Virus record (IMG/VR): IMGVR_UViG_3300025314_000014
Span: 1-64,000 of that record
Strand: one strand, 5' to 3'
Length of the DNA stretch: 64,000 nucleotides
From: a virus
The notes under the pieces are model-generated. The model ran no database searches, had not been told where the DNA came from, and was given only the letters and a program-made list of their open reading frames with translations. A program made the position numbers and the translations under genes. This document shows positions 1 to 64,000 of this stretch, piece after piece. Position 1 is the first letter of the stretch; every line of letters begins with the position of its first letter.

Positions 1-787
1 TCTCGCCCGTGACGTTCTTGCGGGCCTGGTAACATATCGTCCGTAGATTCAGCCCTGGGCGGTCGTCCTCAGCGTCTCCCTCGGCGCTACACCAGTCATC
101 GGCCACCACTCGCATACCGGTATCAGCACCCTTAGCGCCCGCAACCTTTCGGGAGTCAGGCAGGAGATGGCCGGAGGTGCGAACAGTGCCGGAGGTAACA
201 GCCGCTCCCGCCGTCCCGTCCACCCATAGCTTGCAGTTGTCTGCCCCACCTGCTGTGTTCAGGGCCAGGACGATATAGCGTACCGTCGTCCCTGCCGTGA
301 AGGTAGCACTGTTGCCACCCAGTTTAACATCGAAGGCACCAGTGTTGGTGAAACGCTGGATGGTGAATTGGAAGGTGGCGGGTGGGCCAGCCGAGACGAT
401 AGCGACACCTACACCCAGGTATTTGTCCCCAGTGGCCAGCGCCCAATGCTCGGTGCAACGGGCAGCAAGGTAATCATTGCCTACAGTCGGGGGTGTGTCA
501 AAGCCGATGATGGCCACGGGGACAACCCAGAATAACCAGTCCTTCGTGCGGGCGAACACGTGGCCGCAGCGGGCGTCAATGCCAAACGAGAAACCGCCAC
601 TGAGCATCCGATGAGCGAAGTAGCCGCTGCGCTTGGTGGACTTCTCAGGAGGGAAGCCCCCATGCCCATATACGCTCCAGTTGGGGCCTGTGATGAACGT
701 CTTTTCCTGAGTGGCATTGGCGGAATAGAGATAGCGGATGGGGCCATGCTCCCAGCCGCTACCTACGTGTAGCCAGCTACGGCTCAT
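1..787 (-). CDS. Tail protein, N-terminal 262 codons (cut by window start)
   Basis: The reading frame opens at an ATG (785-787) and stays open to base 1, so the C-terminus lies outside. It matches the N-terminal part of the complete 453-aa protein at 40697-42058 almost residue for residue, with no net length change. The middle has the character of a concanavalin/LamG-like jelly-roll (a run around TFQFTIQRFTNTGAFDVKL, then TVRYIVLALNTAG and CKLWVDG), so carbohydrate binding on the tail is a reasonable inference. It follows the 265-aa gene with a one-base gap. Appending 40697-41271 to this fragment restores an in-frame full-length gene, which is why I think the missing end is present elsewhere in the window. 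Confidence 0.8.
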   Translation of the reverse strand, partial: MSRSWLHVGSGWEHGPIRYLYSANATQEKTFITGPNWSVYGHGGFPPEKSTKRSGYFAHRMLSGGFSFGIDARCGHVFARTKDWLFWVVPVAIIGFDTPPTVGNDYLAARCTEHWALATGDKYLGVGVAIVSAGPPATFQFTIQRFTNTGAFDVKLGGNSATFTAGTTVRYIVLALNTAGGADNCKLWVDGTAGAAVTSGTVRTSGHLLPDSRKVAGAKGADTGMRVVADDWCSAEGDAEDDRPGLNLRTICYQARKNVTGE

Positions 788-788
788 C

Positions 789-1586
789 TTAGTACCCCCG
801 CCAATGCCAGCCTGGACTAAACCAGTCATAGGCCCCTGGCAGAGGGCGGGCAATCAGCGGCATGACAGAATAGACGAAACAGTGATGTGGCCCCTGTTGC
901 TGCAAGTCGGCCTGTGACTCCAGCCAGCGGGCTAGGGCATAGCGGCTAATCTCAAACAGTGCAGGTAGGTTCATAGCGTCCACAGGCACCAATGCACCAT
1001 CTGGCCAGGTAACAATCGCAATGTTGGGATTAGCAGGCGGTGTCCACAATGTTTTGCCAGACTGTAGAGCATCTACTAACTCCTCAAACCGCGCTGCCAG
1101 TCCTGGATGGGGCACGAATAGGGAACGGAACCCAGTCACAAGGCGGTTGCGGACTGTCGCCGTAGAGTTCGCCCACCATAGGGGCACAGACGTATCCCAA
1201 GATGCTGCAGGGTCACTTGTAAACACGAAGTCGCCCACGTCCCGAATCTTCTGTTTCTGGGCCGCAGTCAGGTTCAGAGTTGTAACGGCATCGCGGATGA
1301 GGCTTCCTACAGGCTGGTGGTGGAGGTAGCCTATGTCGGCAGGCCATAGGCTGCCAGCCAGATTTGCGTTCCCCCGCCAGTAACAACTATAGGTCTGGGC
1401 GGCGCGCCAATCAGCAGGGCCGGTGTTGCCTATGAAGTCCGTACCGCGAATGTCCCCCACAAAACGAGTGCCGAGGTCGAACGTGCAACCCTGAACCAGA
1501 GACTCGCGGGCATGACCGCCTGCCTGCACGGAGGCGTCGAGCATCTGCCCTCGGAGGTCGAGGTTGATTAGGGTGCGGCGGCTCAT
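789..1586 (-). CDS. Tail-associated protein, 265 aa (paralogue of 42060-42845)
   Basis: Function unknown. The first ~90 residues (DLRGQMLDAS, CTFDLGTRFVGDIRGTDF) have a loose pentapeptide-like rhythm, and the C-terminus ends FSPGWHWRGY. Both ends are nearly identical to the 261-aa protein of phage B, while residues ~100-190 differ strongly, a mosaic pattern typical of exchanged receptor-binding or tail-tip proteins. The start overlaps the stop of the upstream 749-aa gene by 4 bases, so the two are translationally coupled. Its place between a long fibre-like gene and a lectin-like gene supports a tail role. No enzyme motif is visible. Confidence 0.7.
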   Translation of the reverse strand: MSRRTLINLDLRGQMLDASVQAGGHARESLVQGCTFDLGTRFVGDIRGTDFIGNTGPADWRAAQTYSCYWRGNANLAGSLWPADIGYLHHQPVGSLIRDAVTTLNLTAAQKQKIRDVGDFVFTSDPAASWDTSVPLWWANSTATVRNRLVTGFRSLFVPHPGLAARFEELVDALQSGKTLWTPPANPNIAIVTWPDGALVPVDAMNLPALFEISRYALARWLESQADLQQQGPHHCFVYSVMPLIARPLPGAYDWFSPGWHWRGY

Positions 1587-3832
1587 GTTGTTAGCGGCCT
1601 CTTGGCTTCATAGATAGCTTGGACGTTCTTCCAGCCTGTGACTGTGCCACCGATGGTGATGCGGAGCGCCCCACGGGACTTAATGGTGGCGGCAGGAGCA
1701 GCATCTACAACCGTCTTGTTGCTCGCCGTGACCGTAATCGCCTTGATGGTCGTCCAGGTTCCAGCGGAGTCTGTGTCCTCGACGCCCGCACCCCCCGACT
1801 GATATTGCTCAAGGGTGATAGTCAGGGCCGTCCCACCCGCCGAGCCTGCGTGAACGACGATGCGAGCAAGCGCCTCATCTGAGCCAGGGCTGACAAGTAG
1901 CTGCTTCTGCGCTCCGGCTACTACGTCGGCGTCAATGGCGGCGTCGGGCAGGAAGACGTACTGGACGACTGAGAACTGCTGGGCCGTCACGCCCGTGCCG
2001 CCCTTGCTAATCTGAAGGGGAGACGCTTCAAGGGCGATAGCTCCGAGGCCCAACGTCGCACGTTGGGCGGCAGCATCGGCATCATCTATCAACGCTCTAC
2101 CCGCCGCTGTGCAGGCTATCTCCTCAACATCCCCTGGTCCACCTGTCGCTCGGCCCAGCACCTTGTCTGTGGCACTGACGTTCTGCATCTTGGCGTAGGT
2201 CACTTTGTCAGCGCCAATTGTGAGGACTCCCGCCTCGCTGACGGTAGCGTCACCAGAGTAGGCCGCCGTGGGGACAATATGCTTTGTGCCGACACCATCC
2301 CCTACTACTATCTTGTCATCATTGGTGTCCCAGACTATTGCAGCCTCAATCGTAGGCGCAGGGGAAGCCTCATTGGGCAGGACGAGGGTTCCAGGAGTAA
2401 TCGTGATAGGGGCCAACGCATTGCCATCGGAGGTATCGCTGTGGTTGTGTGACCGTCCATGACTACTCATGGCGAGCACGTTCCCTGCCGTACCAATGAG
2501 AATCACAAAGTCCTCTATGTCGTCCATCAGGATGTTGGCCTGCCCCACGCAGGAGATGTTGCCAATATCGTGCCGAATGTTGATTGTGTTAGCGTCGGAG
2601 TTGGGCTGGATGAAACAAATCTCGCCTACGCCAAGGCCTGTAACAGTGTCAAGGTTATCAAGCAAGGGAGGGACGGCCACCTCAACCTTATGGTAGGCGT
2701 TCGTGACAACAATAGCACCTGCGCCATCAATGACCAGCGGGTCGCTCGCACCCTGGGTTAGGGTCAGGCCACCTGTAGCGATACCTACACTGAATGTTTG
2801 CAGGGCACCCCAGATTTCGGCCTGGGCGAGCGCACCGTAGACAGTATGAGGGTCGGGAGCGGCAGCATGAGTAGCAATTTCCGCTGCTACCTCAGTATCT
2901 CTAGCTATAGTGGAATCTATCTTAGCACCAGGGAGAACACCAGTCACATCAGCAGAGGCAAGGTCAACAGTCTTAGCGGCTGCATCTTGGGCTCCACCTG
3001 TAATATGAGTAAAGCCTGTGCCTGTGGGGACGATGATGCCACCATAACCCGTCGCCGTGTAGCGTAGCTCAACCCCGAGGACGTGGCTATTATCGGCGTA
3101 GGTGTCCGCTGCGTCGCCGCCGAGACGGATGTAGTTGAACCGCCACACCTGGCCTATAGCACCAGGCGTGAACAAGGCAGGCCAGGTTATAACCTGGTGG
3201 GTCTGAGCAGGGTCGGCAGCCACCGCTACCGTCTGGTCGGAGTTTGTGCCAGTCTCCCCTGCATCGTCGCCTGCAGCTAATTCCGAGTAGTTGACCCGAT
3301 GATAGATGTCGCCTGTTCCAACAGCGGCCTTGCAGTAATGGAGAATGAGGTCCACAGCACCGGAACTCCAGTCAGGCGGCACCACCCAGTCAAACTGCAC
3401 GGCTCCTGTGGCGGCAGCGGGGAATCGCCATGTAGCCTGCTGGTTTGGATTCGTGCCCACCTGGGTCGAGGTAGCCCCGATGCCATGTAGCTCTTCCTTG
3501 TTGAACCAGACACGGTTGGTGAAAGTCCCGCCCCCACCGGTGTGACCGTGCAGAGCCGTTGGGCCACCGTCCGTCAGGTCAATCCAGTCCCCATCCGTCA
3601 GGGCAACGTACTGCGCTGCTACTTCGGCATCACGGGCTATAGCAGCAGGAATATCTGCATCTACCAAACCCCTAAAGTCTGGTATAGCAGAACCACCAGA
3701 TACAGGCCCTGCAAGAACTAAATTAGCAGCCTCAGCCTCATGAGCATGTGCAGCATTCCAATCCGATGGAAGGACTAGAGTAGTATCAGGGTCATCAGAC
3801 TTCGCACTAACCTTTTGGTGCTTTACGCTCAC
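1583..3832 (-). CDS. Long tail fibre / receptor-binding protein
   Basis: 749 aa. The N-terminus carries LPSDWNAAH, a motif common near the start of phage tail fibre and baseplate proteins. The body is low in Cys and Lys and rich in Ala, Gly, Thr and Asp, with repeated short modules (ADIPAAIARDAEVAA and a later variant IDSTIARDTEVAAEI) and His-Gly-His segments (ALHGHTGGGG, SHGRSHNHSDTSDGN) as in trimeric fibre shafts. LQISKGGTGVTAQQ near the C-terminus is the GGTG element of many fibres. A fibre that contacts the host is inferred from composition and position. Phage B has a different fibre (42842-44122) in the equivalent slot, so this is where the two phages diverge most. Base composition looks more GC-rich than the capsid genes upstream. 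Confidence 0.75.
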   Translation of the reverse strand: MSVKHQKVSAKSDDPDTTLVLPSDWNAAHAHEAEAANLVLAGPVSGGSAIPDFRGLVDADIPAAIARDAEVAAQYVALTDGDWIDLTDGGPTALHGHTGGGGTFTNRVWFNKEELHGIGATSTQVGTNPNQQATWRFPAAATGAVQFDWVVPPDWSSGAVDLILHYCKAAVGTGDIYHRVNYSELAAGDDAGETGTNSDQTVAVAADPAQTHQVITWPALFTPGAIGQVWRFNYIRLGGDAADTYADNSHVLGVELRYTATGYGGIIVPTGTGFTHITGGAQDAAAKTVDLASADVTGVLPGAKIDSTIARDTEVAAEIATHAAAPDPHTVYGALAQAEIWGALQTFSVGIATGGLTLTQGASDPLVIDGAGAIVVTNAYHKVEVAVPPLLDNLDTVTGLGVGEICFIQPNSDANTINIRHDIGNISCVGQANILMDDIEDFVILIGTAGNVLAMSSHGRSHNHSDTSDGNALAPITITPGTLVLPNEASPAPTIEAAIVWDTNDDKIVVGDGVGTKHIVPTAAYSGDATVSEAGVLTIGADKVTYAKMQNVSATDKVLGRATGGPGDVEEIACTAAGRALIDDADAAAQRATLGLGAIALEASPLQISKGGTGVTAQQFSVVQYVFLPDAAIDADVVAGAQKQLLVSPGSDEALARIVVHAGSAGGTALTITLEQYQSGGAGVEDTDSAGTWTTIKAITVTASNKTVVDAAPAATIKSRGALRITIGGTVTGWKNVQAIYEAKRPLTT

Positions 3833-3959
3833 GTTGGCGCCTCAATATATCCTCAGCAACTACACGTTTACGAGGTTTAGGGGGTCTAGGCCAGATTACG
3901 AACAAGGTACCAAGAAGGAGTAGGATGATAACCAGTCCTATTCCAAGCCCTAATAGCAT
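3807..3959 (-). CDS. Small single-pass membrane protein, 50 aa
   Basis: ATG at 3957-3959, TAG at 3807-3809. A hydrophobic helix (LLGLGIGLVIILLLLGTLFV) follows the start directly, then a Pro/Lys/Arg-rich tail (WPRPPKPRKRV ... RRQRERKAPKG), so N-out/C-in by the positive-inside rule. The start overlaps the stop of the upstream zinc-finger gene as TAATG, and the 3' end overlaps the fibre gene by 26 bases, both signs of a real coupled gene. A role in the envelope at lysis or entry is possible; nothing proves it. Confidence 0.65.
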   Translation of the reverse strand: MLLGLGIGLVIILLLLGTLFVIWPRPPKPRKRVVAEDILRRQRERKAPKG

Positions 3960-4117
3960 TAGTGGCCTAGTTTGGTCTTGTGTCCCTTGAGACTCTTGGC
4001 AGAAGTGAAGCTACGACCACAGGAGCACTCAAAACCCTCTCCAGCAGGAGGTGGCACAGTGTCCTTCATAGTGATATGGTCACCTACAGGCGCCCTATTA
4101 GGATTATCATACGGCAT
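3959..4117 (-). CDS. Mini-protein with C2H2-like zinc finger, 52 aa
   Basis: ATG at 4115-4117 abuts the stop of the preceding gene, and its own TAA overlaps the next ATG. The C-terminal half reads FECSCGRSFTSAKSLKGH followed by KTKLGH: Cys-x1-Cys, 12 residues, His-x5-His with the conserved aromatic and Leu positions of a C2H2 finger. The Cys pair is one residue closer than usual. Such fingers bind nucleic acid or protein. Location among structural genes suggests a virion or assembly role (inference). Confidence 0.6.
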   Translation of the reverse strand: MPYDNPNRAPVGDHITMKDTVPPPAGEGFECSCGRSFTSAKSLKGHKTKLGH

Positions 4118-4378
4118 TTACTTACTCCTTGTCTTAGGATGCTTTGCACCCTTCATTACCTTGCCACCTGGCATTCGATGAGTCTTGCCCTGGACTTGTG
4201 GATGAGTACCCATCACCTCACGAGTAGTCCGAGGCCGCATCCCATGCTCAACCCCATGTAGGAGTCTCACCTGAGCCTCAGCATTTGCCTTAGTTGTGCC
4301 TTTGCTGTGAACATTGCCTGTTTCCGTGTTAACCACAGTAAATCTGCCATCACCAACGGCCCTCACAGAGTAAGGCAT
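4118..4378 (-). CDS. Small basic protein, 86 aa
   Basis: I place the start at the ATG at 4376-4378 because AAGGAGG lies 5 bases upstream (4384-4390). A longer frame begins 17 codons earlier but would sit inside the hairpin at 4393-4450. The N-terminus (MPYSVRAVGDGRFTVVNTET) looks like a small beta domain and the C-terminus is strongly basic (Lys, Arg, His), suggesting nucleic acid contact. Family not recognised. Its ribosome site is separated from the upstream gene by the strong hairpin. Confidence 0.6.
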   Translation of the reverse strand: MPYSVRAVGDGRFTVVNTETGNVHSKGTTKANAEAQVRLLHGVEHGMRPRTTREVMGTHPQVQGKTHRMPGGKVMKGAKHPKTRSK

Positions 4379-4392
4379 TATAACCTCCTTAT

Positions 4393-4450
4393 GGGCAATA
4401 TTGGGGAGAGGGTTGCCCCGGACCTCCACGACCTCTCCCCTCTATTGCCC
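4393..4450 (-). other. Strong intergenic hairpin, no U-tract
   Basis: GGGCAATA-TT-GGGGAGAGG (4393-4411) pairs with CCTCTCCCC-TC-TATTGCCC (4432-4450): 17 paired bases around one 2x2 internal loop, with a 20-base apical loop. It lies between the stop of 4464-4889 and the ribosome site of 4118-4378. No T-run follows on the minus strand, so it is not a typical intrinsic terminator. An mRNA processing or stability element, or partial attenuation, is inferred. Confidence 0.75.
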
Positions 4451-4463
4451 TATAAGAATAGGC

Positions 4464-4889
4464 CTACGTGAGTTTGGCTAGACCTGACGCCAACTGCTCG
4501 TCTACGGCAGGTACACCCAGACTTACCATTGGCTCCAGGTATACTGTGGTATCATTGCACACAGGAGTTGTGCCTGAAACAGTATACTGCAACCTGACCT
4601 TGGTAATGGTCTGTCCAGATGCGGGTCTGGGAATGTAGACAGGCCGTGCTATCTCGATATTGTCATCGGCACCATCCAACTGAGGGAAGGAACCTATCTT
4701 GAAGTAGGTTGAACCTCCATCAATTGAGGCCTCGATGTCAAAATCGAATAGTGGGGTAGTGCCTGTGATGAGGGCATTGTTCAGCCTGGCTATGGCGAAG
4801 AATCCACCCTCAGTATCTACCGCTGTCTGCTGACCTGTGGCAGTAAGGTCTGCTGCGTTAGCCAGCCTCAGGTTAATATCTCTTGCCAC
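4464..4889 (-). CDS. Putative head decoration / minor structural protein, 141 aa
   Basis: A beta-rich protein (DFDIEASIDGGSTYFKIGSF, TITKVRLQYTVSG) with no enzyme motif, two genes downstream of the major capsid protein. This position and size fit a capsid decoration or head-completion protein, but the family is not recognised. The ATG lies 9 bases from the stop of the 99-aa gene, with a ribosome site (AGGAGG) just before it. Followed by the hairpin at 4393-4450, which may set its expression apart from the tail genes. Confidence 0.6.
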   Translation of the reverse strand: MARDINLRLANAADLTATGQQTAVDTEGGFFAIARLNNALITGTTPLFDFDIEASIDGGSTYFKIGSFPQLDGADDNIEIARPVYIPRPASGQTITKVRLQYTVSGTTPVCNDTTVYLEPMVSLGVPAVDEQLASGLAKLT

Positions 4890-4898
4890 TTGGACCTC

Positions 4899-5198
4899 CT
4901 ATGAATGAACTATTCTGACTGATGAGGAACGCTTTTCCTGCTCCTCAATTGGAAGGGGAGAGGCATGAGAGCCATCAGCCATAATGGAATCAGTATCACG
5001 GTCCTTCTCCAGCTTGTAGCCGCTGAGTATCCACCCTAGTTCTAAGTGGTAAAAGTCCCAACGGAGAGCCTGTGCCTCCTCTAAAGTCCTGGCAACAGGA
5101 CGCTCTGACTCCCACTCCTCACCTGCGGATACTCTTTTGACCTTCCGATACAGATTGCCATTACGCTCATAAACCTCTGGTAGCTCTCCCGATTCCAT
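4899..5198 (-). CDS. Unknown small protein, 99 aa, directly after capsid
   Basis: Charged and mainly helical by composition (KRVSAGEEWESERPVARTLEEAQ). No motif recognised. It starts 13 bases after the capsid stop with a good AGGAGG site and is in line with the head genes, so a head assembly or decoration role is inferred only from place. Confidence 0.6.
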   Translation of the reverse strand: MESGELPEVYERNGNLYRKVKRVSAGEEWESERPVARTLEEAQALRWDFYHLELGWILSGYKLEKDRDTDSIMADGSHASPLPIEEQEKRSSSVRIVHS

Positions 5199-5210
5199 AT
5201 TGTCCTCCTA

Positions 5211-6137
5211 CTATGCGTCAAGGATTCCGTAGAGCCTCGCAGCGCCACGAGGATGCTTGACTACGACACCACAGTACCACTCAATCCTACCCAAGTGGTA
5301 GGGGCCAGCCTGAACCTCTCCAAAGTCCTTGACTGAGGGGAGGCTCTTTGACTGGATACCGTGAACATGGTCAGAACTGAACCTAATACAGTAGACACTA
5401 GCTGTATCCGAGGTGCCGTCCCCAGGGTCCTCATCGTAGCCCAAGAAGGTGCTACCATCATCCTCACGCCGGACAATCCTAATGGGAGTACCAGCATAGG
5501 CTATCTGCTGCTTACCGAAAGCATCCTGGGTGAAGCTGATGAGGCTGGAACCAGTCTGAGCACGAACAAGGGCAGTCAGCTTACGGCGGACTGTAGGACT
5601 CATAAAGAGAACCTTATCGGCACCATCGCCTACAACTGCATCTAGGAGTGTATCCAGACTCGCAAGTGTCAGGGCACCTCCACCGCTGGCTTGCAGAATC
5701 TTCTGTCCTCCAATCAGGCGCTTACGGATACCATCGAAGGAGAATGCATCGACCACCGTGTCGCCTTCGAAGAAGGACTCCGAGAACTTAATTCCTGCTT
5801 GACGAGCCTTCATCCGGTACTTCTCAGCTTTGAGGTTGAGCAGGTTAGACATAACCTCGACCTCGAAGTTGTCAACCTTGACCTCACCACCGAGAATAAC
5901 CAGAGGCTCAAACTCTGGATTGATTACACCTGCGTCAGGCGTGTATGTGCCGCCAACACCACGGAAGGCCACTGTGCCTAGCGTTCGCTCCTTGTGGTAG
6001 CGGAACGCAGGGCCATTAATGGTCTTCATAGGTAGATATTCTAGGATTGGAGAGGTCTCTACGATAATCTTTGTGACTGCCCTCTCCAACTCATCCTGAC
6101 TATGCTTGGCAGCCTCTAGAAGTGTTATGTCCGCCAT
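5211..6137 (-). CDS. Major capsid protein, phage A
   Basis: 308 aa. Preceded by a scaffold-like gene and followed by small decoration-type genes. The N-terminal helix (TLLEAAKHSQDELERAVTKI), a mid-chain phrase SPTVRRKLTALVRAQTG after DKVLFM, and the run of beta-rich segments toward the C-terminus fit the HK97-type capsid fold (N-arm, P-domain, A-domain). It forms the shell of the head. No N-terminal delta domain or maturation protease is visible, so a separate scaffold is used, as the gene at 6147-7034 suggests. Not obviously similar in sequence to the 292-aa capsid of phage B. Confidence 0.8.
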   Translation of the reverse strand: MADITLLEAAKHSQDELERAVTKIIVETSPILEYLPMKTINGPAFRYHKERTLGTVAFRGVGGTYTPDAGVINPEFEPLVILGGEVKVDNFEVEVMSNLLNLKAEKYRMKARQAGIKFSESFFEGDTVVDAFSFDGIRKRLIGGQKILQASGGGALTLASLDTLLDAVVGDGADKVLFMSPTVRRKLTALVRAQTGSSLISFTQDAFGKQQIAYAGTPIRIVRREDDGSTFLGYDEDPGDGTSDTASVYCIRFSSDHVHGIQSKSLPSVKDFGEVQAGPYHLGRIEWYCGVVVKHPRGAARLYGILDA

Positions 6138-6146
6138 AGCTTCCTC

Positions 6147-7034
6147 CTATTTCTTCTCAGACTTCGACAATGCACTCTCTAGTAGCTCGTTAGAGGGTGT
6201 GCCTAGAAGGTCAGGTGTAGCGCCTGTCCTTCGACCTGATGTTAGTGGGGGCCTATCCTGCTCTAACTCTGCAAGCTGCTCCTGCTTGTGAGTCTCCCAC
6301 TTCTCGGCTAGTAGCTCCTGAGCGCGTGCTTCTACTCGGCTATCAATAATGGCCTGGCCAATAGCCTGACCCCAGGATACAAGGCCATCGACTCCCATAT
6401 GAGTAAAGTTCTCAGGTTTTAGCTCTGCCTTTACAACATCGTCTAAGCCTGAGTTCTCTAACATATGAGAGTATACAGCAACCTGGGCCGCATTGGAGTA
6501 GACCTCTGAGGCACGAGCAACAGCCTCTGGACTGAGACCACCACCAGATTGTTTACGCTCCTGGTATTGAGCATAGGCAGAGGCAGCCTTAGAGTCAGCC
6601 GAAATCTCCTCCCCAATTTCCTCTTGAGTCATTGAGGAGAAGTGCTCATCCCAGAGCGCGTGGTCAGCCCGTTCTCGCTCAGTTTGAGCAATAGCAGGCC
6701 GCTCACGTTCCAGGACTGCTGCTACCTGGGCTGCCCCTGCCCTATCCGCCCATGACTGGAGCATTGGACCTAATGCTGGATGTGCTAGAAGTTGCTGAAT
6801 GTTGAGGTCCTTGAGAGGGTCAGGAGCTTCCTCCTCCTCCCCTTTCTCCTCTTCTCCAGCCCCTCCCTCACCATCACCAGTTCCAGCACCGGTTAGGCCA
6901 GGCTTGCTCTCCTTCTCAGAAGTGCTATCACCTGCACCATCGGCACTTTTATCTCCAGCACCCTTGGATTGAGGGGGAGCTACGGTTCCCTCAATCTCAT
7001 GGGCTAAGGCGGCTATGTCAGGGTCAGTAGGCAT
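6147..7034 (-). CDS. Scaffold protein, phage A
   Basis: 295 aa, acidic and low-complexity at the N-terminus (GAGTGDGEGGAGEEEKGEEE), helical and Glu/Gln/Ala-rich in the middle, and basic near the end (GRRTGATPDLL ... SKSEKK). That layout and the slot immediately before the capsid gene are standard for scaffolds that guide procapsid assembly and then leave the head. Phage B has a comparable protein at 48829-49569. The ATG has a weak ribosome site (GGGGAGATAA). Confidence 0.75.
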   Translation of the reverse strand: MPTDPDIAALAHEIEGTVAPPQSKGAGDKSADGAGDSTSEKESKPGLTGAGTGDGEGGAGEEEKGEEEEAPDPLKDLNIQQLLAHPALGPMLQSWADRAGAAQVAAVLERERPAIAQTERERADHALWDEHFSSMTQEEIGEEISADSKAASAYAQYQERKQSGGGLSPEAVARASEVYSNAAQVAVYSHMLENSGLDDVVKAELKPENFTHMGVDGLVSWGQAIGQAIIDSRVEARAQELLAEKWETHKQEQLAELEQDRPPLTSGRRTGATPDLLGTPSNELLESALSKSEKK

Positions 7035-7056
7035 AATTTATCTCCCCAATCTGGTA

Positions 7057-7335
7057 TCACGTTACCATATCTGTCTGAACGTTGTCAATACCCATCTGGG
7101 GCGCTGCCCAGATACGATTTACGTTGGTCTGGCTCATCTCGAACAACTCCGCAACAGCAGCCACAGGTAAGATTCCTTCCAGAGCCTTTATCTTAGGATT
7201 ACGTTCTCGGTTTCTAATACCCCTTACCCCACCCTCAGACTCATATCGGCATTGTGCTAGAGGGCAGTTAAGGCAGCAGGATGATACTTCGCAGCCGCAG
7301 GAGCCGTGATGGTTGCAGGTAATTACGGGCTTCAT
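7057..7335 (-). CDS. Cys-rich helix-turn-helix protein, 92 aa
   Basis: The N-terminal ~30 residues hold nine cysteines and two histidines (CNHHGSCGCEVSSCCLNCPL and C29), a likely zinc site. A helix-turn-helix follows (LPVAAVAELFEMSQTNVNRI, residues ~56-75). Proteins with the CxxCPLxxC element plus an HTH occur in phages and bacteria and are expected to bind DNA. Its start overlaps the end of the 1268-aa gene by 4 bases. A regulator or packaging factor embedded in a virion operon is unusual; function unknown. Confidence 0.65.
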   Translation of the reverse strand: MKPVITCNHHGSCGCEVSSCCLNCPLAQCRYESEGGVRGIRNRERNPKIKALEGILPVAAVAELFEMSQTNVNRIWAAPQMGIDNVQTDMVT

Positions 7336-10300
7336 CGGGAGCGCCTCTTATGCCTACCCTGCATAAAGATAGGAGTTGCTCCAAACCATTTGGCAAGGGC
7401 AGCGTCGGCCTCTGGATTAGCAAACCTGTAACGCTCTTTGAGGTCACTGACTATGGATTCAACCTGACGAAGAACTGGCAAGTCAGAGGCTATAGATGCA
7501 GCCTGCTCAAGTGGATACCCCTGCTTGACGAGACCTTGGACTATTGAGAACACATAGTCATCGGTAGTCTCATAGGGGCTTAGTTCAGGTGAACCTTTCC
7601 TGATTGTATCCCAGACTGAATCCTCTAGCTCGAAGTAGGGTCTAAGAGTTCTAATTGCCTTCTTGTATTCCTTTGTGAGTGGAGTGTCTCGGAGGCCTGT
7701 GTTATCCTCAACATAACGTTTCTGCTCAGGCGTCCAGGAGTCCTCTAAGTCGTTCAGACTAACAGCCAGCTTCTCAGGGTCTATGTTACCCCAAGGTGTG
7801 CGGGCATTGATGAAGGCATCTCGTTGCTGTTGAAGTGCCAAGTCATTAGGATTATCAGGTACTTGAAGCCTACCCGCTGCCTCTGGATGGTCACGTTCCC
7901 ACTGGTCAAAGGCTCCTGCACGGGCAGCATTGATACGCTGGTACTCGGCTCTCCATTCAGGACCAGCCATACCTGCTGAGTCAAGTGCCTTCATCTGAGT
8001 CTCATAAGTATCAAGCAGAGTGGTGCGGGCCTCAAGCGCCTTGCCATATTCACTTGTGGCTTCTGGACGCTTCAATTCTGGCCTAGCCCTCTCAAGCTCA
8101 AACTTCTGCCTAGGCTCAAGGTCAGGCCAATTCTTCTGGAATGACTCCTGAGCGGCCTCATTACGACGGTTAGCAAGGTTCTCATAAGCTGTAAGAGGAG
8201 CAGCCTTTGTACCAAGTATTTGGAGAGCAGAGGCTCCAATCTCCTGTGGAGTCTTGGGAATACCCTCTTCACCTGCCTGTTGGAGAGAGATAGGCCCTAG
8301 CTGCTTTGTAAGCTGTCCAAGACTAACCAGAACCTCCTCAGCATTACCCCATTTGAGGTCAGCACCTTGGATTGTGTGGCCCTGAATGAGGTCATAAATG
8401 CGGGCAACTGCAGGAGAAGCCTTGGTACGTGCAATATAGCTAGTGCCTTGAATAGGATTCGTGGCCCCTATATAGATAGCCTTCACAAGTGAATCCCAGG
8501 GGCCAAAGACGCTAATATCACGGCCAAGTGCTCGTATCCTTAGGAAGTTAGAGCTAGAGGGATTGAAGTCAGTCTTGTTGCCCAGAACCTCATTGAGAGA
8601 GTACGTAAGGGCCGTACCCAAGATAACCAGCTTGGATATTGCCTTAGCTGCCTCATTCCCTCCTAGTGTCCTCTTCGTCAAGCCATCTGAAACTAGACCT
8701 ATCTGGGAGCGGAAGAATCTGGGGGCGAACAGCATTGCAGTCTCCAGGCTGGTAGCCTTCCCACCGGTGTAGCCTGTTGCAAGGTTAACCATACGGGCTA
8801 GGCCCTCTAGGTCTTTAGTTGATGCACCAGCCTTAGCCGCTGACTCAAACATCTCCAGACGCAGGCTATTCCCGAAACGGGTGAACCAAGTATTTGACAG
8901 TCTGGCAGCCTTACCAAATCCAGGAAGTTTCTCAGGCCAGCCTGAGAAGAGGAACTCACCCATATCGTTGCGGGCTGCGAAGTGACCTCCACTCTTGAGG
9001 AAGTTATCGAGTAGGCCACTAGCCTGGTGTGCTGCAATCCTCTCATCATAGGCAGTAGTAAAGGCATATCTAAGGGATTGTATATAGGCTTTAGGGTTAT
9101 GAGCAGCACCTATTAGGCCCTGGACACCCATAAAGGATGCATCAGCAGTCGCCATCAGGGGCCTGATAAGGTTGTTGAACCTGTTAACAGTTGACTCCAA
9201 GAGGCCAGAAGCCTTAGGACTGTCGAAGTCTAGGAGCCTTTCACCAACCTGCTCGGAATAGAACTTGCCTCGGAAACGTTTAGGAAACTCTCTTGTACCG
9301 CCAGCGGTTAGTTCCCGCATAATAGTAGCTCGACGGGCCTTAATAGGTTGGAGTTCAGCACGAGCAGTTCTAAGTAGGCCCCTAGCTTCCTCTTGGATTC
9401 CAGCTAGAGTAGCTTGGCGGCCAGCCTTCAGAGGTAGTCCAGAGGCCTCCTTTGCTCTCTTACCAAGGGCCACAAGGTCATTCTCAACAAGTTTTCCTGG
9501 CATACGGAAGGCCCATCTACTGCCTACACGTTTGGCAATGGTTGCCTCACGCTCTAGGGACTGTAGACGCCTAATCCTCTGTACTAGAGCGACTCCCTGC
9601 TTAAGTAGGTCTGGAGCCTGTTGGCCCAGTAACTCAGTAACACTAAACCCATAGGGCCTAAGTGCTGCCTCAAGCCATTTGTCTGCGACACGGTTATAAC
9701 CCTGAACTATACGGGCCTGTTGAGCATCAGCAAACCCCATATACTCCAGGCCAGCTTCAATACCTTCAGCCTTAGTAGAGACACTACGGGGCTTCTCGAA
9801 GGCCTGCTTAGCACCTAGCTTCTCCTTGACAACAGGGCCTACTGGGACTGTCTCCTCAAGCTGTGTCAAGGATTTTGGGTCAGTGATATTCACTGGGCGG
9901 CGGATTACCTGACGGTGAGTATAAATGCCACGAGGAGTAGGTATGTCATGGACTTTAAGGCCAGCAGCCTTTTCAGTTTGGCGGAGGATACTTAGCTGTT
10001 CATTGACCAGCTTGACTGCGCCTATCTGTTGGGGGTTGAGCTTGAAGTCCTTATAGGTCTCAATTACATCATCAATATAAGGCTGACCTGGGAGGTCTAA
10101 GACTCTCCCCTCATTGTTAAGCCTAAAAGTCTTGCTTACAGCCGCACGTATTAGGTCATTAGAGCGGGCAGCAGCATTGTGACCAAAGGCTCTAATCCTG
10201 CCATACTCATGGAGGAGCATTCCCATATCATCATCGATAAGACGGACTCCTCGACCTTCTAGCCAACGCGTAACTGAGCCTGGAAGGGAGTTGCCTATTA

Positions 10301-11138
10301 CCCTCCTACCAAACTGAGTAAGAGAGAGATTCTGACGGGCATCGATGATGACTTCCTCTGCTGTATGGACTCCAAACTTATCTAGGGTAGTTCCCCTCAT
10401 ACCCTGGATAATACGCTCCATCTCAGGGGATTCAGCAGCACCCCCAGAGATTGCAGGAAGGATATTCTTAAGGGCAGCCCTACTACCTATACCTGAGAAG
10501 AGTGCGTCTAGGACTGGAAGCCTAGCAGCAGTCCTAGCACCAATCTTGCCAACTGCTCCTGTCCCCCCCAAAATCAAGCCTGGATAATTGAGAGGGTCAA
10601 ACACAGTATAAGCTGTAGCCTCTGCTGCTATCTCATGCTCTAGCTCAGGCGAGATTGGTATTGGCCTCTTCCTAAATACATCAGAAACACCTGGGATACC
10701 GCTTTTCCCTAGGAGGCCTCCGCCTGCCCCTATATCAGCATACTTCTCTCCAAGTGGCCTACCAACCTCCCTGTAAGATAGGTCCATTAGCTGCTTCACT
10801 GGCCGGAGAACATCCCAGGGCTCTCTAACCTTACCTCGGAATACAGCAGAGGATACATCATCTACTGCACCCAAAACAGGAGAAGCAATCTTACCAAGGA
10901 TACCTCCACCGCCGCCTTTGGACTTAGTATCAGGCTGAATCTCATCCGCCTGGATACGAGTCATTAGAGGACCTTCTGGACTCCCTAGCTGGGGGAAGAG
11001 ATTAGGGTCAAGGCCACGGCGTGCCATCTCACCACGGGCCTGACGCCTAAATGCTATACGTTCAGCAGAGGCTCTGAAGGCCCTACCCTCACGCCTGGAC
11101 CTAACGTCCCTGGGCTCGGACTCCCACCAGTTAGGCAT
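7332..11138 (-). CDS. Giant virion protein, 1268 aa (putative internal/ejection protein)
   Basis: The largest gene of phage A, between portal-side genes and scaffold. It is helical, with a hydrophobic stretch near the C-terminal third (ISKLVILGTALTYSLNEVLG) and charged coiled regions after it. A segment around MATADASFMGVQGLIGAAHN matches in style and position WASADMSFIGLQTLPSLAVN of the 1676-aa protein of phage B, so the two appear homologous. Proteins of this size beside the portal in short-tailed phages are usually internal virion proteins ejected into the cell. No lysozyme, transglycosylase or polymerase motif is visible. The start has no overlap (2-base gap) with the upstream 104-aa gene. 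Confidence 0.7.
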   Translation of the reverse strand: MPNWWESEPRDVRSRREGRAFRASAERIAFRRQARGEMARRGLDPNLFPQLGSPEGPLMTRIQADEIQPDTKSKGGGGGILGKIASPVLGAVDDVSSAVFRGKVREPWDVLRPVKQLMDLSYREVGRPLGEKYADIGAGGGLLGKSGIPGVSDVFRKRPIPISPELEHEIAAEATAYTVFDPLNYPGLILGGTGAVGKIGARTAARLPVLDALFSGIGSRAALKNILPAISGGAAESPEMERIIQGMRGTTLDKFGVHTAEEVIIDARQNLSLTQFGRRVIGNSLPGSVTRWLEGRGVRLIDDDMGMLLHEYGRIRAFGHNAAARSNDLIRAAVSKTFRLNNEGRVLDLPGQPYIDDVIETYKDFKLNPQQIGAVKLVNEQLSILRQTEKAAGLKVHDIPTPRGIYTHRQVIRRPVNITDPKSLTQLEETVPVGPVVKEKLGAKQAFEKPRSVSTKAEGIEAGLEYMGFADAQQARIVQGYNRVADKWLEAALRPYGFSVTELLGQQAPDLLKQGVALVQRIRRLQSLEREATIAKRVGSRWAFRMPGKLVENDLVALGKRAKEASGLPLKAGRQATLAGIQEEARGLLRTARAELQPIKARRATIMRELTAGGTREFPKRFRGKFYSEQVGERLLDFDSPKASGLLESTVNRFNNLIRPLMATADASFMGVQGLIGAAHNPKAYIQSLRYAFTTAYDERIAAHQASGLLDNFLKSGGHFAARNDMGEFLFSGWPEKLPGFGKAARLSNTWFTRFGNSLRLEMFESAAKAGASTKDLEGLARMVNLATGYTGGKATSLETAMLFAPRFFRSQIGLVSDGLTKRTLGGNEAAKAISKLVILGTALTYSLNEVLGNKTDFNPSSSNFLRIRALGRDISVFGPWDSLVKAIYIGATNPIQGTSYIARTKASPAVARIYDLIQGHTIQGADLKWGNAEEVLVSLGQLTKQLGPISLQQAGEEGIPKTPQEIGASALQILGTKAAPLTAYENLANRRNEAAQESFQKNWPDLEPRQKFELERARPELKRPEATSEYGKALEARTTLLDTYETQMKALDSAGMAGPEWRAEYQRINAARAGAFDQWERDHPEAAGRLQVPDNPNDLALQQQRDAFINARTPWGNIDPEKLAVSLNDLEDSWTPEQKRYVEDNTGLRDTPLTKEYKKAIRTLRPYFELEDSVWDTIRKGSPELSPYETTDDYVFSIVQGLVKQGYPLEQAASIASDLPVLRQVESIVSDLKERYRFANPEADAALAKWFGATPIFMQGRHKRRSR

Positions 11139-11140
11139 AT

Positions 11141-11455
11141 CTATGAACTCAGGTATCCGCTATCCACTGACTTCCTGCGCCGCTGATTCTGCTGGCCGAA
11201 TGCTCTGCTCTGGGCAGTAGGACTAGCTTGAGAAGGTAGACTAAACTCCTGGATTATCCTCTTCATAACTGCCTGACCCTGAGGAGAGTTCTGGAAGTCA
11301 GTAGGTCTCATTAGGTCTCCCTGCTGGCCAAATGCCCTTGACTGGGCTGTAGAGCTAGCCTGGGAAGGCAGTCTCTTAGGTCTCTTAGCCGACTGCATAA
11401 ACTCCAAGGCTAGTCGAGTGTGCCTAGGGTCTACTGATATTTGCATATGTGGCAT
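11141..11455 (-). CDS. 104-aa virion-region protein with internal duplication
   Basis: Contains a 17-residue element twice, LPSQASSTAQSRAFGQQ and LPSQASPTAQSRAFGQQ, 43 residues apart, in a basic, Gln/Ser-rich chain. The DNA copies differ at many third positions, so the repeat is old and kept at protein level. ATG follows AGGAGG by 5 bases. Perhaps a flexible protein or a binding motif for the giant virion protein next door; family not recognised. Confidence 0.6.
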   Translation of the reverse strand: MPHMQISVDPRHTRLALEFMQSAKRPKRLPSQASSTAQSRAFGQQGDLMRPTDFQNSPQGQAVMKRIIQEFSLPSQASPTAQSRAFGQQNQRRRKSVDSGYLSS

Positions 11456-11464
11456 TGCAGCCTC

Positions 11465-12235
11465 CTAGAAGGAATACTGTGTCGCACCAGTGTTGACATA
11501 GGGAATAAAGCCTTCCTGCAATTTCTGGAAATAGTCCTCTGGATTAATACCGACCCGTGTACCTCCCTGTTGAACACCACCCTTGAGAAAGCTCGAAAGA
11601 ATAGCAAGGTCAGTCGGGTCAAAGGTTTGGAACTGGCTCCTACTAACAGATTGAGTAGTGGGAATGTTGACTCCAAACTGGCCTATACCAGCGGAGACTT
11701 CAGGAGCAGCACCTATAATGGAGTTGAACATAGCCTGGATGTCAGCATCAGACCTGACAGCCCCAGTTTGAGGGGCAAGCCCTTGCTCCTGCAGTTTTCT
11801 CTTATACAGTTCGTAGGCCACAAAGTCAGCAGGATTAGCGGACAGTTGCGCCTCGGTAGTGTAACGTTGCTGTTTGAGGTTCTCTCGGTCTATTGTAGCC
11901 TGGAGGTCGGTTGCATACTTCTGAGCCGCAATCAGTTTGTCCTGGAGATTCATATAGGACCCAGGGTCTATAAATAGGCTGCTAGGGTATCCGGTGGGTG
12001 CTGGTGCAGCAGGGGCTGGTGCTGCAGGGGCTGGAGCAGGTGCTGGTGCTGCTGCGCCTACAATCTGTCCTGGTCTCCAACCTCCAAGGAGTGCCTTCTG
12101 GAGAGCCACATTGCCTGCTGCCGACCCAACAGGAGCAGTAATCCCAATCTGTCCATAAAGAGTTTTAAGCTCTGCCATTCCTGGCCAGTTGCGGCCTACA
12201 AGTCTTGCATAAGTCTGATACGGGTACTCAGCCAC
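11465..12235 (-). CDS. Virion-region protein with Ala-Pro hinge, 256 aa
   Basis: I start it at GTG (12233-12235) because GGAGGTG lies 5 bases upstream, inside the end of the previous gene; an ATG 13 codons earlier lacks a site. Residues ~65-85 are an Ala-Pro linker (repeats of APAPAPAAPAP), separating a short N-terminal domain from a helical, Gln-rich C-terminal domain. Ala-Pro hinges are common in virion proteins. Sits between portal and giant gene; probably part of the ejectosome or a tail-portal accessory (inference). Confidence 0.6.
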   Translation of the reverse strand: MAEYPYQTYARLVGRNWPGMAELKTLYGQIGITAPVGSAAGNVALQKALLGGWRPGQIVGAAAPAPAPAPAAPAPAAPAPTGYPSSLFIDPGSYMNLQDKLIAAQKYATDLQATIDRENLKQQRYTTEAQLSANPADFVAYELYKRKLQEQGLAPQTGAVRSDADIQAMFNSIIGAAPEVSAGIGQFGVNIPTTQSVSRSQFQTFDPTDLAILSSFLKGGVQQGGTRVGINPEDYFQKLQEGFIPYVNTGATQYSF

Positions 12236-12237
12236 AG

Positions 12238-12429
12238 TTACACCTCCGACCCTACAGGAGCACACATAGCGCACAGAAGAACAGGCATGGAAGTCTGTAT
12301 CCAGTTGATAGGATTCTTAACCTGTGGATATATTTGCTCTTGAGGTATAAATACAACCTGCGTTAGGCCTCTCACAGCCTGAGAATATTCCTTCCAATGT
12401 TGACATCCTGGACAGAAAAAGATTTGCAT
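12238..12429 (-). CDS. Zinc-ribbon mini-protein, 63 aa
   Basis: Two CxxC knuckles, FFCPGCQHW at the N-terminus and LLCAMCAPV near the C-terminus, predict a zinc ribbon. ATG touches the stop of the upstream gene and its stop lies two bases before the next start, so it is tightly coupled. Function unknown. Confidence 0.6.
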   Translation of the reverse strand: MQIFFCPGCQHWKEYSQAVRGLTQVVFIPQEQIYPQVKNPINWIQTSMPVLLCAMCAPVGSEV

Positions 12430-13209
12430 CTAGAGGAACCTCTTGGCTAAGTCAATAGCCTGCTGAATCTGGCTTGTATCAGGGACTCCTACAGCATAAG
12501 GACTGGGAGTGGTTTGTATTAGGTTGAGGGCGATTGCAAACGGGTCATAGGCAATTGGCTTGGACTCTCGCGGCTGGAGGCCGAGACTTGTTGCTAGGCC
12601 CCCAGGCTCAAAACCTGTAGAGTACTTGGAGCCTTCTGGGATTGTGAACTGCTGAATACCCTCGAACCGTTCACCTGCCTCTGAGATGGCATCCAGTTGC
12701 CTATTGAACTCCTGCATAGCTTGGTCTGAGCGGAGACGGCGAGCCTCAACCTCAGTACCAAGGCCCTCAATGACTGCACTCAGGTAGTTGGACATTCGTT
12801 GGTTAGCAGCAGAGGCGGCAGCGGCGGCACTAGAGGCCCCTCCATCCCCAGAATCACCCTCTGTCAGATTCCTATATGCAGCTACATCCTTATAGTACGA
12901 GGAGTAGTCACGACCTATAACCTTACCATATTCGTCCAGTAGGTCATAGGCAGGGTCATTGATATTAGGTATAGGAATATCTCCAGGCCCATACCTAGTA
13001 GTAGTACCAGTGGGTTGACTTACTCCAGGCTCAGTGAATGGAAAGGTTGCAGGAGCGGAGGTACTTGCCCATATAGCCTTACCAGAGGAGTCATATCCAA
13101 TAATCTTCTTGGGAGTAATGGGTGGAGGTGTCACAGGGTAAGCAGGCCTAGGAGTAGGTGTTGGAGTTGGCCCTGGAGTTAGCCTCGGTAAAGGTTTAGG
13201 TTGTGTCAT
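12430..13209 (-). CDS. Proline-rich virion-region protein, 259 aa
   Basis: The first 35 residues are Pro/Thr repeats (TPGPTPTPTPRPAYPVTPPP), followed by a linker, an Ala-rich patch and a helical region (~residues 135-175, GTEVEARRLRSDQAMQEFN). It occupies the same place, two genes after the portal, as the 263-aa Gln-rich protein of phage B (54740-55531), suggesting an equivalent virion role. It overlaps the 101-aa gene by 4 bases. Confidence 0.6.
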   Translation of the reverse strand: MTQPKPLPRLTPGPTPTPTPRPAYPVTPPPITPKKIIGYDSSGKAIWASTSAPATFPFTEPGVSQPTGTTTRYGPGDIPIPNINDPAYDLLDEYGKVIGRDYSSYYKDVAAYRNLTEGDSGDGGASSAAAAASAANQRMSNYLSAVIEGLGTEVEARRLRSDQAMQEFNRQLDAISEAGERFEGIQQFTIPEGSKYSTGFEPGGLATSLGLQPRESKPIAYDPFAIALNLIQTTPSPYAVGVPDTSQIQQAIDLAKRFL

Positions 13210-13511
13210 GCCATACCTCGATTCACAGATAGCCTTGTAATGTGAGTAACGAAGTCCTGAATGTCCTTCTTAACTAGCTCCTCTTGGTCAGGCATTCCAC
13301 GGTATTTGTTAGCGAGCCGTTGAGCAACCTCTTGCCAGTCCTCAGGAGTCATTGTAAGAAACTTCTCTAGCTGCTCATCAGGAGAAAGAGGAACTGAACC
13401 ATAGGTGTATTCGGCCTCTAGCTCCTTGATAAGCCGCTGCCTCATATCGAAGTACCACTCCTCTACCTCAGTCCTAAGCTTATCAAGTCGAGGGCCAGAG
13501 AGAATAGGCAT
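13206..13511 (-). CDS. Small helical protein after portal, 101 aa
   Basis: Highly charged and helical (RLDKLRTEVEEWYFDMRQRL; DEQLEKFL). It overlaps the portal stop by one base (ATG within TAATG). Phage B has a similar-sized charged helical protein in the same slot (55531-55821). Probably a portal-associated or head-completion factor; not recognised as a family. Confidence 0.6.
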   Translation of the reverse strand: MPILSGPRLDKLRTEVEEWYFDMRQRLIKELEAEYTYGSVPLSPDEQLEKFLTMTPEDWQEVAQRLANKYRGMPDQEELVKKDIQDFVTHITRLSVNRGMA

Positions 13512-15364
13512 TATGCCCTTTCCCTCATTCCAGGTGGAAACGCTCCTGCTGCCTCCGGCGGTTGTCTCGACTGACCCGCACGAGTGTAACCTCCAGCAGC
13601 CTGAGCAGCCTCACCAGTTGGAGAACGACCATTACCCTTCAAGGCTGCCATTAGCTCTTGGACGCCTCCTGGACCTCCTCTTGGAGCCAAGGAGTTGCTA
13701 CTAATAGGCTGACCATCTGGACCTACAAGGCCAGCCTCAGGAGGTGGAAGTATTCCCACTGTCTCCAAGACATCCTTATAGAGACTAGGCTTGAGAAGCT
13801 CCTGTAGGTCCTCCTTCATCCTCTCGTATTCAATCTCCTCTGGCTGCTCCAATCTCATCCCACTCTCAAGCACTATCCGACGAGGGATATGGCCGCGAGC
13901 GTGCATCCTGTCATAGAACTGACCCTCAGCGATGATGTTCTGTGGGAGCATAGGGTCAACTTCGACTGTAATAACAGCAGGAAACTCTTTAATATCCTTA
14001 GGAGATAGAGAAAGGTCATCAATCCAAATTTCCTGACGGGCACTCCTAACAAGCTCTGACTCTAACCACCTTACTAACTCTGCAAGGGCTAGTTCATAGG
14101 AGTCCACAAGATATTGGAATTGGCTACGAGCCATCAGGTATAGAGAGTTGTCACGGTATCCAGAGCCTACTGCCCCAGGTGGAACACCCTTGAATATAGG
14201 TGAAACTCCGTGCTGACCCATGAGCCGAAGCATTAGCTCAATAAAAGGAAGAGCAGCAAAGGCATTCTCAGCACCTGCAAATGGGTCTTGAATCTTAGCA
14301 CCAGCAGGAAGTGCCTCAGCCTGGTCACCCTTGAACTTCCAGGTTCGAGGAACGAGGTTATTATCCTCTCCCGTCTCGAAACCCTCAGTGGAGCCCTCTG
14401 GAAGCTCTATGGTGAGGCGCTTGCGAACAACAATCTCCACTGCCTCAGCAACCCTTGTAAGAGCACGATTAATAATGGGCTCATTATGGCGGAATATCTC
14501 TGCTACAGAGATGCCATACTTGTCAGGGTCACGGCTAACCGTAGTCCGGCCTATTGCAACAAAGTAGTGAACAGAGGGGTCTGCCTCCTCATACATCAGT
14601 TTCCCATTAATGTATATCTGATACCACTCCTTAGACCAGTATTCAGTTACTAAGGTCAGAGTCTCGGTGCTTGTACCATAGGGAAGAGGTTGTATCTCCT
14701 CAATTGGCATACCTGGGGTAGCAGAGACAATAGCACTAGAAGAGGGAGTCCCAAAGGCAGCCTCAGTCTCTCTCTTTGGACGCCAAGAGTGCTCCAAAGC
14801 CTCTACAATCTCATCTCCTGGACCGAGCCGATAGAAGAACGTAAGAGGGTGAACTGGGACAACCTTGAATGGAGGCCCCCAGAAACGCTTTAGTGCTCTC
14901 TGGCGGTCATTGAACTCAGCATCAGTCTCCTTCACACCGTTGGTAATAAGACGTTTCCTATCAGTCTTAGGCCAAGGGTAGAAGGCAGCCTTAAGAATAC
15001 CCATACCAAGACCAGCCTGACCGTCCACAGTCTCATTGAGCATCCGGCCTATTTTCTTGAGATAAGCGTTCCAGAACTTCTCACGCTTGGAGGAATTAGG
15101 CTGGGCAGTTGCAGAAGTCCTCAATGGAGCTACTCTAACCTGTGGAAGATTAGTTGTAAGAGATGCTTTAACATTCTCGATTAGCTCAGATGCGGCACCA
15201 ATACGTATTTCAAGCCCTGATGGACGCTCCTCATCAGAGAGCTTTACAGGGTCCTCTAGATGCCTAACAAGCTCAATCTCAGAGATACGCTTATGGAGAC
15301 CCTCAAGATTCCTCTTTAGCTCATAGAGCAGCTTGGTTATATAGGTAGAATCAGGAGCTTCCAT
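13511..15364 (-). CDS. Portal protein, phage A
   Basis: 617 aa, the usual portal size, directly downstream of TerL. The N-terminal part (GLEIRIGAASELIENVKASL then LPQVRV) and the long helical stem/wing regions fit a dodecameric portal ring, through which DNA enters and leaves the head and to which terminase and tail bind. The C-terminal 60 residues are Gly/Pro-rich and probably disordered. The 5' end overlaps the small membrane gene by 14 bases. Resemblance to the phage B portal is weak but visible in the first 100 residues. Confidence 0.8.
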   Translation of the reverse strand: MEAPDSTYITKLLYELKRNLEGLHKRISEIELVRHLEDPVKLSDEERPSGLEIRIGAASELIENVKASLTTNLPQVRVAPLRTSATAQPNSSKREKFWNAYLKKIGRMLNETVDGQAGLGMGILKAAFYPWPKTDRKRLITNGVKETDAEFNDRQRALKRFWGPPFKVVPVHPLTFFYRLGPGDEIVEALEHSWRPKRETEAAFGTPSSSAIVSATPGMPIEEIQPLPYGTSTETLTLVTEYWSKEWYQIYINGKLMYEEADPSVHYFVAIGRTTVSRDPDKYGISVAEIFRHNEPIINRALTRVAEAVEIVVRKRLTIELPEGSTEGFETGEDNNLVPRTWKFKGDQAEALPAGAKIQDPFAGAENAFAALPFIELMLRLMGQHGVSPIFKGVPPGAVGSGYRDNSLYLMARSQFQYLVDSYELALAELVRWLESELVRSARQEIWIDDLSLSPKDIKEFPAVITVEVDPMLPQNIIAEGQFYDRMHARGHIPRRIVLESGMRLEQPEEIEYERMKEDLQELLKPSLYKDVLETVGILPPPEAGLVGPDGQPISSNSLAPRGGPGGVQELMAALKGNGRSPTGEAAQAAGGYTRAGQSRQPPEAAGAFPPGMRERA

Positions 15365-15536
15365 TAGAACCTCGAATAGTCACAAAGTAAAAGTAACCAA
15401 GGAAGAGATACGCAAAGAAGGCTAGTCCTAAGAGAGGGACAACCTGTAGAGTTCCAAAAAAGAGAATCATTCCTATCATCCAGCAGAGATTTCTTAGTCC
15501 TAAGCTCCTGTGCCACCACCGAGGTTGTATCTTCAC
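15351..15536 (-). CDS. Small membrane protein between TerL and portal, 61 aa
   Basis: GTG start (15534-15536) with AAAGGG about 10 bases before it. After a basic N-terminus (IQPRWWHRSLGLRN) come two hydrophobic segments (LCWMIGMILFFGTLQVV and LLGLAFFAYLFLGYFYFV). It lies four bases after the TerL stop and overlaps the portal gene by 14 bases. A membrane protein amid packaging genes is odd; superinfection exclusion or holin-like activity is possible but unproved. Confidence 0.55.
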   Translation of the reverse strand: MKIQPRWWHRSLGLRNLCWMIGMILFFGTLQVVPLLGLAFFAYLFLGYFYFVTIRGSNGSS

Positions 15537-15539
15537 AGC

Positions 15540-16961
15540 CTAAAATCCCTTTATAGAAACGAACCGTCTGGGAGTAGAGTGGGCATCCGCCAGGATGCAA
15601 GCAAAGGCGAGCGCATCCAAGCGGTCATCATGCTTACCAAAGGGTACTGCACATAGCTCCGACTCAACTGAGACTCCATCAACAGTAGGCAAACCTTTCG
15701 GGAGCAGTAGCCTACCACTGGCAAACTCCGAAGAAAGATACATAGCACGGCCAACCTTATCGCGGTCGAGCCCTACTACCTTGTGCATTACCTGTCGACG
15801 AGTCCTATAGGGAATCTCTCTGAATGGGAGATTAAACCTTCGCTTCATGGATTGGAGTATATGGGCCTGGAAGCCTATGGTCTCTATACCAATCGCTCGA
15901 AGCCCTGCAGTTCTCTGTGCCCTCTTGACTATCTCTAACTCACCTTGGCTAACCTCACACCTAACTGCCGAGAGTTCCAGCACATACTTGATATTGCGCT
16001 GTATAGAGAGGCCCACAGAGGCAAATCCCCAGTAGTCGGAATAACTCTTTGCCGTAGCTGCAGGGTCAATTCCCATAAAGATATGAAGAGGAGTATTGGG
16101 GATTGTGTCCTTATCCCAGTAATGAATCTCCTCACGGCGGATGATGTTGCCCTCAGCGGCCTCCGGCTGACACATGAAGGTGAGCGCAAAGAGCATATCA
16201 CCCTTGTCCTGGCGTTTGGCCTCAATCACTTCAGGAGTGAACCGAGTTGGGGAGAGGGTAGGCCCCCAAGGATAGTCCCCAGCAACAGGCATCACTATGA
16301 TTGTGAATCCCATGTCCTCAAAGGTGGGAACCAGGTCTTCAACTCCCCATCGAGTTAGAAGGCCAACAATCCTTCCACCTTCAAGAAGCCTATCAATAAT
16401 TACTCCTCTAACCTTGCTCCTTTGAAGCTCCATTGTAGTAGGACTACGAACATCCTCTTGGTTGGTAGGGTCGTCGATGATGATAATGTCAAAGTGAAGG
16501 CCCTGATAGGGGCCATTCATGCCTGTGGCCATTAGAGTTGGCTCAGGGTCAGTAATGTCTCGCTTTACATACAGGACAGATTTAGTCCACTGTTTCTCAG
16601 AATCCTCTTGGACTCCAAAGGCTGACCTGTAGACATTATTAGACTTAATGGTTTGGCTGATAGCCATTAGCTGCTTCTCAGCCTGCTCACCAGCATTCAT
16701 TAGCCAGAGGATTCTAACGTTACAATTATGCCCAATCGCCCTCTCCACAAAATGTCTAACAGTTGTAGACTTAAAGGTATCAGGAGGACAAACGATAAGG
16801 GTCCTATGGAGAGTTTCTAAACCCTCAGCCCATGCCTCCTGATATAGCTCATATGTGTAGTGGTGGACAGCCTGAGCATAGGTTGCCTGGTCACCTATTT
16901 GAGCAGCCATGACCCTGGCAGCAAACTCCGAGTCAACCCCAGAGGGAGCCTCAACTACCAT
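15540..16961 (-). CDS. terL: Terminase large subunit, phage A
   Basis: 473 aa. ATPase domain: a divergent Walker A, CPPDTFKST (Lys64), then Walker B HFDIIIIDDP (~157-165). Nuclease domain: FMGIDPAATAKSYSD (~residue 300), the first acidic strand of the RNase H-like fold, and further acidic residues near KHDDRLDALA at the C-terminus. It cuts and pumps phage DNA into the head. The Walker A lacks the Gly that normally precedes Lys, which is notable, but the rest is intact and 473 aa is full length. The start overlaps the TerS stop by 11 bases. Confidence 0.9.
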   Translation of the reverse strand: MVVEAPSGVDSEFAARVMAAQIGDQATYAQAVHHYTYELYQEAWAEGLETLHRTLIVCPPDTFKSTTVRHFVERAIGHNCNVRILWLMNAGEQAEKQLMAISQTIKSNNVYRSAFGVQEDSEKQWTKSVLYVKRDITDPEPTLMATGMNGPYQGLHFDIIIIDDPTNQEDVRSPTTMELQRSKVRGVIIDRLLEGGRIVGLLTRWGVEDLVPTFEDMGFTIIVMPVAGDYPWGPTLSPTRFTPEVIEAKRQDKGDMLFALTFMCQPEAAEGNIIRREEIHYWDKDTIPNTPLHIFMGIDPAATAKSYSDYWGFASVGLSIQRNIKYVLELSAVRCEVSQGELEIVKRAQRTAGLRAIGIETIGFQAHILQSMKRRFNLPFREIPYRTRRQVMHKVVGLDRDKVGRAMYLSSEFASGRLLLPKGLPTVDGVSVESELCAVPFGKHDDRLDALAFACILADAHSTPRRFVSIKGF

Positions 16962-17631
16962 CAGACTCCACCACAGAAGTCTCGATTAGTCCTTGCTCCT
17001 GTGCAAACTTTCCATTGGAGGTGAACCTATCCAGCAGCCTCCTAGCAGCAACCCTCTTAGCCTCCTCAGATTCTACTTCCCTTCCGTCAACAATAAACAC
17101 ACCCTTCTCTACGTGAATAGGAGCACGTTCACCATGCTCAGGCTCCAATGCCTTCTCTAATGCGAGTAGGTCCGATGGCCCATAAAGCCTACGAATAACT
17201 TTGAGGTAGTCATACTCAGTCTCCGTAAGAGAGTTGAAGTTATAGGCCGCCCTGTATAGAATCTTAAAGTCACGGCGGAGAGCCAACCTAAAGTTCCTCA
17301 TGAACTCCATACGCAGGATGTCTCTACTGAGAGAGTGCTGAAGGAAGCTGAGCTTAGGCCCCTCTAGCTCCTTGAACTCAGGGTCGTCACGTCTCCACTT
17401 GTTTACCGTATGTTGAGAAACCTCGGCCATAGTGCAGGCCTCACGGACTGAGAACCCACAGGCACGATAGCTCAAATAGGATGCCTTCCGAGGGTGATTA
17501 GATGCTGGCAATCTAGCTTGAAGCATCTCCTCCAGGTCATTCGGCTCTATGTCGAGAGTGCCGGACTCAACCTGTTCAACCTCGTGTAGCTCCTGCTTGG
17601 GACCTATGACAAAGATTTGTTCAGATACCAT
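16951..17631 (-). CDS. terS: Terminase small subunit, phage A
   Basis: I set the start at ATG 17629-17631 (226 aa) because GTGAGG precedes it and a TATAAT box ends 16 bases upstream; the open frame extends 44 codons further into the promoter, which cannot be transcribed from it. A helix-turn-helix (SVREACTMAEVSQHTVNKWR) lies near residue 70, as in TerS proteins that recognise packaging sites. A long helical part and an acidic tail follow. It overlaps TerL by 11 bases. It is the first gene of the rightmost minus-strand operon of phage A. Confidence 0.75.
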   Translation of the reverse strand: MVSEQIFVIGPKQELHEVEQVESGTLDIEPNDLEEMLQARLPASNHPRKASYLSYRACGFSVREACTMAEVSQHTVNKWRRDDPEFKELEGPKLSFLQHSLSRDILRMEFMRNFRLALRRDFKILYRAAYNFNSLTETEYDYLKVIRRLYGPSDLLALEKALEPEHGERAPIHVEKGVFIVDGREVESEEAKRVAARRLLDRFTSNGKFAQEQGLIETSVVESDGS

Positions 17632-17647
17632 TTGATTCCTCACCATC

Positions 17648-17676
17648 ATTATAACATAAGACAATAAGCTTGTCAA
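17648..17676 (-). promoter_or_regulatory. Sigma70-type promoter for phage A packaging/head operon
   Basis: TTGACA (17671-17676, minus strand), exactly 17 bases, TATAAT (17648-17653). Transcription would begin about ten bases before the TerS ATG, giving a very short leader. Both hexamers are consensus. Confidence 0.85.
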
Positions 17677-17752
17677 GTGCACCGAGGGTAATTTGAGTAT
17701 ATAGTTTGGTATAGTTGTGTGTTTGAGTATATATAAGATTTGCACTTGACAA
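17670..17752. repeat. 12-bp inverted repeat overlapping both divergent -35 boxes
   Basis: TTGTCAAGTGCA (17670-17681) and TGCACTTGACAA (17741-17752) are perfect inverted copies, each covering a -35 hexamer of the two divergent promoters. An operator for one regulator that controls both arms is inferred. Confidence 0.55.
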
Positions 17753-17775
17753 AAACACACCACACTTGCTATAAT
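17746..17775 (+). promoter_or_regulatory. Sigma70-type early promoter, phage A rightward
   Basis: TTGACA (17746-17751), 18-base spacer, TATAAT (17770-17775), followed by AAGGAGAG and the ATG at 17803. It drives the long plus-strand early operon. Confidence 0.8.
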
Positions 17776-17802
17776 AATAGTGAATAACCAATAAGGAGAG
17801 CT

Positions 17803-18033
17803 ATGGAAATTGACCGCAAGGTATACACCGTCAAAGAGGTCGCTGCACAGTTAGGGATAAGTCCCGAATCCGTTTACAGGGCTGTACGAAGAGGTACGAT
17901 ACCGTCTGTATGGATAGGTGGACGTGTGCTTATTCCTATAGAGGCTTTTGAGAGGCTGCTGGAACCTATAAGAGCTTACCAGGAGAAAGAGAAGGCCTTT
18001 AGAGCGGGTGACGGCCAATCAGGTTCCATATGA
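17803..18033 (+). CDS. Excisionase-family (HTH_17) DNA-binding protein, 76 aa
   Basis: The N-terminal 50 residues are a MerR/excisionase-type winged helix: YTVKEVAAQLGISPESVYRA, then VRRGTIPSVWIGGR and RVLIPIEAFERLL. First gene of the early operon, with AAGGAGAG before ATG, and it overlaps the ATPase gene by 4 bases. Without an integrase in view, a role as early regulator (perhaps at the divergent operator just upstream) or replication-origin binder is more likely than excision. Confidence 0.75.
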   Translation: MEIDRKVYTVKEVAAQLGISPESVYRAVRRGTIPSVWIGGRVLIPIEAFERLLEPIRAYQEKEKAFRAGDGQSGSI

Positions 18034-19136
18034 CCTCATATAAAGACATAGACAGGGTTTTCCGCGAAACCTTCCTCATGGAAGACCCTTATGTGCTACC
18101 TGTAGTGCTCGCCACAGTTCTGTCCCACTATACAAAAGGAGACCCTATCTGGCTAATGCTCATTGCGGAGGCAGGTTCGGGAAAAACAGAGCTACTGAGT
18201 TCTTTGGAGGGTATACCACAGGTACAACCTCTAGATACCATCTCACCTAGGACCTTCCTCTCAGGATATGAACGTTCTGATAAGGGACAAACTAGCCTAC
18301 TCAAGCGCCTTGGAAACCCCATATTTACAATAGAGGATTTCAGCACAGTTCTTTCCGAACATGCCCCTGACCAGAGAAACATAATGGGGCAGTTACGAAA
18401 GATATATGATGGGAGATATGTTAAGGATGTAGGAAGCGAGAAGGAATCTATCACCTGGAGAGGAAAGGTCACCCTTATTGCCGGCTGCACGCCCGCTATA
18501 GACGGTAAACAAGGAGGAATGGCAAGCCAGGAACTAGGAGAGCGCTTCCTAGACTATCGATACCATATTTCTAATCCTCTTGCTACAACAGAAGCAGCAC
18601 TTCGACAGAATGGAACTGAGGCTGAAACAAGAAGGCAGAGAATGGAACTTGTAGGACAATTTGTTGAGGGCTATAACCTCAAGATGTTATTTCCCCAGAT
18701 TCAGGGCCCTAAACTTCCACCTGATATTATGAAGAGATTGCCTGCTCTAGCAGATTATACCGCCCTATGTAGGTCAGAGGTGTCAAGAGAACCTTATACC
18801 CACGAAATAACCAGACTCCCTCAGAGGGAAACTGGAACACGATTGGTGAAGCAGCTAGGCAAACTCGGAGAGTCACTTCTACTTGTTGACCAATCCCTCA
18901 ACATATGGTCAATCCTATACAAAGTTGCAATGGACAGTATTCCTCCTCTTCGCCTTGCAGTCCTCCAAGCCCTTACAGAGCCCAGGAAAACAAGCGAAAC
19001 CGCAAGACTGCTGAGGTTGCCAAATGTGAGTGTCCTAAGGGTACTCCAGGACCTTGAAGCATTGGATGTTGTTGAGTCATCAGGAACCGAGGTAGGAGGA
19101 TATGTTTGGAGGAGACTGCTGTGGATTGAAAATTAG
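18030..19136 (+). CDS. AAA+ ATPase with C-terminal winged helix (putative replication factor)
   Basis: 368 aa. Walker A AEAGSGKT (residues 47-54), Walker B-like IFTIEDF after FLSGYERSDKGQT, and an Arg-rich region beyond, typical of AAA+ helicase or initiator modules. The last ~60 residues (RKTSETARLLRLPNVSVLRV then LEALDVVES) form a winged helix. A replicative helicase, helicase loader or origin-binding ATPase is likely, since DNA polymerase and recombinases lie in the same operon and no other helicase is seen. GTP/ATP preference or target cannot be read from sequence. Confidence 0.65.
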   Translation: MTSYKDIDRVFRETFLMEDPYVLPVVLATVLSHYTKGDPIWLMLIAEAGSGKTELLSSLEGIPQVQPLDTISPRTFLSGYERSDKGQTSLLKRLGNPIFTIEDFSTVLSEHAPDQRNIMGQLRKIYDGRYVKDVGSEKESITWRGKVTLIAGCTPAIDGKQGGMASQELGERFLDYRYHISNPLATTEAALRQNGTEAETRRQRMELVGQFVEGYNLKMLFPQIQGPKLPPDIMKRLPALADYTALCRSEVSREPYTHEITRLPQRETGTRLVKQLGKLGESLLLVDQSLNIWSILYKVAMDSIPPLRLAVLQALTEPRKTSETARLLRLPNVSVLRVLQDLEALDVVESSGTEVGGYVWRRLLWIEN

Positions 19137-19240
19137 AACAGAATTAGAACGCATATCCCATCTTCTATATTACACACATTACTATAGTAAGGGTGTCACC
19201 CCAAGTCTGGGATTCACCAACTGATAAGAAGATTATACAC

Positions 19241-19471
19241 ATGAGCAAACCCATCCGCTATCGTCGCTGTCCTGTCTGCCACACAACTATGCCTGCAAAC
19301 CGCCTACTATATGTAGACACATTGGGTAAAAGAAACTGGAACCATATTGGTAGAGCCCTACGTCAGTGCCCTGAGTGTGGTAGCTCAGGTCCTACGTGTG
19401 ACTTTCCTATTGTTCGTGATGGTGAGATGGCTAGTCTATTGCAGGAGTATGAGGAGTCCCTAGGAGGTTAA
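19241..19471 (+). CDS. Zinc-ribbon protein, 76 aa
   Basis: RRCPVCHTTMPANRL and RQCPECGSSGPTC form two knuckles with ~30 residues between them, a classic zinc ribbon. I use the ATG at 19241; a frame 16 codons longer has no ribosome site. First of four adjacent Cys-rich mini-genes after the ATPase. Confidence 0.65.
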   Translation: MSKPIRYRRCPVCHTTMPANRLLYVDTLGKRNWNHIGRALRQCPECGSSGPTCDFPIVRDGEMASLLQEYEESLGG

Positions 19472-19473
19472 TT

Positions 19474-19677
19474 GTGGCTGATTGCAGCAAATCCTCTACT
19501 GGTGCTCACTACTGGATTATCTCAGGTCAGAATGGCGCTAAGGTTCCTGGCAAGTGCAAATACTGTGGAGAGGAGCGGCTATTTAAGAATACCTTTGAGC
19601 CGGAAGGAAATCCCACTATTGGAAAATACAGGTACCGCGACCCTATCAGCGAGAGAGCCAGAAGGGATTACGGATGA
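19474..19677 (+). CDS. Conserved phage zinc-finger mini-protein, 67 aa
   Basis: GTG start with AGGAGG 6 bases upstream. The sequence GAHYWIISGQNGAKVPGKCK and CKYCGEERLFKNTF resembles a widespread small protein type (His-His/Tyr-Trp-Ile ... Gly-x-Cys-x2-Cys-Gly-x2-Arg-x-Phe) found in phages and in some bacterial groups. One CxxC plus upstream His/Cys may bind zinc. Function unknown. Confidence 0.65.
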   Translation: MADCSKSSTGAHYWIISGQNGAKVPGKCKYCGEERLFKNTFEPEGNPTIGKYRYRDPISERARRDYG

Positions 19678-19787
19678 TTGCAGGCTATCTCAGGCGCCTC
19701 AATAGGAAGTGCTCTGTTTGCGGTTCTAGGCTTTACCTCCCAGATATTACATTCTGGATTTGCCTTAGATGCTATTTGGAGGCCTAA
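19674..19787 (+). CDS. Zinc-ribbon micro-protein, 37 aa
   Basis: ATG overlaps the previous stop (ATGA) and its TAA overlaps the next ATG (TAATG). Two CxxC knuckles (KCSVCGSRLY and ICLRCYLEA) with 17 residues between make a minimal zinc ribbon occupying nearly the whole chain. Confidence 0.6.
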   Translation: MIAGYLRRLNRKCSVCGSRLYLPDITFWICLRCYLEA

Positions 19788-20044
19788 TGGTCCTATATTG
19801 CGCTCACCACTTTACAGCCCCATTTGTTCGCGTTACTGAGGTCAAATGTCCTAGTTGTGGACTGCTCTGGACTTATACCTGTGACTCATGTGGCTTCCAA
19901 CGTAGTGTTCCCTTTGTAGCCTCAGTGATGGATTATGTAACTATCTCGAAGACAGACGAGTCTGACCACCTCTGTGGGTGTGGGGAGCCTGTGTTAATTG
20001 CCTCTGAGCCAACTGTTGAGGTTCTTTTCCCCCAATTTTCCTAA
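19787..20044 (+). CDS. Cys-rich zinc-ribbon protein, 85 aa
   Basis: Starts at 19787 through TAATG coupling. Three Cys pairs: VKCPSCGLLW, YTCDSCGFQR and HLCGCGEPV, so one or two zinc ions. The first 20 residues also hold CAHH. Ends the first zinc-ribbon cluster; about 220 bases without a convincing gene follow before the inserted minus-strand cassette. Confidence 0.6.
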   Translation: MVLYCAHHFTAPFVRVTEVKCPSCGLLWTYTCDSCGFQRSVPFVASVMDYVTISKTDESDHLCGCGEPVLIASEPTVEVLFPQFS

Positions 20045-20267
20045 AAATATGGTTAGAAGGCAGAAAGCAAAGGAATGACTGTCGCGCGTAGGGGCATAGC
20101 TTAGGCCACACTTGCGCAATTCGGCTGTAGGATGGTTCTCATTGGTGGTGCTGTAATGGGCCAATGGTTTACCCCAGAAAAGAAAATGGAGGCCTCTGTT
20201 GGGCCACACAATGCGTCTGGTGTCATGTGAGATGGTTGCCAGCACTGAGGATGACACCAATGGTTAC

Positions 20268-20321
20268 CAAAGGAAAAAGAAAGCCCCCCATCAGTGGCCG
20301 GGCATTCACGATGGAGGGCTT
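20268..20321 (-). terminator. Rho-independent terminator of the 20344-21012 cassette
   Basis: On the minus strand AAGCCCTCCATC (20310-20321) pairs with GATGGGGGGCTT (20281-20292), one G-T pair, and is followed by TCTTTTTCC. It lies about 20 bases after the stop of the minus-strand gene. Confidence 0.88.
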
Positions 20322-20343
20322 ATCGCTCTATTGGGAGTGTGGT

Positions 20344-21012
20344 CTAGCCGCTTACAGTGTGGCCGGCAGTCGCCAGCTTGCTAATGATACTGGCGCGATT
20401 CAATGGGCCGGAGTCTGGGAAGAACACTTTGCAGGCAGCGCTGGCGCTGGGGTATTCCGTCCCGTTGACAGTCAGTGGAACGGACTTCGCGCCACCACGA
20501 CCTGCGCCACCACGCTTGACGCCTTTGGGCGCAGTCGGGATGTTCGGGCCCTGCCACTTAGCGGGCGAGATGACCAGTTCTGGCGTCCCGATACCACTAG
20601 CCGCCGACGTGAAACCAGTAACGTTGAACTTCTTCAGCACATCGGAGCAGGCACTAAGCGCATCCCGAATGGCACTGGCAATGAGTGTACCAGCTTCGCG
20701 CAGTTCAGCCGTGGTGACTTCCCATTCGGCAACCTGGATGCGCTTCCGAGCCACGTCGATACTGGCGTTCACGGTGTCAACGGCTTTCTGGGCATCGCGC
20801 ACGTAGCCTGCCATCTCTAGCAGTTCATCAACGCTTGCTGACTTCTGGGCTTTGCCGAATGTGGACTTAGCACTGTCCAAGTCGCGCTGTGCCTGAGCCA
20901 AATCGCCAGTGGTAAGCCGCTCGACTTGGGCGTTCAGGTCTTCCACTGTTGGGGGAACCGACCCAGCAGCTTTGAGTCCAGCGTTTCGGTCTTTTTCCAG
21001 TTCTGTGACCAT
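20344..21012 (-). CDS. Moron-like protein with coiled coil and C-terminal DNA-binding-like segment, 222 aa
   Basis: Start chosen at ATG 21010-21012, with AAAGGAG upstream. Residues ~20-115 are a Gln/Glu/Lys/Ala-rich coiled coil (VEDLNAQVERLTTGDLAQAQ). A Gly/Lys/Arg linker (KGVKRGGAGRGGAK) leads to a ~45-aa C-terminal unit (VNGTEYPSASAACKVFF, then RASIISKLATAGH) of the NUMOD-like helix-turn-helix type seen on DNA-binding proteins. It points against all its neighbours and has a private promoter and terminator, the hallmark of a moron cassette. GC content is visibly higher than in flanking genes. Function unknown; superinfection control or defence is a guess. Confidence 0.7.
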   Translation of the reverse strand: MVTELEKDRNAGLKAAGSVPPTVEDLNAQVERLTTGDLAQAQRDLDSAKSTFGKAQKSASVDELLEMAGYVRDAQKAVDTVNASIDVARKRIQVAEWEVTTAELREAGTLIASAIRDALSACSDVLKKFNVTGFTSAASGIGTPELVISPAKWQGPNIPTAPKGVKRGGAGRGGAKSVPLTVNGTEYPSASAACKVFFPDSGPLNRASIISKLATAGHTVSG

Positions 21013-21062
21013 TCGATTATCTCCTTTCAATGGTCTGATTTTGCTGCCCGACCACTACATTC

Positions 21063-21090
21063 AATATACCATGACCCTGCACAATGTCAA
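21063..21090 (-). promoter_or_regulatory. Promoter of the minus-strand cassette
   Basis: TTGACA (21085-21090), 16-base spacer, TATATT (21063-21068) on the minus strand, 50 bases before the cassette ATG. Confidence 0.7.
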
Positions 21091-21116
21091 TAGCCTGGTT
21101 GTGAAGATTTCAATAT

Positions 21117-21132
21117 TACACGGTAACGTGTA
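21117..21132. promoter_or_regulatory. Palindrome TACACG-GTAA-CGTGTA, possible operator
   Basis: Perfect 6-bp arms around GTAA, upstream of the cassette promoter. It could be a repressor site or a cruciform; too short to be sure. Confidence 0.3.
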
Positions 21133-21252
21133 GTGGAGAATTGATTAGGCTAATTAGCAGTTCTTGGGCTGGCAGGAATTGTTTAGCTGTATAAGCTAAT
21201 GCACATCATACAACTAGCACACAAGTTCTATGCCCAAGTTGACATAACTAGC

Positions 21253-21281
21253 TTGACAACGCCAAGCATCCTATGTATAAT
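21253..21281 (+). promoter_or_regulatory. Second early promoter, phage A
   Basis: TTGACA (21253-21258), 17-base spacer, TATAAT (21276-21281). It restarts plus-strand transcription just right of the inserted cassette. Confidence 0.8.
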
Positions 21282-21328
21282 GGATAGGACAGATGGGGAG
21301 CAGAGCCATAGAGGAGATACAGGCCATC

Positions 21329-21505
21329 ATGGGTAAGGTTCTACCGTTTAAGAGAGTGAGCGACCCCGCTCTGGTTTGCAGGGACTGCGGGCAACCGACA
21401 AGAGGAACGAGAATCCTCTGTGCCGGCTGCATATTCGGACGTATGGGAGAGAGTGCAGCCAGGGAGATGAGTGCTGACGAGGAAGGGCATCCTTCAAGTC
21501 CGTAG
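21329..21505 (+). CDS. Zinc-knuckle protein, 58 aa
   Basis: ATG at 21329 preceded by AGGAGA. CRDCGQPTRGTRILCAGC is a compact four-cysteine knuckle. First gene after the 21253 promoter. Function unknown. Confidence 0.6.
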   Translation: MGKVLPFKRVSDPALVCRDCGQPTRGTRILCAGCIFGRMGESAAREMSADEEGHPSSP

Positions 21506-21641
21506 GCATGGTAGCTACCATGTGAGCGGACAGCCACGGGGTGCAGGCGTGTCAACAACATGTTTCGCCTGCAATGCATCGAAGTTGACCGATGCCTTCC
21601 CCCGCCAGCACTTGAGGAAGGGGAGCAGATGGACAAGCTAG
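21471..21641 (+). CDS. Small basic protein with CxxC, 56 aa
   Basis: GTG start (21471) with GGGAGA before it; overlaps both neighbours in other frames. It holds TTCFACNASKL and a basic C-terminus (PRQHLRKGSRWTS). A weaker alternative start is GTG 21522. Supported mainly by ribosome sites and composition. Confidence 0.45.
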   Translation: MLTRKGILQVRRHGSYHVSGQPRGAGVSTTCFACNASKLTDAFPRQHLRKGSRWTS

Positions 21642-21835
21642 TTGACGAGGACGGTGAATATTGCCGCCTAACGAGGAATGAACGGAGGGTGCTCCAACGT
21701 GAACTGAACATGATGGGCTATCGCTACCTAGGTGGTGAGAAGCCTTCTCTAAAGGAACGACGGCGTATCAGGGAAATCCAGGCACTCCTCAGTTCTGACG
21801 TGGGGATGTGGGAACGCATTAGCAGAGCGCGTTAG
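21629..21835 (+). CDS. Small charged helical protein, 68 aa
   Basis: ATG at 21629 follows AAGGGGAG; the longer frame from 21560 lacks a site. Rich in Arg/Glu (LTRNERRVLQRELNMMGYRY; KERRRIREIQ), a likely helical hairpin that may bind nucleic acid. Not recognised. Confidence 0.55.
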   Translation: MDKLVDEDGEYCRLTRNERRVLQRELNMMGYRYLGGEKPSLKERRRIREIQALLSSDVGMWERISRAR

Positions 21836-21873
21836 AGCCTCTGAGCACTTAGAGAGGAAAGGAGGTGATACAG

Positions 21874-22071
21874 ATGGCAACTCCAGCCGAACGCAAGCTC
21901 ATAGAGGACTGGCTAGACGAGGAAAGCCAGAGCCTCGATACACAGCCTGGTCAGACGGCGCTAAAGATGGCACTGTTTAGTGCCATTGACGATGATGGGG
22001 ATTGGCTGTATAACCAGCTAGGCAGGACGGCCAAGCGAATCGACCCGCGACTGTTCGAGCCAGACCGCTAG
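21874..22071 (+). CDS. Small acidic protein, 65 aa
   Basis: ATG at 21874 behind a strong GGAGGTGATAC site. Acidic and helical (AERKLIEDWLDEESQS ... DDDGDWLYNQLGR). Family not recognised. Confidence 0.6.
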   Translation: MATPAERKLIEDWLDEESQSLDTQPGQTALKMALFSAIDDDGDWLYNQLGRTAKRIDPRLFEPDR

Positions 22072-22101
22072 CACCTCAGTGAGGAGAGGAGGTGATTACA
22101 A

Positions 22102-22782
22102 ATGGAAATGCCTGACGACAATATCCTAGAGAAGATTCGTGCGTTACTCCGACTGGCGAATGACCATGCGGCTACAGAGGCCGAGGCATCACTGGCAATG
22201 GAGCGAGCGCAGGCATTACTCCTCAAGCATAACCTCGATATGTTGGATGTCAAGCTGGACGAGGATAACTTCTCATTTGAGGTTCTAGATGAGGAGTTCA
22301 ACATCGGACGGGCTGACTGGAGGAGCACTCTGCTAGGTGTAATAGCTAGGCAGAACTTCTGCCGTGTCATTACCCATAGGGCATTTGGTCGGCATCCTAG
22401 CATCATTGGTAGGAAATACAACATTGAGGTTGTGCAGGAGCTATCGCTGTGGCTCGCAGGCCAGCTTGACACCCTGGTCATGGCCGACATCAATGCGCGA
22501 GAGTTCCTAGGTGAGACCGTTGACCGCACCTGGAAGGATTCATTCCTCTATGGCGCGATTAACCGAATCAAGGAGCGGCTTATCGAGGTTAGCTCACAGA
22601 ACAATGGGCAGACACAGGCTCTTGTGGTGTGCCTGGATGAGGAAAACGATGCCTTCATCAAGCAGGCATATCCCAATCTAGGACATGGTAGGACATACTC
22701 CATCGATGCAAGGGCTTACCAGGCTGGTGTGTCTGCAGGTAACACAGTGTCAGTCCTACCAAGCCGGCGACAAGTCAGATAG
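22102..22782 (+). CDS. DUF2786-domain protein, 226 aa
   Basis: The first ~45 residues (ILEKIRALLRLANDHAATEA, then ASLAMERAQALLLKHNLD) are a clear DUF2786 domain, a helical unit of unknown function in phages and bacteria. The rest (residues 60-226) resembles the domain that often follows it and contains IGRKYNIEVVQELSLWLAGQ. No catalytic motif is evident. A strong GGAGGTGATTACAA site precedes the ATG. Such proteins often sit beside DNA-processing genes. Confidence 0.7.
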   Translation: MEMPDDNILEKIRALLRLANDHAATEAEASLAMERAQALLLKHNLDMLDVKLDEDNFSFEVLDEEFNIGRADWRSTLLGVIARQNFCRVITHRAFGRHPSIIGRKYNIEVVQELSLWLAGQLDTLVMADINAREFLGETVDRTWKDSFLYGAINRIKERLIEVSSQNNGQTQALVVCLDEENDAFIKQAYPNLGHGRTYSIDARAYQAGVSAGNTVSVLPSRRQVR

Positions 22783-22793
22783 GATAGGAGATA

Positions 22794-23009
22794 ATGATAA
22801 CAGGTGAAATGATAGATGAGGCTCTAGCAAAGTCGCCCGTTAAAGAGGGCAGTAGGGTCAGAGTTGACGGAGTTGAGGGGATAGTCCTCTATGTGTATTA
22901 TAATGGGTATGCGCTAGTGGAGTTCCCTGACACCCCTATCACTGGTGGCATCCTCAACAATAATAGCACCTACAAATGGAACAGATTGGAGGTGATTACA
23001 AATGCCTAA
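22794..23009 (+). CDS. Small beta-barrel-like protein, 71 aa
   Basis: EGSRVRVDGVEGIVLYVYYN and GYALVEFPDTP suggest a KOW/SH3-like barrel. Ends NRLEVITNA, and its last codons contain the ribosome site of the next gene. Function unknown. Confidence 0.6.
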   Translation: MITGEMIDEALAKSPVKEGSRVRVDGVEGIVLYVYYNGYALVEFPDTPITGGILNNNSTYKWNRLEVITNA

Positions 23010-23163
23010 GGCACTAGAGCAATACCTACTCAGGAAGTTGGCCTGGATGAACATCGGGCCGGAAGAGGTTACTCTCCTCGAGGTCAGGAAACATTCGGTT
23101 GTGATGCTCTTTGAGCGCCGCGATGTGACGGCCAAGAGGATAGTGTTTCACATTGAAGGATAG
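23002..23163 (+). CDS. Unknown mini-protein, 53 aa
   Basis: ATG at 23002 follows GGAGGTGATTACAA, identical to the site before 22102. Basic, with alternating hydrophobics in the C-terminal half (VTLLEVRKHSVVMLFERRDV). No family seen. Confidence 0.6.
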   Translation: MPKALEQYLLRKLAWMNIGPEEVTLLEVRKHSVVMLFERRDVTAKRIVFHIEG

Positions 23164-23172
23164 GAGGACGAA

Positions 23173-23367
23173 GTGAGCACAGTCATTCAGGATGACGAGT
23201 ATGAGGACAGGGAATCGGCAGACATAGTGGCCTCAGGCTATGAGACTGCCTGCCCTAATTGTGACCATCTTGTTCAACTGATAGAGGTGCCTCGATATGG
23301 GTACTCTATCGTTTGCATCTGTGGTTACACCTTCAAGACAAGCCTGCCAGAGCACGCCTATGCCTGA
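23173..23367 (+). CDS. Zinc-ribbon protein, 64 aa
   Basis: GTG start after AGGAGGACGAA. TACPNCDHLVQL and SIVCICGYTFK form a zinc ribbon behind an acidic N-terminus (QDDEYEDRES). Confidence 0.62.
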   Translation: MSTVIQDDEYEDRESADIVASGYETACPNCDHLVQLIEVPRYGYSIVCICGYTFKTSLPEHAYA

Positions 23368-23569
23368 CGTAAGCATCGAAATCCTGCAAGTGTATGGCCA
23401 CAGTCACAACAGGCCAATTGCTCCCATACAGGCGCGAGGTAGAGTTCAGGGTGAGTCTGAGGCCTACAATATAGTAGCCCGAAGGATTCTAGAGGTTCCT
23501 AGGGCTATTCTAGTCCGCCGTTCCTCATGGGCTGCACGTTATGGGGATGGTGGCGACCTACCATTCTAA
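23360..23569 (+). CDS. Unknown protein, 69 aa
   Basis: ATG at 23360 overlaps the previous stop. MPDVSIEILQVYGHSHNR and a basic middle (EAYNIVARRILEVPRAILVR) look like an alpha/beta fold. Not recognised. Confidence 0.55.
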   Translation: MPDVSIEILQVYGHSHNRPIAPIQARGRVQGESEAYNIVARRILEVPRAILVRRSSWAARYGDGGDLPF

Positions 23570-23571
23570 CC

Positions 23572-23790
23572 ATGCCTGACCTATCCCACCACGACCTCAC
23601 CGTAACCATACGCCACCTGCGGTCTCAGCCTGTAGATGACCTATGTGACCTGCGAGCCGAGCTATGGTGGTTCACAGCGGAGTATCTAGGTGACATCTGC
23701 TGTCTACCAGGATGGGGAGACCTTACGAGGAGTGCAGCACAGACAGCGGCCCACGCCAATGGTAACCTTCCAGAATACTGGAATGAATAG
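23572..23790 (+). CDS. Unknown protein, 72 aa
   Basis: ATG at 23572, two bases after the previous stop. Helical, Leu-rich (DLTVTIRHLRSQPVDDLCDL) with Trp-rich centre. Not recognised. Confidence 0.55.
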   Translation: MPDLSHHDLTVTIRHLRSQPVDDLCDLRAELWWFTAEYLGDICCLPGWGDLTRSAAQTAAHANGNLPEYWNE

Positions 23791-23801
23791 GAGGACATAA
23801 A

Positions 23802-23972
23802 ATGGAACGGACTGAGCTAACCTTTACATTCGAGCGTTCCACTAAGAACACTCAGAGGTATCAGGAAGTAGCCGAGTACGACCCGCCTGCTGTTGGTACA
23901 CTCTATATCCATAAGTCAGTTGCAGGCAGCAATCCTCCTCAGACATTGAGGGTAGTGATTGAGGTAGTGTAG
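23802..23972 (+). CDS. Unknown beta-rich mini-protein, 56 aa
   Basis: ATG at 23802 with AGGAGG upstream. Alternating pattern (ELTFTFERSTKNTQRY; TLRVVIEVV) suggests a small beta sheet. Confidence 0.55.
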   Translation: MERTELTFTFERSTKNTQRYQEVAEYDPPAVGTLYIHKSVAGSNPPQTLRVVIEVV

Positions 23973-23974
23973 CT

Positions 23975-24115
23975 ATGAAACCCCTACAATTCTGTATTTG
24001 TGGTCACACCAAGGTATCGCACATGAATCATAGAGACATTGCACCTTATGAACCATACCTCGGTTGGTGCGTAACGGAAAAATGCCCCTGCAAAAAGTGG
24101 ATACCAGATGAATGA
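23975..24115 (+). CDS. Zinc-binding micro-protein, 46 aa
   Basis: FCICGHTKVSHMNH gives two Cys and three His; WCVTEKCPCKKW gives three more Cys. This is the C-x-C-G-H ... H ... C-x-C type of small zinc finger also seen in the next gene, which it overlaps by 8 bases. Confidence 0.6.
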   Translation: MKPLQFCICGHTKVSHMNHRDIAPYEPYLGWCVTEKCPCKKWIPDE

Positions 24116-24368
24116 GCCAACCTCTGAGCTAAGTCAGTACCACAGGCAAACCTGTCGGTGTACCCACAGTAGGGGCCTACACTCCAAAGTCATAGGGATG
24201 AAGGAGCGAAACGGGGCCTGCTGTGCTCACTTTCCTGACAGGTGTGCCTGTATCAGATTTCACATGGGAGCAGGTGAGGACCTCCCTCATGCCGCACCCC
24301 CGCTGCATAGAACCTCATCTGCTCCCTCCATTTCTCCATATGAGGTCATACTGAAAGGAGAATCCTAA
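24108..24368 (+). CDS. Zinc-finger protein, 86 aa
   Basis: TCRCTHSRGLHSK, GACCAHFPDRCACIRF repeat the pattern C-x-C-x-H ... H ... C ... C-x-C-x2-F of a common small phage/bacterial zinc finger. The C-terminal third is Pro/Ser-rich. Its stop overlaps the next ATG. Confidence 0.62.
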   Translation: MNEPTSELSQYHRQTCRCTHSRGLHSKVIGMKERNGACCAHFPDRCACIRFHMGAGEDLPHAAPPLHRTSSAPSISPYEVILKGES

Positions 24369-24469
24369 TGGAAAGCATTATCATCTTGGCCTTTGTGCCC
24401 TGGGTAGCGGGTTTTATCCTAGTAGTCCTATTCTGGCTGGTTGCAGCCATTATGGGAATGAAGGAGTAA
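24368..24469 (+). CDS. Single-pass membrane micro-protein, 33 aa
   Basis: Coupled by TAATG. Almost wholly one hydrophobic helix (IIILAFVPWVAGFILVVLFW), ending GMKE. Membrane role inferred. Confidence 0.55.
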   Translation: MESIIILAFVPWVAGFILVVLFWLVAAIMGMKE

Positions 24470-24470
24470 C

Positions 24471-24665
24471 ATGAAGGTAAGACTTCACGCAGGCACAAGA
24501 GAGGAATGGATTGTTGAGACAGGGTACCTCTGTATAAAAGATTCCTGTACCATCTTTGAGGGTCTACCTCCTGACTTCGACCTCTCTATTCCCATATCTA
24601 TGAGGGAATTAAAGGTTGTTGCGAAAGGACTCTTTATAGGGGCGGTTAATCCTAATGGCAAGTAA
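24471..24665 (+). CDS. Unknown protein, 64 aa
   Basis: ATG one base after the previous stop, AAGGAG upstream. Beta-rich (VRLHAGTREEWIVETGYLCI). Not recognised; overlaps the next gene by 11 bases. Confidence 0.5.
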   Translation: MKVRLHAGTREEWIVETGYLCIKDSCTIFEGLPPDFDLSIPISMRELKVVAKGLFIGAVNPNGK

Positions 24666-24906
24666 TTACCCACCAGGAGTAACAGGCAACGAGTTTGCCA
24701 TTGCAGGGCCTGACTACGAAAGAGAGTCAGACCTACCCTGTGGTAAGTGTGGAGGCCCTACGATGGAGTTAGGCTATCGACACGAACATTGGATAGCCTG
24801 TCAATGCGGTTGGACTACTGACTTAGAGGAGAGAGAGCCTGACCCAGACCGTGCCTATGATGAGGCTGTTGAACGCAGATTATTCGGAGAGGAGTACCAT
24901 GAGTAG
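24655..24906 (+). CDS. Zinc-ribbon protein, 83 aa
   Basis: LPCGKCGGPTMELGYRHEHW and ACQCGWTTDL hold four Cys and two His, a zinc ribbon, followed by an acidic helical tail. Confidence 0.6.
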   Translation: MASNYPPGVTGNEFAIAGPDYERESDLPCGKCGGPTMELGYRHEHWIACQCGWTTDLEEREPDPDRAYDEAVERRLFGEEYHE

Positions 24907-25081
24907 CGAGGTAGAGATGCAAGAGGAGAGCCGCAGAGAAAACTTCCGTCATGTTATTTCAGAATTGAAGAGAGGATTACAGAGGCTAGATGGCTCATGT
25001 AGGACATCTGCCTCTGGCAATATTAGGGCCATACATGTCCTCTTGAATAACATTCTTGAGGAGGAAACGAGATATAATTGA
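24899..25081 (+). CDS. Unknown helical protein, 60 aa
   Basis: ATG at 24899 overlaps the previous stop region. Charged helix-rich chain (EVEMQEESRRENFRHVISEL). Not recognised. Confidence 0.5.
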   Translation: MSSEVEMQEESRRENFRHVISELKRGLQRLDGSCRTSASGNIRAIHVLLNNILEEETRYN

Positions 25082-25293
25082 TGTTTAGCCTTAGACATTT
25101 AGTTCACAAGCTGAGGGACTTAAACTGTCCTGACCCTATTGCCCATGTCAGGATGCTGCGAACCTTTTGCGGTACACCTGACCGAAGATACTTTCAATGC
25201 GTAGCAGTCTGCAATCCCAAGTGTCAGGTGCCTGATAGGATTGCATCTGATATGTGGCAGGAGCTACAGGAAAGGAGACTGACTCGTGTGTGA
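25081..25293 (+). CDS. Small protein with Cys motif, 70 aa
   Basis: ATG at 25081 overlaps the previous stop (TGATG). Basic N-terminus, then FQCVAVCNPKCQVP, a CxxxCxxxC cluster. Function unknown. Confidence 0.5.
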   Translation: MFSLRHLVHKLRDLNCPDPIAHVRMLRTFCGTPDRRYFQCVAVCNPKCQVPDRIASDMWQELQERRLTRV

Positions 25294-25477
25294 TGAGCAA
25301 TACTGTAACTATGTGGATAGTAGACTAGAGGAGTTAGGGGAGAAACTCCATAGGATAGAGGATTATATCCGTGGGATTGAGCGCCAGCATAACGATGAGA
25401 CCTATGACCTCCGGTGTGACCTCGATAAGGTAGTCAGCGATATTAGAGACATTGAAGGGAGAATCCGCTATGTCTGA
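25286..25477 (+). CDS. Coiled-coil mini-protein, 63 aa
   Basis: GTG start overlapping the previous stop. From residue 11 a continuous heptad-like helix (SRLEELGEKLHRIEDYIRGI). Probably oligomeric; role unknown. Confidence 0.55.
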   Translation: MCDEQYCNYVDSRLEELGEKLHRIEDYIRGIERQHNDETYDLRCDLDKVVSDIRDIEGRIRYV

Positions 25478-25676
25478 ACCTTTGTTCACCGAAAGACACT
25501 ATAAAGTCATTGCTGCTACCCTCGACAAGGCATGGACTGATGGAGCCACAGTTGATGATGAGGAAATCCTTAACTTCATCGTCGATAAGCTGATTGAAAT
25601 GTTCAAGGAGGATAATCCTAGCTTCAATGAGGAGATGTTCCTTGATGCACTAGGCTATGCAGAGGAGAAGTCCTAA
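25470..25676 (+). CDS. Acidic helical protein, 68 aa
   Basis: ATG at 25470 with GGGAGA upstream. FTERHYKVIAATLDKAW then EILNFIVDKLIEMFKEDN; acidic, helical, no Cys. Not recognised. Confidence 0.5.
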   Translation: MSEPLFTERHYKVIAATLDKAWTDGATVDDEEILNFIVDKLIEMFKEDNPSFNEEMFLDALGYAEEKS

Positions 25677-25679
25677 ACC

Positions 25680-25946
25680 TTGAGCACACCTCATTTCAAG
25701 GAAAGGCTCAGGCGCCAGATACTCGAACGGCATGGATTAGTTCGAGCAGGTCAGGGGCATCTGGAATCTGAGCCTAGGCCTCCTCCCAATAGCCATAAGA
25801 CTCTGGCAATGCGCTTGCTTGAGCAGCAATTCAAGAGGCCAATTGAGGAGTTACTAATGGAGGGTTCACTTGAGGAGGTAGGGAAGAGGTTGAGCATTCA
25901 CTTCTCTACTGTTAGTCATTGGAGGGAAAGGCTAGGTTTGAGATGA
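25680..25946 (+). CDS. Helix-turn-helix protein, 88 aa
   Basis: TTG start. The C-terminus (SLEEVGKRLSIHFSTVSHWR) is a helix-turn-helix with the expected Gly-free turn, preceded by a basic N-terminal segment (HFKERLRRQILERHGL). A DNA-binding regulator or recombination accessory, as the recombination genes start just after it. Confidence 0.55.
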   Translation: MSTPHFKERLRRQILERHGLVRAGQGHLESEPRPPPNSHKTLAMRLLEQQFKRPIEELLMEGSLEEVGKRLSIHFSTVSHWRERLGLR

Positions 25947-25976
25947 GATAGTTTTCGTTTGAGTCTGTAGTGGAAA

Positions 25977-26705
25977 TTGATTCAGTCTAGGAAAGGGAAA
26001 CCGCAATTGACACAGGAACCGGTTCGCCTAAGTACGGCTGCACCCACAGGGCAAAGCCCTCTACGTAGGTTCAAAGGTATACTAGGCCAGTACGCTCCAG
26101 AAAAGGTTGAGTTCTCAAGACAGGATGGGACTCCTGGCTCCTTTATGGTTGCCGTATTCGACTTCAAGGAAGTGGAGGTCATAGAGTCTACTGAGCCATA
26201 CCCGTTCCCCATAGCTCAGGTGAGGATAGGCTACGCCCCTCCAACCTCATCGTTTGGGAAGTCAAGATGGGAGGCCCTTGCTAGTTCCGTCCGCAAGCTG
26301 GTGCCTGATGGGGAGTTGGATGCTCTAGTAGGGAAGAGACAGGAGTGGGCTGTTCTCCCTTGCACACTTAACCAGAGGCTTACAGATGAGGATGGCAACG
26401 TTATTCTCAACGAGAAAGGCCGTCCCAAGTATGGTGATGTGGAGGGTGAGTCCTGGCAAATTGTCTCTGTGGATGGCCTAGGGTCAGTAGCTCAGGTTGA
26501 TGCTGACTTCAATGCCTACCTCTCAGCACTAGCCGATGGCAAGACAGAGCAGCAGTTCTATGAGGCAGCACTTACTGACCAGCAGGTTATCACTAAGCCT
26601 ACTGTAGTCAAGGCTCTAACTGATAGGGTTCTCCTGGATACCCTCATTGCAGCAGAGCGGATAACTAGGGACACAGAGGGTGTCCTACACAAGGTACAGT
26701 CATGA
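25977..26705 (+). CDS. Putative ssDNA-binding / recombination accessory protein, 242 aa
   Basis: TTG start (GTGGAAA before it). The core (residues ~35-165) is beta-rich with evenly spaced aromatics (GSFMVAVFDFKEVEVIES; VRIGYAPPTSSFG; WQIVSVDGLGSVAQ), compatible with an OB-like fold, followed by a helical acidic tail. It opens the recombination block (Cas4-like, Sak4-like, ERCC4), where phages often encode a single-strand annealing or SSB partner. No family is firmly recognised, so the role is inferred from place. Confidence 0.4.
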   Translation: MIQSRKGKPQLTQEPVRLSTAAPTGQSPLRRFKGILGQYAPEKVEFSRQDGTPGSFMVAVFDFKEVEVIESTEPYPFPIAQVRIGYAPPTSSFGKSRWEALASSVRKLVPDGELDALVGKRQEWAVLPCTLNQRLTDEDGNVILNEKGRPKYGDVEGESWQIVSVDGLGSVAQVDADFNAYLSALADGKTEQQFYEAALTDQQVITKPTVVKALTDRVLLDTLIAAERITRDTEGVLHKVQS

Positions 26706-27031
26706 GGCAGGGAGTAGAATTAGCTAACCAGCTTGATGCTGACGGCAATCCTAGTGGAGGATATGTCTCTGGAACAGGTCTGCGTATAGATTGGCAGGAT
26801 GGACCTCTAGGAAGAGATGCCGACAGGCAAGAGCCGAATGGTGCTTTTGTGGAGGATGTAATCTATGCCTGTGTAGAACGTATCAGATTCTACAATACAA
26901 CCAGTGAGGGTAAGTTTGCCTGTCGCCAGAACTCCCTAGCTATCACCAAGCTAGAGGAAGCCTTGATGTGGTTGGATAATCGCACTAGGGAAAGAGAATC
27001 CAGAGGAGTGGAGGGGACTCATATCCCCTAG
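26702..27031 (+). CDS. Probable Acb2/Tad1-family cyclic-nucleotide sponge (anti-CBASS/anti-Thoeris)
   Basis: 109 aa. Residues 74-91 (CRQNSLAITKLEEALMWL) match the signature helix of the Acb2/Tad1 hairpin (known members read like GREKSLALTKLQEAKMW). The N-terminal half (LRIDWQDGPLGR, EPNGAFVEDVIYACVERI) and the end RGVEGTH belong to a conserved phage subgroup with this helix. Characterised members are small oligomers that bind signal nucleotides made by CBASS or Thoeris and stop effector activation. It overlaps the previous gene by 4 bases. I recognise the pattern by eye; ligand is unknown. Confidence 0.6.
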   Translation: MRQGVELANQLDADGNPSGGYVSGTGLRIDWQDGPLGRDADRQEPNGAFVEDVIYACVERIRFYNTTSEGKFACRQNSLAITKLEEALMWLDNRTRERESRGVEGTHIP

Positions 27032-27046
27032 AAAGGAGTAATTCCT

Positions 27047-27703
27047 ATGGAGTGGGTTGAGGATACGCATCTTGCCAACCGTATGATAGGGGACTTAGCC
27101 GAGGAGATTAGGATAGATAAGCCTCTACCACACCTCACGGAGCTAATCTATTGCCTCACTAGGTCCTGGTATAACCGCAAGAAGCCTCTTCAACCCACTC
27201 CAAGGGAAACTATGCTCTTTGTTGTAGGTGTGGGCCTAGAGCAGGTATTGCTCAAGCAGCATAGGCAGCATATCGGAGGAGTCCATGACGGTATCTACTA
27301 TGACATAGACTTCCTGGACTATGAGGGAGAGACAGGAGAATTGAAGTCCACTAGGATTTCAGGTGAGAAGTTCCTAGAACGTATTCCCTCTACTTGGATT
27401 AAGCAGGTATTAGGTTATCTCAAGGTCAGAGGTAGAACACAAATAACCCTACCAGCTATGCACCTAATGGGGGACTACAAGCCACCATTTCCTGAGCTTA
27501 GAGTGTGGAAAGGAACTGCCACCCAAGAGGAGATAGATGACAACTGGAGGTGGATGTTACAGAGACGTAATGTCTACCTTGACCATATTGAGAGGGATGA
27601 ACCACCTAAACAGTTCATCTACAACGAGAAGTGGGAGTGTGACTATTGCCCATACAAACTCCTCTGTGATGCTAGAGAGTCAATGAAAGGAGAGACAGGA
27701 TGA
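27047..27703 (+). CDS. Cas4/RecB-like PD-(D/E)XK nuclease with 4Fe-4S cysteines
   Basis: 218 aa. Catalytic core: His80-Asp81, then Glu98-x-Lys100 in YEGETGELKST, the PD-(D/E)XK layout. Four cysteines, Cys36 near the N-terminus and Cys198, Cys201, Cys207 at the C-terminus (CDYCPYKLLC), match the iron-sulfur staple of Cas4/AddB nucleases. These degrade DNA 5'-3' to leave single strands for annealing. No Cas1/Cas2 nearby, so a phage recombination role is likely. AAAGGAG precedes ATG; overlaps the next gene by 4 bases. Confidence 0.8.
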   Translation: MEWVEDTHLANRMIGDLAEEIRIDKPLPHLTELIYCLTRSWYNRKKPLQPTPRETMLFVVGVGLEQVLLKQHRQHIGGVHDGIYYDIDFLDYEGETGELKSTRISGEKFLERIPSTWIKQVLGYLKVRGRTQITLPAMHLMGDYKPPFPELRVWKGTATQEEIDDNWRWMLQRRNVYLDHIERDEPPKQFIYNEKWECDYCPYKLLCDARESMKGETG

Positions 27704-27945
27704 CTACTCACTCACCTCACCCTGATATGCACACTCACGGCCTAGCTGATGGTTGTGACCGATGTGCAGAGCACGCTGATAGGCCTCTTGATAGCCTTGA
27801 TGATGAGAACCTTGATAACCTCGTTCAACGTGTGTTAGGGAAGGCTCCGCCTCGAAGCCTTAACGAGGGCATAGCTATGACCCATGTTGCAGAGGCATTG
27901 GGCTATGCACGGAAGTTATCTTCATTCCTTAGTCATGGGCAGTAA
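27700..27945 (+). CDS. Conserved small His/Cys protein, 81 aa
   Basis: The N-terminus MHTHGLADGCDRCAEHADRP is a recognisable phage mini-protein type with possible metal-binding His/Cys. The rest is helical (LDSLDDENLDNLVQRVLG). Function unknown. Coupled by ATGA with the nuclease. Confidence 0.6.
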   Translation: MTTHSPHPDMHTHGLADGCDRCAEHADRPLDSLDDENLDNLVQRVLGKAPPRSLNEGIAMTHVAEALGYARKLSSFLSHGQ

Positions 27946-28111
27946 GCGTAGAGTGCGCCGACGCTCCTGCCAGACTAAGGCTAGGTATGATACCTATGCC
28001 TCTGCTAATGGAGCGGCTAAGGCACTCTCACGCCCTATGTACCAGATGCATCCTTACAAGTGTAGTTTCTGCCAGGCCTTCCACATTGGTAGGCCTCGAA
28101 AGGAGACATAA
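27935..28111 (+). CDS. Basic zinc-finger protein, 58 aa
   Basis: ATG at 27935 (longer frame lacks a ribosome site). Arg-rich N-terminus (GSKRRVRRRSCQTKARYDTY), then YKCSFCQAFHIGR, the CxxC-x4-H end of a known small phage finger. Likely DNA or RNA binding. Stop overlaps next ATG. Confidence 0.6.
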   Translation: MGSKRRVRRRSCQTKARYDTYASANGAAKALSRPMYQMHPYKCSFCQAFHIGRPRKET

Positions 28112-28263
28112 TGCCTGACATCTATAAGCGAGCCTGGGAGCTACTCCGAATTAGGATAGAACGCAGCCGAAGGCAAACAGTAACCAAGGTAGAGTTGAGG
28201 CTCTGGGCCTTACAAGCACTAGAGCAGGCAGTAAGGGAGGTAGATAATGTCGTCATCAGTTGA
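28111..28263 (+). CDS. Basic helical mini-protein, 50 aa
   Basis: ATG at 28111 through TAATG coupling. One long amphipathic helix pair (KRAWELLRIRIERSRRQTVT). The ribosome site for the next mini-frame lies in its 3' end. Confidence 0.5.
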   Translation: MPDIYKRAWELLRIRIERSRRQTVTKVELRLWALQALEQAVREVDNVVIS

Positions 28264-28297
28264 TGGAGCACTACAAAACATTGAGGCTCTCCGATGA
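28247..28297 (+). CDS. 16-codon frame linking to the Sak4-like gene
   Basis: ATG at 28247 follows GGGAGGT by 7 bases and its TGA overlaps the ATPase ATG as ATGA. The chain (MSSSVDGALQNIEALR) is too short for a fold; translational coupling is the likely purpose. Confidence 0.4.
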   Translation: MSSSVDGALQNIEALR

Positions 28298-29148
28298 TAC
28301 TAAGCCTCGAAGGTGAGGAATCCGTTGGCAAAACAACCTTAGCCTATTCTGCACCCCTGCCCATTGTAGGATTTGGATTTGACCTAGGAGCAGAGCGAGC
28401 TATTTATGGAGGTAGATTCAAGGAACTGTTCGAGGGTCTTAGAATTAATATGGTGCCATACACTAGGAACGAACCCCCTAGTAGTGCATCCTGGCAAGAC
28501 TCTGACATTACCATATTCGAGTTACCTCCCCCAATCCAACTGGACTCAATACGGGTGAAGGGCTGCCATGCCCTCTGGAACTACTTTATCCAGGCACTAG
28601 CTGAGGTAGTGGTAGACCCTCTTATATCCTCCATAGTCATAGACACAATGACTGTAGCAAGACGGATAAAGGCTGATGCCTACCTGGAAAGCCTACAGGA
28701 TAAAGCCTTTGATACTAATGGAATAAGAAAGCTCGGAGTAGAATTGAGGGAACGCCTGCTCCAAATAGAATGGGGTCAGGCCAACGACCCTGTGAGGAAT
28801 ATCTACACCACCTGTGCAGGAGTCAAGAAAAACCTCATTGCTGTCCACCACCTCACGGATGAGTATAAGGAAGTTATAGGCCGCGACGGCAAGGTAGAGA
28901 CAGCTATGACTGGTAATAGGAAACTTGAGGGCCTGAGTCAGACTTACCGTTTCGTGGACGTAGCAATCAGGATGAGTAAGTCAGGAGGTATTCCCTCTGG
29001 CAAGCTACATAAGTGCGGATACAATATGCAGCTTGAAGGAACTATGATGGAGAGTCCATCCTGGGATTCTATTGTAGACCTTATAGCACTTGGGTCTGGT
29101 GAGAGGATACAATTGGAGAGAAGAGCGAAGGCCCAGGTCTCCTCATGA
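28294..29148 (+). CDS. Sak4-like RecA-fold ATPase (recombinase)
   Basis: 284 aa. Walker A GEESVGKTT (residues 7-15) at the extreme N-terminus and Walker B ISSIVIDTMT in the middle, the layout of Sak4/AAA_24 single-strand annealing ATPases in phages. A later KKNLIAVHHLTDEYK with a following polar loop corresponds to the region after sensor 1. Together with the Cas4-like nuclease and ERCC4 nuclease it forms a recombination set. Coupled to the next gene by ATGA. Confidence 0.75.
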   Translation: MILSLEGEESVGKTTLAYSAPLPIVGFGFDLGAERAIYGGRFKELFEGLRINMVPYTRNEPPSSASWQDSDITIFELPPPIQLDSIRVKGCHALWNYFIQALAEVVVDPLISSIVIDTMTVARRIKADAYLESLQDKAFDTNGIRKLGVELRERLLQIEWGQANDPVRNIYTTCAGVKKNLIAVHHLTDEYKEVIGRDGKVETAMTGNRKLEGLSQTYRFVDVAIRMSKSGGIPSGKLHKCGYNMQLEGTMMESPSWDSIVDLIALGSGERIQLERRAKAQVSS

Positions 29149-29396
29149 GTTGCACCTGGTTGACTGTCAAAGAGGCCGCTGACTTCCTCAAGATTAACCC
29201 CAACACTATGCACAGGTATATCAGAGAAGGCCGCCTACTAGCTAACCGCCCTGGGGGTAGGATAATCCGCATTTGCCTAGAAGTCCTTAACGATATGGAT
29301 GCTCCTCCTAGGTGTAAGGTTTGCAATAAAGCCTTCAAGCTCAATAGTGAGGGCCTCTGCTCTGACTGCAACTGGCTCAAGCAGAGGAGCGCCTGA
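29145..29396 (+). CDS. Excisionase-type HTH fused to a zinc ribbon, 83 aa
   Basis: N-terminal half (WLTVKEAADFLKINPNTMHR, YIREGRLLANRPGGR) is an HTH_17/excisionase winged helix; the C-terminal half (RCKVCNKAFKLNSEGLCSDC) is a four-Cys ribbon. The fusion is uncommon. Placed between two recombination enzymes, it may guide them to DNA or regulate the operon. Confidence 0.65.
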   Translation: MSCTWLTVKEAADFLKINPNTMHRYIREGRLLANRPGGRIIRICLEVLNDMDAPPRCKVCNKAFKLNSEGLCSDCNWLKQRSA

Positions 29397-30094
29397 TGCT
29401 TGCAGATAACCATGAACCCTCAGAAGTCATATCACTACTCCAACAAGCACTCTCAGTTGAGGTTGTACCCTTGAATGAGCAAGGCCATGCTGATTACCTT
29501 TGGCAGGGTATAGGTGGTCAACAACAGGCAGAGCGTAAGACCTGGAATGACCTACTCTCCAACCTGGATAGTGTAGAGGACTTGCTACGCCGACAAATGG
29601 CAGCACATCCTGAGACTAGGCTTATGCTTGTAGTTGAGGGGATTGCAACACCCTCTATGCTTGGTACTGATGTATGGACTCCTACACATGGCAAAGCCAG
29701 GCTAATGGTGCCTCGCAAGAACTTCCATCTGCCAATACAGACCGTGTATGCATGGCTCTACCAGGTAGAGAAGTTCATTGAGGTCTACCAGACACCTAAT
29801 ATCTTTGCTACTGCTAGGCTGCTAACATCCTTCTACCGTGCTGACCAGAAGGAAGACCATTCTACCTTTGAGCGATACCTTAAAACTGCCAGTTTCCATC
29901 CTAATCCACAGGTAGCAAAGCTGATGAGTGTAGGTGACGGTATAGGGCCTACACGAGCCCAAGCGTTAATTAACCGCTTCGGCACAGTCTGGGGAGTCCT
30001 CAAAGCCACACCAGGGGAGTTGTCTGAGGTAGAAGGAATGGGATTGAATACTGCTAGGAAACTTCTAAGACAGGTAGGGAGGCCAGATGTTTAG
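29396..30094 (+). CDS. ERCC4/XPF-family structure-specific nuclease
   Basis: 232 aa. The signature is AERKTWNDLL (Glu46-Arg47-Lys48, Asp52), the ERKx3D active site. A helix-hairpin-helix pair closes the chain (IGPTRAQALINRFGTV, VEGMGLNTARKLL). This is the architecture of XPF/MUS81-type nucleases that cut branched DNA. A phage can use it to resolve recombination intermediates before packaging. No helicase domain is attached. Overlaps the next mini-gene. Confidence 0.82.
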   Translation: MLADNHEPSEVISLLQQALSVEVVPLNEQGHADYLWQGIGGQQQAERKTWNDLLSNLDSVEDLLRRQMAAHPETRLMLVVEGIATPSMLGTDVWTPTHGKARLMVPRKNFHLPIQTVYAWLYQVEKFIEVYQTPNIFATARLLTSFYRADQKEDHSTFERYLKTASFHPNPQVAKLMSVGDGIGPTRAQALINRFGTVWGVLKATPGELSEVEGMGLNTARKLLRQVGRPDV

Positions 30095-30242
30095 CTACAA
30101 GTCCTTAGGTGATTTACTGAACAAGAAAGGGTGCCACACACCATATAGGCATATAGCTCTTATGGAATGGAGGCAGAAAGCACTAACCTGTTATGAGGCG
30201 GGAAAAGCCCTTTGGTTTTGGGAGAGGAGATACTATGGCTGA
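30087..30242 (+). CDS. Basic mini-protein, 51 aa
   Basis: ATG at 30087 with AGGGAGG upstream, inside the nuclease 3' end. Basic, aromatic (YRHIALMEWRQKALTCYEAG, WFWERRYYG). Not recognised. Confidence 0.5.
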   Translation: MFSYKSLGDLLNKKGCHTPYRHIALMEWRQKALTCYEAGKALWFWERRYYG

Positions 30243-30432
30243 CTTCTGTGCACAATGTAGTGATGACCTAGGAGCACCAGAAGGTTGGTCTGACCTTAAG
30301 GGTATAGGCCCTGGAGTTGAGGTTCTCTGCGAGGGTTGTGGCTACATCCAGGTAAGTGATACTGGAGAATGTTTAGGGTGTGCTCAACATCCTATAGTAG
30401 CAAAGGAGGAAGATGATGAGGAGTATCGGTAA
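30235..30432 (+). CDS. Cys-rich zinc protein, 65 aa
   Basis: ATG at 30235 after GAGGAGAT. Three knuckles: FCAQCSDDLG, LCEGCGYIQ and CLGCAQHP; ends acidic (KEEDDEEYR). Probably one or two zinc ions; function unknown. Confidence 0.6.
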   Translation: MADFCAQCSDDLGAPEGWSDLKGIGPGVEVLCEGCGYIQVSDTGECLGCAQHPIVAKEEDDEEYR

Positions 30433-30453
30433 GCCAAAGCGGAGTGTATTCCT

Positions 30454-31020
30454 CTGAGTTGGAGAACACTAGGCTGTCTTTCAATTCTAGTAATCCTGAG
30501 CAGCCTAGTCTCTCTCAAGTTTCATGGAGGTGATGATGCCACAGTTCTCAATAGAGAGATTCCTACAGGATGGCAGAGTCCATTACGGACACCTGACCAA
30601 GTTACTGCTGATAGGCGACTGGCTGTGGGAGATGTGCCTGACCTGTCGCTGCGACGTGAATTTTACAAGGACCTATGGAAGCGAGAACTGGAAGTAGCAA
30701 ATGCTCCTACGCCAGCCCCAATCCCAGATACGATTCCCCCCACTGAGAGCCCCAAGATGCCCATGTACGTCACATTCTACAGTTGTCCCCCCTACTGTGG
30801 CGACCCATCTGGGCCGCTCCCACTCGGTGAAGGCCAGGCCGCCTGCGACTGGGCCTACATGGGAAGACGGTTCACGTTAAATGGACAGGAGTGGATATGC
30901 AATGATACCGGCGGGCTCGTTCGTGGCAACCACGTAGACCTCTTTTTCTGGGACGTAAATAATGGCTGGGCTTATCTGGCCCGATATGGAACGGAGGGGA
31001 TTCTGACATGGATACCGTAG
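30454..31020 (+). CDS. Membrane-anchored 3D-domain protein (putative cell-wall enzyme)
   Basis: The frame is open from 30433. I propose CTG 30454 (GGAG 9 bases before) as start, giving a hydrophobic N-terminus (LGCLSILVILSSLVSL) that acts as anchor or signal peptide, a Pro-rich linker, then a C-terminal 3D domain. The latter is shown by GQEWICNDTGGLVRGNHVDL: Asp-Thr-Gly-Gly and Gly-Asn-x-Val-Asp-Leu are the double-psi barrel aspartates of RlpA/MltA-like lytic enzymes. A shorter start is GTG 30625. The 3' half is distinctly GC-richer than its neighbours. Envelope degradation is inferred. Confidence 0.6.
   Translation: MSWRTLGCLSILVILSSLVSLKFHGGDDATVLNREIPTGWQSPLRTPDQVTADRRLAVGDVPDLSLRREFYKDLWKRELEVANAPTPAPIPDTIPPTESPKMPMYVTFYSCPPYCGDPSGPLPLGEGQAACDWAYMGRRFTLNGQEWICNDTGGLVRGNHVDLFFWDVNNGWAYLARYGTEGILTWIP
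30536..30697 (+). CDS. Alternative overlapping frame, 53 aa
   Basis: ATG 30536 has a very good GGAGG 5 bases before it and reads MPQFSIERFLQDGRVHYG with a hydrophobic patch (KLLLIGDWLWEMC). It overlaps the 3D-domain gene in another frame. Both cannot be certain; a nested gene is possible. Confidence 0.3.
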   Translation: MPQFSIERFLQDGRVHYGHLTKLLLIGDWLWEMCLTCRCDVNFTRTYGSENWK

Positions 31021-31568
31021 ATTGGAAGGACCGGCTGACGGAGGATGAGCGGGAGGCAGAGAAACGGCACTTCGAGAGTTTCAAGGGGCGTATCTGCAAT
31101 CAGTGTGGCGAAGGATGGCCATGCGTAACAAAGGGCACTTACGGTTCCCTCACCCGCGCCCGCCTTGAGGTCGCAGCGAAGGAATCCGAGTTGTCGGTTG
31201 TTCAGCGAGACTTGAACGGTGCGAATGCCTACATCGAGGAGGTTCGCAATCAACGAGACAGAGTGGAGGCTGAGGTGGCAGCATACAAAGCGGCGCGAGA
31301 CTGCACTATCAACAACGGCTGGTTACAGGAGGGTTTAGAGTGTAGTGTAGATGGTGACCCTGCTTGTGGCCTTCATCTAAAAATGCAGTTGGATGCATCG
31401 CGGGCGCTGGTGGCGGAGCAGAGGAGAGCGATGGGTGTAATTGAGCCTCGCTTTGTTCCGCGCGGAGGCTGCGACTCTCCTGGGCATGCCAGCCCAGACA
31501 TTTGCTGGTGGTTGGATACCCTTGCTCTTACCGAAGCTGATATGTTGGAGCGGATGGAGGTGAAGTAA
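31008..31568 (+). CDS. Coiled-coil Cys-containing protein, 186 aa
   Basis: Residues ~45-90 form a long coiled coil (LEVAAKESELSVVQRDLNGA). Cys pairs flank it (ICNQCGEGWPC; ECSVDGDPACGLH; GGCDSPGHASPDIC), possible metal sites. Composition is GC-rich like the end of the preceding gene, so both may have arrived together. Family not recognised. Confidence 0.55.
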   Translation: MDTVDWKDRLTEDEREAEKRHFESFKGRICNQCGEGWPCVTKGTYGSLTRARLEVAAKESELSVVQRDLNGANAYIEEVRNQRDRVEAEVAAYKAARDCTINNGWLQEGLECSVDGDPACGLHLKMQLDASRALVAEQRRAMGVIEPRFVPRGGCDSPGHASPDICWWLDTLALTEADMLERMEVK

Positions 31569-32354
31569 TTGCCTAAAGAGTTTGCTCCCCAATACGAGCG
31601 CAACGAGCAGGGATGGATTCTTTTCCCTAGAGACTCTGCCGAGCGGAAGGAGCTATTCCCTGATGGGGTATTTGAGCATCCTGCTAAGATGCAGCTACAT
31701 CTCACAAGGGCTCTAATTGAATACCTTACAGAGCCTGGAGATAGCGTCCTAGACCCCTTTGGGGGAACAGGAACTACTGCTATAGGACTCCTCATGGGCC
31801 GGAATGTAGTCCTTATTGAGCTAGAATCCCACTTCATTGAAATCCTGGTAGAGCTACACAAGAGATGGGAAGGTAGACACCAACAGAAACTCTATGTGAT
31901 GGCAGGTGATTGCAGGCAAGTCATGGCTGACCTGCCATTCCTCTGTGATGTGGCAATATTTAGCCCTCCATATGCTCTCATCAAAGGTAAGGGTTTTAAA
32001 GAGGCAGACAGGTACACAGTGGAGGCAGTCAAGAAGTATATAGGCGGCCCTCTGAATATGTCCAACCTCAATCAATTCCAGTTTGTGCAGGGGATGAACC
32101 TTGTCTACGAGCGCCTGTATGCTAAGTTAGTTCCTAAGGCCAGAATAGCTGTTGTTACTAAGGATACCATGAAAGGCCCTGAGAGACAGTTACTCTCTGC
32201 TCAAGTTATTAAACAAGCTGGAAAGTGTGGATTTGCCTTTGAAGAATGGTATAAATGGAAGGCACCTGGCTCTATGGGTCAAGCAGTTGCCCACAGTAAA
32301 GGTAGTATGGTAGTTGAGGATGAGGACATTCTTATCTTCAGGAAGGAGACATAG
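31569..32354 (+). CDS. DNA methyltransferase (N4-cytosine/N6-adenine type)
   Basis: 261 aa, TTG start. AdoMet motif I is LDPFGGTGTT (61-70) and catalytic motif IV is SPPY (132-135), in the I-then-IV order. A TRD-like stretch follows. It adds a methyl group to the exocyclic amine of cytosine or adenine in a short site, likely protecting phage DNA from host restriction. No matching restriction gene is present, so it is an orphan enzyme. Confidence 0.85.
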   Translation: MPKEFAPQYERNEQGWILFPRDSAERKELFPDGVFEHPAKMQLHLTRALIEYLTEPGDSVLDPFGGTGTTAIGLLMGRNVVLIELESHFIEILVELHKRWEGRHQQKLYVMAGDCRQVMADLPFLCDVAIFSPPYALIKGKGFKEADRYTVEAVKKYIGGPLNMSNLNQFQFVQGMNLVYERLYAKLVPKARIAVVTKDTMKGPERQLLSAQVIKQAGKCGFAFEEWYKWKAPGSMGQAVAHSKGSMVVEDEDILIFRKET

Positions 32355-32356
32355 AA

Positions 32357-32548
32357 ATGGATTACATACTTAGAGAGATTAGAATCTCCACAGCCTTTAT
32401 GCTTGAGCTTCTAAGGGAAACGCTACCATCAGACTTTGAGCCTCAAGTAAAGAGAATCACAGGAGTCGCCTTCCAGGTAGGCCTGAATGATGAGATAGTA
32501 TTTCAGGTCGAGGTAGATGAGCCTGTAGAGCACAGGACACAACCTTGA
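32357..32548 (+). CDS. Unknown small protein, 63 aa
   Basis: Helix then beta strands (ISTAFMLELLRETLPSDF; GVAFQVGLNDEIVFQVEVDE). Overlaps the next gene by 4 bases. Not recognised. Confidence 0.5.
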   Translation: MDYILREIRISTAFMLELLRETLPSDFEPQVKRITGVAFQVGLNDEIVFQVEVDEPVEHRTQP

Positions 32549-32940
32549 CTCGTAGGCGCTTGCCTGTAACTAGAGACTCAATCACCCACCGTGTTGCCAT
32601 CACGGATAATGGAGGAAACATATTTGACCTCTACATCATTGTGGGCCTTTATACACAATCGAAACGTGATAAAGGAAAGCGTAGACCTGGAGAGATGTTC
32701 CTGAATATAGGTAAGGTTGGCTCTACTCTCCGAGGTATGCTGGATGTGTTAGGCATCCAGACCAGCCTGTTGCTACAAAATGGGGTCAGCCTGGAAAGTA
32801 TTTGTGGTAAGATGGAGGGAGTCTCCTTTGAGCCTAATGGGTCTACGGATAATCCTGAAATACCGACCTGCTCCTCTCTCATTGATTATGTCTTCCACTG
32901 GCTAAGAAATACCTTCAATGAACATCCTCAATCTCGTTAA
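32545..32940 (+). CDS. Stand-alone TSCPD-domain protein, 131 aa
   Basis: Matches the C-terminal TSCPD domain of B12-dependent ribonucleotide reductases: RPGEMFLNIGKVGSTLRGML, then LQNGVSLESICGKMEGVSFE and SSLIDYVFHWL. In the reductase the domain sits after the catalytic barrel; here it stands alone, with no reductase gene in the window. It may modulate the host reductase or bind DNA. TTG start overlapping the previous gene. Confidence 0.7.
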   Translation: MTRRRLPVTRDSITHRVAITDNGGNIFDLYIIVGLYTQSKRDKGKRRPGEMFLNIGKVGSTLRGMLDVLGIQTSLLLQNGVSLESICGKMEGVSFEPNGSTDNPEIPTCSSLIDYVFHWLRNTFNEHPQSR

Positions 32941-33160
32941 GCAGTATATTAGGGATAATGGTTGGCCTGAGCGACCAATCAATTTGGGTCCAGCCACCTG
33001 TGGTGACAAGTGTAGGAAACTCCATGCTTACTCTCAGGCTATTAAAGCTCAGATTGGTAGTGAAACCTTCTACTCCTTTATCTACCAAAGACCCTGTAAT
33101 GAGCATGAGGCTGTAAGGAAAAGTATGCTGAAAGATAAGCGTTGGATAGAAAGTGCCTAA
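32918..33160 (+). CDS. Unknown protein, 80 aa
   Basis: Overlaps the TSCPD gene by 23 bases and the polymerase by 8. Helical, basic, with CGDKCRKLHAY; perhaps a small metal site. Function unknown. Confidence 0.5.
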   Translation: MNILNLVKQYIRDNGWPERPINLGPATCGDKCRKLHAYSQAIKAQIGSETFYSFIYQRPCNEHEAVRKSMLKDKRWIESA

Positions 33161-34943
33161 GATAGCCTACTGGGGACCACACGACTACACTATAGAACAA
33201 CTTGTTGAACGCCTCAAGACTGAGACTCCTGAATACTTCTCAGTTGACACAGAGACTATTTCCCTTAAGGATAGGTCACTCATAGGTGTTGGTATAGGGC
33301 TCAATCAACAGGAAGCCGTATACTTTCCTGTTCTACCAGAAACATCACCTCACCTGAATCTACTCTGGAGGCTACTCTCTCTTCCCTCTGTAAAGGTATT
33401 CCACAATAGCCTCTATGACCTCATAGCCCTCAGTGACTATTGGGCAGAACAAACAGGAGAGAGCCCTATTGTTGAGTCTAATGGGCTCTATATTGGCCCT
33501 GTCCAGACTGGCTCTCGTATCCAGCCCTGCATAGCTGATACCTCTATCATGGGGCAAGTGCAGGGACTACCTAATATAAAGTTGGCGGAAATGTCAGCCT
33601 CATATCTAGGATGGCAAATAGATGAGATTGCAGATATACTGCCTGCTCGACACAATATGCTAGACCTAGAAACAGAGGTAGTAGCAAGGAAATGCCTACA
33701 TGACTGCCTTGCTACTATGCGCCTATTCTATAAGATGGATGGTCCTAAGTGGTGGGATGAGGATGGTCACACCTGGAACTATGAGCCTAGTCTGTATCTA
33801 GGATTTGACCCGACAGAGCCAGCCTCATATTATGTATCCTCCCAGATGAAGGACTGCTACCAGACTGATATGAGGCTTGCCCCTCTCCTTATGAAGATGT
33901 CCTGGAGAGGAATGGCTATACGACAGCCTGAGTTGAGATACTGGTACGACCACTATAGCAAAGCCAAGCTGGTCTATGAGGACATTTGCTCCAAGGAAGG
34001 ATTTAACCCTGCAAGCCCACAACAGGTAGGATATATCCTGGCATCTAGAGGAAACTTTCTACCTTTCACCAGGACAGGGCGCCAGTTAAAGACTGATGAT
34101 GAGGCTCTGTCTGCACTGCCAGACCCTCTAGCAGCCGTAGTATTATCTTATAGGAAAGTTGCCAAGCTAAAGAGCACATATCTTGAGCCTTGGCTGGACG
34201 CTGAGAGGGCCTACACACACTTTAGACAGGATTTGAGTACCATGAGGTTAGCCTCATTTGGGAGAAATCTCCAAAATATACCTCCAGAGATAAGGAATAT
34301 CTTTGCACCTGATAATGGAGTTTGGTCAGTCACAGACGCCAATGAAATTGAGATGCGGATATTTGCCTATATCACTAAAGACCCTGTTATGCTAGCTGCC
34401 TATGCTAACGGCTCCAGTGTCCACACGGATACCCAATTAGCCCTCTGGCCTGGGTCAGACCCAGATGACAAAGCTGCTCGCCTACCTGCAAAGACATTTG
34501 GGTTCGCAATGGTGTTCAATGCTTCAATAGAGACTCTAGCCTCTCACACTAAACTGCCTCTTAAAACCTGTAAAAGGTTCCGTGAAATATGGATGATGAG
34601 GTATAATGTAGCAGCAGATTGGATGGCAACCCAAATGGAGGAAGCACCATATAGAGGCTGGCAGGAATCCCTATTTGGTAGAAGAATGAGACTACCAGCT
34701 ATAGGTGCAGCCAACTTCGAGCATATCCAGAAGTGCGCCTTGAACTACATCCCACAGGGAAGCGCAGCGGATATAGTTAAGAGAGGAATGCTAATGTGTG
34801 AGGAGCTTGGAATGGATATAGCCCTACAAGTTCACGATGAAATTCTGGTAGACGGTTCTGTGGAGTTTCCTAAGGAGTTGGCCCATATCTGCCCTGGCCT
34901 GGAGACACCTTTTAAGTCTTACCAGAGTCCTGTTTGGCGTTAG
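33153..34943 (+). CDS. polA: Family A DNA polymerase with 3'-5' exonuclease
   Basis: 596 aa, GTG start. Exonuclease: VDTET (31-35), HNSLYDL, and HDCLATM supply the metal-binding acids. Polymerase: motif A DANEIEMRI (canonical DYSQIELRI), motif B RLPAKTFGFAMVFNAS (Lys and Phe kept, the usual Tyr-Gly replaced by Phe-Asn), motif C QVHDEI. No 5'-3' exonuclease domain, as usual for phage enzymes. It copies the phage genome and closes the early operon; a hairpin follows. Confidence 0.92.
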   Translation: MPKIAYWGPHDYTIEQLVERLKTETPEYFSVDTETISLKDRSLIGVGIGLNQQEAVYFPVLPETSPHLNLLWRLLSLPSVKVFHNSLYDLIALSDYWAEQTGESPIVESNGLYIGPVQTGSRIQPCIADTSIMGQVQGLPNIKLAEMSASYLGWQIDEIADILPARHNMLDLETEVVARKCLHDCLATMRLFYKMDGPKWWDEDGHTWNYEPSLYLGFDPTEPASYYVSSQMKDCYQTDMRLAPLLMKMSWRGMAIRQPELRYWYDHYSKAKLVYEDICSKEGFNPASPQQVGYILASRGNFLPFTRTGRQLKTDDEALSALPDPLAAVVLSYRKVAKLKSTYLEPWLDAERAYTHFRQDLSTMRLASFGRNLQNIPPEIRNIFAPDNGVWSVTDANEIEMRIFAYITKDPVMLAAYANGSSVHTDTQLALWPGSDPDDKAARLPAKTFGFAMVFNASIETLASHTKLPLKTCKRFREIWMMRYNVAADWMATQMEEAPYRGWQESLFGRRMRLPAIGAANFEHIQKCALNYIPQGSAADIVKRGMLMCEELGMDIALQVHDEILVDGSVEFPKELAHICPGLETPFKSYQSPVWR

Positions 34944-34953
34944 AACCAAGACA

Positions 34954-35006
34954 GGATTTCCCCAAGTAATCTTCCGAAGGAGATTATAAGGTGAAACAGG
35001 AAATCC
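34954..35006. terminator. Nested hairpins between convergent operons
   Basis: GGATTTCC (34954-34961) pairs with GGAAATCC (34999-35006) and encloses TAATCT / AGATTA (34967-34972 / 34981-34986). It lies between the polymerase stop and the end of the minus-strand lysis operon, suiting a bidirectional terminator, though no long T-run is present. Confidence 0.55.
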
Positions 35007-35010
35007 AGTA

Positions 35011-35313
35011 TCACCTGTTCATCCTATCCGAGAGATGGTCTAATCTGTCGGCTATCCTATCGAGTGTTCCTGCTACTCCTGTTAGCGTCATGCTAACCTG
35101 AGAGAGTATCCGCCCCTGTTCACCCTGGGCATCTATGAGCCTGGCAATGTTTGCCTCTCGTGCTCGGAAAGTTTCCCAGAGTTCGTCTCGTTTGACTATC
35201 ACAGGACCATTCTTGTTATTACTCCTACCATTGCGCCTATAGATTAGGCCAATAAGAGCAACTGAGATGGGCATTGCTAGGCCCACAAGGATAACAGCAT
35301 AAATCTCTGTCAC
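35011..35313 (-). CDS. Membrane protein with coiled coil (putative holin partner/spanin), 100 aa
   Basis: I start at GTG 35313, which overlaps the holin stop (GTGA). One N-terminal transmembrane helix (IYAVILVGLAMPISVALIGL), a basic turn, then a coiled coil (TGVAGTLDRIADRLDHLSD). Adjacent to holin and endolysin, so a lysis accessory or anti-holin is likely. Confidence 0.6.
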   Translation of the reverse strand: MTEIYAVILVGLAMPISVALIGLIYRRNGRSNNKNGPVIVKRDELWETFRAREANIARLIDAQGEQGRILSQVSMTLTGVAGTLDRIADRLDHLSDRMNR

Positions 35314-35525
35314 AGTCTTGGCTTTGCATACTTGTCGAAGGCACCGGCTAGGATAAGTGCTACGAACTGGATGGGAACCTCTAGTAGTGCAAGCTCCTCT
35401 GTAGTGAGCCAATCCCATCGGAGAACAGTGAAGGCTACAAGGGCATTAACCGCACCTAACCATGCGCCTCTAGTGATGCCATCCTGGATTGCATTACCTG
35501 TTGAACCACTGGCAGTTCTAATCAC
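35310..35525 (-). CDS. Holin, 71 aa
   Basis: Short N-terminal polar arm (TASGSTGNAIQDGITRG), then hydrophobic segments (WLGAVNALVAFTVLRW and VPIQFVALILAGAFD) and a basic tail (KYAKPRL). Size, two membrane segments and place next to the endolysin make this the holin that opens the membrane at lysis. Its first 21 codons are duplicated at 36496-36585. Confidence 0.7.
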   Translation of the reverse strand: MIRTASGSTGNAIQDGITRGAWLGAVNALVAFTVLRWDWLTTEELALLEVPIQFVALILAGAFDKYAKPRL

Positions 35526-35535
35526 TGTATACCCC

Positions 35536-36477
35536 CTATGGAATAGTGAGAACCATTCCTGGCTGGATGAGGTTGGGATTGGGACCTATGACTGCCTTGT
35601 TCAGGGTGTAGAGTGCATCCAGGCTGACGCCGAACTTGGTGGCTATCCTTGTCAGGTTGTCGCCTGAGACCACAGTATAGGTGCGCTGAGTGGAAGTAGG
35701 AGTTGGCGCAGTGCCGCCCGCTGGACCTGCAGGACCTGTTGCGCCTGTCGGACCTGGAATCGGCGTAGGCAATGTCTTGGCCTGCTCTACCTCAGCCTCG
35801 ACCGTGCGCCCTAGAGCCGCAAAATCGTCTGCTATCTTACCCATGAGAACCTCCTTTGGGCTGGGTACTGGCGCTGGAACAGGCGTAGCCCTCAGCCAAT
35901 CTGCGTCAAAGACGTTGAAGTCCACCGTAGTCCCATAGGCGGACGTGCTCCCTGTATACTGGTGCCCAATGATAGGTCCATAACCTGGCCTGGTAGGAAT
36001 GCTCAGGTTTGGAATACCGTTATAGACTGCCAGCCAAACGGGAGGCGCACCAATGATAGGATAGTGCCCTAGCTCAGAGCGCCAAATATCCCAGAACCAG
36101 TTGCCAGTATATAGGATAAATCGCTTGTCGAGTCTCTCTACCTCAGCGAAGGCATCCTTCAGAATTGCCTCTGTCACACCTCTTATTTCTACATCTGGGC
36201 TAACAAAGAGAAGATGAGGCCACTCATCACCAACAGCTACCTTCGCCTGCTGCACTGACCAAGCACCAGGCCTGTTGTTGATAACAGCATAGATAGCGGT
36301 GCTCAGGTCTATACTACGGCTTCGCTTCAGGACAGAATGCACATAAGGGTTTGCATCGAGGCCATGCCAGGCTCCAACACAGATACCCTGAACACCGTCC
36401 GCTTTCATTGCCCTCAGGGAAGTATCACTGACATTTCCCTGCCACTTTGAGAGGTCAACCCACTTCTCAAGTATCAT
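35536..36477 (-). CDS. Endolysin: GH25-like muramidase with collagen-like linker and LysM
   Basis: 313 aa. N-terminal catalytic domain (1-205): WVDLSKWQG (6-14), PDVEIRG with Asp95 and Glu97 as candidate catalytic acids, LYTGNWFW, WLAVYNG and a final VDFNVFDADW match the GH25 layout, though divergent. A linker holds Gly-x-x repeats (GPTGATGPAGPAGG). The C-terminus is a LysM (TVVSGDNLTRIATKFGVSLD) that binds peptidoglycan. It cleaves the glycan strand at lysis, let through by the holin next to it. Confidence 0.82.
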   Translation of the reverse strand: MILEKWVDLSKWQGNVSDTSLRAMKADGVQGICVGAWHGLDANPYVHSVLKRSRSIDLSTAIYAVINNRPGAWSVQQAKVAVGDEWPHLLFVSPDVEIRGVTEAILKDAFAEVERLDKRFILYTGNWFWDIWRSELGHYPIIGAPPVWLAVYNGIPNLSIPTRPGYGPIIGHQYTGSTSAYGTTVDFNVFDADWLRATPVPAPVPSPKEVLMGKIADDFAALGRTVEAEVEQAKTLPTPIPGPTGATGPAGPAGGTAPTPTSTQRTYTVVSGDNLTRIATKFGVSLDALYTLNKAVIGPNPNLIQPGMVLTIP

Positions 36478-36495
36478 GGCACTCCTACTTTAGCC

Positions 36496-36585
36496 CTAGC
36501 ACCCTAAGTATATCCAATATGAGGCCCCTCTAGTGATGCCATCTTGGATGGAATTGCCTGTTGAGCCACTTGCTGTTTTCAGCAT
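36496..36585 (-). CDS. 29-codon duplicate of the holin N-terminus
   Basis: ATG overlaps the 253-aa stop as TAATG. The first 21 residues (MLKTASGSTGNSIQDGITRG) repeat those of the holin (MIRTASGSTGNAIQDGITRG); then the frame diverges (ASYWIYLGC) and stops, before any membrane segment. Either a truncated second holin or a retained leader peptide. Confidence 0.6.
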   Translation of the reverse strand: MLKTASGSTGNSIQDGITRGASYWIYLGC

Positions 36586-37346
36586 TATGACCAGCCTCCT
36601 GGCTTTAGACTTACCCAGATTGCAGGAGAGATGGCATCCTTAAATGCCCCAAGGGGAAACACGTCTGGCAAGGGTCCGTAGGTGGTTGGTTTACGCCAAG
36701 CACAATATGCCACATCAGGTATTGTGGACGAATATCCAAGGATTATCCAAGTACCAGCCTGAGTGCTCTCTACGGAGCGGAACTGAGCCCCTGGTGGAAC
36801 TGTAGTGTTCGCCGTCATTGCAAGCCAACTAAGTCCTCTCGCCGTCCTTTCACCGGCAGTCTGCGCCTCCTTAAATCCCGTCGTTCCTACACTGACCTCG
36901 CCAGAACCATAAATAAGCCTATCTGGGTAGACATCGCCTGTATCGGTATATATTCCTATACGGGCATTTTTGCCTGCTTCAAGTGCCGTTACCTCTACCA
37001 TTAACTTATCTAAAAGGCTCCCAACTCCGAGGTATATGGGAAGGGCGTAGATATCTCCACTTGCGGACGGCCTAGTTGATGCGACAGACTTCGTTGTCAG
37101 CACACCGGCCAGGTAGAAATCTCCATCCTCCCTCCTTAATGTTTGTGAAGAGTCCGCTCCAGGGAATGACCCAAGTAGTGTACTTCCTAGAGAGCGGTCC
37201 TCCACCAACCTACCCAGCAACGCACTATGCTGGTCAACCACAGCCTTCAGGTCACCATCTCCACCAACGAGGCCTAGCTTGAGTAGTCGCTCCAACTCTC
37301 GGACTCGCTTTTCCAGGACTGCAACCTTCCGGTCTAGCTCTGGCAT
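36585..37346 (-). CDS. Tail protein with N-terminal coiled coil, 253 aa
   Basis: Starts with a strong heptad coil (MPELDRKVAVLEKRVRELER), then a beta-rich C-terminal domain (AGVLTTKSVASTRPSASGDI; NARIGIYTDTGDVYPDRLIY) of appended-fibre or head-binding type. Start overlaps the 605-aa stop by one base. A trimeric tail appendage is inferred. Confidence 0.65.
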   Translation of the reverse strand: MPELDRKVAVLEKRVRELERLLKLGLVGGDGDLKAVVDQHSALLGRLVEDRSLGSTLLGSFPGADSSQTLRREDGDFYLAGVLTTKSVASTRPSASGDIYALPIYLGVGSLLDKLMVEVTALEAGKNARIGIYTDTGDVYPDRLIYGSGEVSVGTTGFKEAQTAGERTARGLSWLAMTANTTVPPGAQFRSVESTQAGTWIILGYSSTIPDVAYCAWRKPTTYGPLPDVFPLGAFKDAISPAIWVSLKPGGWS

Positions 37347-39163
37347 TAGGCCACTTCCCTCTCCTGAAGCTCAACCGTTACCATATACTCCGGCTCTACA
37401 TCAGGCTCCTGTATCACTTCTACAAGCTGTAGAGACCTCACTACCATATCTTTGTTCTCACCCCAAGGGCCACTTGCCTTCACAGTTGTTGCACTCTCAT
37501 TCAGAGCGGCTAGGTCACTAAGCTGTTCAGCAGAAGACCTATACTCCTTCCCAATATCTAGGCTAGAGTCTCTAGCCAAATGAAGCTGTACTATATAGGC
37601 AGGAAGTTTCCTGCTTTGAGGAACCGCAAAAGGCTCAAAGTAGACTATCTCGCCTGCTGTCGTACTAACATCTCCAATGTAAGACAAGCGGTACTGTATC
37701 TCTCTGCCGACGGCAGTTAGGGGTAGGAAGAAGGTTTGGCGTCCGTCACTGATTATCGACATAGTAATGCCATTTATATCTAGGGATGAGAATGCACCTC
37801 CATCCACACTATAGGCCAACTCCCAGCGCCTGATAGCCGTGAGATTTTTACCTACTAGGACCACCTTGGGAAAGTCCTTAAGACCCCAATCACCAAAGTT
37901 ATATTTATTGCTGTAGAGCGAGCCTACAGTCGAGAACCTATAGTCGGCATCAGATACATCAGGTGCTCCTCCTGAATTGGATAGCTTTAGGTAGTATATA
38001 TTGTTGCCTTTACCGAACCAAAGCCTAGGAGGTGATGTCAAAGTAGATAGATGCAGGGCCTGACTAGGGAATGTCACCATAACCCAAGTGTGCCAGACAA
38101 GAGGCCCAAATCCAGGTTCACCACTCCCTCTATCTCTGGCAATCACAATCCAAGAGACTGTCGAAAGGTTTAATATACCAAAGAGCCATTGGTTATCGGT
38201 AGCAAAGTCCATGAACCTGCCCTTGACAAGGCTCTCATTCATGGTTTCCTTCTCAAGGCCTATGCTCTCAACCAGTCCTGGAAGGAATCTATACGTACCC
38301 CTACTATGAGGGATAATAGCATAGGGTTCATGCACCCTCATGCCTTGGCAGTTGGTAGCATCTCGTATCATACGCTTAATGAGAGGGACACCCTTACCTT
38401 CGGGGCTCACTCCAAAGAGGCCCTCTGGCTTACCTACCAGAACAGTTTTCTCAAAGGCCAATAGTCCAGTAGGCTTAGTATCAACTTCCCCACATTGTAT
38501 CCTGTCAGCCCAGTTAATCGCTGCTAGAGGATTGAGACCAGATACCACGTTCCTAAGGAGGCCATCGGCCTGGACACCAAACAGTCGGTCTATACCTGCT
38601 GCCAACTTATATGGTTTGATACCAACAGCAGCCTGAGTCCAAGTGTCAGGTGAGCCTATAGCCGAGACCTCCCATAGCGACTGGTCGGCAGCATCAGTAG
38701 TGACCAGGCCTTTATTGCTCTCCCATTTTAAGCCATCAACTCCGAGAACACCTGCTCCGAAGTCCTTGGACTCCACAACAGCATCAGTAGCAGGGTCTAT
38801 CCTGAAGACACGCCTTCCTGCCACAACGAATATGTAGCCTAGCGCCTCGAAGATTCGGGTGGGAGGGGATACACTACCTGTGAGAGTAAGTGCAGTCAGT
38901 AGCGGACCAGGCAAAAGCCTGAATGGAAACCTTGTGTCGGTATTGACACCGTATTCATATGTACCTGGTATGCCTTGCCGTGTCTTAAAACCTCCTAGGT
39001 GCCATGTCTCTGAGGGCTCAGAAAGCATTGCTGGTAGGCCATCAGCCCAGGGGGGCTCATGTAGGAATTGCTTTTGCCAGGCTTGCCTATCCTCAGTCTC
39101 AGCCAGCAGATAAGACTCAGCCCCTATCTTCACCGTCCCTATATGCTTGGGTCTACTGACCAT
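37346..39163 (-). CDS. Tail nozzle-like protein (beta-propeller), 605 aa
   Basis: Repeated blade-like strands (TRIFEALGYIFVVAGRRVFR; SLWEVSAIGSPDTWTQAAVG; LFGVQADGLLRNV) spread over residues 100-450 suggest a propeller, as in the nozzle protein of T7-like tails. Follows the putative adaptor (39167-40306), the order seen in short-tailed phages. No catalytic motif. Shared only once in the window, so phage B would use it too if the chimera reading is wrong. Confidence 0.6.
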   Translation of the reverse strand: MVSRPKHIGTVKIGAESYLLAETEDRQAWQKQFLHEPPWADGLPAMLSEPSETWHLGGFKTRQGIPGTYEYGVNTDTRFPFRLLPGPLLTALTLTGSVSPPTRIFEALGYIFVVAGRRVFRIDPATDAVVESKDFGAGVLGVDGLKWESNKGLVTTDAADQSLWEVSAIGSPDTWTQAAVGIKPYKLAAGIDRLFGVQADGLLRNVVSGLNPLAAINWADRIQCGEVDTKPTGLLAFEKTVLVGKPEGLFGVSPEGKGVPLIKRMIRDATNCQGMRVHEPYAIIPHSRGTYRFLPGLVESIGLEKETMNESLVKGRFMDFATDNQWLFGILNLSTVSWIVIARDRGSGEPGFGPLVWHTWVMVTFPSQALHLSTLTSPPRLWFGKGNNIYYLKLSNSGGAPDVSDADYRFSTVGSLYSNKYNFGDWGLKDFPKVVLVGKNLTAIRRWELAYSVDGGAFSSLDINGITMSIISDGRQTFFLPLTAVGREIQYRLSYIGDVSTTAGEIVYFEPFAVPQSRKLPAYIVQLHLARDSSLDIGKEYRSSAEQLSDLAALNESATTVKASGPWGENKDMVVRSLQLVEVIQEPDVEPEYMVTVELQEREVA

Positions 39164-39166
39164 CAG

Positions 39167-40306
39167 TTACCTCGATTGGAAAGGCTGCGGAACTACAGGT
39201 GGGAAGGGCAATTGAGCAGGACCAACTCTAGGCTTAGGTCGATGTCTAACCAATAGCTTATGCAACTCCGAGGTATGAACAGCCCTAGCCTTAATCCAAG
39301 AGCCCCTCTCCTCTGCTGACCCACGACTAGGACGGCTAAGATAGGCTAGTACCTCATCATAGATTAACGCCACCACTAGCTCCTCTGCTGCAACAGCAGG
39401 TAGGGCAGAAGCATCGGTGTAGACTGGAAGCATAGGCCTTGTCGTCTCTAAATACAGCACTGTAGAAGTATCAATTGCAGGGCTAATAGAGAGAGTGAGA
39501 ATACCCTTATCCTGTCGAACCCTCCACCACCTGCCATTACCTGCCCAGGAGTGGTCTACTCCATCATCTATACTACTGGCACGCCTGGGATAGTATCTTA
39601 CATCGTGTACCTGTCCCTGGTCAATGAGCCAGGGAATGCCAGATAGGTCATACTCATCCTGGTTGGCAACACCATTGATAGGAACCCTATCTAGGAAGTA
39701 GTATCTAGCTAGTCCCCTATTCATAGCATCTTCCCAAATGATAGGGTCTGCAAGCCAATGCCATTCTATTTCCTCTCCACTAGCAGGAGTTGCACTCCAA
39801 GCAGGAAGAACTGTGAACTTTCCTGTAGTGGGGTTACTTGCTGATATTATCCTAACTAGCCCAGCCTGAGTACCTGTAGTGGGGAGCAGCCATGAACCTT
39901 TGCCACGGTCAGCCCTGAATAGGCTAGTCTTGACTCTGTAGTCTACTGTACCTAACTCTCCACCACTGGCACCTGTACCATCGGAGGCAAGTACCATTCC
40001 TGCCCCATACTTGAGCAGTGCAGCTTGCCTAGCTCTGAGCCTAGTTACTCCATCAACTCGGAATGGGTCAGAGTAGTCAGAGTTAACAGGCCCAACAGCA
40101 TGGTGGAACCTGTAGCGATACCACTTGTTAAGGTCACCTGTGGAATCGTTAATAGTATAGTAATAGGTATTGGCCACAAGAGCTTTAGTTGTTACCTGTG
40201 CGTAAGTACCACCTACTGTAGCTGCTCTTTCTAGCTCGATTGTGGTATAGGTTGCAATTATAGTTGCTATATCCTCAACGACAACTCGGACATCAACTCC
40301 TGCCAT
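39167..40306 (-). CDS. Putative tail adaptor protein with Fn3-like N-terminus, 379 aa
   Basis: Residues 15-85 form a fibronectin/Ig-like unit (TIELERAATVGGTYAQVTTK; WYRYRFHHAVGPVNSDYS). The middle is beta-rich; the C-terminus is helical (EELVVALIYDEVLAYLSR, ARAVHTSELHKLLVRHRP), as in portal-side adaptors. Located between small linker proteins and the nozzle-like gene. Role inferred. Confidence 0.6.
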   Translation of the reverse strand: MAGVDVRVVVEDIATIIATYTTIELERAATVGGTYAQVTTKALVANTYYYTINDSTGDLNKWYRYRFHHAVGPVNSDYSDPFRVDGVTRLRARQAALLKYGAGMVLASDGTGASGGELGTVDYRVKTSLFRADRGKGSWLLPTTGTQAGLVRIISASNPTTGKFTVLPAWSATPASGEEIEWHWLADPIIWEDAMNRGLARYYFLDRVPINGVANQDEYDLSGIPWLIDQGQVHDVRYYPRRASSIDDGVDHSWAGNGRWWRVRQDKGILTLSISPAIDTSTVLYLETTRPMLPVYTDASALPAVAAEELVVALIYDEVLAYLSRPSRGSAEERGSWIKARAVHTSELHKLLVRHRPKPRVGPAQLPFPPVVPQPFQSR

Positions 40307-40315
40307 GCTAACCTC

Positions 40316-40486
40316 CTATGGCTGAAACCCGTAGTTCCTTTTTCCGCTCCCAGGGGACGGAGGCTTCTGTGTAGCTCCTGTAGGGGCAGTAGGCTTAGCC
40401 TGTCCTCGGCTTGAACCTATAGCTGGTGCGGCCCTCTTACCAGCCTTGCCAATACTAGGATTTAATTGCTTATTTGCCTTAGCCAT
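40316..40486 (-). CDS. Basic low-complexity protein, 56 aa
   Basis: ATG 40484-40486 with GGGAGAT two bases before. Rich in Lys, Ala, Pro and Gly (GKAGKRAAPAIGSSRGQAKP). Overlaps the upstream gene by 8 bases. Possibly a disordered virion or DNA-binding peptide. Confidence 0.5.
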   Translation of the reverse strand: MAKANKQLNPSIGKAGKRAAPAIGSSRGQAKPTAPTGATQKPPSPGSGKRNYGFQP

Positions 40487-40643
40487 TTATCTCCCTTTGC
40501 ACATAGCTGGTAGCTACTGGCGGCTTAGTCTGGGCTCTTGGGATAGCCTCTCTAGGGAACCGAAATGGTACAGCAGGTTCCCCTGTTTGGAAAGCACTAT
40601 TCTGGAAGGCATTTGGTTGAAAGGCGATTGGTGTTCCAGCCAT
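40479..40643 (-). CDS. Small AFQ-motif tail protein, 54 aa
   Basis: ATG 40641-40643. The start MAGTPIAFQPNAFQNSAFQT has the triple Ala-Phe-Gln element common in small proteins of phage tail operons. Directly downstream of the shared 453-aa gene. Function unknown. Confidence 0.6.
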   Translation of the reverse strand: MAGTPIAFQPNAFQNSAFQTGEPAVPFRFPREAIPRAQTKPPVATSYVQREING

Positions 40644-40696
40644 TAACCACTACCCTCTAAGAGTATCCTTTACCGCCTCTTTTGCCTGGTTCACTG

Positions 40697-42058
40697 TCAT
40701 ACCACCATCCCAAACCTGCGCCGTTCAGCGGGTGCTGCCCCTGGAGGGTCTTCCCAAAGAGGGTCTCCAGGTGGGGTTGGCGTATCGGCAGGAGCATCGA
40801 TATAGTCCCCAATGGGGATGGCATAGAACTCCCCCATCTCCTCGGTGTTCCGCGACTTCAGACCAGCCTGGAGGGCGTTGAACAGGGTCGGCGTCCAGGC
40901 GGAGCCCTCCGGCGTGGTACGCATCAGACGGGAGAACCAAAGCCGCGAAGGCGTGCCATTGGCATTATAGCCGCTACCGTAATCGCCGCTGAGGTCGGTC
41001 AGGCTGCTGCTGGTAGTGCGGGCGTGGGGGTAGTGGCCCTCATAGGCAGGAGCAAAACCTTCACCCCTAAAGGTCGATATGACCTGCTCCCAGCACAGCA
41101 GCACGGCCTCCACCGTGGCTGTCTGTCCAGCCTCGTCCACCAGGTCGGGAAAGCCGAATATCTCAAGCTGGTCGGCGGCCCCAGGGGTGCAAACGTTGGT
41201 GTCGGTGTTGGCATCCCCCACGCCTGCGTCCTTCTCGTCATCCACGTCCAGGTGCGAGCCCGTCCAGGCGTTCTCGCCCGTGACGTTCTTGCGGGCCTGG
41301 TAACATATCGTCCGTAGATTCAGCCCTGGGCGGTCGGCCTCAGCGTCTCCCTCGGCGCTGCACCAGTCATCGGCCACCACTTGCATACCAGTATCAGCAC
41401 CCTTAGCGCCCGCAACCTTTCGGGAGTCAGGCAGGAGATGGCCAGAGGTGCGAACAGTGCCGGAGGTAACAGCCGCTCCCGCCGTCCCGTCCACCCATAG
41501 CTTGCAGTTGTCTGTCCCGCCCGCTGTGTTCAGGGCCAGGACGATATAGCGTACCGTCGTCCCGGCTGTGAAGGTAGCACTGTTGCCGCCCAGTTTAACA
41601 TCGAAGGCACCAGTGTTGGTGAAACGCTGGATGGTGAATTGGAAGGTGGCGGGCGGGCCAGCCGAGACGATAGCGACACCTACACCCAGGTATTTGTCCC
41701 CAGTGGCCGGTGCCCAATGCTCAGTACAACGGGCAGCAAGGTAATCATTGCCGACAGTTGGGGGTGTGTCAAAGCCGATGATGGCCACGGGGACAACCCA
41801 GAATAACCAGTCCTTGGTGCGGGCGAACACATGGCCACAGCGGGCGTCAATGCCAGACGAGAAACCGCCGCCGAGCATCCGATGAGCGAAGTAGCCACTG
41901 CGCTTAGTGGACTTCTCAGGAGCGGGAGGGCCAGACCCCCCTACGTTCCAGTTGGGGCCTGTGATGAACGTCTTTGTCTGCGTGTCATTGGCGGAATAGA
42001 GATAGCGGATGGGGCCATGCTCCCAGCCGCCCCCTACGTGTAGCCAGCTACGGCTCAT
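40697..42058 (-). CDS. LamG-like tail protein, 453 aa, shared by both phages
   Basis: Complete copy of the gene whose N-terminus is at 1-787. Central jelly-roll character (TFQFTIQRFTNTGAFDVKL, CKLWVDGTAG) and a C-terminal beta region ending in a Pro-rich tail (PADTPTPPGDPLWEDPPGAA). A sugar-binding tail protein is inferred. Downstream of base 41272 it is nearly identical to the fragment at the window start; upstream bases 40697-41271 have only this one copy. GC-rich compared with 36500-40650. Confidence 0.75.
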   Translation of the reverse strand: MSRSWLHVGGGWEHGPIRYLYSANDTQTKTFITGPNWNVGGSGPPAPEKSTKRSGYFAHRMLGGGFSSGIDARCGHVFARTKDWLFWVVPVAIIGFDTPPTVGNDYLAARCTEHWAPATGDKYLGVGVAIVSAGPPATFQFTIQRFTNTGAFDVKLGGNSATFTAGTTVRYIVLALNTAGGTDNCKLWVDGTAGAAVTSGTVRTSGHLLPDSRKVAGAKGADTGMQVVADDWCSAEGDAEADRPGLNLRTICYQARKNVTGENAWTGSHLDVDDEKDAGVGDANTDTNVCTPGAADQLEIFGFPDLVDEAGQTATVEAVLLCWEQVISTFRGEGFAPAYEGHYPHARTTSSSLTDLSGDYGSGYNANGTPSRLWFSRLMRTTPEGSAWTPTLFNALQAGLKSRNTEEMGEFYAIPIGDYIDAPADTPTPPGDPLWEDPPGAAPAERRRFGMVV

Positions 42059-42059
42059 C

Positions 42060-42845
42060 CTAGTACCCCCGCCAATGCCAGCCTGGGTTCAGCCAGTCAT
42101 CAGGTTGGGGTAGGGGCCGCACGATTGGAGGTAGAGCAGAGTAGACAAAACAGTGATGGGGGGCGGGCTGTTGCAAGTCAGCTTGGGCCTCCAGCCAGCG
42201 GGCCAGCGCATAGCGGCTGGGCTCAGGTAGAGCGGGTAGGTTCATAGCGTCCAGATGAATGCTAGCTCCGTCCGGCCACGACACGTCCGTCGCCAGGGGC
42301 GCGCCCTGGAATAGCGGTGTCCCCTCCTTGAGTGCCTTGACCAACTCCTCAAACCGCTCGGCCAACCCAGGGTAAGGTTGGAACACCAGACGGAAGGCTG
42401 CTGCCAGTTTCTCCCTCTGCGTGACCGTAAGCCCGTCCCACCAGTAGGTCTTGGAGGTGTCCCAGGAGGCTCTGGCATAATCGCCCCCCAACACGTAGCT
42501 AGCAACGGCTATGACCTTGGGCCTGGCAGTAGCAGCGACTAGGGCCACCCTGTCTCTGATGATGGTGCCCACGGGCTCGTGGTGTAGAGACCCGATGTCG
42601 GCGGGCCACAGAGAGCCGGAGAGGTTCTGATTGCCCCGCCAGTAACAACTATAGGTCTGGGCGGCTCGCCAATCAGCAGGGCCGGTGTTGCCTATGAAGT
42701 CCGTACCGCGAATGTCCCCCACAAAACGAGTGCCGAGGTCGAACGTGCAACCCCGAACCAGAGACTCGCGGGCATGACCGTCCGGTCGTGTGGAGGCGTC
42801 AAGTACCTGGCCGGTCAAGTCTTGGTTAGTGAGAACTACTCTCAT
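42060..42845 (-). CDS. Tail-associated protein, 261 aa (phage B copy)
   Basis: Paralogue of 789-1586. N-terminus (LTNQDLTGQVLDASTR, CTFDLGTRFVGDIRGTDF) and C-terminus (LNPGWHWRGY) match; the centre (VALVAATARPKVIAVASYVL onward) does not. Overlaps the fibre gene by 4 bases. Unknown function; probably receptor-side tail component. Confidence 0.7.
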   Translation of the reverse strand: MRVVLTNQDLTGQVLDASTRPDGHARESLVRGCTFDLGTRFVGDIRGTDFIGNTGPADWRAAQTYSCYWRGNQNLSGSLWPADIGSLHHEPVGTIIRDRVALVAATARPKVIAVASYVLGGDYARASWDTSKTYWWDGLTVTQREKLAAAFRLVFQPYPGLAERFEELVKALKEGTPLFQGAPLATDVSWPDGASIHLDAMNLPALPEPSRYALARWLEAQADLQQPAPHHCFVYSALPPIVRPLPQPDDWLNPGWHWRGY

Positions 42846-44122
42846 GTCTTCCTTATTCTAAGTGCTACGGTACACATCTGTGCTGTGGCAGGAGCGCCCG
42901 TCACATCAAATTCGAGGATGCTCTTGTCGGGTATCGCGGCGGAAAGCCCCGTGGCTTCGTTTTTCTGCACACCCGTTGTGGACGGCGCTACTAAATTGTT
43001 CCCCACCGTGGGGAAGTTCGCGTAGGTGTCATAGTCAATGTCCACGGTGATGTTCTCGGCAGCCGATAGCAGGATGCGCCACTCTTCCAGTACCCCAGGC
43101 CCAGGAACCTCAGCCCAGCCCTTGACTCCAGTTGTGATAGCCGCGCCGCCGCCATTGATGATGAAGTTGATGGTGTAGTAGTCTGCCTCAAAGGCATAGG
43201 TTGTCACCCCAGTCTGCCGCATGAAGTGGCCGTCCACGCCTGAAGATGTGGTGTGGTCGGACGCGCCTTCGAGGTCGTGGGAGCGGGTGTGGTCATTAGC
43301 GTGGGCCGTACTGTGTGTCGTTACGGTGGTACTTGTGTGCCCGTGACTATCATCAGCGATAACCAACGCCCCTAGTGTTCCCGTAGCGTCTCCCCCCGCA
43401 GCCGAGGCCGAGTGCAAGAGCGTATTCGCCCCCGCACCATGGACTCCAGTTGTCGCAACGTCGTGCGCTCCTACGTCCACCCCATCTACGTTACCGGAGA
43501 CAACAATGTTCCCCGTCACATCCAGGCCGCCGAGCGCGTACAGTTTGCCGTCCTGGTCTAGCCGCATCTTCACCGCCGCTGTCGGCGAGCCGTTAGGACA
43601 GACCCAGAACTCAAGTTTGGTGCCGTAATTAAGAACACCAAACGCTTCAGTCGCTATGGCGTACAGCGCCGCCCCCGTCCCGTAGGCAGGGACTTCAGTA
43701 GCGCCTCCAGCCCACTGAAACCCTCCCAGGTAGTCGCCCGCTGTTACAATGTAAGTTGGGGTGCCGTCTCTGGCCCTACGGAGAACGAAAAATGGGGCCA
43801 AGCTGGGTGTATCTGACCCAGAATAAGTACCTATGAACTTAGTCGGTGACGTAGGTGTGGTGGCGAAACTGACTGCTGTAAGCTGACCGACCCCCGTAAC
43901 GTTACCTCCGGCATCGCAAAGGACAAGGGAATCCTGAACACCCCTAGCCCCACCTGAGCCGCGAACCAGCGCGGTGTCGGCGAGGACAGCAGCAGCGGTA
44001 ACATCGTTGGTGTTGGAGTGGTGCCCAGACGGAGTAGTGCCCCCGTGGTCAGCAGTCAAGACATAGATAGAGTGGGTATGTCCTGACGTGGCGAAGTAAG
44101 ATGGAAGTTTCTTGAGTCTCAT
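42842..44122 (-). CDS. Tail fibre, phage B, 426 aa
   Basis: N-terminus SYFATSGHTHSIYVLTADHG and later HGHTSTTVTTHSTAHANDHT, SHDLEGASDHT are His/Thr-rich fibre shaft repeats that can bind metal in trimers. The C-terminal ~90 residues (WAEVPGPGVLEEWRILLSAA) form a jelly-roll-like tip. It occupies the slot of the unrelated 749-aa fibre of phage A. ATG is 30 bases from its own promoter; the usual AGGAGG is absent and GGGGGT stands in the leader. Confidence 0.75.
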   Translation of the reverse strand: MRLKKLPSYFATSGHTHSIYVLTADHGGTTPSGHHSNTNDVTAAAVLADTALVRGSGGARGVQDSLVLCDAGGNVTGVGQLTAVSFATTPTSPTKFIGTYSGSDTPSLAPFFVLRRARDGTPTYIVTAGDYLGGFQWAGGATEVPAYGTGAALYAIATEAFGVLNYGTKLEFWVCPNGSPTAAVKMRLDQDGKLYALGGLDVTGNIVVSGNVDGVDVGAHDVATTGVHGAGANTLLHSASAAGGDATGTLGALVIADDSHGHTSTTVTTHSTAHANDHTRSHDLEGASDHTTSSGVDGHFMRQTGVTTYAFEADYYTINFIINGGGAAITTGVKGWAEVPGPGVLEEWRILLSAAENITVDIDYDTYANFPTVGNNLVAPSTTGVQKNEATGLSAAIPDKSILEFDVTGAPATAQMCTVALRIRKT

Positions 44123-44151
44123 CTATAAAGACCCCCGCCGTATACAGCTTT

Positions 44152-44180
44152 ATTATAACACATTTTCACTAGTTTGTCAA
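44152..44180 (-). promoter_or_regulatory. Phage B promoter before tail fibre
   Basis: Minus strand TTGACA (44175-44180), 17 bases, TATAAT (44152-44157). Member of the phage B promoter family (TTGACAAACT start). Confidence 0.85.
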
Positions 44181-44184
44181 GTCC

Positions 44185-44481
44185 CTAATTGATTAGTGTT
44201 TGAACCACACAGCGATAAGCTGAGTCTGTTCCTGAGTAGGTGATTCGTACTAGTCCAATTTCTCCCTCAAACTCCACTACCTCAGCAGTCTTTAAGGTGA
44301 ATTGGTCTTCATAACCAGTGCCAAATCTGGCCATTTCTATGAGTATGTTGCCTGTCCCATCGCAGGCAATGTAGCCCTTGACAGGGGGGTACTTGTGCAG
44401 AGTGGAGTCCGCGTTGATTGTTATAACGTGAGGACTATCACCTACAACAAAGCTTGTGTCTTCATCAACTACCCACGCCAT
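44185..44481 (-). CDS. Small virion-region protein, 98 aa
   Basis: Beta-rich (SFVVGDSPHVITINADSTLH; VVEFEGEIGLVRITYSG) with two Cys. Its stop lies just before the promoter at 44152-44180. It overlaps the 146-aa gene by one base. Probably a head or tail joining or decoration protein; family not recognised. Confidence 0.6.
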   Translation of the reverse strand: MAWVVDEDTSFVVGDSPHVITINADSTLHKYPPVKGYIACDGTGNILIEMARFGTGYEDQFTLKTAEVVEFEGEIGLVRITYSGTDSAYRCVVQTLIN

Positions 44482-44921
44482 TATCCACCAACCACCATAC
44501 CATCTGCAGAAAGAGGACTCCAGCGAGCGTAGAAGTCTATATCACCAGCCGTTAGAGCAGCTGTAGCAATGGTGAGTATTACATCTTGGCCATTAGCCAC
44601 AATCCATGTTCTGGGTATTGCAGCTGGGTCTAGTATCTCCTTCGTCAGAGTGGGAGTAGCGTCTATCCACACCTCATCAGCAAGCAAGTCTGTTCCAGTA
44701 GTTAGGGCTACAAATGCCGCTGTGTCACCAGAGACACCAAGTTGAATTGTAGCTGTTGCCCCAGTTAGGCTGACATTACAGATACCAAAGGTCTGGATTA
44801 ATACATCTCCAGTGACGGTGAAAATAGTATATGCTCCAGTAGCACCAGTGTCATCTGTAAAGTTCCAGTTTCCACGGGCTACGTAAGTTGGGGCTCCTGG
44901 TGCTGAACGTTCTATCTTCAT
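44481..44921 (-). CDS. Beta-rich structural protein, 146 aa
   Basis: Ala/Thr/Asp-rich, beta strands throughout (AYTIFTVTGDVLIQTFGICN; GQDVILTIATAALTAGDIDF), Lys-poor: virion-like composition. Two bases after the 98-aa neighbour. No family recognised. Confidence 0.6.
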   Translation of the reverse strand: MKIERSAPGAPTYVARGNWNFTDDTGATGAYTIFTVTGDVLIQTFGICNVSLTGATATIQLGVSGDTAAFVALTTGTDLLADEVWIDATPTLTKEILDPAAIPRTWIVANGQDVILTIATAALTAGDIDFYARWSPLSADGMVVGG

Positions 44922-44923
44922 CG

Positions 44924-45220
44924 CTAGTTCCCGTAACTCACTTGAATTGTGCCACTAGTCGCACCCACACGGATGAATTGTGCTTGTGTAATCTGTTCAG
45001 CACTGTCGAGAGTGAGAACGTCCCCAGGCTCTAGCAAGTGCCCCACAGTAGCAGTGGGTGTAGTTCCGTCTAATGTGAACCTTATCTGTGCGGTCTCAAC
45101 AGTAATTGTAGCAAAAGTGGCATTAAGTTTAGTAGCGTCCGTTAACTCCACTGCTGTTCCAGCAACAGTCACAGTTTCATACGCGTGGTAATCTCCTGGT
45201 GTCATTGAAAATCGAGCCAT
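44924..45220 (-). CDS. Beta-rich structural protein, 98 aa
   Basis: Reads MARFSMTPGDYHAYETVTVA, then AQIRFTLDGTTPTATVGHLL and IQVSYGN: a small jelly-roll or decoration-type fold like small proteins found near phage capsids. Role inferred. Confidence 0.6.
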   Translation of the reverse strand: MARFSMTPGDYHAYETVTVAGTAVELTDATKLNATFATITVETAQIRFTLDGTTPTATVGHLLEPGDVLTLDSAEQITQAQFIRVGATSGTIQVSYGN

Positions 45221-45223
45221 AAT

Positions 45224-45817
45224 TTACCCTCTATTCGCTAGAATCTCTAGCAGTTTGCGACGCTCTTCACGGTCTTGCGCCTCGATGTCATCTCGCTGTG
45301 AGTCCTTCTCGCGCCTCAGCATATCCTTAATGATTGCAAACTCCGTGTTGTGCCTCTTCTCAGCGTGTCGGTCTCGCTGGTATTCCGACTGTAGACTACC
45401 TGCAGGACACACCGCAAAGCCATACTTGTCAAACTCAGCCCGACGGGGATGGTCAGCGTGTAGCCAACAGAGTTCCGTACCCTTCGGAGGTCGGAAACCA
45501 GGGTCACGAAGAGTGAATACTAGCTCCCCTGTGAACGGCCCATCGTTATACCGCTGCTTCAGTTTGGGTGACAAGTTGTTAATGTTGATAATACTGGGGT
45601 CACCCGTCTGACGATTGTACAGAGTTACATACCCCGCACTCTCAACAGACGCCACCACACTTGGGAAGGGAGTTTCCTCACTCTTTCCTGTGTCTACAAT
45701 AGTTCCAGGCGGCATATCCCCTGGTTCCTGTGCCCTGTCCATGTCTCCCTGAAGGAAGGCAATGATTTCCTCGTTGTCGTCGGAGTCAGGTGCCATGTTC
45801 TGATTGTCCTTAGGCAT
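45224..45817 (-). CDS. Unknown 197-aa protein
   Basis: Acidic N-terminus, a central domain with FTGELVFTLRDPGFRPPKGT and CWLHADHP, two Cys/His that may hold a metal, then a charged coiled coil to the end (DMLRREKDSQRDDIEAQDRE). Overlaps the next gene by 8 bases. Not recognised. Confidence 0.55.
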   Translation of the reverse strand: MPKDNQNMAPDSDDNEEIIAFLQGDMDRAQEPGDMPPGTIVDTGKSEETPFPSVVASVESAGYVTLYNRQTGDPSIININNLSPKLKQRYNDGPFTGELVFTLRDPGFRPPKGTELCWLHADHPRRAEFDKYGFAVCPAGSLQSEYQRDRHAEKRHNTEFAIIKDMLRREKDSQRDDIEAQDREERRKLLEILANRG

Positions 45818-46214
45818 AGTGCTTTTTCCCCTTTCTGTATGCCCTAATTCCCTCGTTCAAGTCGTTGTACCTTCGCCAGAACTTCTCGGAATCTGGCACT
45901 GGTATCGCCTCGTGCAAGTAACTTGGCTCGTTCAGTCGCAGGGTTTCAGCCATTTCCTTTAGCTCTCCCACTGTATGTACCCAAAAGCTGGGAATACGGA
46001 ACTGAATAGCGTCGAAGTCTGAGGCCAAACCCAAGTCCTCTCGGTATTCAGCCAATTGGTCGTTACGATTTACTATGATGATTTGGTAGCGGCGCATTGT
46101 CTGCCCCACTCCCGTGATGGCATCCGACAGAGGAGAGAGGAGGTTAACTTCGGATAGACCGTATGCCAATTCGTCGGCGTACACTACGGTCGCTGGAAAC
46201 GTAAGCCCTTCCAC
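45810..46214 (-). CDS. Unknown 134-aa protein
   Basis: GTG start (AAGGGAG upstream). Alpha/beta with IIIVNRNDQLAEYREDLG and a basic end (RAYRKGKKHYA). Overlaps the neighbouring gene by 71 bases. Function unknown. Confidence 0.55.
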   Translation of the reverse strand: MEGLTFPATVVYADELAYGLSEVNLLSPLSDAITGVGQTMRRYQIIIVNRNDQLAEYREDLGLASDFDAIQFRIPSFWVHTVGELKEMAETLRLNEPSYLHEAIPVPDSEKFWRRYNDLNEGIRAYRKGKKHYA

Positions 46215-46332
46215 CGTTTTTCTCCCTTATCCTTTCATCTAAGTTTTGCCTAGTTTTGAGTAGTTTCTCTTCACGTTTGAGAATCTCGGCTAGGCGAGCC
46301 TCATCCTCCTCTGTCGCTACCTCGAAGAACAC
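46144..46332 (-). CDS. Coiled-coil mini-protein, 62 aa
   Basis: GTG start overlapping the previous stop (TAGTG). Charged helix (EEDEARLAEILKREEKLLKT), then Arg-rich tail. The 71-base overlap with the next gene is long, so the 3' part is less certain. Confidence 0.45.
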   Translation of the reverse strand: MFFEVATEEDEARLAEILKREEKLLKTRQNLDERIREKNGGRAYVSSDRSVRRRIGIRSIRS

Positions 46333-46448
46333 TATTCTTCCTTTTCTTTCTCTGGCTCGGACAACCTAAGAATTTCATTTTCCAATAGACGGATTTTGAC
46401 CATAGCCTCACCATATAGTTGAAATAGAAACTCTATAGGTACGTTCAT
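46332..46448 (-). CDS. Helical micro-protein, 38 aa
   Basis: ATG 46446-46448. MNVPIEFLFQLYGEAMVKIR then acidic/basic coil (LSEPEKEKEE). Coupled to the next gene by TAGTG. Function unknown. Confidence 0.5.
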   Translation of the reverse strand: MNVPIEFLFQLYGEAMVKIRLLENEILRLSEPEKEKEE

Positions 46449-46452
46449 GATA

Positions 46453-47001
46453 TTAACTAACCATCGTCTCAAGCTTGGCAATCTTCTCGTTCAGAGCCTT
46501 GATAGCCAAAACGGTGTACCCAAACGTGTTGATGGGGTTAAGAATCCGCCCCTTGTAATGTGTTGCCCACGGAGCTTCGTCAGCCATGATTCCCGTGTAT
46601 GTAGTGGTTAGGTCGCCCGTAGAGATAACATGCTCATCACTCTCAGCCTTACTCTTGTACTGGAAGTCATACACAGGAGTTGCAATTATCTGAGAGAGCA
46701 CTTCCTGTGCATCGGTTCGTTCCCCCTGAACATTCTTATATTCACGGAGGCAGGCGGCAGCGGCCCAATCACACTCGGCAGCAGCACCACCAGAGGTAAG
46801 CTGCTCCCCATCTGCACCAACACCATCTGCACCAGCAGTAATGGTTAGTTCAAATTTAACATCAGCCGAAAAGATAGCGGCAACTGCTACGTCCAAATCG
46901 TTTGCATCAAAGTCAAAAACCTCAGTGCCGTTGTAAACAGCCGCGAGGCGACCATTATGAATATCACGCAACCATCCCTTATGAACAGGACTTGTTGCCA
47001 T
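46453..47001 (-). CDS. Protein with S74-like intramolecular chaperone end, 182 aa
   Basis: The C-terminal ~75 residues (VYDFQYKSKAESDEHVISTG, YTGIMADEAPWATHY, FGYTVLAIKALNEKIAKLE) resemble the peptidase S74 chaperone that trimerises and cleaves itself off tail spikes. The rest is a compact beta region (TSPVHKGWLRDIHNGRLAAV). A short spike or appendage protein is inferred. The catalytic Ser/Lys pair cannot be confirmed by eye. Confidence 0.5.
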   Translation of the reverse strand: MATSPVHKGWLRDIHNGRLAAVYNGTEVFDFDANDLDVAVAAIFSADVKFELTITAGADGVGADGEQLTSGGAAAECDWAAAACLREYKNVQGERTDAQEVLSQIIATPVYDFQYKSKAESDEHVISTGDLTTTYTGIMADEAPWATHYKGRILNPINTFGYTVLAIKALNEKIAKLETMVS

Positions 47002-47043
47002 TTCGTTTTCCTTTCCTAGCAGCTAAGGCTGCACTTGATAGGT

Positions 47044-47072
47044 GAGGGGTGATTTCACTAGGCTCACCCCTC
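47044..47072 (-). other. Intergenic hairpin, no U-tract
   Basis: GAGGGGTGA (47044-47052) pairs perfectly with TCACCCCTC (47064-47072), 9 bp, 11-base loop, between 47094-47894 and 46453-47001. No T-run on the minus strand; processing or stability element rather than a plain terminator. Confidence 0.65.
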
Positions 47073-47093
47073 GTAAGCCTTGCTATTCAATTG

Positions 47094-47894
47094 TTACGTA
47101 GTCCACTCACGGAAGCCCCGTGCCCAGAAGTAGTCACACTCCAGAAGAGGGTCACCTGTAGATTCCGCCAGGAGATACAGCACGGGGTAAACTAGCGCCG
47201 TCTGGTCGAAAGTACCTGCCCTAAGTTCGGCAACAGGGGTCAACCCAAGCTGGTTCCCCATCCCAGGCCCACCGAAGTAGCCAGAGCACTTACCGCTAGG
47301 AGCAATCTCGACCTTAGCGACGTACCACGAATCTGCAGTGATAGTGCAACCAGCGCGGATACCCAAGGCACCAAGCGTGGTCGAGCCCTCACGAGCAAAA
47401 TCGAGGGCAGCGGTCGTGGCCTCTGCCCCGTCCAGTGAGTAGTGGAATCTGAAGTCATCCGTGGTGGCACCCGTGTCAGCGTAGAAACCAACCGCGTTAC
47501 CAGCATCGTTTGAAGTCAGAGTCGAGCCACTCAGAGTGAACGGGTTAATGGGCTCGGCCAAGGCAACCGTCTCGGCCCAACCCACGAATACACGCAGGTC
47601 TGTCGCTGAGGCACCCTTGAACCGCGCACCCATACTAATAGTACCGTTGGTGGAGGGCTGCATCGGCGCACCGAACATAGCAATACCGTCACCGGCTCCG
47701 GCAGCGCCACTGAAGGAAGCAACACCACCGGACTCGTCTACTGTGTTGATGAAGTCAACAGCACCGCTCACGGCAACCAAAGAGATTTGGTTATACCGTG
47801 TGCCCGCTGTTGCGTCTGCAATTGAGGCGGTGGCATTATAACCACCAAAGTCCTCGAAAAATCCTATTCGGCCAAATTCGTCCTGAATGGCCAT
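47094..47894 (-). CDS. Lectin-like (jelly-roll) virion protein, 266 aa
   Basis: Strand pattern GTISMGARFKGASATDLRVF, FRFHYSLDGAEATTAALDFA and SWYVAKVEIAPSGKCSGYF fits a concanavalin-like fold. Located immediately after the capsid gene, so a head decoration or fibre that binds surface glycans is inferred. Confidence 0.65.
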   Translation of the reverse strand: MAIQDEFGRIGFFEDFGGYNATASIADATAGTRYNQISLVAVSGAVDFINTVDESGGVASFSGAAGAGDGIAMFGAPMQPSTNGTISMGARFKGASATDLRVFVGWAETVALAEPINPFTLSGSTLTSNDAGNAVGFYADTGATTDDFRFHYSLDGAEATTAALDFAREGSTTLGALGIRAGCTITADSWYVAKVEIAPSGKCSGYFGGPGMGNQLGLTPVAELRAGTFDQTALVYPVLYLLAESTGDPLLECDYFWARGFREWTT

Positions 47895-47934
47895 TATTTA
47901 GTTGTCCTTTCTACCTCGTCCTGAGGTGATTGGG

Positions 47935-48813
47935 TTACGACGTGGGTGCGGTAGCATCACTCATGATTTCGTACAGCCAGTTGCCAACTGAACGTTCGCC
48001 ATAGGCGTACTCATCGTAGAGGATGACTTCGTCGGCACCACCGCCGAGCTTTTCGTTACGCAGGTTAACCATCCGAGGAGAGCGACCCTGCACGAGAATA
48101 ATCGCTTCCTTGGCGAAGACACCACCCTTGACATCTGGAGTTGCGTCCGCTGCCAGAAGGTTGTCCTCGAAAATCTGAACACCGGAGATGGAACCTCTAA
48201 AGCCTTCCTTGAAGACACGGGCGGTTTCACCTTCGGGGATGTTGTATGTACCAACACCAGCCGTCACCACATCGAACAGGTCTTTAATCTGATAGGGGTG
48301 AAGGACAGCGTAGTGTGGGGGGTTGGAGGGTTCTGCTGTTCCGCCAAGGCGGGCACGGGAGGCCGCAGCCGCAATGTGGCCAGAAGTGAGAGTGTTACCA
48401 GTACCAGGGAGAGAGGTCGTAGCACCGTCGAGCATTGTGTGCCCGTCCTGTGCCTTCTTCCTCTCAACCGCGTTCTGAGCCAGCCCACCAATCTTCGCAA
48501 GAGCGTTCTTGGCGATGCGAGCCTTCACTCGGTCGGTAACGACTGTGTGAATTCCGATAACGGACGGGGTGACGGAGATGAGAGCGTCCGAAAGCTGCTG
48601 AGGGTTATCCAACTGTGTCGTTTCAGTGATATTCTGACTTGCCAGAGCAGCGAAACTAACCTCACGCCAGGACAACCCAGTCCCTTCTCCGAGAGTCTGG
48701 TTCTCTACGAGCCGCTGCACCGTGCCCTCGTACTCTCGCACGATACGGGCCGAGGCAACCATCGTAGGTAGACTATCGCCTAGAGAACCAGTATTGGTTT
48801 CTCCTGATGCCAT
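47935..48813 (-). CDS. Major capsid protein, phage B
   Basis: 292 aa. After an N-terminal arm comes VQRLVENQTLGEGTGLSWRE and VIGIHTVVTDRVKARIAKNA, then HYAVLHPYQIKDLFDVV and a C-terminal YDEYAYGERSVGNWLYEI: the E-loop, spine helix and A-domain arrangement of HK97-type capsids. Preceded by a scaffold. Different sequence family from the phage A capsid. Confidence 0.82.
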   Translation of the reverse strand: MASGETNTGSLGDSLPTMVASARIVREYEGTVQRLVENQTLGEGTGLSWREVSFAALASQNITETTQLDNPQQLSDALISVTPSVIGIHTVVTDRVKARIAKNALAKIGGLAQNAVERKKAQDGHTMLDGATTSLPGTGNTLTSGHIAAAASRARLGGTAEPSNPPHYAVLHPYQIKDLFDVVTAGVGTYNIPEGETARVFKEGFRGSISGVQIFEDNLLAADATPDVKGGVFAKEAIILVQGRSPRMVNLRNEKLGGGADEVILYDEYAYGERSVGNWLYEIMSDATAPTS

Positions 48814-48828
48814 TTCTATTTTCCTTTA

Positions 48829-49569
48829 TTAAGTTTGTATCCCCCGCTTGGCAAGAATTTCCTTGAGGACTTTGGTTGGTGTGTTCGGGTTTTCGAGGAG
48901 TGCATCCTCGTCAGCCGTTGCCACATTACCTGTGGCTCCTGACACATTTTCGTCAGGCCCGCCCTCTTTGTCTCTGCGAGAGAGTCCATATTCTGTTAGT
49001 TTGGCATCCAATTCTGCAGCAAAAGCTTTTTGAGCCGTGGCGATGGACACCTCTATCGCCTGTGATTCCCGTGCCTTAGATAGACCAATCATGAAATCTA
49101 CCACGTTGCCTTGCTTATCAATGACATCTTGGTAAACCTCATCAATCCTGTCTTGTCCTAACCCACGGAATTCAGGGTGTTCCTTTAGAATACCCTCTAG
49201 CGCACCTGAGAACTGCACTGCTGCATCCTGCATACTCCTTGTACTTTGGAGAGTCTGGGCAGTGCGCTTACCTAAACCCTCATAGTCCTCATCGTCAACT
49301 AAGGACAGCAACTCATCCTGTTCGCGCTGTGCTTTGGAAGCAGCAAGCCTTTGGCTCTGCTCCACTCGCATACGCTTCTCGATAGTCGCAGCCCTCTTGT
49401 CGGCCTCGGACTGAATTATTTTTGCGAGCCGTTCATCCTTAACCAAAGAAGCAATCTGCTCATCGGTCAATGTTACGGTCTTATCCGTCGCATCGGATGT
49501 AGTCTCGTCGGTTGTCTCTTTCGTCTGGTCGGTAGACTCCTCGGTGGAAGTCGTATCCTCGTCCAGCAT
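48829..49569 (-). CDS. Scaffold protein, phage B
   Basis: 246 aa; Thr/Asp/Glu-rich N-terminus (DEDTTSTEESTDQTKETTDE), long central helix (IIQSEADKRAATIEKRMRVE), Gly/Asn-rich tail. Immediately upstream of capsid; guides head assembly. ATG follows AGGAGG and is 44 bases from its own promoter. Confidence 0.75.
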   Translation of the reverse strand: MLDEDTTSTEESTDQTKETTDETTSDATDKTVTLTDEQIASLVKDERLAKIIQSEADKRAATIEKRMRVEQSQRLAASKAQREQDELLSLVDDEDYEGLGKRTAQTLQSTRSMQDAAVQFSGALEGILKEHPEFRGLGQDRIDEVYQDVIDKQGNVVDFMIGLSKARESQAIEVSIATAQKAFAAELDAKLTEYGLSRRDKEGGPDENVSGATGNVATADEDALLENPNTPTKVLKEILAKRGIQT

Positions 49570-49612
49570 GGAAACCTCCTGTCTTGAAACTAATCATTCT
49601 TACCTAATCTTC

Positions 49613-49641
49613 ATTATAACACACTTAGGCAAGTTTGTCAA
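49613..49641 (-). promoter_or_regulatory. Phage B promoter before scaffold/capsid
   Basis: Minus strand TTGACA (49636-49641), 17 bases, TATAAT (49613-49618). Gives the capsid block its own strong transcription inside the late operon. Confidence 0.85.
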
Positions 49642-49654
49642 GTCCTGCACAGAA

Positions 49655-52600
49655 TTATCTCATTCCATACAGTTTTGCCCAGTCTACCTTGAGTTCGTCA
49701 GATAAATCTTCGTAGGTGAATGGGTAGAAAACTGCCAAATCCCCGTTGGACATCGTTATCTTTTCCTGCTCATCGCTGAGAACCATACTCTTCAGACCCT
49801 CGAAGGTAGCGAAGAAGGCGACAGCAGCAAGCTTAGAATATTGAGGAATAGACCCCATCATTGCTATAATCTTTCGGCGGTCGATGGATACACCGGATAG
49901 AGTTGCCATGTCGTGTAGAGTAGAGGCCCACTCAAGGAGTTGGTCAACCTGTTTACTTTCGTCTCCAGTGAGTCCCTTATATTTCGGAGCATCAAACCAC
50001 CGTCGAAGGTCAGTACGAGTAGAAATTAGGCGAGTATTTGCGTCTTTACCCTTCCTTGACGTAATCCTACCATCCTTGCCAGACTCAATGAAGCCTCTCA
50101 TAGCAGGGGACATCTGGTTCAGGATACTCTGTTGAGCAGCTTTGTACCCCTCTGGGTCGGGAGTAATTCCATCCGCTGCCTTATAACTATCATAATTCAG
50201 TGCATGATAGTCTCGCAGAAGTTTGATGTCGTTCCCCTGTACTTCGGGCAAGTCATCTGGATTGAGCCCAAGGTCTAGAAGTGTCTGGTCGTTATATGAG
50301 TTCTTTCCAGCATAGGCTTCTGGCAGTACATCCTCTCGAAATGTTACCCCTCCGCCAGCGCGACCCCATTGAATTTCCTTAGCCCCATCTTCAATATCCT
50401 TCTGGAATTGATTATCATTATAACTCTGTCGCTTATCAGAATATTCCTGCCACTTTGAACCAGTCTCTCGCTGCCACGCATCTACCTCTTCTTGTGCCTT
50501 CATAGTACGCGGATAGTTCTCAGGGTCACTCATGAAGACTTGGGGATTTATGTAGTTGTCTACAATATACTCGTCAGTCTCCTTGGATTGTGGATTATTT
50601 AGACGATACTCTTCCACTCCGATTTCATTACGGAGGGTCTTCTTGGAGACAGGGAACGACCGACCTCCGAGAAGTGTCCCTATTACATTGGTAGGATTCA
50701 ATTCCTCTGGGAGTCTCCAATCTCCAGATAGTCCCCTTGCTAGCGTTTCCCGAAGCATATCTTGGCCCACAAAGGGGACAAAACGACTGGCTAAATATGC
50801 AAGGATGGAATTACGAGTGTCAAGCTTGCGCCCTATGTAATCCGCACGATTGATGAATAGGTCTGAGGCAAAGGATAGGGCCGGAGATTGCTTGCTGCGG
50901 ACGAACCTCTCAGTAATATCAAAAACATCTTGAGGACTTTTTGCTTCTGACAGTCTGCCCCCATAGAGCATAAGCTGCTGCAATACACCACCAAATCCCA
51001 CGTTCTGATTTCCCAAACGCACAGTAAGAATCTGGGAGCCATACTTCGTGGGGTCTAGTTTTGGTTCCTGTCCTAGTATATAAGATAGAGCAACATAACC
51101 ACCAATAGCTGTAGTTGCCCATCCTGCTAGGAGACGACGCCCAAGATTGCCACGAATTCCTAATCGCCGTGCGTCCATAATGAGCCGTAAGTACGACTCA
51201 AAGTATTGTCCGGCGAATAGAATAGAGTCAGATAGAAGCCTCATTCCTGGGCCACGGTGCATGAGGTCATTGGCCGAGAGTCGTCCAGTACCGTGCGACA
51301 CAACATCGGCCAAAGCACGTCTGGCAGAGGTTATGTCCTTGCCAACGATATTGGGGCCAAATGCTTTCTGGGCAAGATGTAGATAGTTGCTGTGACCAAC
51401 CTCTTCCATAAGAGCACGATTCTGCTCATATAGAGAAGCACCAATCATGTTCACCGCCCTATTCCACATATGGTTTCCACCCTTCATAAACCACAGTGGG
51501 GTGTACTTAGTGCTCCATTTTCCGGCAGTCTTCTCGATACGGTTTAGTAGGTCTGTTGCGCTGAGTTCGGTGCCCAACATGGGAACACCATCGTCAATCA
51601 TATCCTGTAGAAGAGGTAAGTGCGAGTGAACCCAAGCATTGTACACGTCTCCATCGACTGCACTGGAGAATGTGACTTTCATCATATCTGCGAAAGCAAC
51701 AGGATTGACAGCAAGAGAGGGCAAGGTCTGTAGCCCGATGAATGACATGTCCGCGCTAGCCCAGACAGGCTTGAATACTTTGTTGACTTCCCGCAGAAGC
51801 TCAAGGCCCTTGACAGCTGTGCCATAGACAATACCACGGTGGTTTAGGCGGAGAGTTCGTTCAACTGTATCTGCTACAGACTTAGGGTAGAGCTTGCCTC
51901 CAGCAAACGGCTCACGGATTCCTTGTAGCTCTATGTTGATAGAACGGAAAGTCTTTTTCTCGTAAGCAACTGTCTTTTGCAGTCGCTTGGCCTGAGAGCG
52001 GGCAGTCTTTAGCTCCTTGTTGGTTTGGTCAAGGTCTAGTTCAATAGCTGTAAGATTGCTTCGCAGACGTTCAGCATTCTTTACCTCACCCGCTGCCTCA
52101 GCTAAACGTTCCTCATCAAGCATAACCAGACGAGTTCGGGTCAAGTCCTCTAACTGTGTGGAGAGACTCTGTGCCTTCTCTCGTGCCTCATCATAAGCCA
52201 CACGGGTTGCTTGCTGTGCGTGGGGAGTGACCGCGTACTTCTCTAGGTCGTTGGCTAGTTCCTTGACAGCTATTCGATAGTTTACCTCTTCAATGAATTC
52301 TGCTAGGGCCGCAGATGGATTATTTAGATAGACAACTTCCGGTCTCCCTGCCTCGTCGATAGTCTCCCTTGTGCGAGGCATTTGGTGAGACTGTTTCTGC
52401 CCAAGAGGGCCATGACGAGAGGAACGGCGAAGCTCGATGACTTCCCCATCCTGTTCGATAGAGATAGCCACGCGGTGGACGTATCGCTTGCCATCAGGTT
52501 TGATGAAATTTAAGAAGGCATCATCAAATATACCAGCCCTTACTCCGTCCTCGACGGATTGAAAGGTGAATAGGTTGTAGCTCCGTATAGCTTTTTCAAT

Positions 52601-54685
52601 GTCCGAAGCCTCAGCCCCAACAAAATCATACTTGTCGGGGTCAGACAAGACTTCGGCCCAGTGTGTGCTAGATACTCCATCCTTTGGGGTGGCAGTTCGG
52701 ATTAGTCCTGTTTCCAAATCTACATCTAGCGCCCGCATCTCGTGTTCCATCGCGCTCTGGACAACGGCTGTCCACGATTGAGTGCGGCGTATCTTATCAA
52801 TGACACGGTACATCGCTTCCCGCGCCTCTTTAGTCATCACCTTATCGGGAATCTTGTCAGGATGAGGAATCGCGGGGTCAGACGATGGGCGGACAGGCTC
52901 TCCTGTAACTTCGTCGGCACCTAGGTCGGCAGAGCGTTGGGCACGGGCAGCATTGTCAGATTCATCAAGGATAGAACTGATGTTAGTGTGAACACCAATA
53001 TCGTCCACCTCAGAGGTAATCTTACCAGCTTGTTGTTCTATATCCTCAATAGCATCGAAGAACTTAGCCTGAAGGTCAGTTGTCTTCTTACCTACTCGAA
53101 TCTTGTAAGAGTTTGTGACCTTGGTGTAGCTAGTGATTTTACCAGTTTGTCCACTAAGTGGGCCTTTAGTGATTGAGACTTGTGTTCCCTTGGGATAAAG
53201 ATTCTCAGGGTCAGTGAGAAGCCTAGCTACATCTTCAGGAATTCCAGCTTTAGAAAGTGAATCAGAGACATCTCCGACCTCTTCACCAGCAAGCCTAGGA
53301 CTCTCAGCAATACGTGCTGTCGTTTCGTCCAGAAGCTCCTCGGCAGTTTTACCTGCCTTTATCTCGTCCTCAATCTGTACTCTCATGGGAGACTTAATAG
53401 TAGGAGGTTCCTGAGTAGGACGGCCAGTGAGGGGGTTGATTTCCTTCTCTTGAATAAGGTCTGTCAGAGTGCGTTGACGCGCAGCAAGGTCTTCGACATT
53501 GGTAACGGCAGTTTCCACGCCTGAGTTGGTGGCTCTGGCCCACTTGACTCCAGCCTCATACGGGTCATCCTCGTTCATAACCCATCGAGAGAAGGCCAAT
53601 CCCTGTGCTTTCGGGTCAGCTTCCCCTAAGATTCCCGCAGCTAGTCGCGTGCCTCGTTCTTTCTCAAGGGTTTGAACAGTGCCCTTAGCAAGACCACGAA
53701 GCGTTGCCCGAAGAGTGCCTTTGCCAATAGCGCGGAAACCTTTGTAGAAGCCAACGGCTGCACCAGGCTCTAATCCAGTAGCAACAAGTTGTGATATTAC
53801 ATCCGCTGTTGCTCTAGCACCGGAAACTCCTGGTCGTAGACTTAGGAAAGGCAAAGCGGATACAAGATAAATCGGATTAAGTAACTCAGCCCCAACTTCT
53901 GTGACTGCACGGCTTCGTACTGCGCGTGATAAGACATTCTCCCTACCCCCTCGTCCCTCCAGAGTTCGGGCTAACGCCTCTTGTGCTCCTAGAACCACTG
54001 GGCGAGAAAGAACTTTAGCCTCATCAGCAGCATCAAGGCGAGCCTGCAATTCTCTGCTTATATCCAGAGAAGGGCCAAAGTGCTCCTCAGCCTCCCTCTC
54101 TGTCATAAAGGGCTCCTCACCTTTTAGGAGTGGTAGGACACCCTTGAAGCGACGAGTCCTATTGAAAGCACTCTCAATATCGTGCACAGTGTCCCTAATT
54201 GCTACATCGGCAATGAAGTCTCCCTCTTTGAGAAGAGCACCGCCAAGCTTACTCCAGAATCCTCTATTCCTTTCAGCTTCATCCCTAGCATACTTTTCAG
54301 GTATACCGTGGGCTACAGCGTTTTGTACTGCCTCATCAATAGCACTATCAAAGTCCAATCCCTGTCGGGCACGGATGCCCGCATAGTTGAGGATAAAGTG
54401 CTGAGTGCGTTGTTCAGGAGTCTCTAGGTCTGGTGGTACTTTTCCTTGTACTGATAGTGTAGCGTGTTCCCGCAGTTTCTTGAGTCTCTCTATCCCCTCA
54501 CGGGCATAGTCAGGGTCTTCTCGCTGAAATGAAAGGTCAAAGGGAGTTCCAGCAGCAGTGCGGGTGGAAAAGGGAACAAGACGGCGGGGCTGAGTCTGTT
54601 GCTCAACCTGCCTAAATGTACGCATGGCAGCCTCAGTCTGAAGCTGCTTTGCTCGTTTCTTCTTGGATGCGAAACCAGGTAACAT
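49655..54685 (-). CDS. Giant virion protein, 1676 aa (putative internal/ejection protein)
   Basis: Largest gene of the window. Lys/Arg-rich N-terminus, long helical regions, a coiled coil (LSTQLEDLTRTRLVMLDEER; LTAIELDLDQTNKELKTARS), a hydrophobic stretch (AGWATTAIGGYVALSYILG), and a polar C-terminal third. The segment KPVWASADMSFIGLQTLPSL corresponds to MATADASFMGVQGL in the 1268-aa phage A protein. Same place, between portal genes and scaffold. An ejected internal virion protein is inferred; no wall-lytic motif found. Confidence 0.7.
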   Translation of the reverse strand: MLPGFASKKKRAKQLQTEAAMRTFRQVEQQTQPRRLVPFSTRTAAGTPFDLSFQREDPDYAREGIERLKKLREHATLSVQGKVPPDLETPEQRTQHFILNYAGIRARQGLDFDSAIDEAVQNAVAHGIPEKYARDEAERNRGFWSKLGGALLKEGDFIADVAIRDTVHDIESAFNRTRRFKGVLPLLKGEEPFMTEREAEEHFGPSLDISRELQARLDAADEAKVLSRPVVLGAQEALARTLEGRGGRENVLSRAVRSRAVTEVGAELLNPIYLVSALPFLSLRPGVSGARATADVISQLVATGLEPGAAVGFYKGFRAIGKGTLRATLRGLAKGTVQTLEKERGTRLAAGILGEADPKAQGLAFSRWVMNEDDPYEAGVKWARATNSGVETAVTNVEDLAARQRTLTDLIQEKEINPLTGRPTQEPPTIKSPMRVQIEDEIKAGKTAEELLDETTARIAESPRLAGEEVGDVSDSLSKAGIPEDVARLLTDPENLYPKGTQVSITKGPLSGQTGKITSYTKVTNSYKIRVGKKTTDLQAKFFDAIEDIEQQAGKITSEVDDIGVHTNISSILDESDNAARAQRSADLGADEVTGEPVRPSSDPAIPHPDKIPDKVMTKEAREAMYRVIDKIRRTQSWTAVVQSAMEHEMRALDVDLETGLIRTATPKDGVSSTHWAEVLSDPDKYDFVGAEASDIEKAIRSYNLFTFQSVEDGVRAGIFDDAFLNFIKPDGKRYVHRVAISIEQDGEVIELRRSSRHGPLGQKQSHQMPRTRETIDEAGRPEVVYLNNPSAALAEFIEEVNYRIAVKELANDLEKYAVTPHAQQATRVAYDEAREKAQSLSTQLEDLTRTRLVMLDEERLAEAAGEVKNAERLRSNLTAIELDLDQTNKELKTARSQAKRLQKTVAYEKKTFRSINIELQGIREPFAGGKLYPKSVADTVERTLRLNHRGIVYGTAVKGLELLREVNKVFKPVWASADMSFIGLQTLPSLAVNPVAFADMMKVTFSSAVDGDVYNAWVHSHLPLLQDMIDDGVPMLGTELSATDLLNRIEKTAGKWSTKYTPLWFMKGGNHMWNRAVNMIGASLYEQNRALMEEVGHSNYLHLAQKAFGPNIVGKDITSARRALADVVSHGTGRLSANDLMHRGPGMRLLSDSILFAGQYFESYLRLIMDARRLGIRGNLGRRLLAGWATTAIGGYVALSYILGQEPKLDPTKYGSQILTVRLGNQNVGFGGVLQQLMLYGGRLSEAKSPQDVFDITERFVRSKQSPALSFASDLFINRADYIGRKLDTRNSILAYLASRFVPFVGQDMLRETLARGLSGDWRLPEELNPTNVIGTLLGGRSFPVSKKTLRNEIGVEEYRLNNPQSKETDEYIVDNYINPQVFMSDPENYPRTMKAQEEVDAWQRETGSKWQEYSDKRQSYNDNQFQKDIEDGAKEIQWGRAGGGVTFREDVLPEAYAGKNSYNDQTLLDLGLNPDDLPEVQGNDIKLLRDYHALNYDSYKAADGITPDPEGYKAAQQSILNQMSPAMRGFIESGKDGRITSRKGKDANTRLISTRTDLRRWFDAPKYKGLTGDESKQVDQLLEWASTLHDMATLSGVSIDRRKIIAMMGSIPQYSKLAAVAFFATFEGLKSMVLSDEQEKITMSNGDLAVFYPFTYEDLSDELKVDWAKLYGMR

Positions 54686-54739
54686 TATGGGAAGTGGGGG
54701 CCGGAGCCGGAGAGAAAGCTCGACGGCCCCCGAAATTGT

Positions 54740-55531
54740 CTAACGACCACCAAACACACCTGTCGGAGTGACGGACTGTATTCTCTTGCCAAACTCTTCA
54801 GCACTAACTCCACCACCTAGTGCCTCGTTGCCTACCCCGAAAGCTGAACGAAGGAGTGTGGTCACTGCATCTCCGCCCTGCTGGGCTTGTCGAGCAGTCT
54901 GGTAAACACTGGGCAGTCCTAGGACACCCTGTCCCGTAATGTCAATATTTCCGCCTGTTATCCCCCTCAATGCCTGCTCTGTACTCTGCTCAAACTGTTG
55001 AGCACCCTGCATAGCTGGTAGGGCCTTGAACTCACCACCAACTCCACCTAGAGCTTGTCCTCCCATGCCCGTTGCAAGAAGGACTGCACGCACAGGGTCA
55101 GTACCTAGCATTTGAGCAAACATCTGTTGTCGCCCAAATTCCAACTCCTGCAACTTCTGCTTCTCCGCAAATGCCTGTCTCATCTGCTCAAGTTCTTTAG
55201 CATTTGCACCTTGTAGTTGAGCGAGGGCATAATCGGCGTCGAACTGGAGTTTCTGCTGAAGCTGGATTTGCTTTAGCTGTTCGGCTCCCTGTAGCTGGAT
55301 TTGCTTTAGCTGTTCTCCTGCAGCAAATTGTGCTCCTGCTTGAGTTTGAGTGTAAGGAGTTGGGGCAGCGCCTCCACCGCCTCCACCACTCGCTTGCCCC
55401 TGTAGGAATGACTGAAATAACGCCATCAACTCTGGCGGAATACCACCAGTAGGTGTTGTTGTTCCAGTCTTAGGCTTTCCCCATATATCAAGACCCTGTT
55501 GGGCCAGAAATAGGTCAGGAGTTAATACCAT
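54740..55531 (-). CDS. Gln-rich virion-region protein, 263 aa
   Basis: Poly-Gly patch (SGGGGGGAAP), then a helical Gln-rich segment with a tandem 11-residue unit, GEQLKQIQLQG / AEQLKQIQLQQ, followed by further heptads. The DNA repeat has period 33. Same slot as the Pro-rich 259-aa protein of phage A. Probably a rod-like virion or ejectosome component. Confidence 0.6.
   Translation of the reverse strand: MVLTPDLFLAQQGLDIWGKPKTGTTTPTGGIPPELMALFQSFLQGQASGGGGGGAAPTPYTQTQAGAQFAAGEQLKQIQLQGAEQLKQIQLQQKLQFDADYALAQLQGANAKELEQMRQAFAEKQKLQELEFGRQQMFAQMLGTDPVRAVLLATGMGGQALGGVGGEFKALPAMQGAQQFEQSTEQALRGITGGNIDITGQGVLGLPSVYQTARQAQQGGDAVTTLLRSAFGVGNEALGGGVSAEEFGKRIQSVTPTGVFGGR
55260..55315 (-). repeat. 33-bp tandem repeat within 54740-55531
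   Basis: The 23-base string at 55260-55282 recurs exactly at 55293-55315; it encodes EQLKQIQL twice. A recent in-gene duplication. Confidence 0.8.
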
Positions 55532-55821
55532 TATCTCTGTCCTTCCTTTATCTTTGTCTCCATCTTTATGATAGCCTCAACTACTTCTTTCCTGATGAGC
55601 GAACGACCATCCCTGCCCATCTTCATGTTATCTTGGAGCATCTTCTGAAAGGCTGCTGGGTTTATACGAAGGGCCAGGTATTCATTGAATGCCTCATCCT
55701 CGGTCATATCCTCACCACCAAAGGGTTTGACCCCCATTGCCTTCCGCAACTCCTGTTTCTGCTTGTAGATACGTTCAGCAGCCAACTTGGGGGCTTCTTC
55801 TAGCATTGTTACTTTGTCCAT
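55531..55821 (-). CDS. Small charged helical protein after portal, 96 aa
   Basis: Lys/Glu-rich (KLAAERIYKQKQELRKAMGV; RKEVVEAIIKMETKIKEGQR). Overlaps both neighbours by one base. Counterpart of 13206-13511 in phage A by position, size and composition. Confidence 0.6.
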   Translation of the reverse strand: MDKVTMLEEAPKLAAERIYKQKQELRKAMGVKPFGGEDMTEDEAFNEYLALRINPAAFQKMLQDNMKMGRDGRSLIRKEVVEAIIKMETKIKEGQR

Positions 55822-57689
55822 TACTGCACCAGTCCTGTTCCTATTTGGGGAGTCCCTGGCATTGGTTGCTCCTTCTGTGTCGTTAGCCCTCTCCCGCCCT
55901 GTATTGATTGAGGAGCGCCGCCTGTGGGGAATGGCCCATTGCCCAAGCCCATCATTCCGCCAAGCATGTCTTGGAGTTCAGGTGGTAGAGCACTTTGTAG
56001 AGCGCTCATGTCTGTAAACTCATTAACATTCTCAAGAAGGTCGAATTCGTCTAACACCTCTTGCATCATCTTGGCCTGTACAGGGGGCAGCTTCTCTAGT
56101 TCACCAACTAGCTTCTCCATCCGCAGCATGGCTGGGTTCTCCACGTCAAGGATATTCTCAACAATCCAATCCCACGGCATCCCGAACTGGAGGAACATAT
56201 TGGCCGTGCCAATGTCCTGAGCACGGTCAACCGGCCCCTTGGGTTCAATACTTGCGTTCATGCGCCCACGGGCAGCCTTAGCCATTGCCACAGTACATTC
56301 ATGTCCGTCTACAACAATACTCTCACCAAGCTGTTCAACTCCACGGAAGAACAAGTCCATAACATTTGTGATGCCTTGGGCCATGTGCTGGGAGATGGGA
56401 GTCAATTTGGAACGTGCGACGTTGATTCGTAGGTTGACTTGGAACGCGGGTGCCGAACCCTGAACACGCCCGAACAGTACATCCTCAAGGGTATGGCGCT
56501 GAATAAGGTCATCTACCTCTGTGATAAGCTTTTCAGCATCGAAGAGACCCTGTGGGTATGGAAGCATTTGCAATAGTTCGTCTGAGTAGGTTGCTGTAAC
56601 GCCCCCAAGCCTGACTTGGAACTTGGGGCGAGTCTTTCCACCCTGCGCTACTCCAGACTCAGGCAGCTTCAGTTCATATGAGGGTAGGTAATAGGCTCCT
56701 ACCATAGTTGCCAGACGAGAGATGAGTAGGTCGTAAACCTCTAAAGCCTCGTGAGCGTCGGCCAAAAAGCTTTTGTACCTATCTGTGTAATCCCGCATCT
56801 CCGTTTTAATCCCTGGGAACATGACAACGGGACATTTACCTAGACCATGCTGCCACGATTTGAGTAGTTTGTAGTCACCCTTTGGGGTTGCGGTGATGGG
56901 GAGTTGAACGTGTGCCTGCTCAGGAGAGGTATTGACTAGGTAATACTGTACATAATTGTAGTCCGTGTACTCAACAACACTTACTTCATCAAACCATTTA
57001 AGAGCACCAGAGGCCATGAGACCCTTAATATCAGAAGAGTTCATTCCATTCTTGTCGGCAAGGATACCCGCGACAACCCTCTTCTCTTCAATAGTGGCGA
57101 TTGTGTTGTCCTCTGCATCGAGAAGAGGCAGAATACTCATGGTTGGTATGTGTTGCATGACGAAGGGGAACTTGGCCTCAGACGACTTCCACTTCTTAAT
57201 AACCTCTAGGTAATCCTCTGGGGATTGCCGAGCCTTTCTGACTGGATAGCCAGCTTGGGCTGTCCAGACTGAGGGGAGTGGAAGTGCCTTGAGGAAGGCA
57301 CGACCATAGATTAGTACATCTTTGGCTATACTCGGCCAAAAATCAGTACGTAGAAGCTGCTGCTCAAACACCTTGGCAGCAACAAGCTCGGTTGCTTCAG
57401 CCAATGCCTTGTCGTCTGTCTTTGGAGTCAGTGGTTCCATAGACCACGATGGCATTGCCATGACAAGACCGGCGGCATGCTCTATGATACCCCCAGCGCG
57501 TCCTGAATGTACCTCGAAGGGCTGGATATTGCGGTCAGGGTCATCCTCCAAGACTTCAATCTTGTTTCGGCGGTGTACAAGGTCACGAATAACCTCATTT
57601 TCCGCGATAGTGGGCGACCAATCTGTGATAAGTTTGTCGTGAAGCTCTTGCACGGTCTCAGCCGTGGGCTTTGGTAGGTTCATAGTCAT
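55821..57689 (-). CDS. Portal protein, phage B
   Basis: 622 aa from ATG 57687-57689, which overlaps the FmdB-like stop as TAATG; an upstream in-frame ATG lies inside that gene. N-terminal NEVIRDLVHRRNKIEVLEDD and GGIIEHAAGLVMAMPSWS, central helical stem (DLISRLATMVGAYYLPSYEL) and C-terminal helices fit a portal. Gly/Pro-rich tail. Follows TerL as usual. Confidence 0.8.
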   Translation of the reverse strand: MTMNLPKPTAETVQELHDKLITDWSPTIAENEVIRDLVHRRNKIEVLEDDPDRNIQPFEVHSGRAGGIIEHAAGLVMAMPSWSMEPLTPKTDDKALAEATELVAAKVFEQQLLRTDFWPSIAKDVLIYGRAFLKALPLPSVWTAQAGYPVRKARQSPEDYLEVIKKWKSSEAKFPFVMQHIPTMSILPLLDAEDNTIATIEEKRVVAGILADKNGMNSSDIKGLMASGALKWFDEVSVVEYTDYNYVQYYLVNTSPEQAHVQLPITATPKGDYKLLKSWQHGLGKCPVVMFPGIKTEMRDYTDRYKSFLADAHEALEVYDLLISRLATMVGAYYLPSYELKLPESGVAQGGKTRPKFQVRLGGVTATYSDELLQMLPYPQGLFDAEKLITEVDDLIQRHTLEDVLFGRVQGSAPAFQVNLRINVARSKLTPISQHMAQGITNVMDLFFRGVEQLGESIVVDGHECTVAMAKAARGRMNASIEPKGPVDRAQDIGTANMFLQFGMPWDWIVENILDVENPAMLRMEKLVGELEKLPPVQAKMMQEVLDEFDLLENVNEFTDMSALQSALPPELQDMLGGMMGLGNGPFPTGGAPQSIQGGRGLTTQKEQPMPGTPQIGTGLVQ

Positions 57690-57868
57690 TAGTTGACCTT
57701 TATCAGCGCCGGAGTGGTCAGTACACGGTGCACTTTGTCCTCTTTGCTGCAAGTGGGGCACCCAACAGGGACATCGCGGTGCTGCATTAGTCTAATTTCA
57801 TCCCATTCCGTGCCGTCGCGGTCACACTTGTACGTATAGAAAGCTATGACTACTGCCCTCCTAACCAT
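57689..57868 (-). CDS. FmdB-like zinc-ribbon protein, 59 aa or shorter
   Basis: AFYTYKCDRDGTEWDEI and VGCPTCSKEDKVHRVLTTPA match the FmdB/regulatory zinc-ribbon type: aromatic start, two Cys-based knuckles (the first one Cys-x-Arg-Asp, lacking the second Cys), then Arg-Val end. The only ATG in frame (57866-57868) overlaps the homing endonuclease, while an excellent AGGAGG precedes ATA at 57845-57847, so the mature start may be the rare ATA. TAATG couples it to the portal. Confidence 0.55.
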   Translation of the reverse strand: MVRRAVVIAFYTYKCDRDGTEWDEIRLMQHRDVPVGCPTCSKEDKVHRVLTTPALIKVN

Positions 57869-58209
57869 GAAGCAAGTTTCTGTAGCTTCATACTGTAATC
57901 TTTACACTGCTCTACGATATCTAGAACTTCTGCTCTACGCCGCAAATTCCAATGAAATATAAGCTTATTCCCTAACCCTTTGGGCCATATCGCTGATATG
58001 GAACCAGCACCTACTTTCCGTAGAAGAACTGATATCACTTCTGGGTCGGTGTTAGAAACACCAACGTAGGGGTAGAGAACAGGAGTTTGGCCATTGGTTC
58101 TGTAACTAGCATGTCCCTCTCCCTCTATCAAGGCTCCTATCCAGGCTCTTTCGACCTCTGTCATAGATAGAACACGACTAGACATACAGTTCTTAGGTTT
58201 TATAGACAT
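57850..58209 (-). CDS. LAGLIDADG-type homing endonuclease, 119 aa
   Basis: A single LAGLIDADG helix is visible as RAWIGALIEGEGHASYRTNG, with the acidic residue near its end, followed by GVSNTDPEVISVLLRKVG, the beta hairpin and second region of the fold. Single-motif proteins act as dimers and cut long sites to spread their gene. It sits between TerL and portal, a common insertion place, with a 3-base gap from TerL, and separates the FmdB-like gene from its upstream partner. Confidence 0.8.
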   Translation of the reverse strand: MSIKPKNCMSSRVLSMTEVERAWIGALIEGEGHASYRTNGQTPVLYPYVGVSNTDPEVISVLLRKVGAGSISAIWPKGLGNKLIFHWNLRRRAEVLDIVEQCKDYSMKLQKLASWLGGQ

Positions 58210-58212
58210 AGC

Positions 58213-59619
58213 TCACCGCATCTCCATAATTATCCTTGGTCGATTGAGGATTGTTGAAGGATGCCTCATTTTGGTAAGGTTGTCAATGAGTAAAAAAAGT
58301 GCGTCCAAGTCGTCATCGTGCCCTGTGTTCGGGTAATGAGTCAATTGGTACTCACAATCAGGGAACCACTCCTCTCCAGAAGGGAAAAGTACGTGTCCAC
58401 CGTGCAAAAACGGTGCAATTGCGTGGGCGCGGGTCATTTTCCCACCTTTGTAGGGCATTGCTTGGACTGGAAGCATCGAGTGGGCCATCAAAGTCTGTAC
58501 AGCGGGAGTTCCAGAGGCCGCATCTTCGACCCAAATGGCAAATTCGTTCCATTTTTGGGCAGATTCAGCGATTTGGTCGAGCAAACCAGGAAGTCCCCAG
58601 CGTCCTTTGATGCGGTCAAGGATGTAAATACGTCCGTGCTTGTCCATCCCCCCAATATACCCAACTGTGAAATCGTTTTGTTCCTTCTCTTTGAACGCTG
58701 TATCCCACGAAGAGGCCACAAGTAGGTCAAGCTCATCCCTTATATACTTCGGAGGACGACTGTAGCTGTCCCAAGTGTGCAGTTTACGGATGATTTGGGC
58801 CTCTCCACCCTTGGTATCACCCATATATTGCATGGCAAACATGGCCGGAGATTGGTAACGCTTGTTAATCAGGAACTCAGCGGGATAAGCCTCCTCCCAA
58901 TATGACTTGTCACCGCGCAAAAGTGCGGCAGTGTGCAAGACTTTTACTCCCTTTTGGCTCAATTTCCGACCGATAAAGTCGGCATCACTCCACCTAGTGC
59001 CAATTACTACTTCCCAAGCGTCTGAGGTGAGGCGCGTGGAGATTGCGTTGTCGTAGTTTTCCCAAACTTTGTCTAGGTTTGCCTTGGTTCCTGAGTTCTT
59101 TTGGTCGTGGGGGTCGTCAATGACCAATCCATTGAGTCTATATGCCACGACTGCCGAAGTAGTGCCACCAGCCCTAAGAGTTGGGTGTGGGTCAGCGAGG
59201 TCTGTTCTAGAGACTTGGAACTCACTGGTGCCCCATCTTCGCTTGTCAGGTCGGACTTCTGGGAAGGTAATGCGATAGGGGAGACTAGACTCGATGAGAT
59301 TCCTAATGGCGTAACTACGACTCCAGCCAACGGAGTCCGCGTAGGAGAGAAGTCCGTAATGTCTGTCCGGTAGCCTACCAAGCATCCATGCAGTAAATCC
59401 CACACCGACAAGCTGGGTCTTTCCACTACCAGGGGGAGCGATGATGATAAGTTTCCGCCCATTTGGGTCATCTCCTATCTTTTGTAGTTCTTCAATCCAC
59501 TGTTTTTGGTGCGCTGCGGGGTTGAATCCAAGTACAAAGCGGCAAAACTCGGCAAAATTCTGCCTAGCACGTTCCCCTCGCTTTATTAACTTTTCTGTTT
59601 TACTACTTCCCTCTATCAA
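58213..59619 (-). CDS. terL: Terminase large subunit, phage B
   Basis: 468 aa. Walker A APPGSGKT (61-68), Walker B LVIDDPHD (~residue 168), coupling/motor region, then nuclease strand SSWDTAFKEKEQNDFTVG and C-terminal HDDDLDALF supplying metal acids. Packages DNA. Canonical Walker A, unlike the phage A enzyme. Start overlaps TerS stop by 17 bases. Confidence 0.92.
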   Translation of the reverse strand: MIEGSSKTEKLIKRGERARQNFAEFCRFVLGFNPAAHQKQWIEELQKIGDDPNGRKLIIIAPPGSGKTQLVGVGFTAWMLGRLPDRHYGLLSYADSVGWSRSYAIRNLIESSLPYRITFPEVRPDKRRWGTSEFQVSRTDLADPHPTLRAGGTTSAVVAYRLNGLVIDDPHDQKNSGTKANLDKVWENYDNAISTRLTSDAWEVVIGTRWSDADFIGRKLSQKGVKVLHTAALLRGDKSYWEEAYPAEFLINKRYQSPAMFAMQYMGDTKGGEAQIIRKLHTWDSYSRPPKYIRDELDLLVASSWDTAFKEKEQNDFTVGYIGGMDKHGRIYILDRIKGRWGLPGLLDQIAESAQKWNEFAIWVEDAASGTPAVQTLMAHSMLPVQAMPYKGGKMTRAHAIAPFLHGGHVLFPSGEEWFPDCEYQLTHYPNTGHDDDLDALFLLIDNLTKMRHPSTILNRPRIIMEMR

Positions 59620-60031
59620 GCAACTCCTGCAACTCTTCCTCTGGTTGCTTTAGAAGAGTAGATTCAACAGATTTAACCGCTCTAGTTGAACGCGTAGCGG
59701 TTTCCTCTGCTGATTTGCCGAGCACCTTGTCGATTGCCCATAGTGCGGCCTTTAATTGTGAGCTAACCACTCCTGGTTCGCCGCCTTGTTTCGCAATCTT
59801 CAAGACTATCTCGGTATTCTCAACTACGCTTTCGCGTAGCAAGGTGACGGCCTGACTTGTCAGGTCTACTCGAAGTTCGTCAATCCTTGCTGTAAAGTCC
59901 TCCTCCTTCATCCACCGACTGACAGTCTGTGGGTAAACTCCCATCTCACGGGCTACGTCTACCTGTTTCCATCCCTCAGCGATGAGGAGGGCTGCTTTCT
60001 CTTTTCGGGGGTCAAGCTTGGTTACGGCCAT
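59603..60031 (-). CDS. terS: Terminase small subunit, phage B
   Basis: 142 aa. N-terminal helix-turn-helix (LLIAEGWKQVDVAREMGVYP, QTVSRWMKEEDF) and a helical oligomerisation part after it. Recognises the packaging site and recruits TerL. First gene of the phage B late operon, behind the promoter at 60069-60097. Confidence 0.82.
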   Translation of the reverse strand: MAVTKLDPRKEKAALLIAEGWKQVDVAREMGVYPQTVSRWMKEEDFTARIDELRVDLTSQAVTLLRESVVENTEIVLKIAKQGGEPGVVSSQLKAALWAIDKVLGKSAEETATRSTRAVKSVESTLLKQPEEELQELLDRGK

Positions 60032-60068
60032 TTGTTATTATAAAGACCCCCTGCGCTCGTTCCTTGCT

Positions 60069-60097
60069 ATTATACACCATTTGAAAGAGTTTGTCAA
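60069..60097 (-). promoter_or_regulatory. Phage B promoter before TerS
   Basis: Minus strand TTGACA (60092-60097), 17 bases, TATAAT (60069-60074). The leader holds the 13-base TATAAAGACCCCC string (60039-60051, plus-strand reading) also found at 44124-44136. Confidence 0.85.
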
Positions 60098-60118
60098 GAT
60101 GTGAGGGAAAGTTATCAA

Positions 60119-60337
60119 TTACATCTTCTCAACGAACTTCTTGTGCATAGTTGTATAACACTTACAACACTGTAGATGGTCATTGGAGTATTCACTGCAG
60201 TAACAGTGCTCACAGGCAAAAGGTCTATAATTAATGTAACAAGAGCACGGATACCTATTACAATAAGTACACAAGACAAAGGACGAATTGCTCCCGCTCA
60301 TTGACTGCATCTTTCCCTCCTCCATAACATTACTCAT
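60119..60337 (-). CDS. Ten-cysteine zinc protein, 72 aa
   Basis: Ten Cys in 30 residues: VLCTYCNRYPCSCYINY, ACEHCYCSEYS and QCCKCYTTMH. Probably two or more zinc ions, in a treble-clef or ribbon-like cluster. It has its own promoter (60348-60376) and lies just upstream of the terminase promoter. Possibly a late or middle regulator; unproved. Confidence 0.65.
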   Translation of the reverse strand: MSNVMEEGKMQSMSGSNSSFVLCTYCNRYPCSCYINYRPFACEHCYCSEYSNDHLQCCKCYTTMHKKFVEKM

Positions 60338-60347
60338 CTTTGCCTAC

Positions 60348-60376
60348 ATTATAACATATCCGCGCACCTTTGTCAA
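60348..60376 (-). promoter_or_regulatory. Phage B promoter before 60119-60337
   Basis: Minus strand TTGACA (60371-60376), 17 bases, TATAAT (60348-60353). Confidence 0.82.
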
Positions 60377-60640
60377 GCCCCCACACTATTTTATATTTCT
60401 GCCTATTTATAACACCCCCTTTTGACCACCCTTTGCAGAAAATCCCGCTCTCGATTTAAGTACCTACCCCCCTATTAATTCTTGATACCATAGAAAGTTA
60501 AGGGTCTGGTTTCGCGGGCCGTGCCTTGTCCGATGGACATCCTATCCCTCGCGCCTGCCTGTGCACGTGCGGCGTACGATGGGCATACCCCCAGGGGGTA
60601 TATGAAGTCGTATCTGAGGATGAGCTATTCTGAGATGCCC
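60377..60640. other. No convincing gene; contains palindrome ATACCCCC-A-GGGGGTAT
   Basis: Frames here overlap on both strands with no ribosome sites. At 60585-60601 an 8-bp perfect palindrome could be an operator or hairpin. The rest is GC-rich with short self-complementary words (GTGCACGTGC). Confidence 0.4.
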
Positions 60641-60895
60641 CTATCTGACGTGGGAGTATTTGGGTGCATTTGGGCTGTGATAGGAACGCGACGCAAGTTG
60701 ACAAACGCCGAATGAACGGAGTACCCTCATCATAGTACATTCACATAGCGCCCACATATCAGGCGCACGGCGGACAAGCTGGCAGCAAAAGTCCCCCACC
60801 GTGACTTCCAGAGCCGCCGCAATACGAATCAATGCCCTAACCTGACTGTCGGGCAGAGAGTGAGCTCCCGATGGCCAAGCTATACCGCCTGACAT
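60641..60895 (-). pseudogene. Possible remnant of an XRE-type repressor
   Basis: SGAHSLPDSQVRALIRIAAA and LEVTVGDF read like the C-terminal half of a Cro/CI helix-turn-helix (Gly-x-His-x-Leu-Pro ... Leu-x-Arg-Ile-Ala-x-Ala-Leu). A TGA directly precedes the ATG, and the N-terminal helices are missing; the plus gene 60871-61128 occupies that place. No ribosome site. Could be chance. Confidence 0.3.
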
Positions 60896-61167
60896 TCAAC
60901 GTATCGGGAAGCGGATACTTCCCCTTTGACATGCTTAGGTATGACGCATGCTTTCCCTGTACAAGCGAGGATTGCGTGGAGCTAACGCGCAAAGGCGAAC
61001 GACGGATAGGGCTCGTTCGCGTCTTTCACGGCAACAAAGCCAATGCATCCTATCAGGTGACTCCTGGGAGGTGGCGGTCATTCGGCTGGCGTCTTAGTGA
61101 CCTAAGCAATCCGCAAGAGATTTCCTGACTGACAATTCGCCCGACAGTCAAGCTAGGGCATTGATTC
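60826..61167. repeat. 29-bp inverted repeats flanking gene 60871-61128
   Basis: Left arm 60826-60854 and right arm 61139-61167 are inverted copies with 27 of 29 positions matching (core GCCCGACAGTCA and AGGGCATTGATTC). They bracket 284 bp with one gene. Confidence 0.8.
60871..61128 (+). CDS. Unknown protein within inverted repeats, 85 aa
   Basis: ATG at 60871. KLYRLTFNVSGSGYFPFDML then ACFPCTSEDC, a beta-rich chain with three Cys and a basic C-terminal half (NKANASYQVTPGRWRSFGWR). Not recognised. It fills nearly all of the segment between the two inverted repeats. Confidence 0.55.
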   Translation: MAKLYRLTFNVSGSGYFPFDMLRYDACFPCTSEDCVELTRKGERRIGLVRVFHGNKANASYQVTPGRWRSFGWRLSDLSNPQEIS

Positions 61168-61174
61168 ACAATCC

Positions 61175-61196
61175 AAACCGCTTTCACTAGCGGTTT
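61175..61196. other. Hairpin AAACCGCT-TTCACT-AGCGGTTT
   Basis: Perfect 8-bp stem after the right inverted repeat. It could end transcription of 60871-61128, but no T-run follows. Confidence 0.45.
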
Positions 61197-61232
61197 AGAA
61201 TGCTTCTGCGCGTTGTCGGGAAGGATACTCCC

Positions 61233-61442
61233 ATGACAGTACCGAGCTATTGCATCGGTACAGCAGACCCTGAGCTATCGCCAGATGAGCGGGAATATCT
61301 AGTCTCTTATTTGAGCGATTGGCTGAGGCATGGGCATGACATTTACTGCGCAGACTGTTCGCAGTCTGTCCGAGATGTAGTGCTCACAGATGATGGGCAG
61401 TTTGTATGTCGCCCGTGTTACGGTGACAAGGAAGGGAAGTAG
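61233..61442 (+). CDS. Zinc-knuckle protein, 69 aa
   Basis: ATG at 61233, GGGAAGGA upstream; an earlier ATG (61200) is possible. IYCADCSQSVRDV and FVCRPCYGDK make a zinc ribbon after an acidic helical part (ELSPDEREYLVSYLSDWL). Confidence 0.58.
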   Translation: MTVPSYCIGTADPELSPDEREYLVSYLSDWLRHGHDIYCADCSQSVRDVVLTDDGQFVCRPCYGDKEGK

Positions 61443-61448
61443 ACTCCA

Positions 61449-61799
61449 ATGACAACACGAGGCAAGGGTAAGACAACGGGGCTGGCGATACGTCTGTTTA
61501 TCCTCAAGCTGATTGCGGTCAACGCAAAGCAAACGGGATTCAACGGCGTACACTGCAATTTCCCGCTTGTGTGGGCTGGCAATCTGTCATTCAACAAGCT
61601 GGTTAGTGCGGAGTTTGGCATCGATACCCAAGCTGTTCGGGCCGTGACCGATGCCATGACTGACACGGGCGAGATAGTCCGTCTACCCGCAAAAGGCGGC
61701 GTTCGGTTCTACCTACCGGACAAGGCCCCGGCTAGCTCGCCTGCGACAGTAAGCGCCAATGCCCTAACGGTGGCTACTAAGCTACTCCAGGCGAAGTAA
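61449..61799 (+). CDS. Putative winged-helix protein, 116 aa
   Basis: Basic N-terminus (TTRGKGKTTGLAIRLFILKL), a helical centre (KLVSAEFGIDTQAVRAVTDA) and a beta wing (TGEIVRLPAKGGVRFYLPDK), then an Ala-rich tail. A DNA-binding regulator is likely. AAGGAAGGGAAG lies upstream. Confidence 0.5.
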   Translation: MTTRGKGKTTGLAIRLFILKLIAVNAKQTGFNGVHCNFPLVWAGNLSFNKLVSAEFGIDTQAVRAVTDAMTDTGEIVRLPAKGGVRFYLPDKAPASSPATVSANALTVATKLLQAK

Positions 61800-61836
61800 C
61801 GAACGCATAGTGAGTAGATAGCGCGTAGATAGCATC

Positions 61837-62184
61837 CTAGACCGCTAGGGACAGCCGTTCGGGTTCCCAGGTTTTAATACGGTGGCAGATTGCACATAGG
61901 ACAGTGCATTTTGCCACCTCTTTTTTTAGTCTGTTGAGGGTGTAGCTACCCACCATCGCACTGACCGGAGCAAACTTAGTGGATGGGTCAATGTGGTCTA
62001 AGTCCAAAGCGTAGGCATGCTCGTTGTATCCACAATGTTGACACCCTAGAGACAATATGACATGGGACACATTGTACGCGCCAACAGACGGCGCGTTTTT
62101 TGTTGCCCATACCCCAACAGCGGCCCCATATCTGTTGACCGCACATGCGCGTGCTGGCGACCCTCTGACAGCCGAAACGCGCAA
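61837..62184 (-). CDS. HNH endonuclease
   Basis: The HNH core is clear: GCQHCGYNEHAYALDLDHID (first zinc Cys pair, Asp-His), then KKEVAKCTVLCAICHRIKT (second Cys pair and His). Residues before GCQHC are uncertain: TTG 62184 and a GTG close to the core are both possible. A mobile, self-spreading nuclease typical of phages. The promoter at 62348-62376 points at it. Confidence 0.72.
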   Translation of the reverse strand: MRVSAVRGSPARACAVNRYGAAVGVWATKNAPSVGAYNVSHVILSLGCQHCGYNEHAYALDLDHIDPSTKFAPVSAMVGSYTLNRLKKEVAKCTVLCAICHRIKTWEPERLSLAV

Positions 62185-62347
62185 ATCTCACGGCTCAAGG
62201 CTAGGGTAAGGGCTAAGGGTAAACTCGCCTGTCGGTATGCGTTATTTTGGTAGACAGTCGGCGAGAAACTGTGCAAAGCTGGGCAATTCTCTCTCCGACT
62301 AAGTGATAGGCCGTGCCTTAATAAGACTCCCGCGAATCACTGCTTCT

Positions 62348-62376
62348 AGCATAACATATTTAAGCAAGTTTGTCAA
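62348..62376 (-). promoter_or_regulatory. Phage B promoter toward the HNH gene
   Basis: Minus strand TTGACA (62371-62376), 17 bases, TATGCT (62348-62353). Same family as the other phage B promoters, with a weaker -10. Confidence 0.6.
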
Positions 62377-62478
62377 GCCCCAAGCACAGGCGTAAGGCAT
62401 AAGGGTAGACTGTGGGTGCGTAAGGGGTTATTGAGAAAGGCAGGGGCGAAGTATCTATAGGCAAGCGATAGTCTGGGG

Positions 62479-62533
62479 TTGACATCGGGTGCGGTTGTGG
62501 TAAAATGATGGTGGCCGACTGGAGAGCGGTCAC
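62479..62533 (+). promoter_or_regulatory. Early promoter plus leader hairpin (unit 1)
   Basis: TTGACA (62479-62484), 16 bases, TAAAAT (62501-62506), then a 7-bp hairpin GTGGCCG/CGGTCAC (62511-62517 / 62527-62533) before AGAGAGGAG and the ATG at 62551. Confidence 0.65.
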
Positions 62534-62550
62534 TAGAGAGAGGAGAAGAA

Positions 62551-62724
62551 ATGAGAGACCAAGCTGGCAAGATTGTTGATTACAATATCCGATTTCAAGA
62601 TGGGGCTATAGTCTTGGAGTTTGTACCTTACATAGACAAGACTAAGTATTACTATATTGGGATGTCAGATGATGATGTTGTAAGACTTATCTCAGACTTA
62701 TCTAAGGCACTAGCAAGGAGGTGA
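62551..62724 (+). CDS. Unknown protein, 57 aa
   Basis: Strong GAGAGGAG site. RDQAGKIVDYNIRFQDGAIV then an acidic/helical end (SDDDVVRLISDLSKALARR). Driven by promoter unit 1. Not recognised. Confidence 0.6.
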   Translation: MRDQAGKIVDYNIRFQDGAIVLEFVPYIDKTKYYYIGMSDDDVVRLISDLSKALARR

Positions 62725-62750
62725 GCACCTATCTCTGAGCCTATCTGGGG

Positions 62751-62806
62751 TTGACACGATTCTCGGAGTGTGCGATAATAGTCGTGGCCGCTCCGAATGG
62801 GGCGGC
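62751..62806 (+). promoter_or_regulatory. Early promoter plus leader hairpin (unit 2)
   Basis: TTGACA (62751-62756), 17 bases, GATAAT (62774-62779), then GCCGCTCC-GAAT-GGGGCGGC (62787-62806), 8-bp stem with tetraloop, before AGGAGAG and the ATG at 62831. Confidence 0.7.
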
Positions 62807-62830
62807 AAGGAGAGAAAAGGAGAGACAGCA

Positions 62831-63007
62831 ATGGCAACAGAGCTAGAACTTCTCGAACACAAAGCACTAATGCGTAAGCTCGCAGGACAGAAGGCCGCAC
62901 GTACACGAGCAAGGAGGGCAAAGAAGGTAGAGTATCCTAATCCCCTGAGCACGGCGATTGTTATTCATGGTAGGGAGTATATCCCTTATCGGAATTCGAG
63001 GAGTTAA
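62831..63007 (+). CDS. Basic protein, 58 aa
   Basis: ATG 62831 after AGGAGAGACAGCA; the longer frame would include the leader hairpin. Arg/Ala/Lys-rich helix (MRKLAGQKAARTRARRAKKV), likely nucleic-acid binding. Not recognised. Confidence 0.58.
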   Translation: MATELELLEHKALMRKLAGQKAARTRARRAKKVEYPNPLSTAIVIHGREYIPYRNSRS

Positions 63008-63008
63008 C

Positions 63009-63107
63009 ATGATGATATGTGACGTATGCTTTACAGATTCTTGGGGCCAATGCATAGACAACCGCGCCGCTATCGCCGCCGTGAAAGAGATAGACCAACA
63101 GGAGTAA
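63009..63107 (+). CDS. Cys-containing micro-protein, 32 aa
   Basis: ATG 63009. MMICDVCFTDSWGQC has a CxxC plus one Cys, then a short helix. Ribosome site for the next gene overlaps its end (ACAGGAG). Confidence 0.45.
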   Translation: MMICDVCFTDSWGQCIDNRAAIAAVKEIDQQE

Positions 63108-63110
63108 AGC

Positions 63111-64000
63111 ATGAACGCACCTCAATGCATCTTTGGACATGGTGTTGCTGTTGTTACTTGGACTCTTTCAGAACCGCGTAACATAAAACAATACAAGGAG
63201 GATGTTTATCTCTGTAAGGACTGCTACAACGAAATAATCAGATTAGCAGGAACATTAGGATATGCGGATGCACCATTTATGTATATGGTACAAATGCATG
63301 ATGCCCTTGTCTCTGCCCATTCTCTGTCTTGTGTAATCTGTCTATTTGAGGGAACGAGAAGTATCGAGGGCTTGTATTGGTGTGCGAAGCATTACCAAAC
63401 TGCCGAAAAGGTAGCACAATCTACTGGGGAGACTTTTGACCTATTATCGGCTGTGCAAAGATTCCTGTGGAAACTGCAATTAGAGTGTGAGGAATGCAAG
63501 GAAGATACTAATAGGTGTCCAAATTGTGCGGAGTGTGAGTGTGAGGGGTGCGACCATTGGTGTTCAGACTGCAATGAGTTCGTGAGGGGGTTTTCGGTTT
63601 GCGGGGACTGTGGAGTTCGGAGTTGTTCTAGCTGCGCCTCTTGGTGTGGCGATTGTGGCACCTGTACTGATTGCTGCCACTCATGCAGACGTTGTGGTGA
63701 GTGTACTAGCAGCGCCTCTTGGTGTGGCGATTGTGGCACCTGTACTGATTGCTGCCACTCATGCAGACGTTGTGGTGAGTGTACTAGCAGCGGTGCATGT
63801 GACTGCGGGCACGATTCCGAATCTGATGTGGCTGTAGGAGATTGGGGGTTGCCCATTGTGTTTAAGCTACACCAAGCGGCGGCCACATTCTATACTCTAG
63901 CAACTATGGCCGAGCGTGACCCAAGCTACAAGCAAGAGTTTGAGAACTACGCGAAGGAACTGGCCGAAGTCTTTGCTCCTTATCTAGACATGGCTGTTGG
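63111..64000 (+). CDS. Large Cys-rich protein with tandem zinc modules (cut by window end)
   Basis: ATG 63111 (GGAG upstream). The frame is open to the last base, at least 296 codons. Residues 1-125 have scattered Cys pairs (LCKDCYNE, SCVICLFEG) typical of zinc sites; residues ~125-235 are extraordinarily Cys-rich, about one residue in four, with CxxC spacing throughout: ECEECKEDTNRCPNCAEC, then a 26-residue unit containing WCGDCGTCTDCCHSCRRCGE twice. After this the chain becomes a normal helical domain (VFKLHQAAATFYTLATMAER). It could bind many zinc or other metal ions. Family not recognised. Confidence 0.72.
   Translation, partial: MNAPQCIFGHGVAVVTWTLSEPRNIKQYKEDVYLCKDCYNEIIRLAGTLGYADAPFMYMVQMHDALVSAHSLSCVICLFEGTRSIEGLYWCAKHYQTAEKVAQSTGETFDLLSAVQRFLWKLQLECEECKEDTNRCPNCAECECEGCDHWCSDCNEFVRGFSVCGDCGVRSCSSCASWCGDCGTCTDCCHSCRRCGECTSSASWCGDCGTCTDCCHSCRRCGECTSSGACDCGHDSESDVAVGDWGLPIVFKLHQAAATFYTLATMAERDPSYKQEFENYAKELAEVFAPYLDMAV
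63634..63789 (+). repeat. Perfect 78-bp tandem duplication
   Basis: Bases 63634-63711 and 63712-63789 are identical, in frame with the Cys-rich gene (26 codons per unit). No third copy. Confidence 0.92.

Follow-up and report, generated by a model that had tools for sequence, protein, structure and literature searches.

The window, which is the whole stretch of DNA analysed (64,000 nucleotides), covers bases 1-64000 of the IMG/VR virus record IMGVR_UViG_3300025314_000014, which is 68,370 bp in length. Base 1 is the true start of the record and hence a true contig end. Two sets of phage genes are present, referred to here as phage A, which includes a segment X, and phage B.

1..65, contig start, a stretch of shared block 1 that the record carries twice (again at 41272-41336, letter for letter)
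1..31163, phage A-specific segment, with early genes (PHROGs matches; composition)
2..787, minus strand, the shared tail gene in its A version, truncated at the contig end so that just the N-terminal part remains (95 % identical in DNA to 41272-42058)
789..1586, minus strand, gene 2 of the A tail cassette (66 % amino acid identity to 42060-42845)
1583..3832, minus strand, gene 3 of the A tail cassette, fibre-like by position and composition, without detectable similarity to 42842-44122 of B
5211-6137, major capsid gene (MCP) of A
7332-11138, probable tape measure of A
15540-16961, TerL of A (PHROGs)
16951-17763, TerS of A (PHROGs)
31164..31375, shared block 2, 212 bp without a difference between A+X and the B circle described below (B+Y)
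31376..40745, segment X of phage A (31164-40745 with block 2), collinear with the A genes in a complete relative (G005)
31569-32354, methyltransferase of X
33153-34943, PolA of X
35536-36477, GH25 and LysM endolysin of X
36585-40306, tail genes of X
40697..42058, minus strand, the record's version of the shared tail gene (453 aa), a hybrid of the B N-terminal part and the last codons from X
40746..41336, shared block 1 (591 bp), inside which the record crosses from X (phage A) to phage B
41337..64000, phage B-specific segment, continuing to record base 68282 (99.99 % identity to other B contigs; PHROGs matches)
42060-44122, tail cassette of B
49655-54685, probable tape measure of B
58213-59619, TerL of B (PHROGs)
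59603-60031, TerS of B (PHROGs)
Beyond the window end, helicase of B

TerL, TerS, and probable tape-measure genes number two each in the record, but only a single PolA and a single endolysin were found, and X carries both. There is no tRNA in the window. Gene 1583-3832 has no match in PHROGs or Pfam, and megablast of 1-12000 against named phages returned nothing. For the shared tail gene, no relative came from tblastn against named phages or from the PDB, and its AlphaFold model is uninformative (pLDDT 30).

Repeated sequence at the contig ends

As the earlier note had reported, bases 1-65 are identical to 41272-41336 by sequence comparison, the two copies first differ at base 66, and 1-787 aligns with 41272-42058 free of indels. 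The identity over this alignment is 95 %. The codon differences between these two stretches are 22 synonymous and 15 non-synonymous. By BLASTN, similarity to the right-hand copy reaches over 1-982 (91 %), with a further match at 1296-1518 (88 %); judged from this alignment, the repeat cannot be due to chance (E = 0). It also holds that the 3′ part of the tail gene is present once in the record, at 40697-41271, and that the gene reads through without a break, for 453 aa from the methionine at 787, once 41271 is joined to 1.

At the other end of the record, the last 88 bp (68283-68370) match 31157-31244, the final 81 bp of them exactly. Both ends of the contig therefore lie inside sequence that recurs within it. 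The exact overlaps differ between the two ends, at 65 and 81 bp, and do not indicate a single k-mer length. A first model, drawn from the match of the record end to 31157-31244, had a 10 kb block common to A and B (31157-41336); this was dropped because the B contigs leave at 40745 for unrelated DNA.

Phages A and B outside this record

Contigs of phage B were found by searching IMG/VR with the shared tail gene and the right-hand terminase. These are IMGVR_UViG_3300002503_000014 (G001; 43,221 bp), 3300002120_000017 (G002; 34,813 bp), IMGVR_UViG_3300025167_000031 (G003), 3300025289_000147 (G004), and 3300025030_000441 (G009). Both G001 and G002 match record 40746-68370 at 99.99 %, with 2 mismatches over 27,625 positions between G001 and the record. 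At 40745 both depart from the record into DNA that is absent from it, termed Y here, which is also present in G003, G004, and G009. The order in G003 and G009 is Y, block 2, B, such that the far side of Y leads into the sequence of 31157-31375 and then follows the record from base 68370 downward; G004 ends within the block 2 sequence. Overlaps of 100 % between G001 and G009 on both sides close phage B+Y as a circle of 47,414 bp. Phage B is incomplete in the record, with ~19.5-19.8 kb missing from it and located in G001 and G009. The genes of Y include a family-A polymerase, a ribonucleotide reductase, a Cas4-like exonuclease, and an endolysin, supplying the second polymerase and endolysin, which are B's own.

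Other features were observed in the B contigs. The B+Y family-A DNA polymerase is fused to an N-terminal uracil-DNA-glycosylase domain (Pfam PF03167, E 1.5e-20; IMGVR_UViG_3300025289_000147 16470-18590). A 78 bp tandem duplication (97 %) at 63624-63779 lies in a cysteine-rich B ORF starting at 63111 and is present in the other B contigs too, and record 64490-66046 encodes a cysteine-rich 518 aa phage protein with a weak match to a dual-specificity or tyrosine phosphatase domain. G003 follows B at 99.5 % from 68370 to 55530 (G003 base 32891) and then at ≤82 % in the structural genes; the break at window 55530 is either another mosaic boundary or a second chimera.

The first base of unbroken identity with the B contigs is 40746, and 40746-41271 thus belongs to phage B too; A and B diverge again at 66/41337. 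The string shared at the fork, put at about 65 bases in the earlier note, is in fact 591 bp, the 65 bp being only the part that is present twice in the record. No finer placement of the crossing point is possible within block 1 (40746-41336). Since the assembler could not tell the A and B copies apart, the unseen copy of 40746-41271 in phage A is presumably identical to that of B. The true phage B tail gene has a different C-terminus from the hybrid in the record. Block 2 lies in a small gene and forms the link from A into X and from B into Y; its first 81 bp recur at the right end of the record (68290-68370), and G001 terminates exactly at 31375, the final identical base of the block. For the record and the five B-related contigs, 7 out of 12 contig ends fall inside the two shared blocks (803 bp in total, 1.7 % of the B genome), for which the binomial chance with random ends is ~3e-10, a figure that overstates the independence of the ends, as some of the other assemblies may be re-assemblies of the same reads. 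Such a pile-up of ends is expected if, in the assembly graph, each block has two edges entering it and two leaving.

For phage A, the comparison is with G005 (IMGVR_UViG_3300025313_000042), a complete circular genome of 42,825 bp with a 126 bp end repeat. Relatives of the A genes at 25977-30094 and of the X genes at 31569-34943 (methyltransferase and polymerase) are in one collinear run in G005, and the relative of the A terminase is 58 % identical. As G005 keeps the A and X relatives collinear, the passage from A to X in the record is natural. It had been proposed that phage A closes into a circle, and this is supported, though indirectly, by the restored 453 aa gene and by the collinearity of A and X in G005. 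Because A+X is known only from IMGVR_UViG_3300025314_000014, its closure rests on inference and synteny; A+X is probably a circle of 41,271 bp closed from 41271 to 1, of a size near that of G005. No close relative of the A TerL, gene 1583-3832, or gene 39167-40306 was found in IMG/VR, leaving no independent A contig, and in genome_contigs, searched for a host, the A-type TerL led to neither a relative nor a host.

Proteins of G005 at 2738-7128 match those of phage B at 45224-48813 (29-48 % amino acid identity), although the G005 terminase and replication genes are A-related. On these protein matches, modules have been exchanged between the A and B lineages.

The tetranucleotide signature along the record switches at ~41 kb (40 to 42.5 kb). 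Differences are 0.166-0.179 among segments A1, A2, and X, and 0.135-0.176 among B1, B2, Y1, and Y2 (0.135-0.160 for Y versus B segments), compared to 0.227-0.341 between the A/X and B/Y groups. The sole other deviation in signature is the first 4 kb of A, which resembles Y more closely than it does the remainder of A, probably due to the GC-rich tail cassette.

Origin of the join

The record is best explained, with a probability of about 0.9, as two tailed phages spliced by the assembler within a shared tail gene, an artefact rather than a biological structure, in which A+X and B+Y are phages mostly unrelated in DNA that lived in the same sample. The earlier suggestion, in which an assembly fork within a gene common to both phages produced the join, is thus upheld: B occurs without A elsewhere, B continues into other DNA at 40745, the signature switches, and A and X are collinear in G005. 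Identical sequence runs across the join (591 bp) and the composition changes at it (~41 kb). Different continuations at the join are seen elsewhere for B (G001, G002, G003, and G009), and for A+X only via the relative G005. With two shared blocks, the graph would have two crossings, with A and B on one side and X and Y on the other. The assembler would have gone through A, block 2, X, and block 1, and taken the exit to B where A should have followed. The true continuation of A would thereby have been left over as the free end at base 1, and the walk would have stopped upon re-entering block 2. We infer that the wrong exit was chosen by the software, rather than the contig being a rare real recombinant.

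Such a recombinant, the next explanation to be considered, would be a phage B+X (~37 kb) co-occurring with A, of which the contig shows a true X-B junction. A viable B+X would combine the head and tail of B with module X of A (replication, lysis, and distal tail), with crossovers in the shared tail gene and block 2. Mosaic exchange between these lineages clearly occurred, the identical block, at 591 bp, has sufficient length for recombination, the hybrid gene keeps an open frame over its full length, and such a phage would own one polymerase and one endolysin, both from X. However, the contigs that cross block 1 from B all go to Y (G001 and G002), with the X-B junction in 0 out of 2, and a pattern search gave no further block 1 contigs. 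The sole link of X to B is this contig, whose ends resemble graph forks. The break in signature at the join is as in a chimera, yet a recent recombinant would break likewise. On balance, a real B+X phage is unlikely.

Less probable again, and very doubtful, is a physical union of the two phages, either as an A-B cointegrate (a figure-eight dimer of the two phage circles) or as tandem prophages. The ends of the record do sit in the same two shared blocks as its interior, as they would in a linearized cointegrate, but elsewhere B closes with Y and not with A/X. Tandem prophages require host flanks and attachment sites, none of which were found, and there was no host DNA or integrase among the genes scanned, which were a subset of the ORFs.

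The idea of a single phage of 68 kb or more that carries the tail gene in duplicate, for which the single contig and the same overall orientation of both structural modules could be cited, is in practice refuted by G001, G002, G003, and G009, in which the right-hand set occurs without the left. Two full packaging and structural sets and two oligonucleotide signatures also speak against it.

Probable tail exchange, consequences for the record, and comparison with known systems

The three-gene tail cassette (1-3832 and 40697-44122) is 58-62 % GC in both phages, compared to ~50 % elsewhere. Between A and B, gene 1 is 95-100 % identical, gene 2 has 66 % protein identity, and gene 3 is unrelated. 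It has the look of a tail or receptor-binding cassette passed on horizontally, and the most likely source of the two identical blocks and of this GC-rich cassette is a recent exchange between phages with a common habitat and possibly a common host. Mosaic tailed phages swap tail genes. Here likewise, a compositionally distinct tail cassette is common to otherwise different phages; the tail-gene exchange is ordinary phage mosaicism, and no unusual feature was seen.

Read literally, the record describes a 68 kb phage that has two packaging systems and its tail gene in duplicate, and analyses of size, taxonomy, and host would be misled by it. It should be split into 1-41271, which is phage A+X and probably a closed genome, and 40746-68370, which is part of phage B. 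The signs of the chimera that do show are the two TerL genes with a single polymerase and the end sequences that recur inside the contig.

CheckV uses k-mer frequency to look for repeated genomes (PMC8116208). The k-mer frequency of this record is 1.008, compared to values well above 1 for a concatemer or a repeated single genome; the check is blind to this chimera because the two genomes differ. As with the over-long IMG/VR contigs that carry repeated genome copies (PMC8116208), the contig exceeds the real genome, but here it is not one genome that recurs.

Chimeric contigs can arise from repeats, and mosaic phage genomes have unitigs in common (PMC10563150). The chimeric contigs of short-read metagenomes (PMC10563150) have in common with this record two genomes, identical blocks, ends inside those blocks, and a wrong exit. 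In contrast to those chimeras, the partners here are mostly unrelated phages, rather than strains of one, and the missing segment Y is recoverable from other assemblies.

Follow-up and report, generated by a model that had tools for sequence, protein, structure and literature searches.

The hbs mRNA of Bacillus subtilis encodes the nucleoid protein HU. A 14-nt pairing between its 5' and 3' UTRs protects this message from RNase Y (Braun et al. 2017, via the review PMC7821165). The same review treats only a few bacterial mRNAs with 5'-3' pairing and reports that functional 3' UTRs, that of hbs among them, are not conserved in close relatives. Here we describe a phage gene family whose predicted mRNA, as read from the sequence, begins with 7-14 nt complementary to the 3' portion of the loop in its own terminator. 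The gene lies in a stretch of 64,000 nt, analysed as a whole and called the window below, which is part of the 68,370-bp virus record G000. A narrow literature search returned no account of pairing between a terminator loop and the 5' end of a phage mRNA.

Judged by its signals, the segment 20268-21090 is a genuine transcription unit composed of an extended -10 promoter, an ORF, and a terminator (Table 1). The promoter score was reached by none of 100 mononucleotide shuffles of the 250-nt upstream region, and the terminator fold (z-score -2.35) was equalled by 4 of 200 shuffles. A generic terminator scan missed this hairpin because its loop is longer than 8 nt. The best explanation of these elements is a monocistronic mRNA of ~780 nt, transcribed from a sigma-70-type promoter, whose predicted start (+1, ~21056) was placed from the promoter spacing. 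A search of positions 17500-22500 against Rfam gave nothing above the gathering score, with one sub-threshold hammerhead match elsewhere in that region. The first-pass annotation, made from the sequence alone, had proposed a self-contained, independently transcribed unit with its own -35/-10 pair and terminator, as well as a second promoter at 21253. All of these elements were confirmed, and the cassette occurs in either orientation among relatives. The zinc-ribbon genes that it had placed around the unit are indeed small Cys-rich ORFs on the plus strand, although their Pfam matches are sub-threshold only. The complementarity between the leader and the terminator loop had been overlooked.

Table 1. 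Features of the transcription unit, its product and its surroundings (window coordinates)
Feature	Position	Strand	Basis or remark
ORF, 222 codons from ATG	21012-20344	minus	ORF list
Promoter TTGACA-N16-TATATT, TG ahead of -10	21063..21090	minus	score 11/12
Predicted mRNA 5' end (AGTGGTCGGGCA), leader half of the end-to-end helix	21045..21056	minus	starts 7 nt past -10
Shine-Dalgarno AAAGGAG, outside the paired segment	21021..21027	minus	read from sequence
Intrinsic terminator hairpin, 12-bp stem (one U.G pair), 17-nt loop	20281..20321	minus	
Terminator tail TCTTTTTC	20280-20273	minus	
3' part of terminator loop (TGCCCGGCCACT), partner of 21056-21045, 12 bp including one U.G	20293..20304	minus	
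Small Cys-rich ORFs on either side of the unit	19193-20044; 21293-21505	plus	
Downstream early-gene promoter TTGACA-N17-TATAAT	21253..21281	plus	12/12
222-aa protein: predicted helical hairpin (~23-121), Gly-rich basic linker (~164-176), C-terminal b-b-a-a domain (~178-222)	20344..21012	minus	
C-terminal domain type 1 and part of linker, exchanged among relatives	20347..20508	minus	

The pairing was first seen during a comparison of the relatives' cassettes, in which the sequence right after the -10 matches the terminator loop. The 13-nt leader/loop duplex of the window has a calculated energy of -24.1 kcal/mol. To place this value within the 68-kb record, each of its 32 terminator-like hairpins was searched across 3 kb upstream. 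The hairpin of the unit ranked first (score 31.0, against 25.5 for the next), and the best partner of its loop falls directly behind its own promoter.

An iterated profile search that drew on terminase relatives identified 31 ORF matches, corresponding to 22 distinct sequences (all E <1e-3), which include the window protein and that of G001 (42.8 kb; polymerase 50% identical), where a similarly built minus-strand ORF occupies the same place. Used as a lone query, the window protein found no homologue in viral_contigs or phages, and the G001, L018, and L022 members found none in phages. A terminase profile gave no confirmed match in genome_contigs, and further terminase and family profiles revealed nothing new in viral_contigs except three distant terminases. 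Among the related loci, 23 extend at least 3.4 kb upstream of the terminase, and 22 of these have a homologue there, at a distance of 1.3-4.8 kb; the sole exception is L038 (3.5 kb upstream; terminase 49% identical). In L010, L019, and L022, the family gene and the terminase point in opposite directions. A genome search detected exactly one family gene in each of the nine records of at least 40 kb and a family gene in 27 of all 43 records, the remainder being mostly short fragments. An own terminator was found in 21 of the 22 distinct members.

The GC content of the minus-strand gene (0.589) exceeds that of the whole record (0.508), as the first-pass annotation had indicated. However, this does not mark a recent import: every one of the 22 distinct family genes is GC-richer than its own locus, and the GC-richness is therefore a family trait. 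On these genome comparisons, the unit belongs to the standing gene content of a clade of ~41-45 kb phages. The annotation had instead favored a moron, an accessory cassette for superinfection exclusion, defence or host modulation, which a self-contained, GC-rich cassette on the strand opposite to its neighbours would suit. Its conserved, syntenic, single-copy presence across the clade, together with the shared GC-richness, argues against this assignment, which we consider extremely unlikely. The presence/absence comparison that the annotation had suggested went against it, as the relatives carry the gene, and we found no support for a role in superinfection exclusion or defence.

The family allowed the pairing to be examined by covariation. 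Across the 22 family genes, the scores of each leader with its own loop total 530, compared with a maximum of 414 in 20,000 permutations; the loops were defined without reference to the leaders, and near-duplicates were kept. For 12 representatives, the own-pair sum of 314.5 exceeded the maximum of 280 among 100,000 re-pairings, and when L019 and L110 were added (14 representatives), again none of 100,000 re-pairings was as good. These permutation tests replace pair counting on a MAFFT alignment of the joined segments, in which gaps were introduced. Among the seven pairs adjoining the 3' arm, the first is represented by three Watson-Crick pair types and each of the other six by all four. Covariation was reportedly used by Gultyaev in 1997 as evidence for hok.

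The place of the pairing is also shared. The paired segment begins 5-9 nt past the -10 in 17 of the 22 members. The other five are L021, in which the script mis-called the -10, L035, whose contig holds no upstream sequence, L022, in which the segment begins 15 nt past the -10, L019, and L110. No leader/loop pairing was found in L110. L019 is without a terminator and has an 18-bp duplex between the 5' and 3' UTRs instead; its gene seems to run into the downstream gene. In a blind scan of 44 sequences (644,753 bases, including overlapping pieces of one record), 127 hairpins were screened for loop complementarity starting 4-9 nt after a promoter scoring at least 9/12. The scan returned 20 rows, of which 19 belong to 18 family loci; the remaining row is a 52-codon gene in L035. 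The family label used in the scan is positional, covering this 52-codon gene too and missing L014. Among the controls, two Markov-shuffled sets produced one match from 153 hairpins, and four other phages produced one match of six bp (46 hairpins in 181,332 bases).

The 52-codon gene (L035, 1027-782, minus) is convergent to the family gene and has its own promoter, and its terminator loop pairs with its own 5' end over 9 bp. Its leader has ACATTAACAAC in common with several family leaders. No homologue of this gene was detected in the other loci.

The geometry was fitted in 19 members, leaving out L019, L110, and L037 (a near-duplicate of L018). The leader helix (7-14 bp) abuts the 3' arm of the terminator with 0 nt between them in 17 of the 19 and lies 1 nt off in two, and the terminator stem and the leader helix could be fitted jointly, without overlap, in every case. 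The 5' linker measures 2-9 nt and lengthens with the helix (Spearman 0.80, p 4e-5). When the leaders of other members were fitted (299 fits), 36% were abutting and the correlation was -0.07. A wobble test for the sense strand counted 24 G.U against 23 A.C.

Taken together, the covariation, the place, and the geometry agree with an H-type pseudoknot whose leader helix would be stacked on the terminator stem, and the RNA pairing is very probably real. The abutting helices and the scaling of the linker fit the needs of such a coaxially stacked structure and would not arise from a repeat acting in DNA. DNA-level inverted repeats, as operators for autoregulation, recombination sites or mobile-element ends, are accordingly a highly improbable alternative: the segments do flank the gene in the DNA, and the cassette varies in orientation, but they co-vary and are not conserved, whereas recombination ends or operators would be. 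Moreover, the two copies sit at unlike places, one at ~+1 and the other next to the 3' arm, inside the terminator loop. An invertible or mobile element was rejected, since the repeats are unconserved and the promoter faces the gene in every member where it is seen.

Antitermination or attenuation would have the leader compete with terminator folding and thereby set read-through. The bases that partner the leader do sit within the terminator hairpin. However, both helices can be fitted at once, with a linker matched to the helix length as if they coexisted, and read-through in the window would proceed antisense into the neighbouring genes. We therefore rejected this very improbable mechanism on the fit of both helices.

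Another alternative is that the segments pair between molecules. Either two mRNAs might dimerize, or the leader might be bound in antisense fashion by the 3' terminator piece or by a convergent small RNA, under a private code resembling that of plasmid copy-control loops. Such a code would account for sequences that differ between phages, with the own loop being the best partner for 10 of the 12 leaders. In G001 (L003), a possible convergent RNA of ~200 nt (18912-19118, plus) carries a leader, GATGCCCGTCACG, that can pair with the loop of the shared bidirectional terminator on the same strand and with the leader of the family mRNA. Its promoter is weak (8/12), though, no counterpart was found in the window, and the small RNA is thus not conserved. 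The geometry would suit a designed intramolecular complex and a bound complex equally well. We consider pairing between molecules improbable.

Translational control over a long distance, as in hok, aapA, and icaR, would keep the closed full-length mRNA poorly translated until processing or a signal opens it. Most bacterial 5'-3' mRNA pairings known so far, to the extent that they are treated in PMC6733600, PMC3868564, and PMC7821165, serve translation control. In addition, the window leader can form an alternative local hairpin (AGTGGTC/GACCATT, -7.8 kcal/mol, against the far stronger leader/loop duplex), and two RNA states are therefore possible. However, the paired segment is at the extreme 5' end, beginning 34-117 nt upstream of the start codon (L019 and L110 left out), and the Shine-Dalgarno sequence, sequestered in the known cases, is free here. 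This reading, the main rival, appears unlikely, and membership among such inhibited mRNAs was rejected because the window Shine-Dalgarno sequence lies outside the paired segment.

We instead favor closure of the mRNA as a protective device: the transcript is probably a self-closed phage mRNA protected at its 5' end, a function that we infer from the position of the pairing. As the pairing covers the first nucleotides and leaves the Shine-Dalgarno sequence free, protection of the 5' end would be its most direct function. According to the review PMC3997798, RNase E attacks a monophosphate end >10-fold faster when that end is accessible than when it is base-paired, and the RppH of B. subtilis requires at least two unpaired 5' nucleotides. 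Stacking of the leader helix on the terminator stem would close the finished transcript end to end. In the closed state, neither pyrophosphohydrolase nor 5'-end-dependent nucleases would gain access to the 5' end, and the 3' end would be guarded by the terminator. Because the 3' partner is made last, complete transcripts alone would be protected; these would become long-lived and support steady protein synthesis. A helix of 12-14 bp inside one loop is sterically demanding, which counts against this explanation. We give the protective function an even chance, and the explanation as a whole, in which a standing clade gene has a self-closed mRNA shielded at both ends and a nucleic-acid-binding product, might equally well prove right or wrong.

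A broader proposal is tentative and, in our estimate, rather doubtful. These stand-alone clade genes could represent a bacterial counterpart of the closed-loop mRNA, in which the 5' end and the terminator loop, matched by a private code, would fold into an end-to-end pseudoknot; this structure would certify that a transcript is complete and protect or license it. Between phages the code would diversify, perhaps against cross-pairing in co-infection, and its occurrence at the unrelated 52-codon gene would make the device portable.

In the AlphaFold2 model of the whole protein (mean pLDDT 85.7), a long helical hairpin (23-55 and 61-121) is followed by a Gly-rich linker, which is disordered, and by a small C-terminal domain (pLDDT 82.9 when modelled separately). 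The two helices support the coiled coil noted in the first-pass annotation. A NUMOD-like end, which it had also suggested, gained weak support from the fold and none from sequence matches. The Foldseek matches of the C-terminal domain were weak, the top one being the DNA-binding domain of I-TevI (E 6.4). Upon re-alignment of five candidates, only I-TevI (1i3j, Z 4.2) and I-HmuI (1u3e, Z 4.0) reached Z >=2, and a Z of ~4 is weak, within the range of common small-fold matches. None of seven type-1 C-terminal domains matched a Pfam family, NUMOD included, at E up to 10. For the whole model, Foldseek gave nothing below E 0.001 in PDB or BFVD, and the VIA-align matches of the protein are coiled-coil look-alikes. 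Sequence searches of Pfam, PHROGs, NCBIfam, and PDB likewise gave sub-threshold or coiled-coil matches only.

The two parts of the protein differ in their relationships. The N-terminal part of the window protein is 39-44% identical to those of L025, L041, L018, and L013, with 28-30% identity in the C-terminal part, while the corresponding values for L034, L030, and L040 are 22-31% and 63-70%. G001 provides a second such contradiction between N- and C-terminal identities, with a less certain split point. Based on the models, the protein appears to be a helical hairpin joined to an exchangeable C-terminal domain that weakly resembles the DNA-binding domains of I-TevI and I-HmuI. In contrast to these enzymes, the family protein has no nuclease domain, and it has no sequence match to NUMOD families. 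We infer that it may be an oligomeric nucleic-acid-binding protein, with either phage or host DNA as its target or with a regulatory role.

The record itself looks composite. Its start (1-982) recurs at 41272-42253 with a 91% match, and its right end (68272-68370) recurs at 31146-31244 with a 95% match. There are two large terminases (15540-16961 and 58213-59619; 22% identical), and, judging by length and position, the portals, capsid genes, and further structural proteins also seem to be present twice. By comparison, each of the eight other related records that reach 40 kb has a length of 40.3-45.0 kb. Most simply, the record would be an assembly that joins two related circular phages, A (~41.3 kb) and B (~37.1 kb), that share ~31-42 kb; alternatively, the record may be a real phage with two head modules. 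The 20268-21090 gene lies in the part unique to phage A. In the early region of phage B, an HNH-like ORF (61837-62184, minus) with a promoter-like site upstream (62376-62348; 10/12, TG) occupies a place comparable to that of this gene in phage A. Further along, a very Cys-rich ORF (63111-64481, plus), whose end lies past the window, contains a 78-bp tandem repeat (63624-63779, 97% identical).

The family provides a deep natural covariation series, with 12 distinct helix codes, linkers of matching length, and a second, portable case. Whether end-to-end closure certifies or protects complete bacterial mRNAs becomes testable with it, and its leader and terminator are ready-made parts for studies of mRNA stability. 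The apparent end-to-end design, kept in relatives despite changed letters, may protect or control the message. The protein family is without a Pfam, PHROG or NCBIfam assignment, and its modules are exchanged at the Gly-rich hinge.

Among the known systems, the icaR mRNA of Staphylococcus aureus likewise has base pairing between the 5' and 3' UTRs inside one mRNA. According to PMC3868564, however, the partner of its Shine-Dalgarno sequence is a motif that lies 260 nt beyond the stop codon rather than in a terminator loop; this pairing inhibits translation and provides a target for RNase III. The hok and aapA type I toxin mRNAs share with the family a complete, stable mRNA with 5'-3' pairing; in the account given in PMC6733600, they differ in that the Shine-Dalgarno sequence of a small toxin ORF is sequestered and an antisense RNA is present. 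A type I toxin-antitoxin system was rejected, as the product is a 222-aa soluble helical protein rather than a small hydrophobic toxin. By analogy, the hbs mRNA would be the nearest precedent for protective closure. Both have extended complementarity between the 5' leader and the 3' UTR within one transcript, beyond chance in the family described here, and HU has a parallel in the family product, a candidate DNA-binding protein. Unlike in hbs, pairing in the family starts right at the predicted 5' terminus, its partner is the loop of the terminator, next to the 3' arm, and the paired letters co-vary among the phages of a clade.
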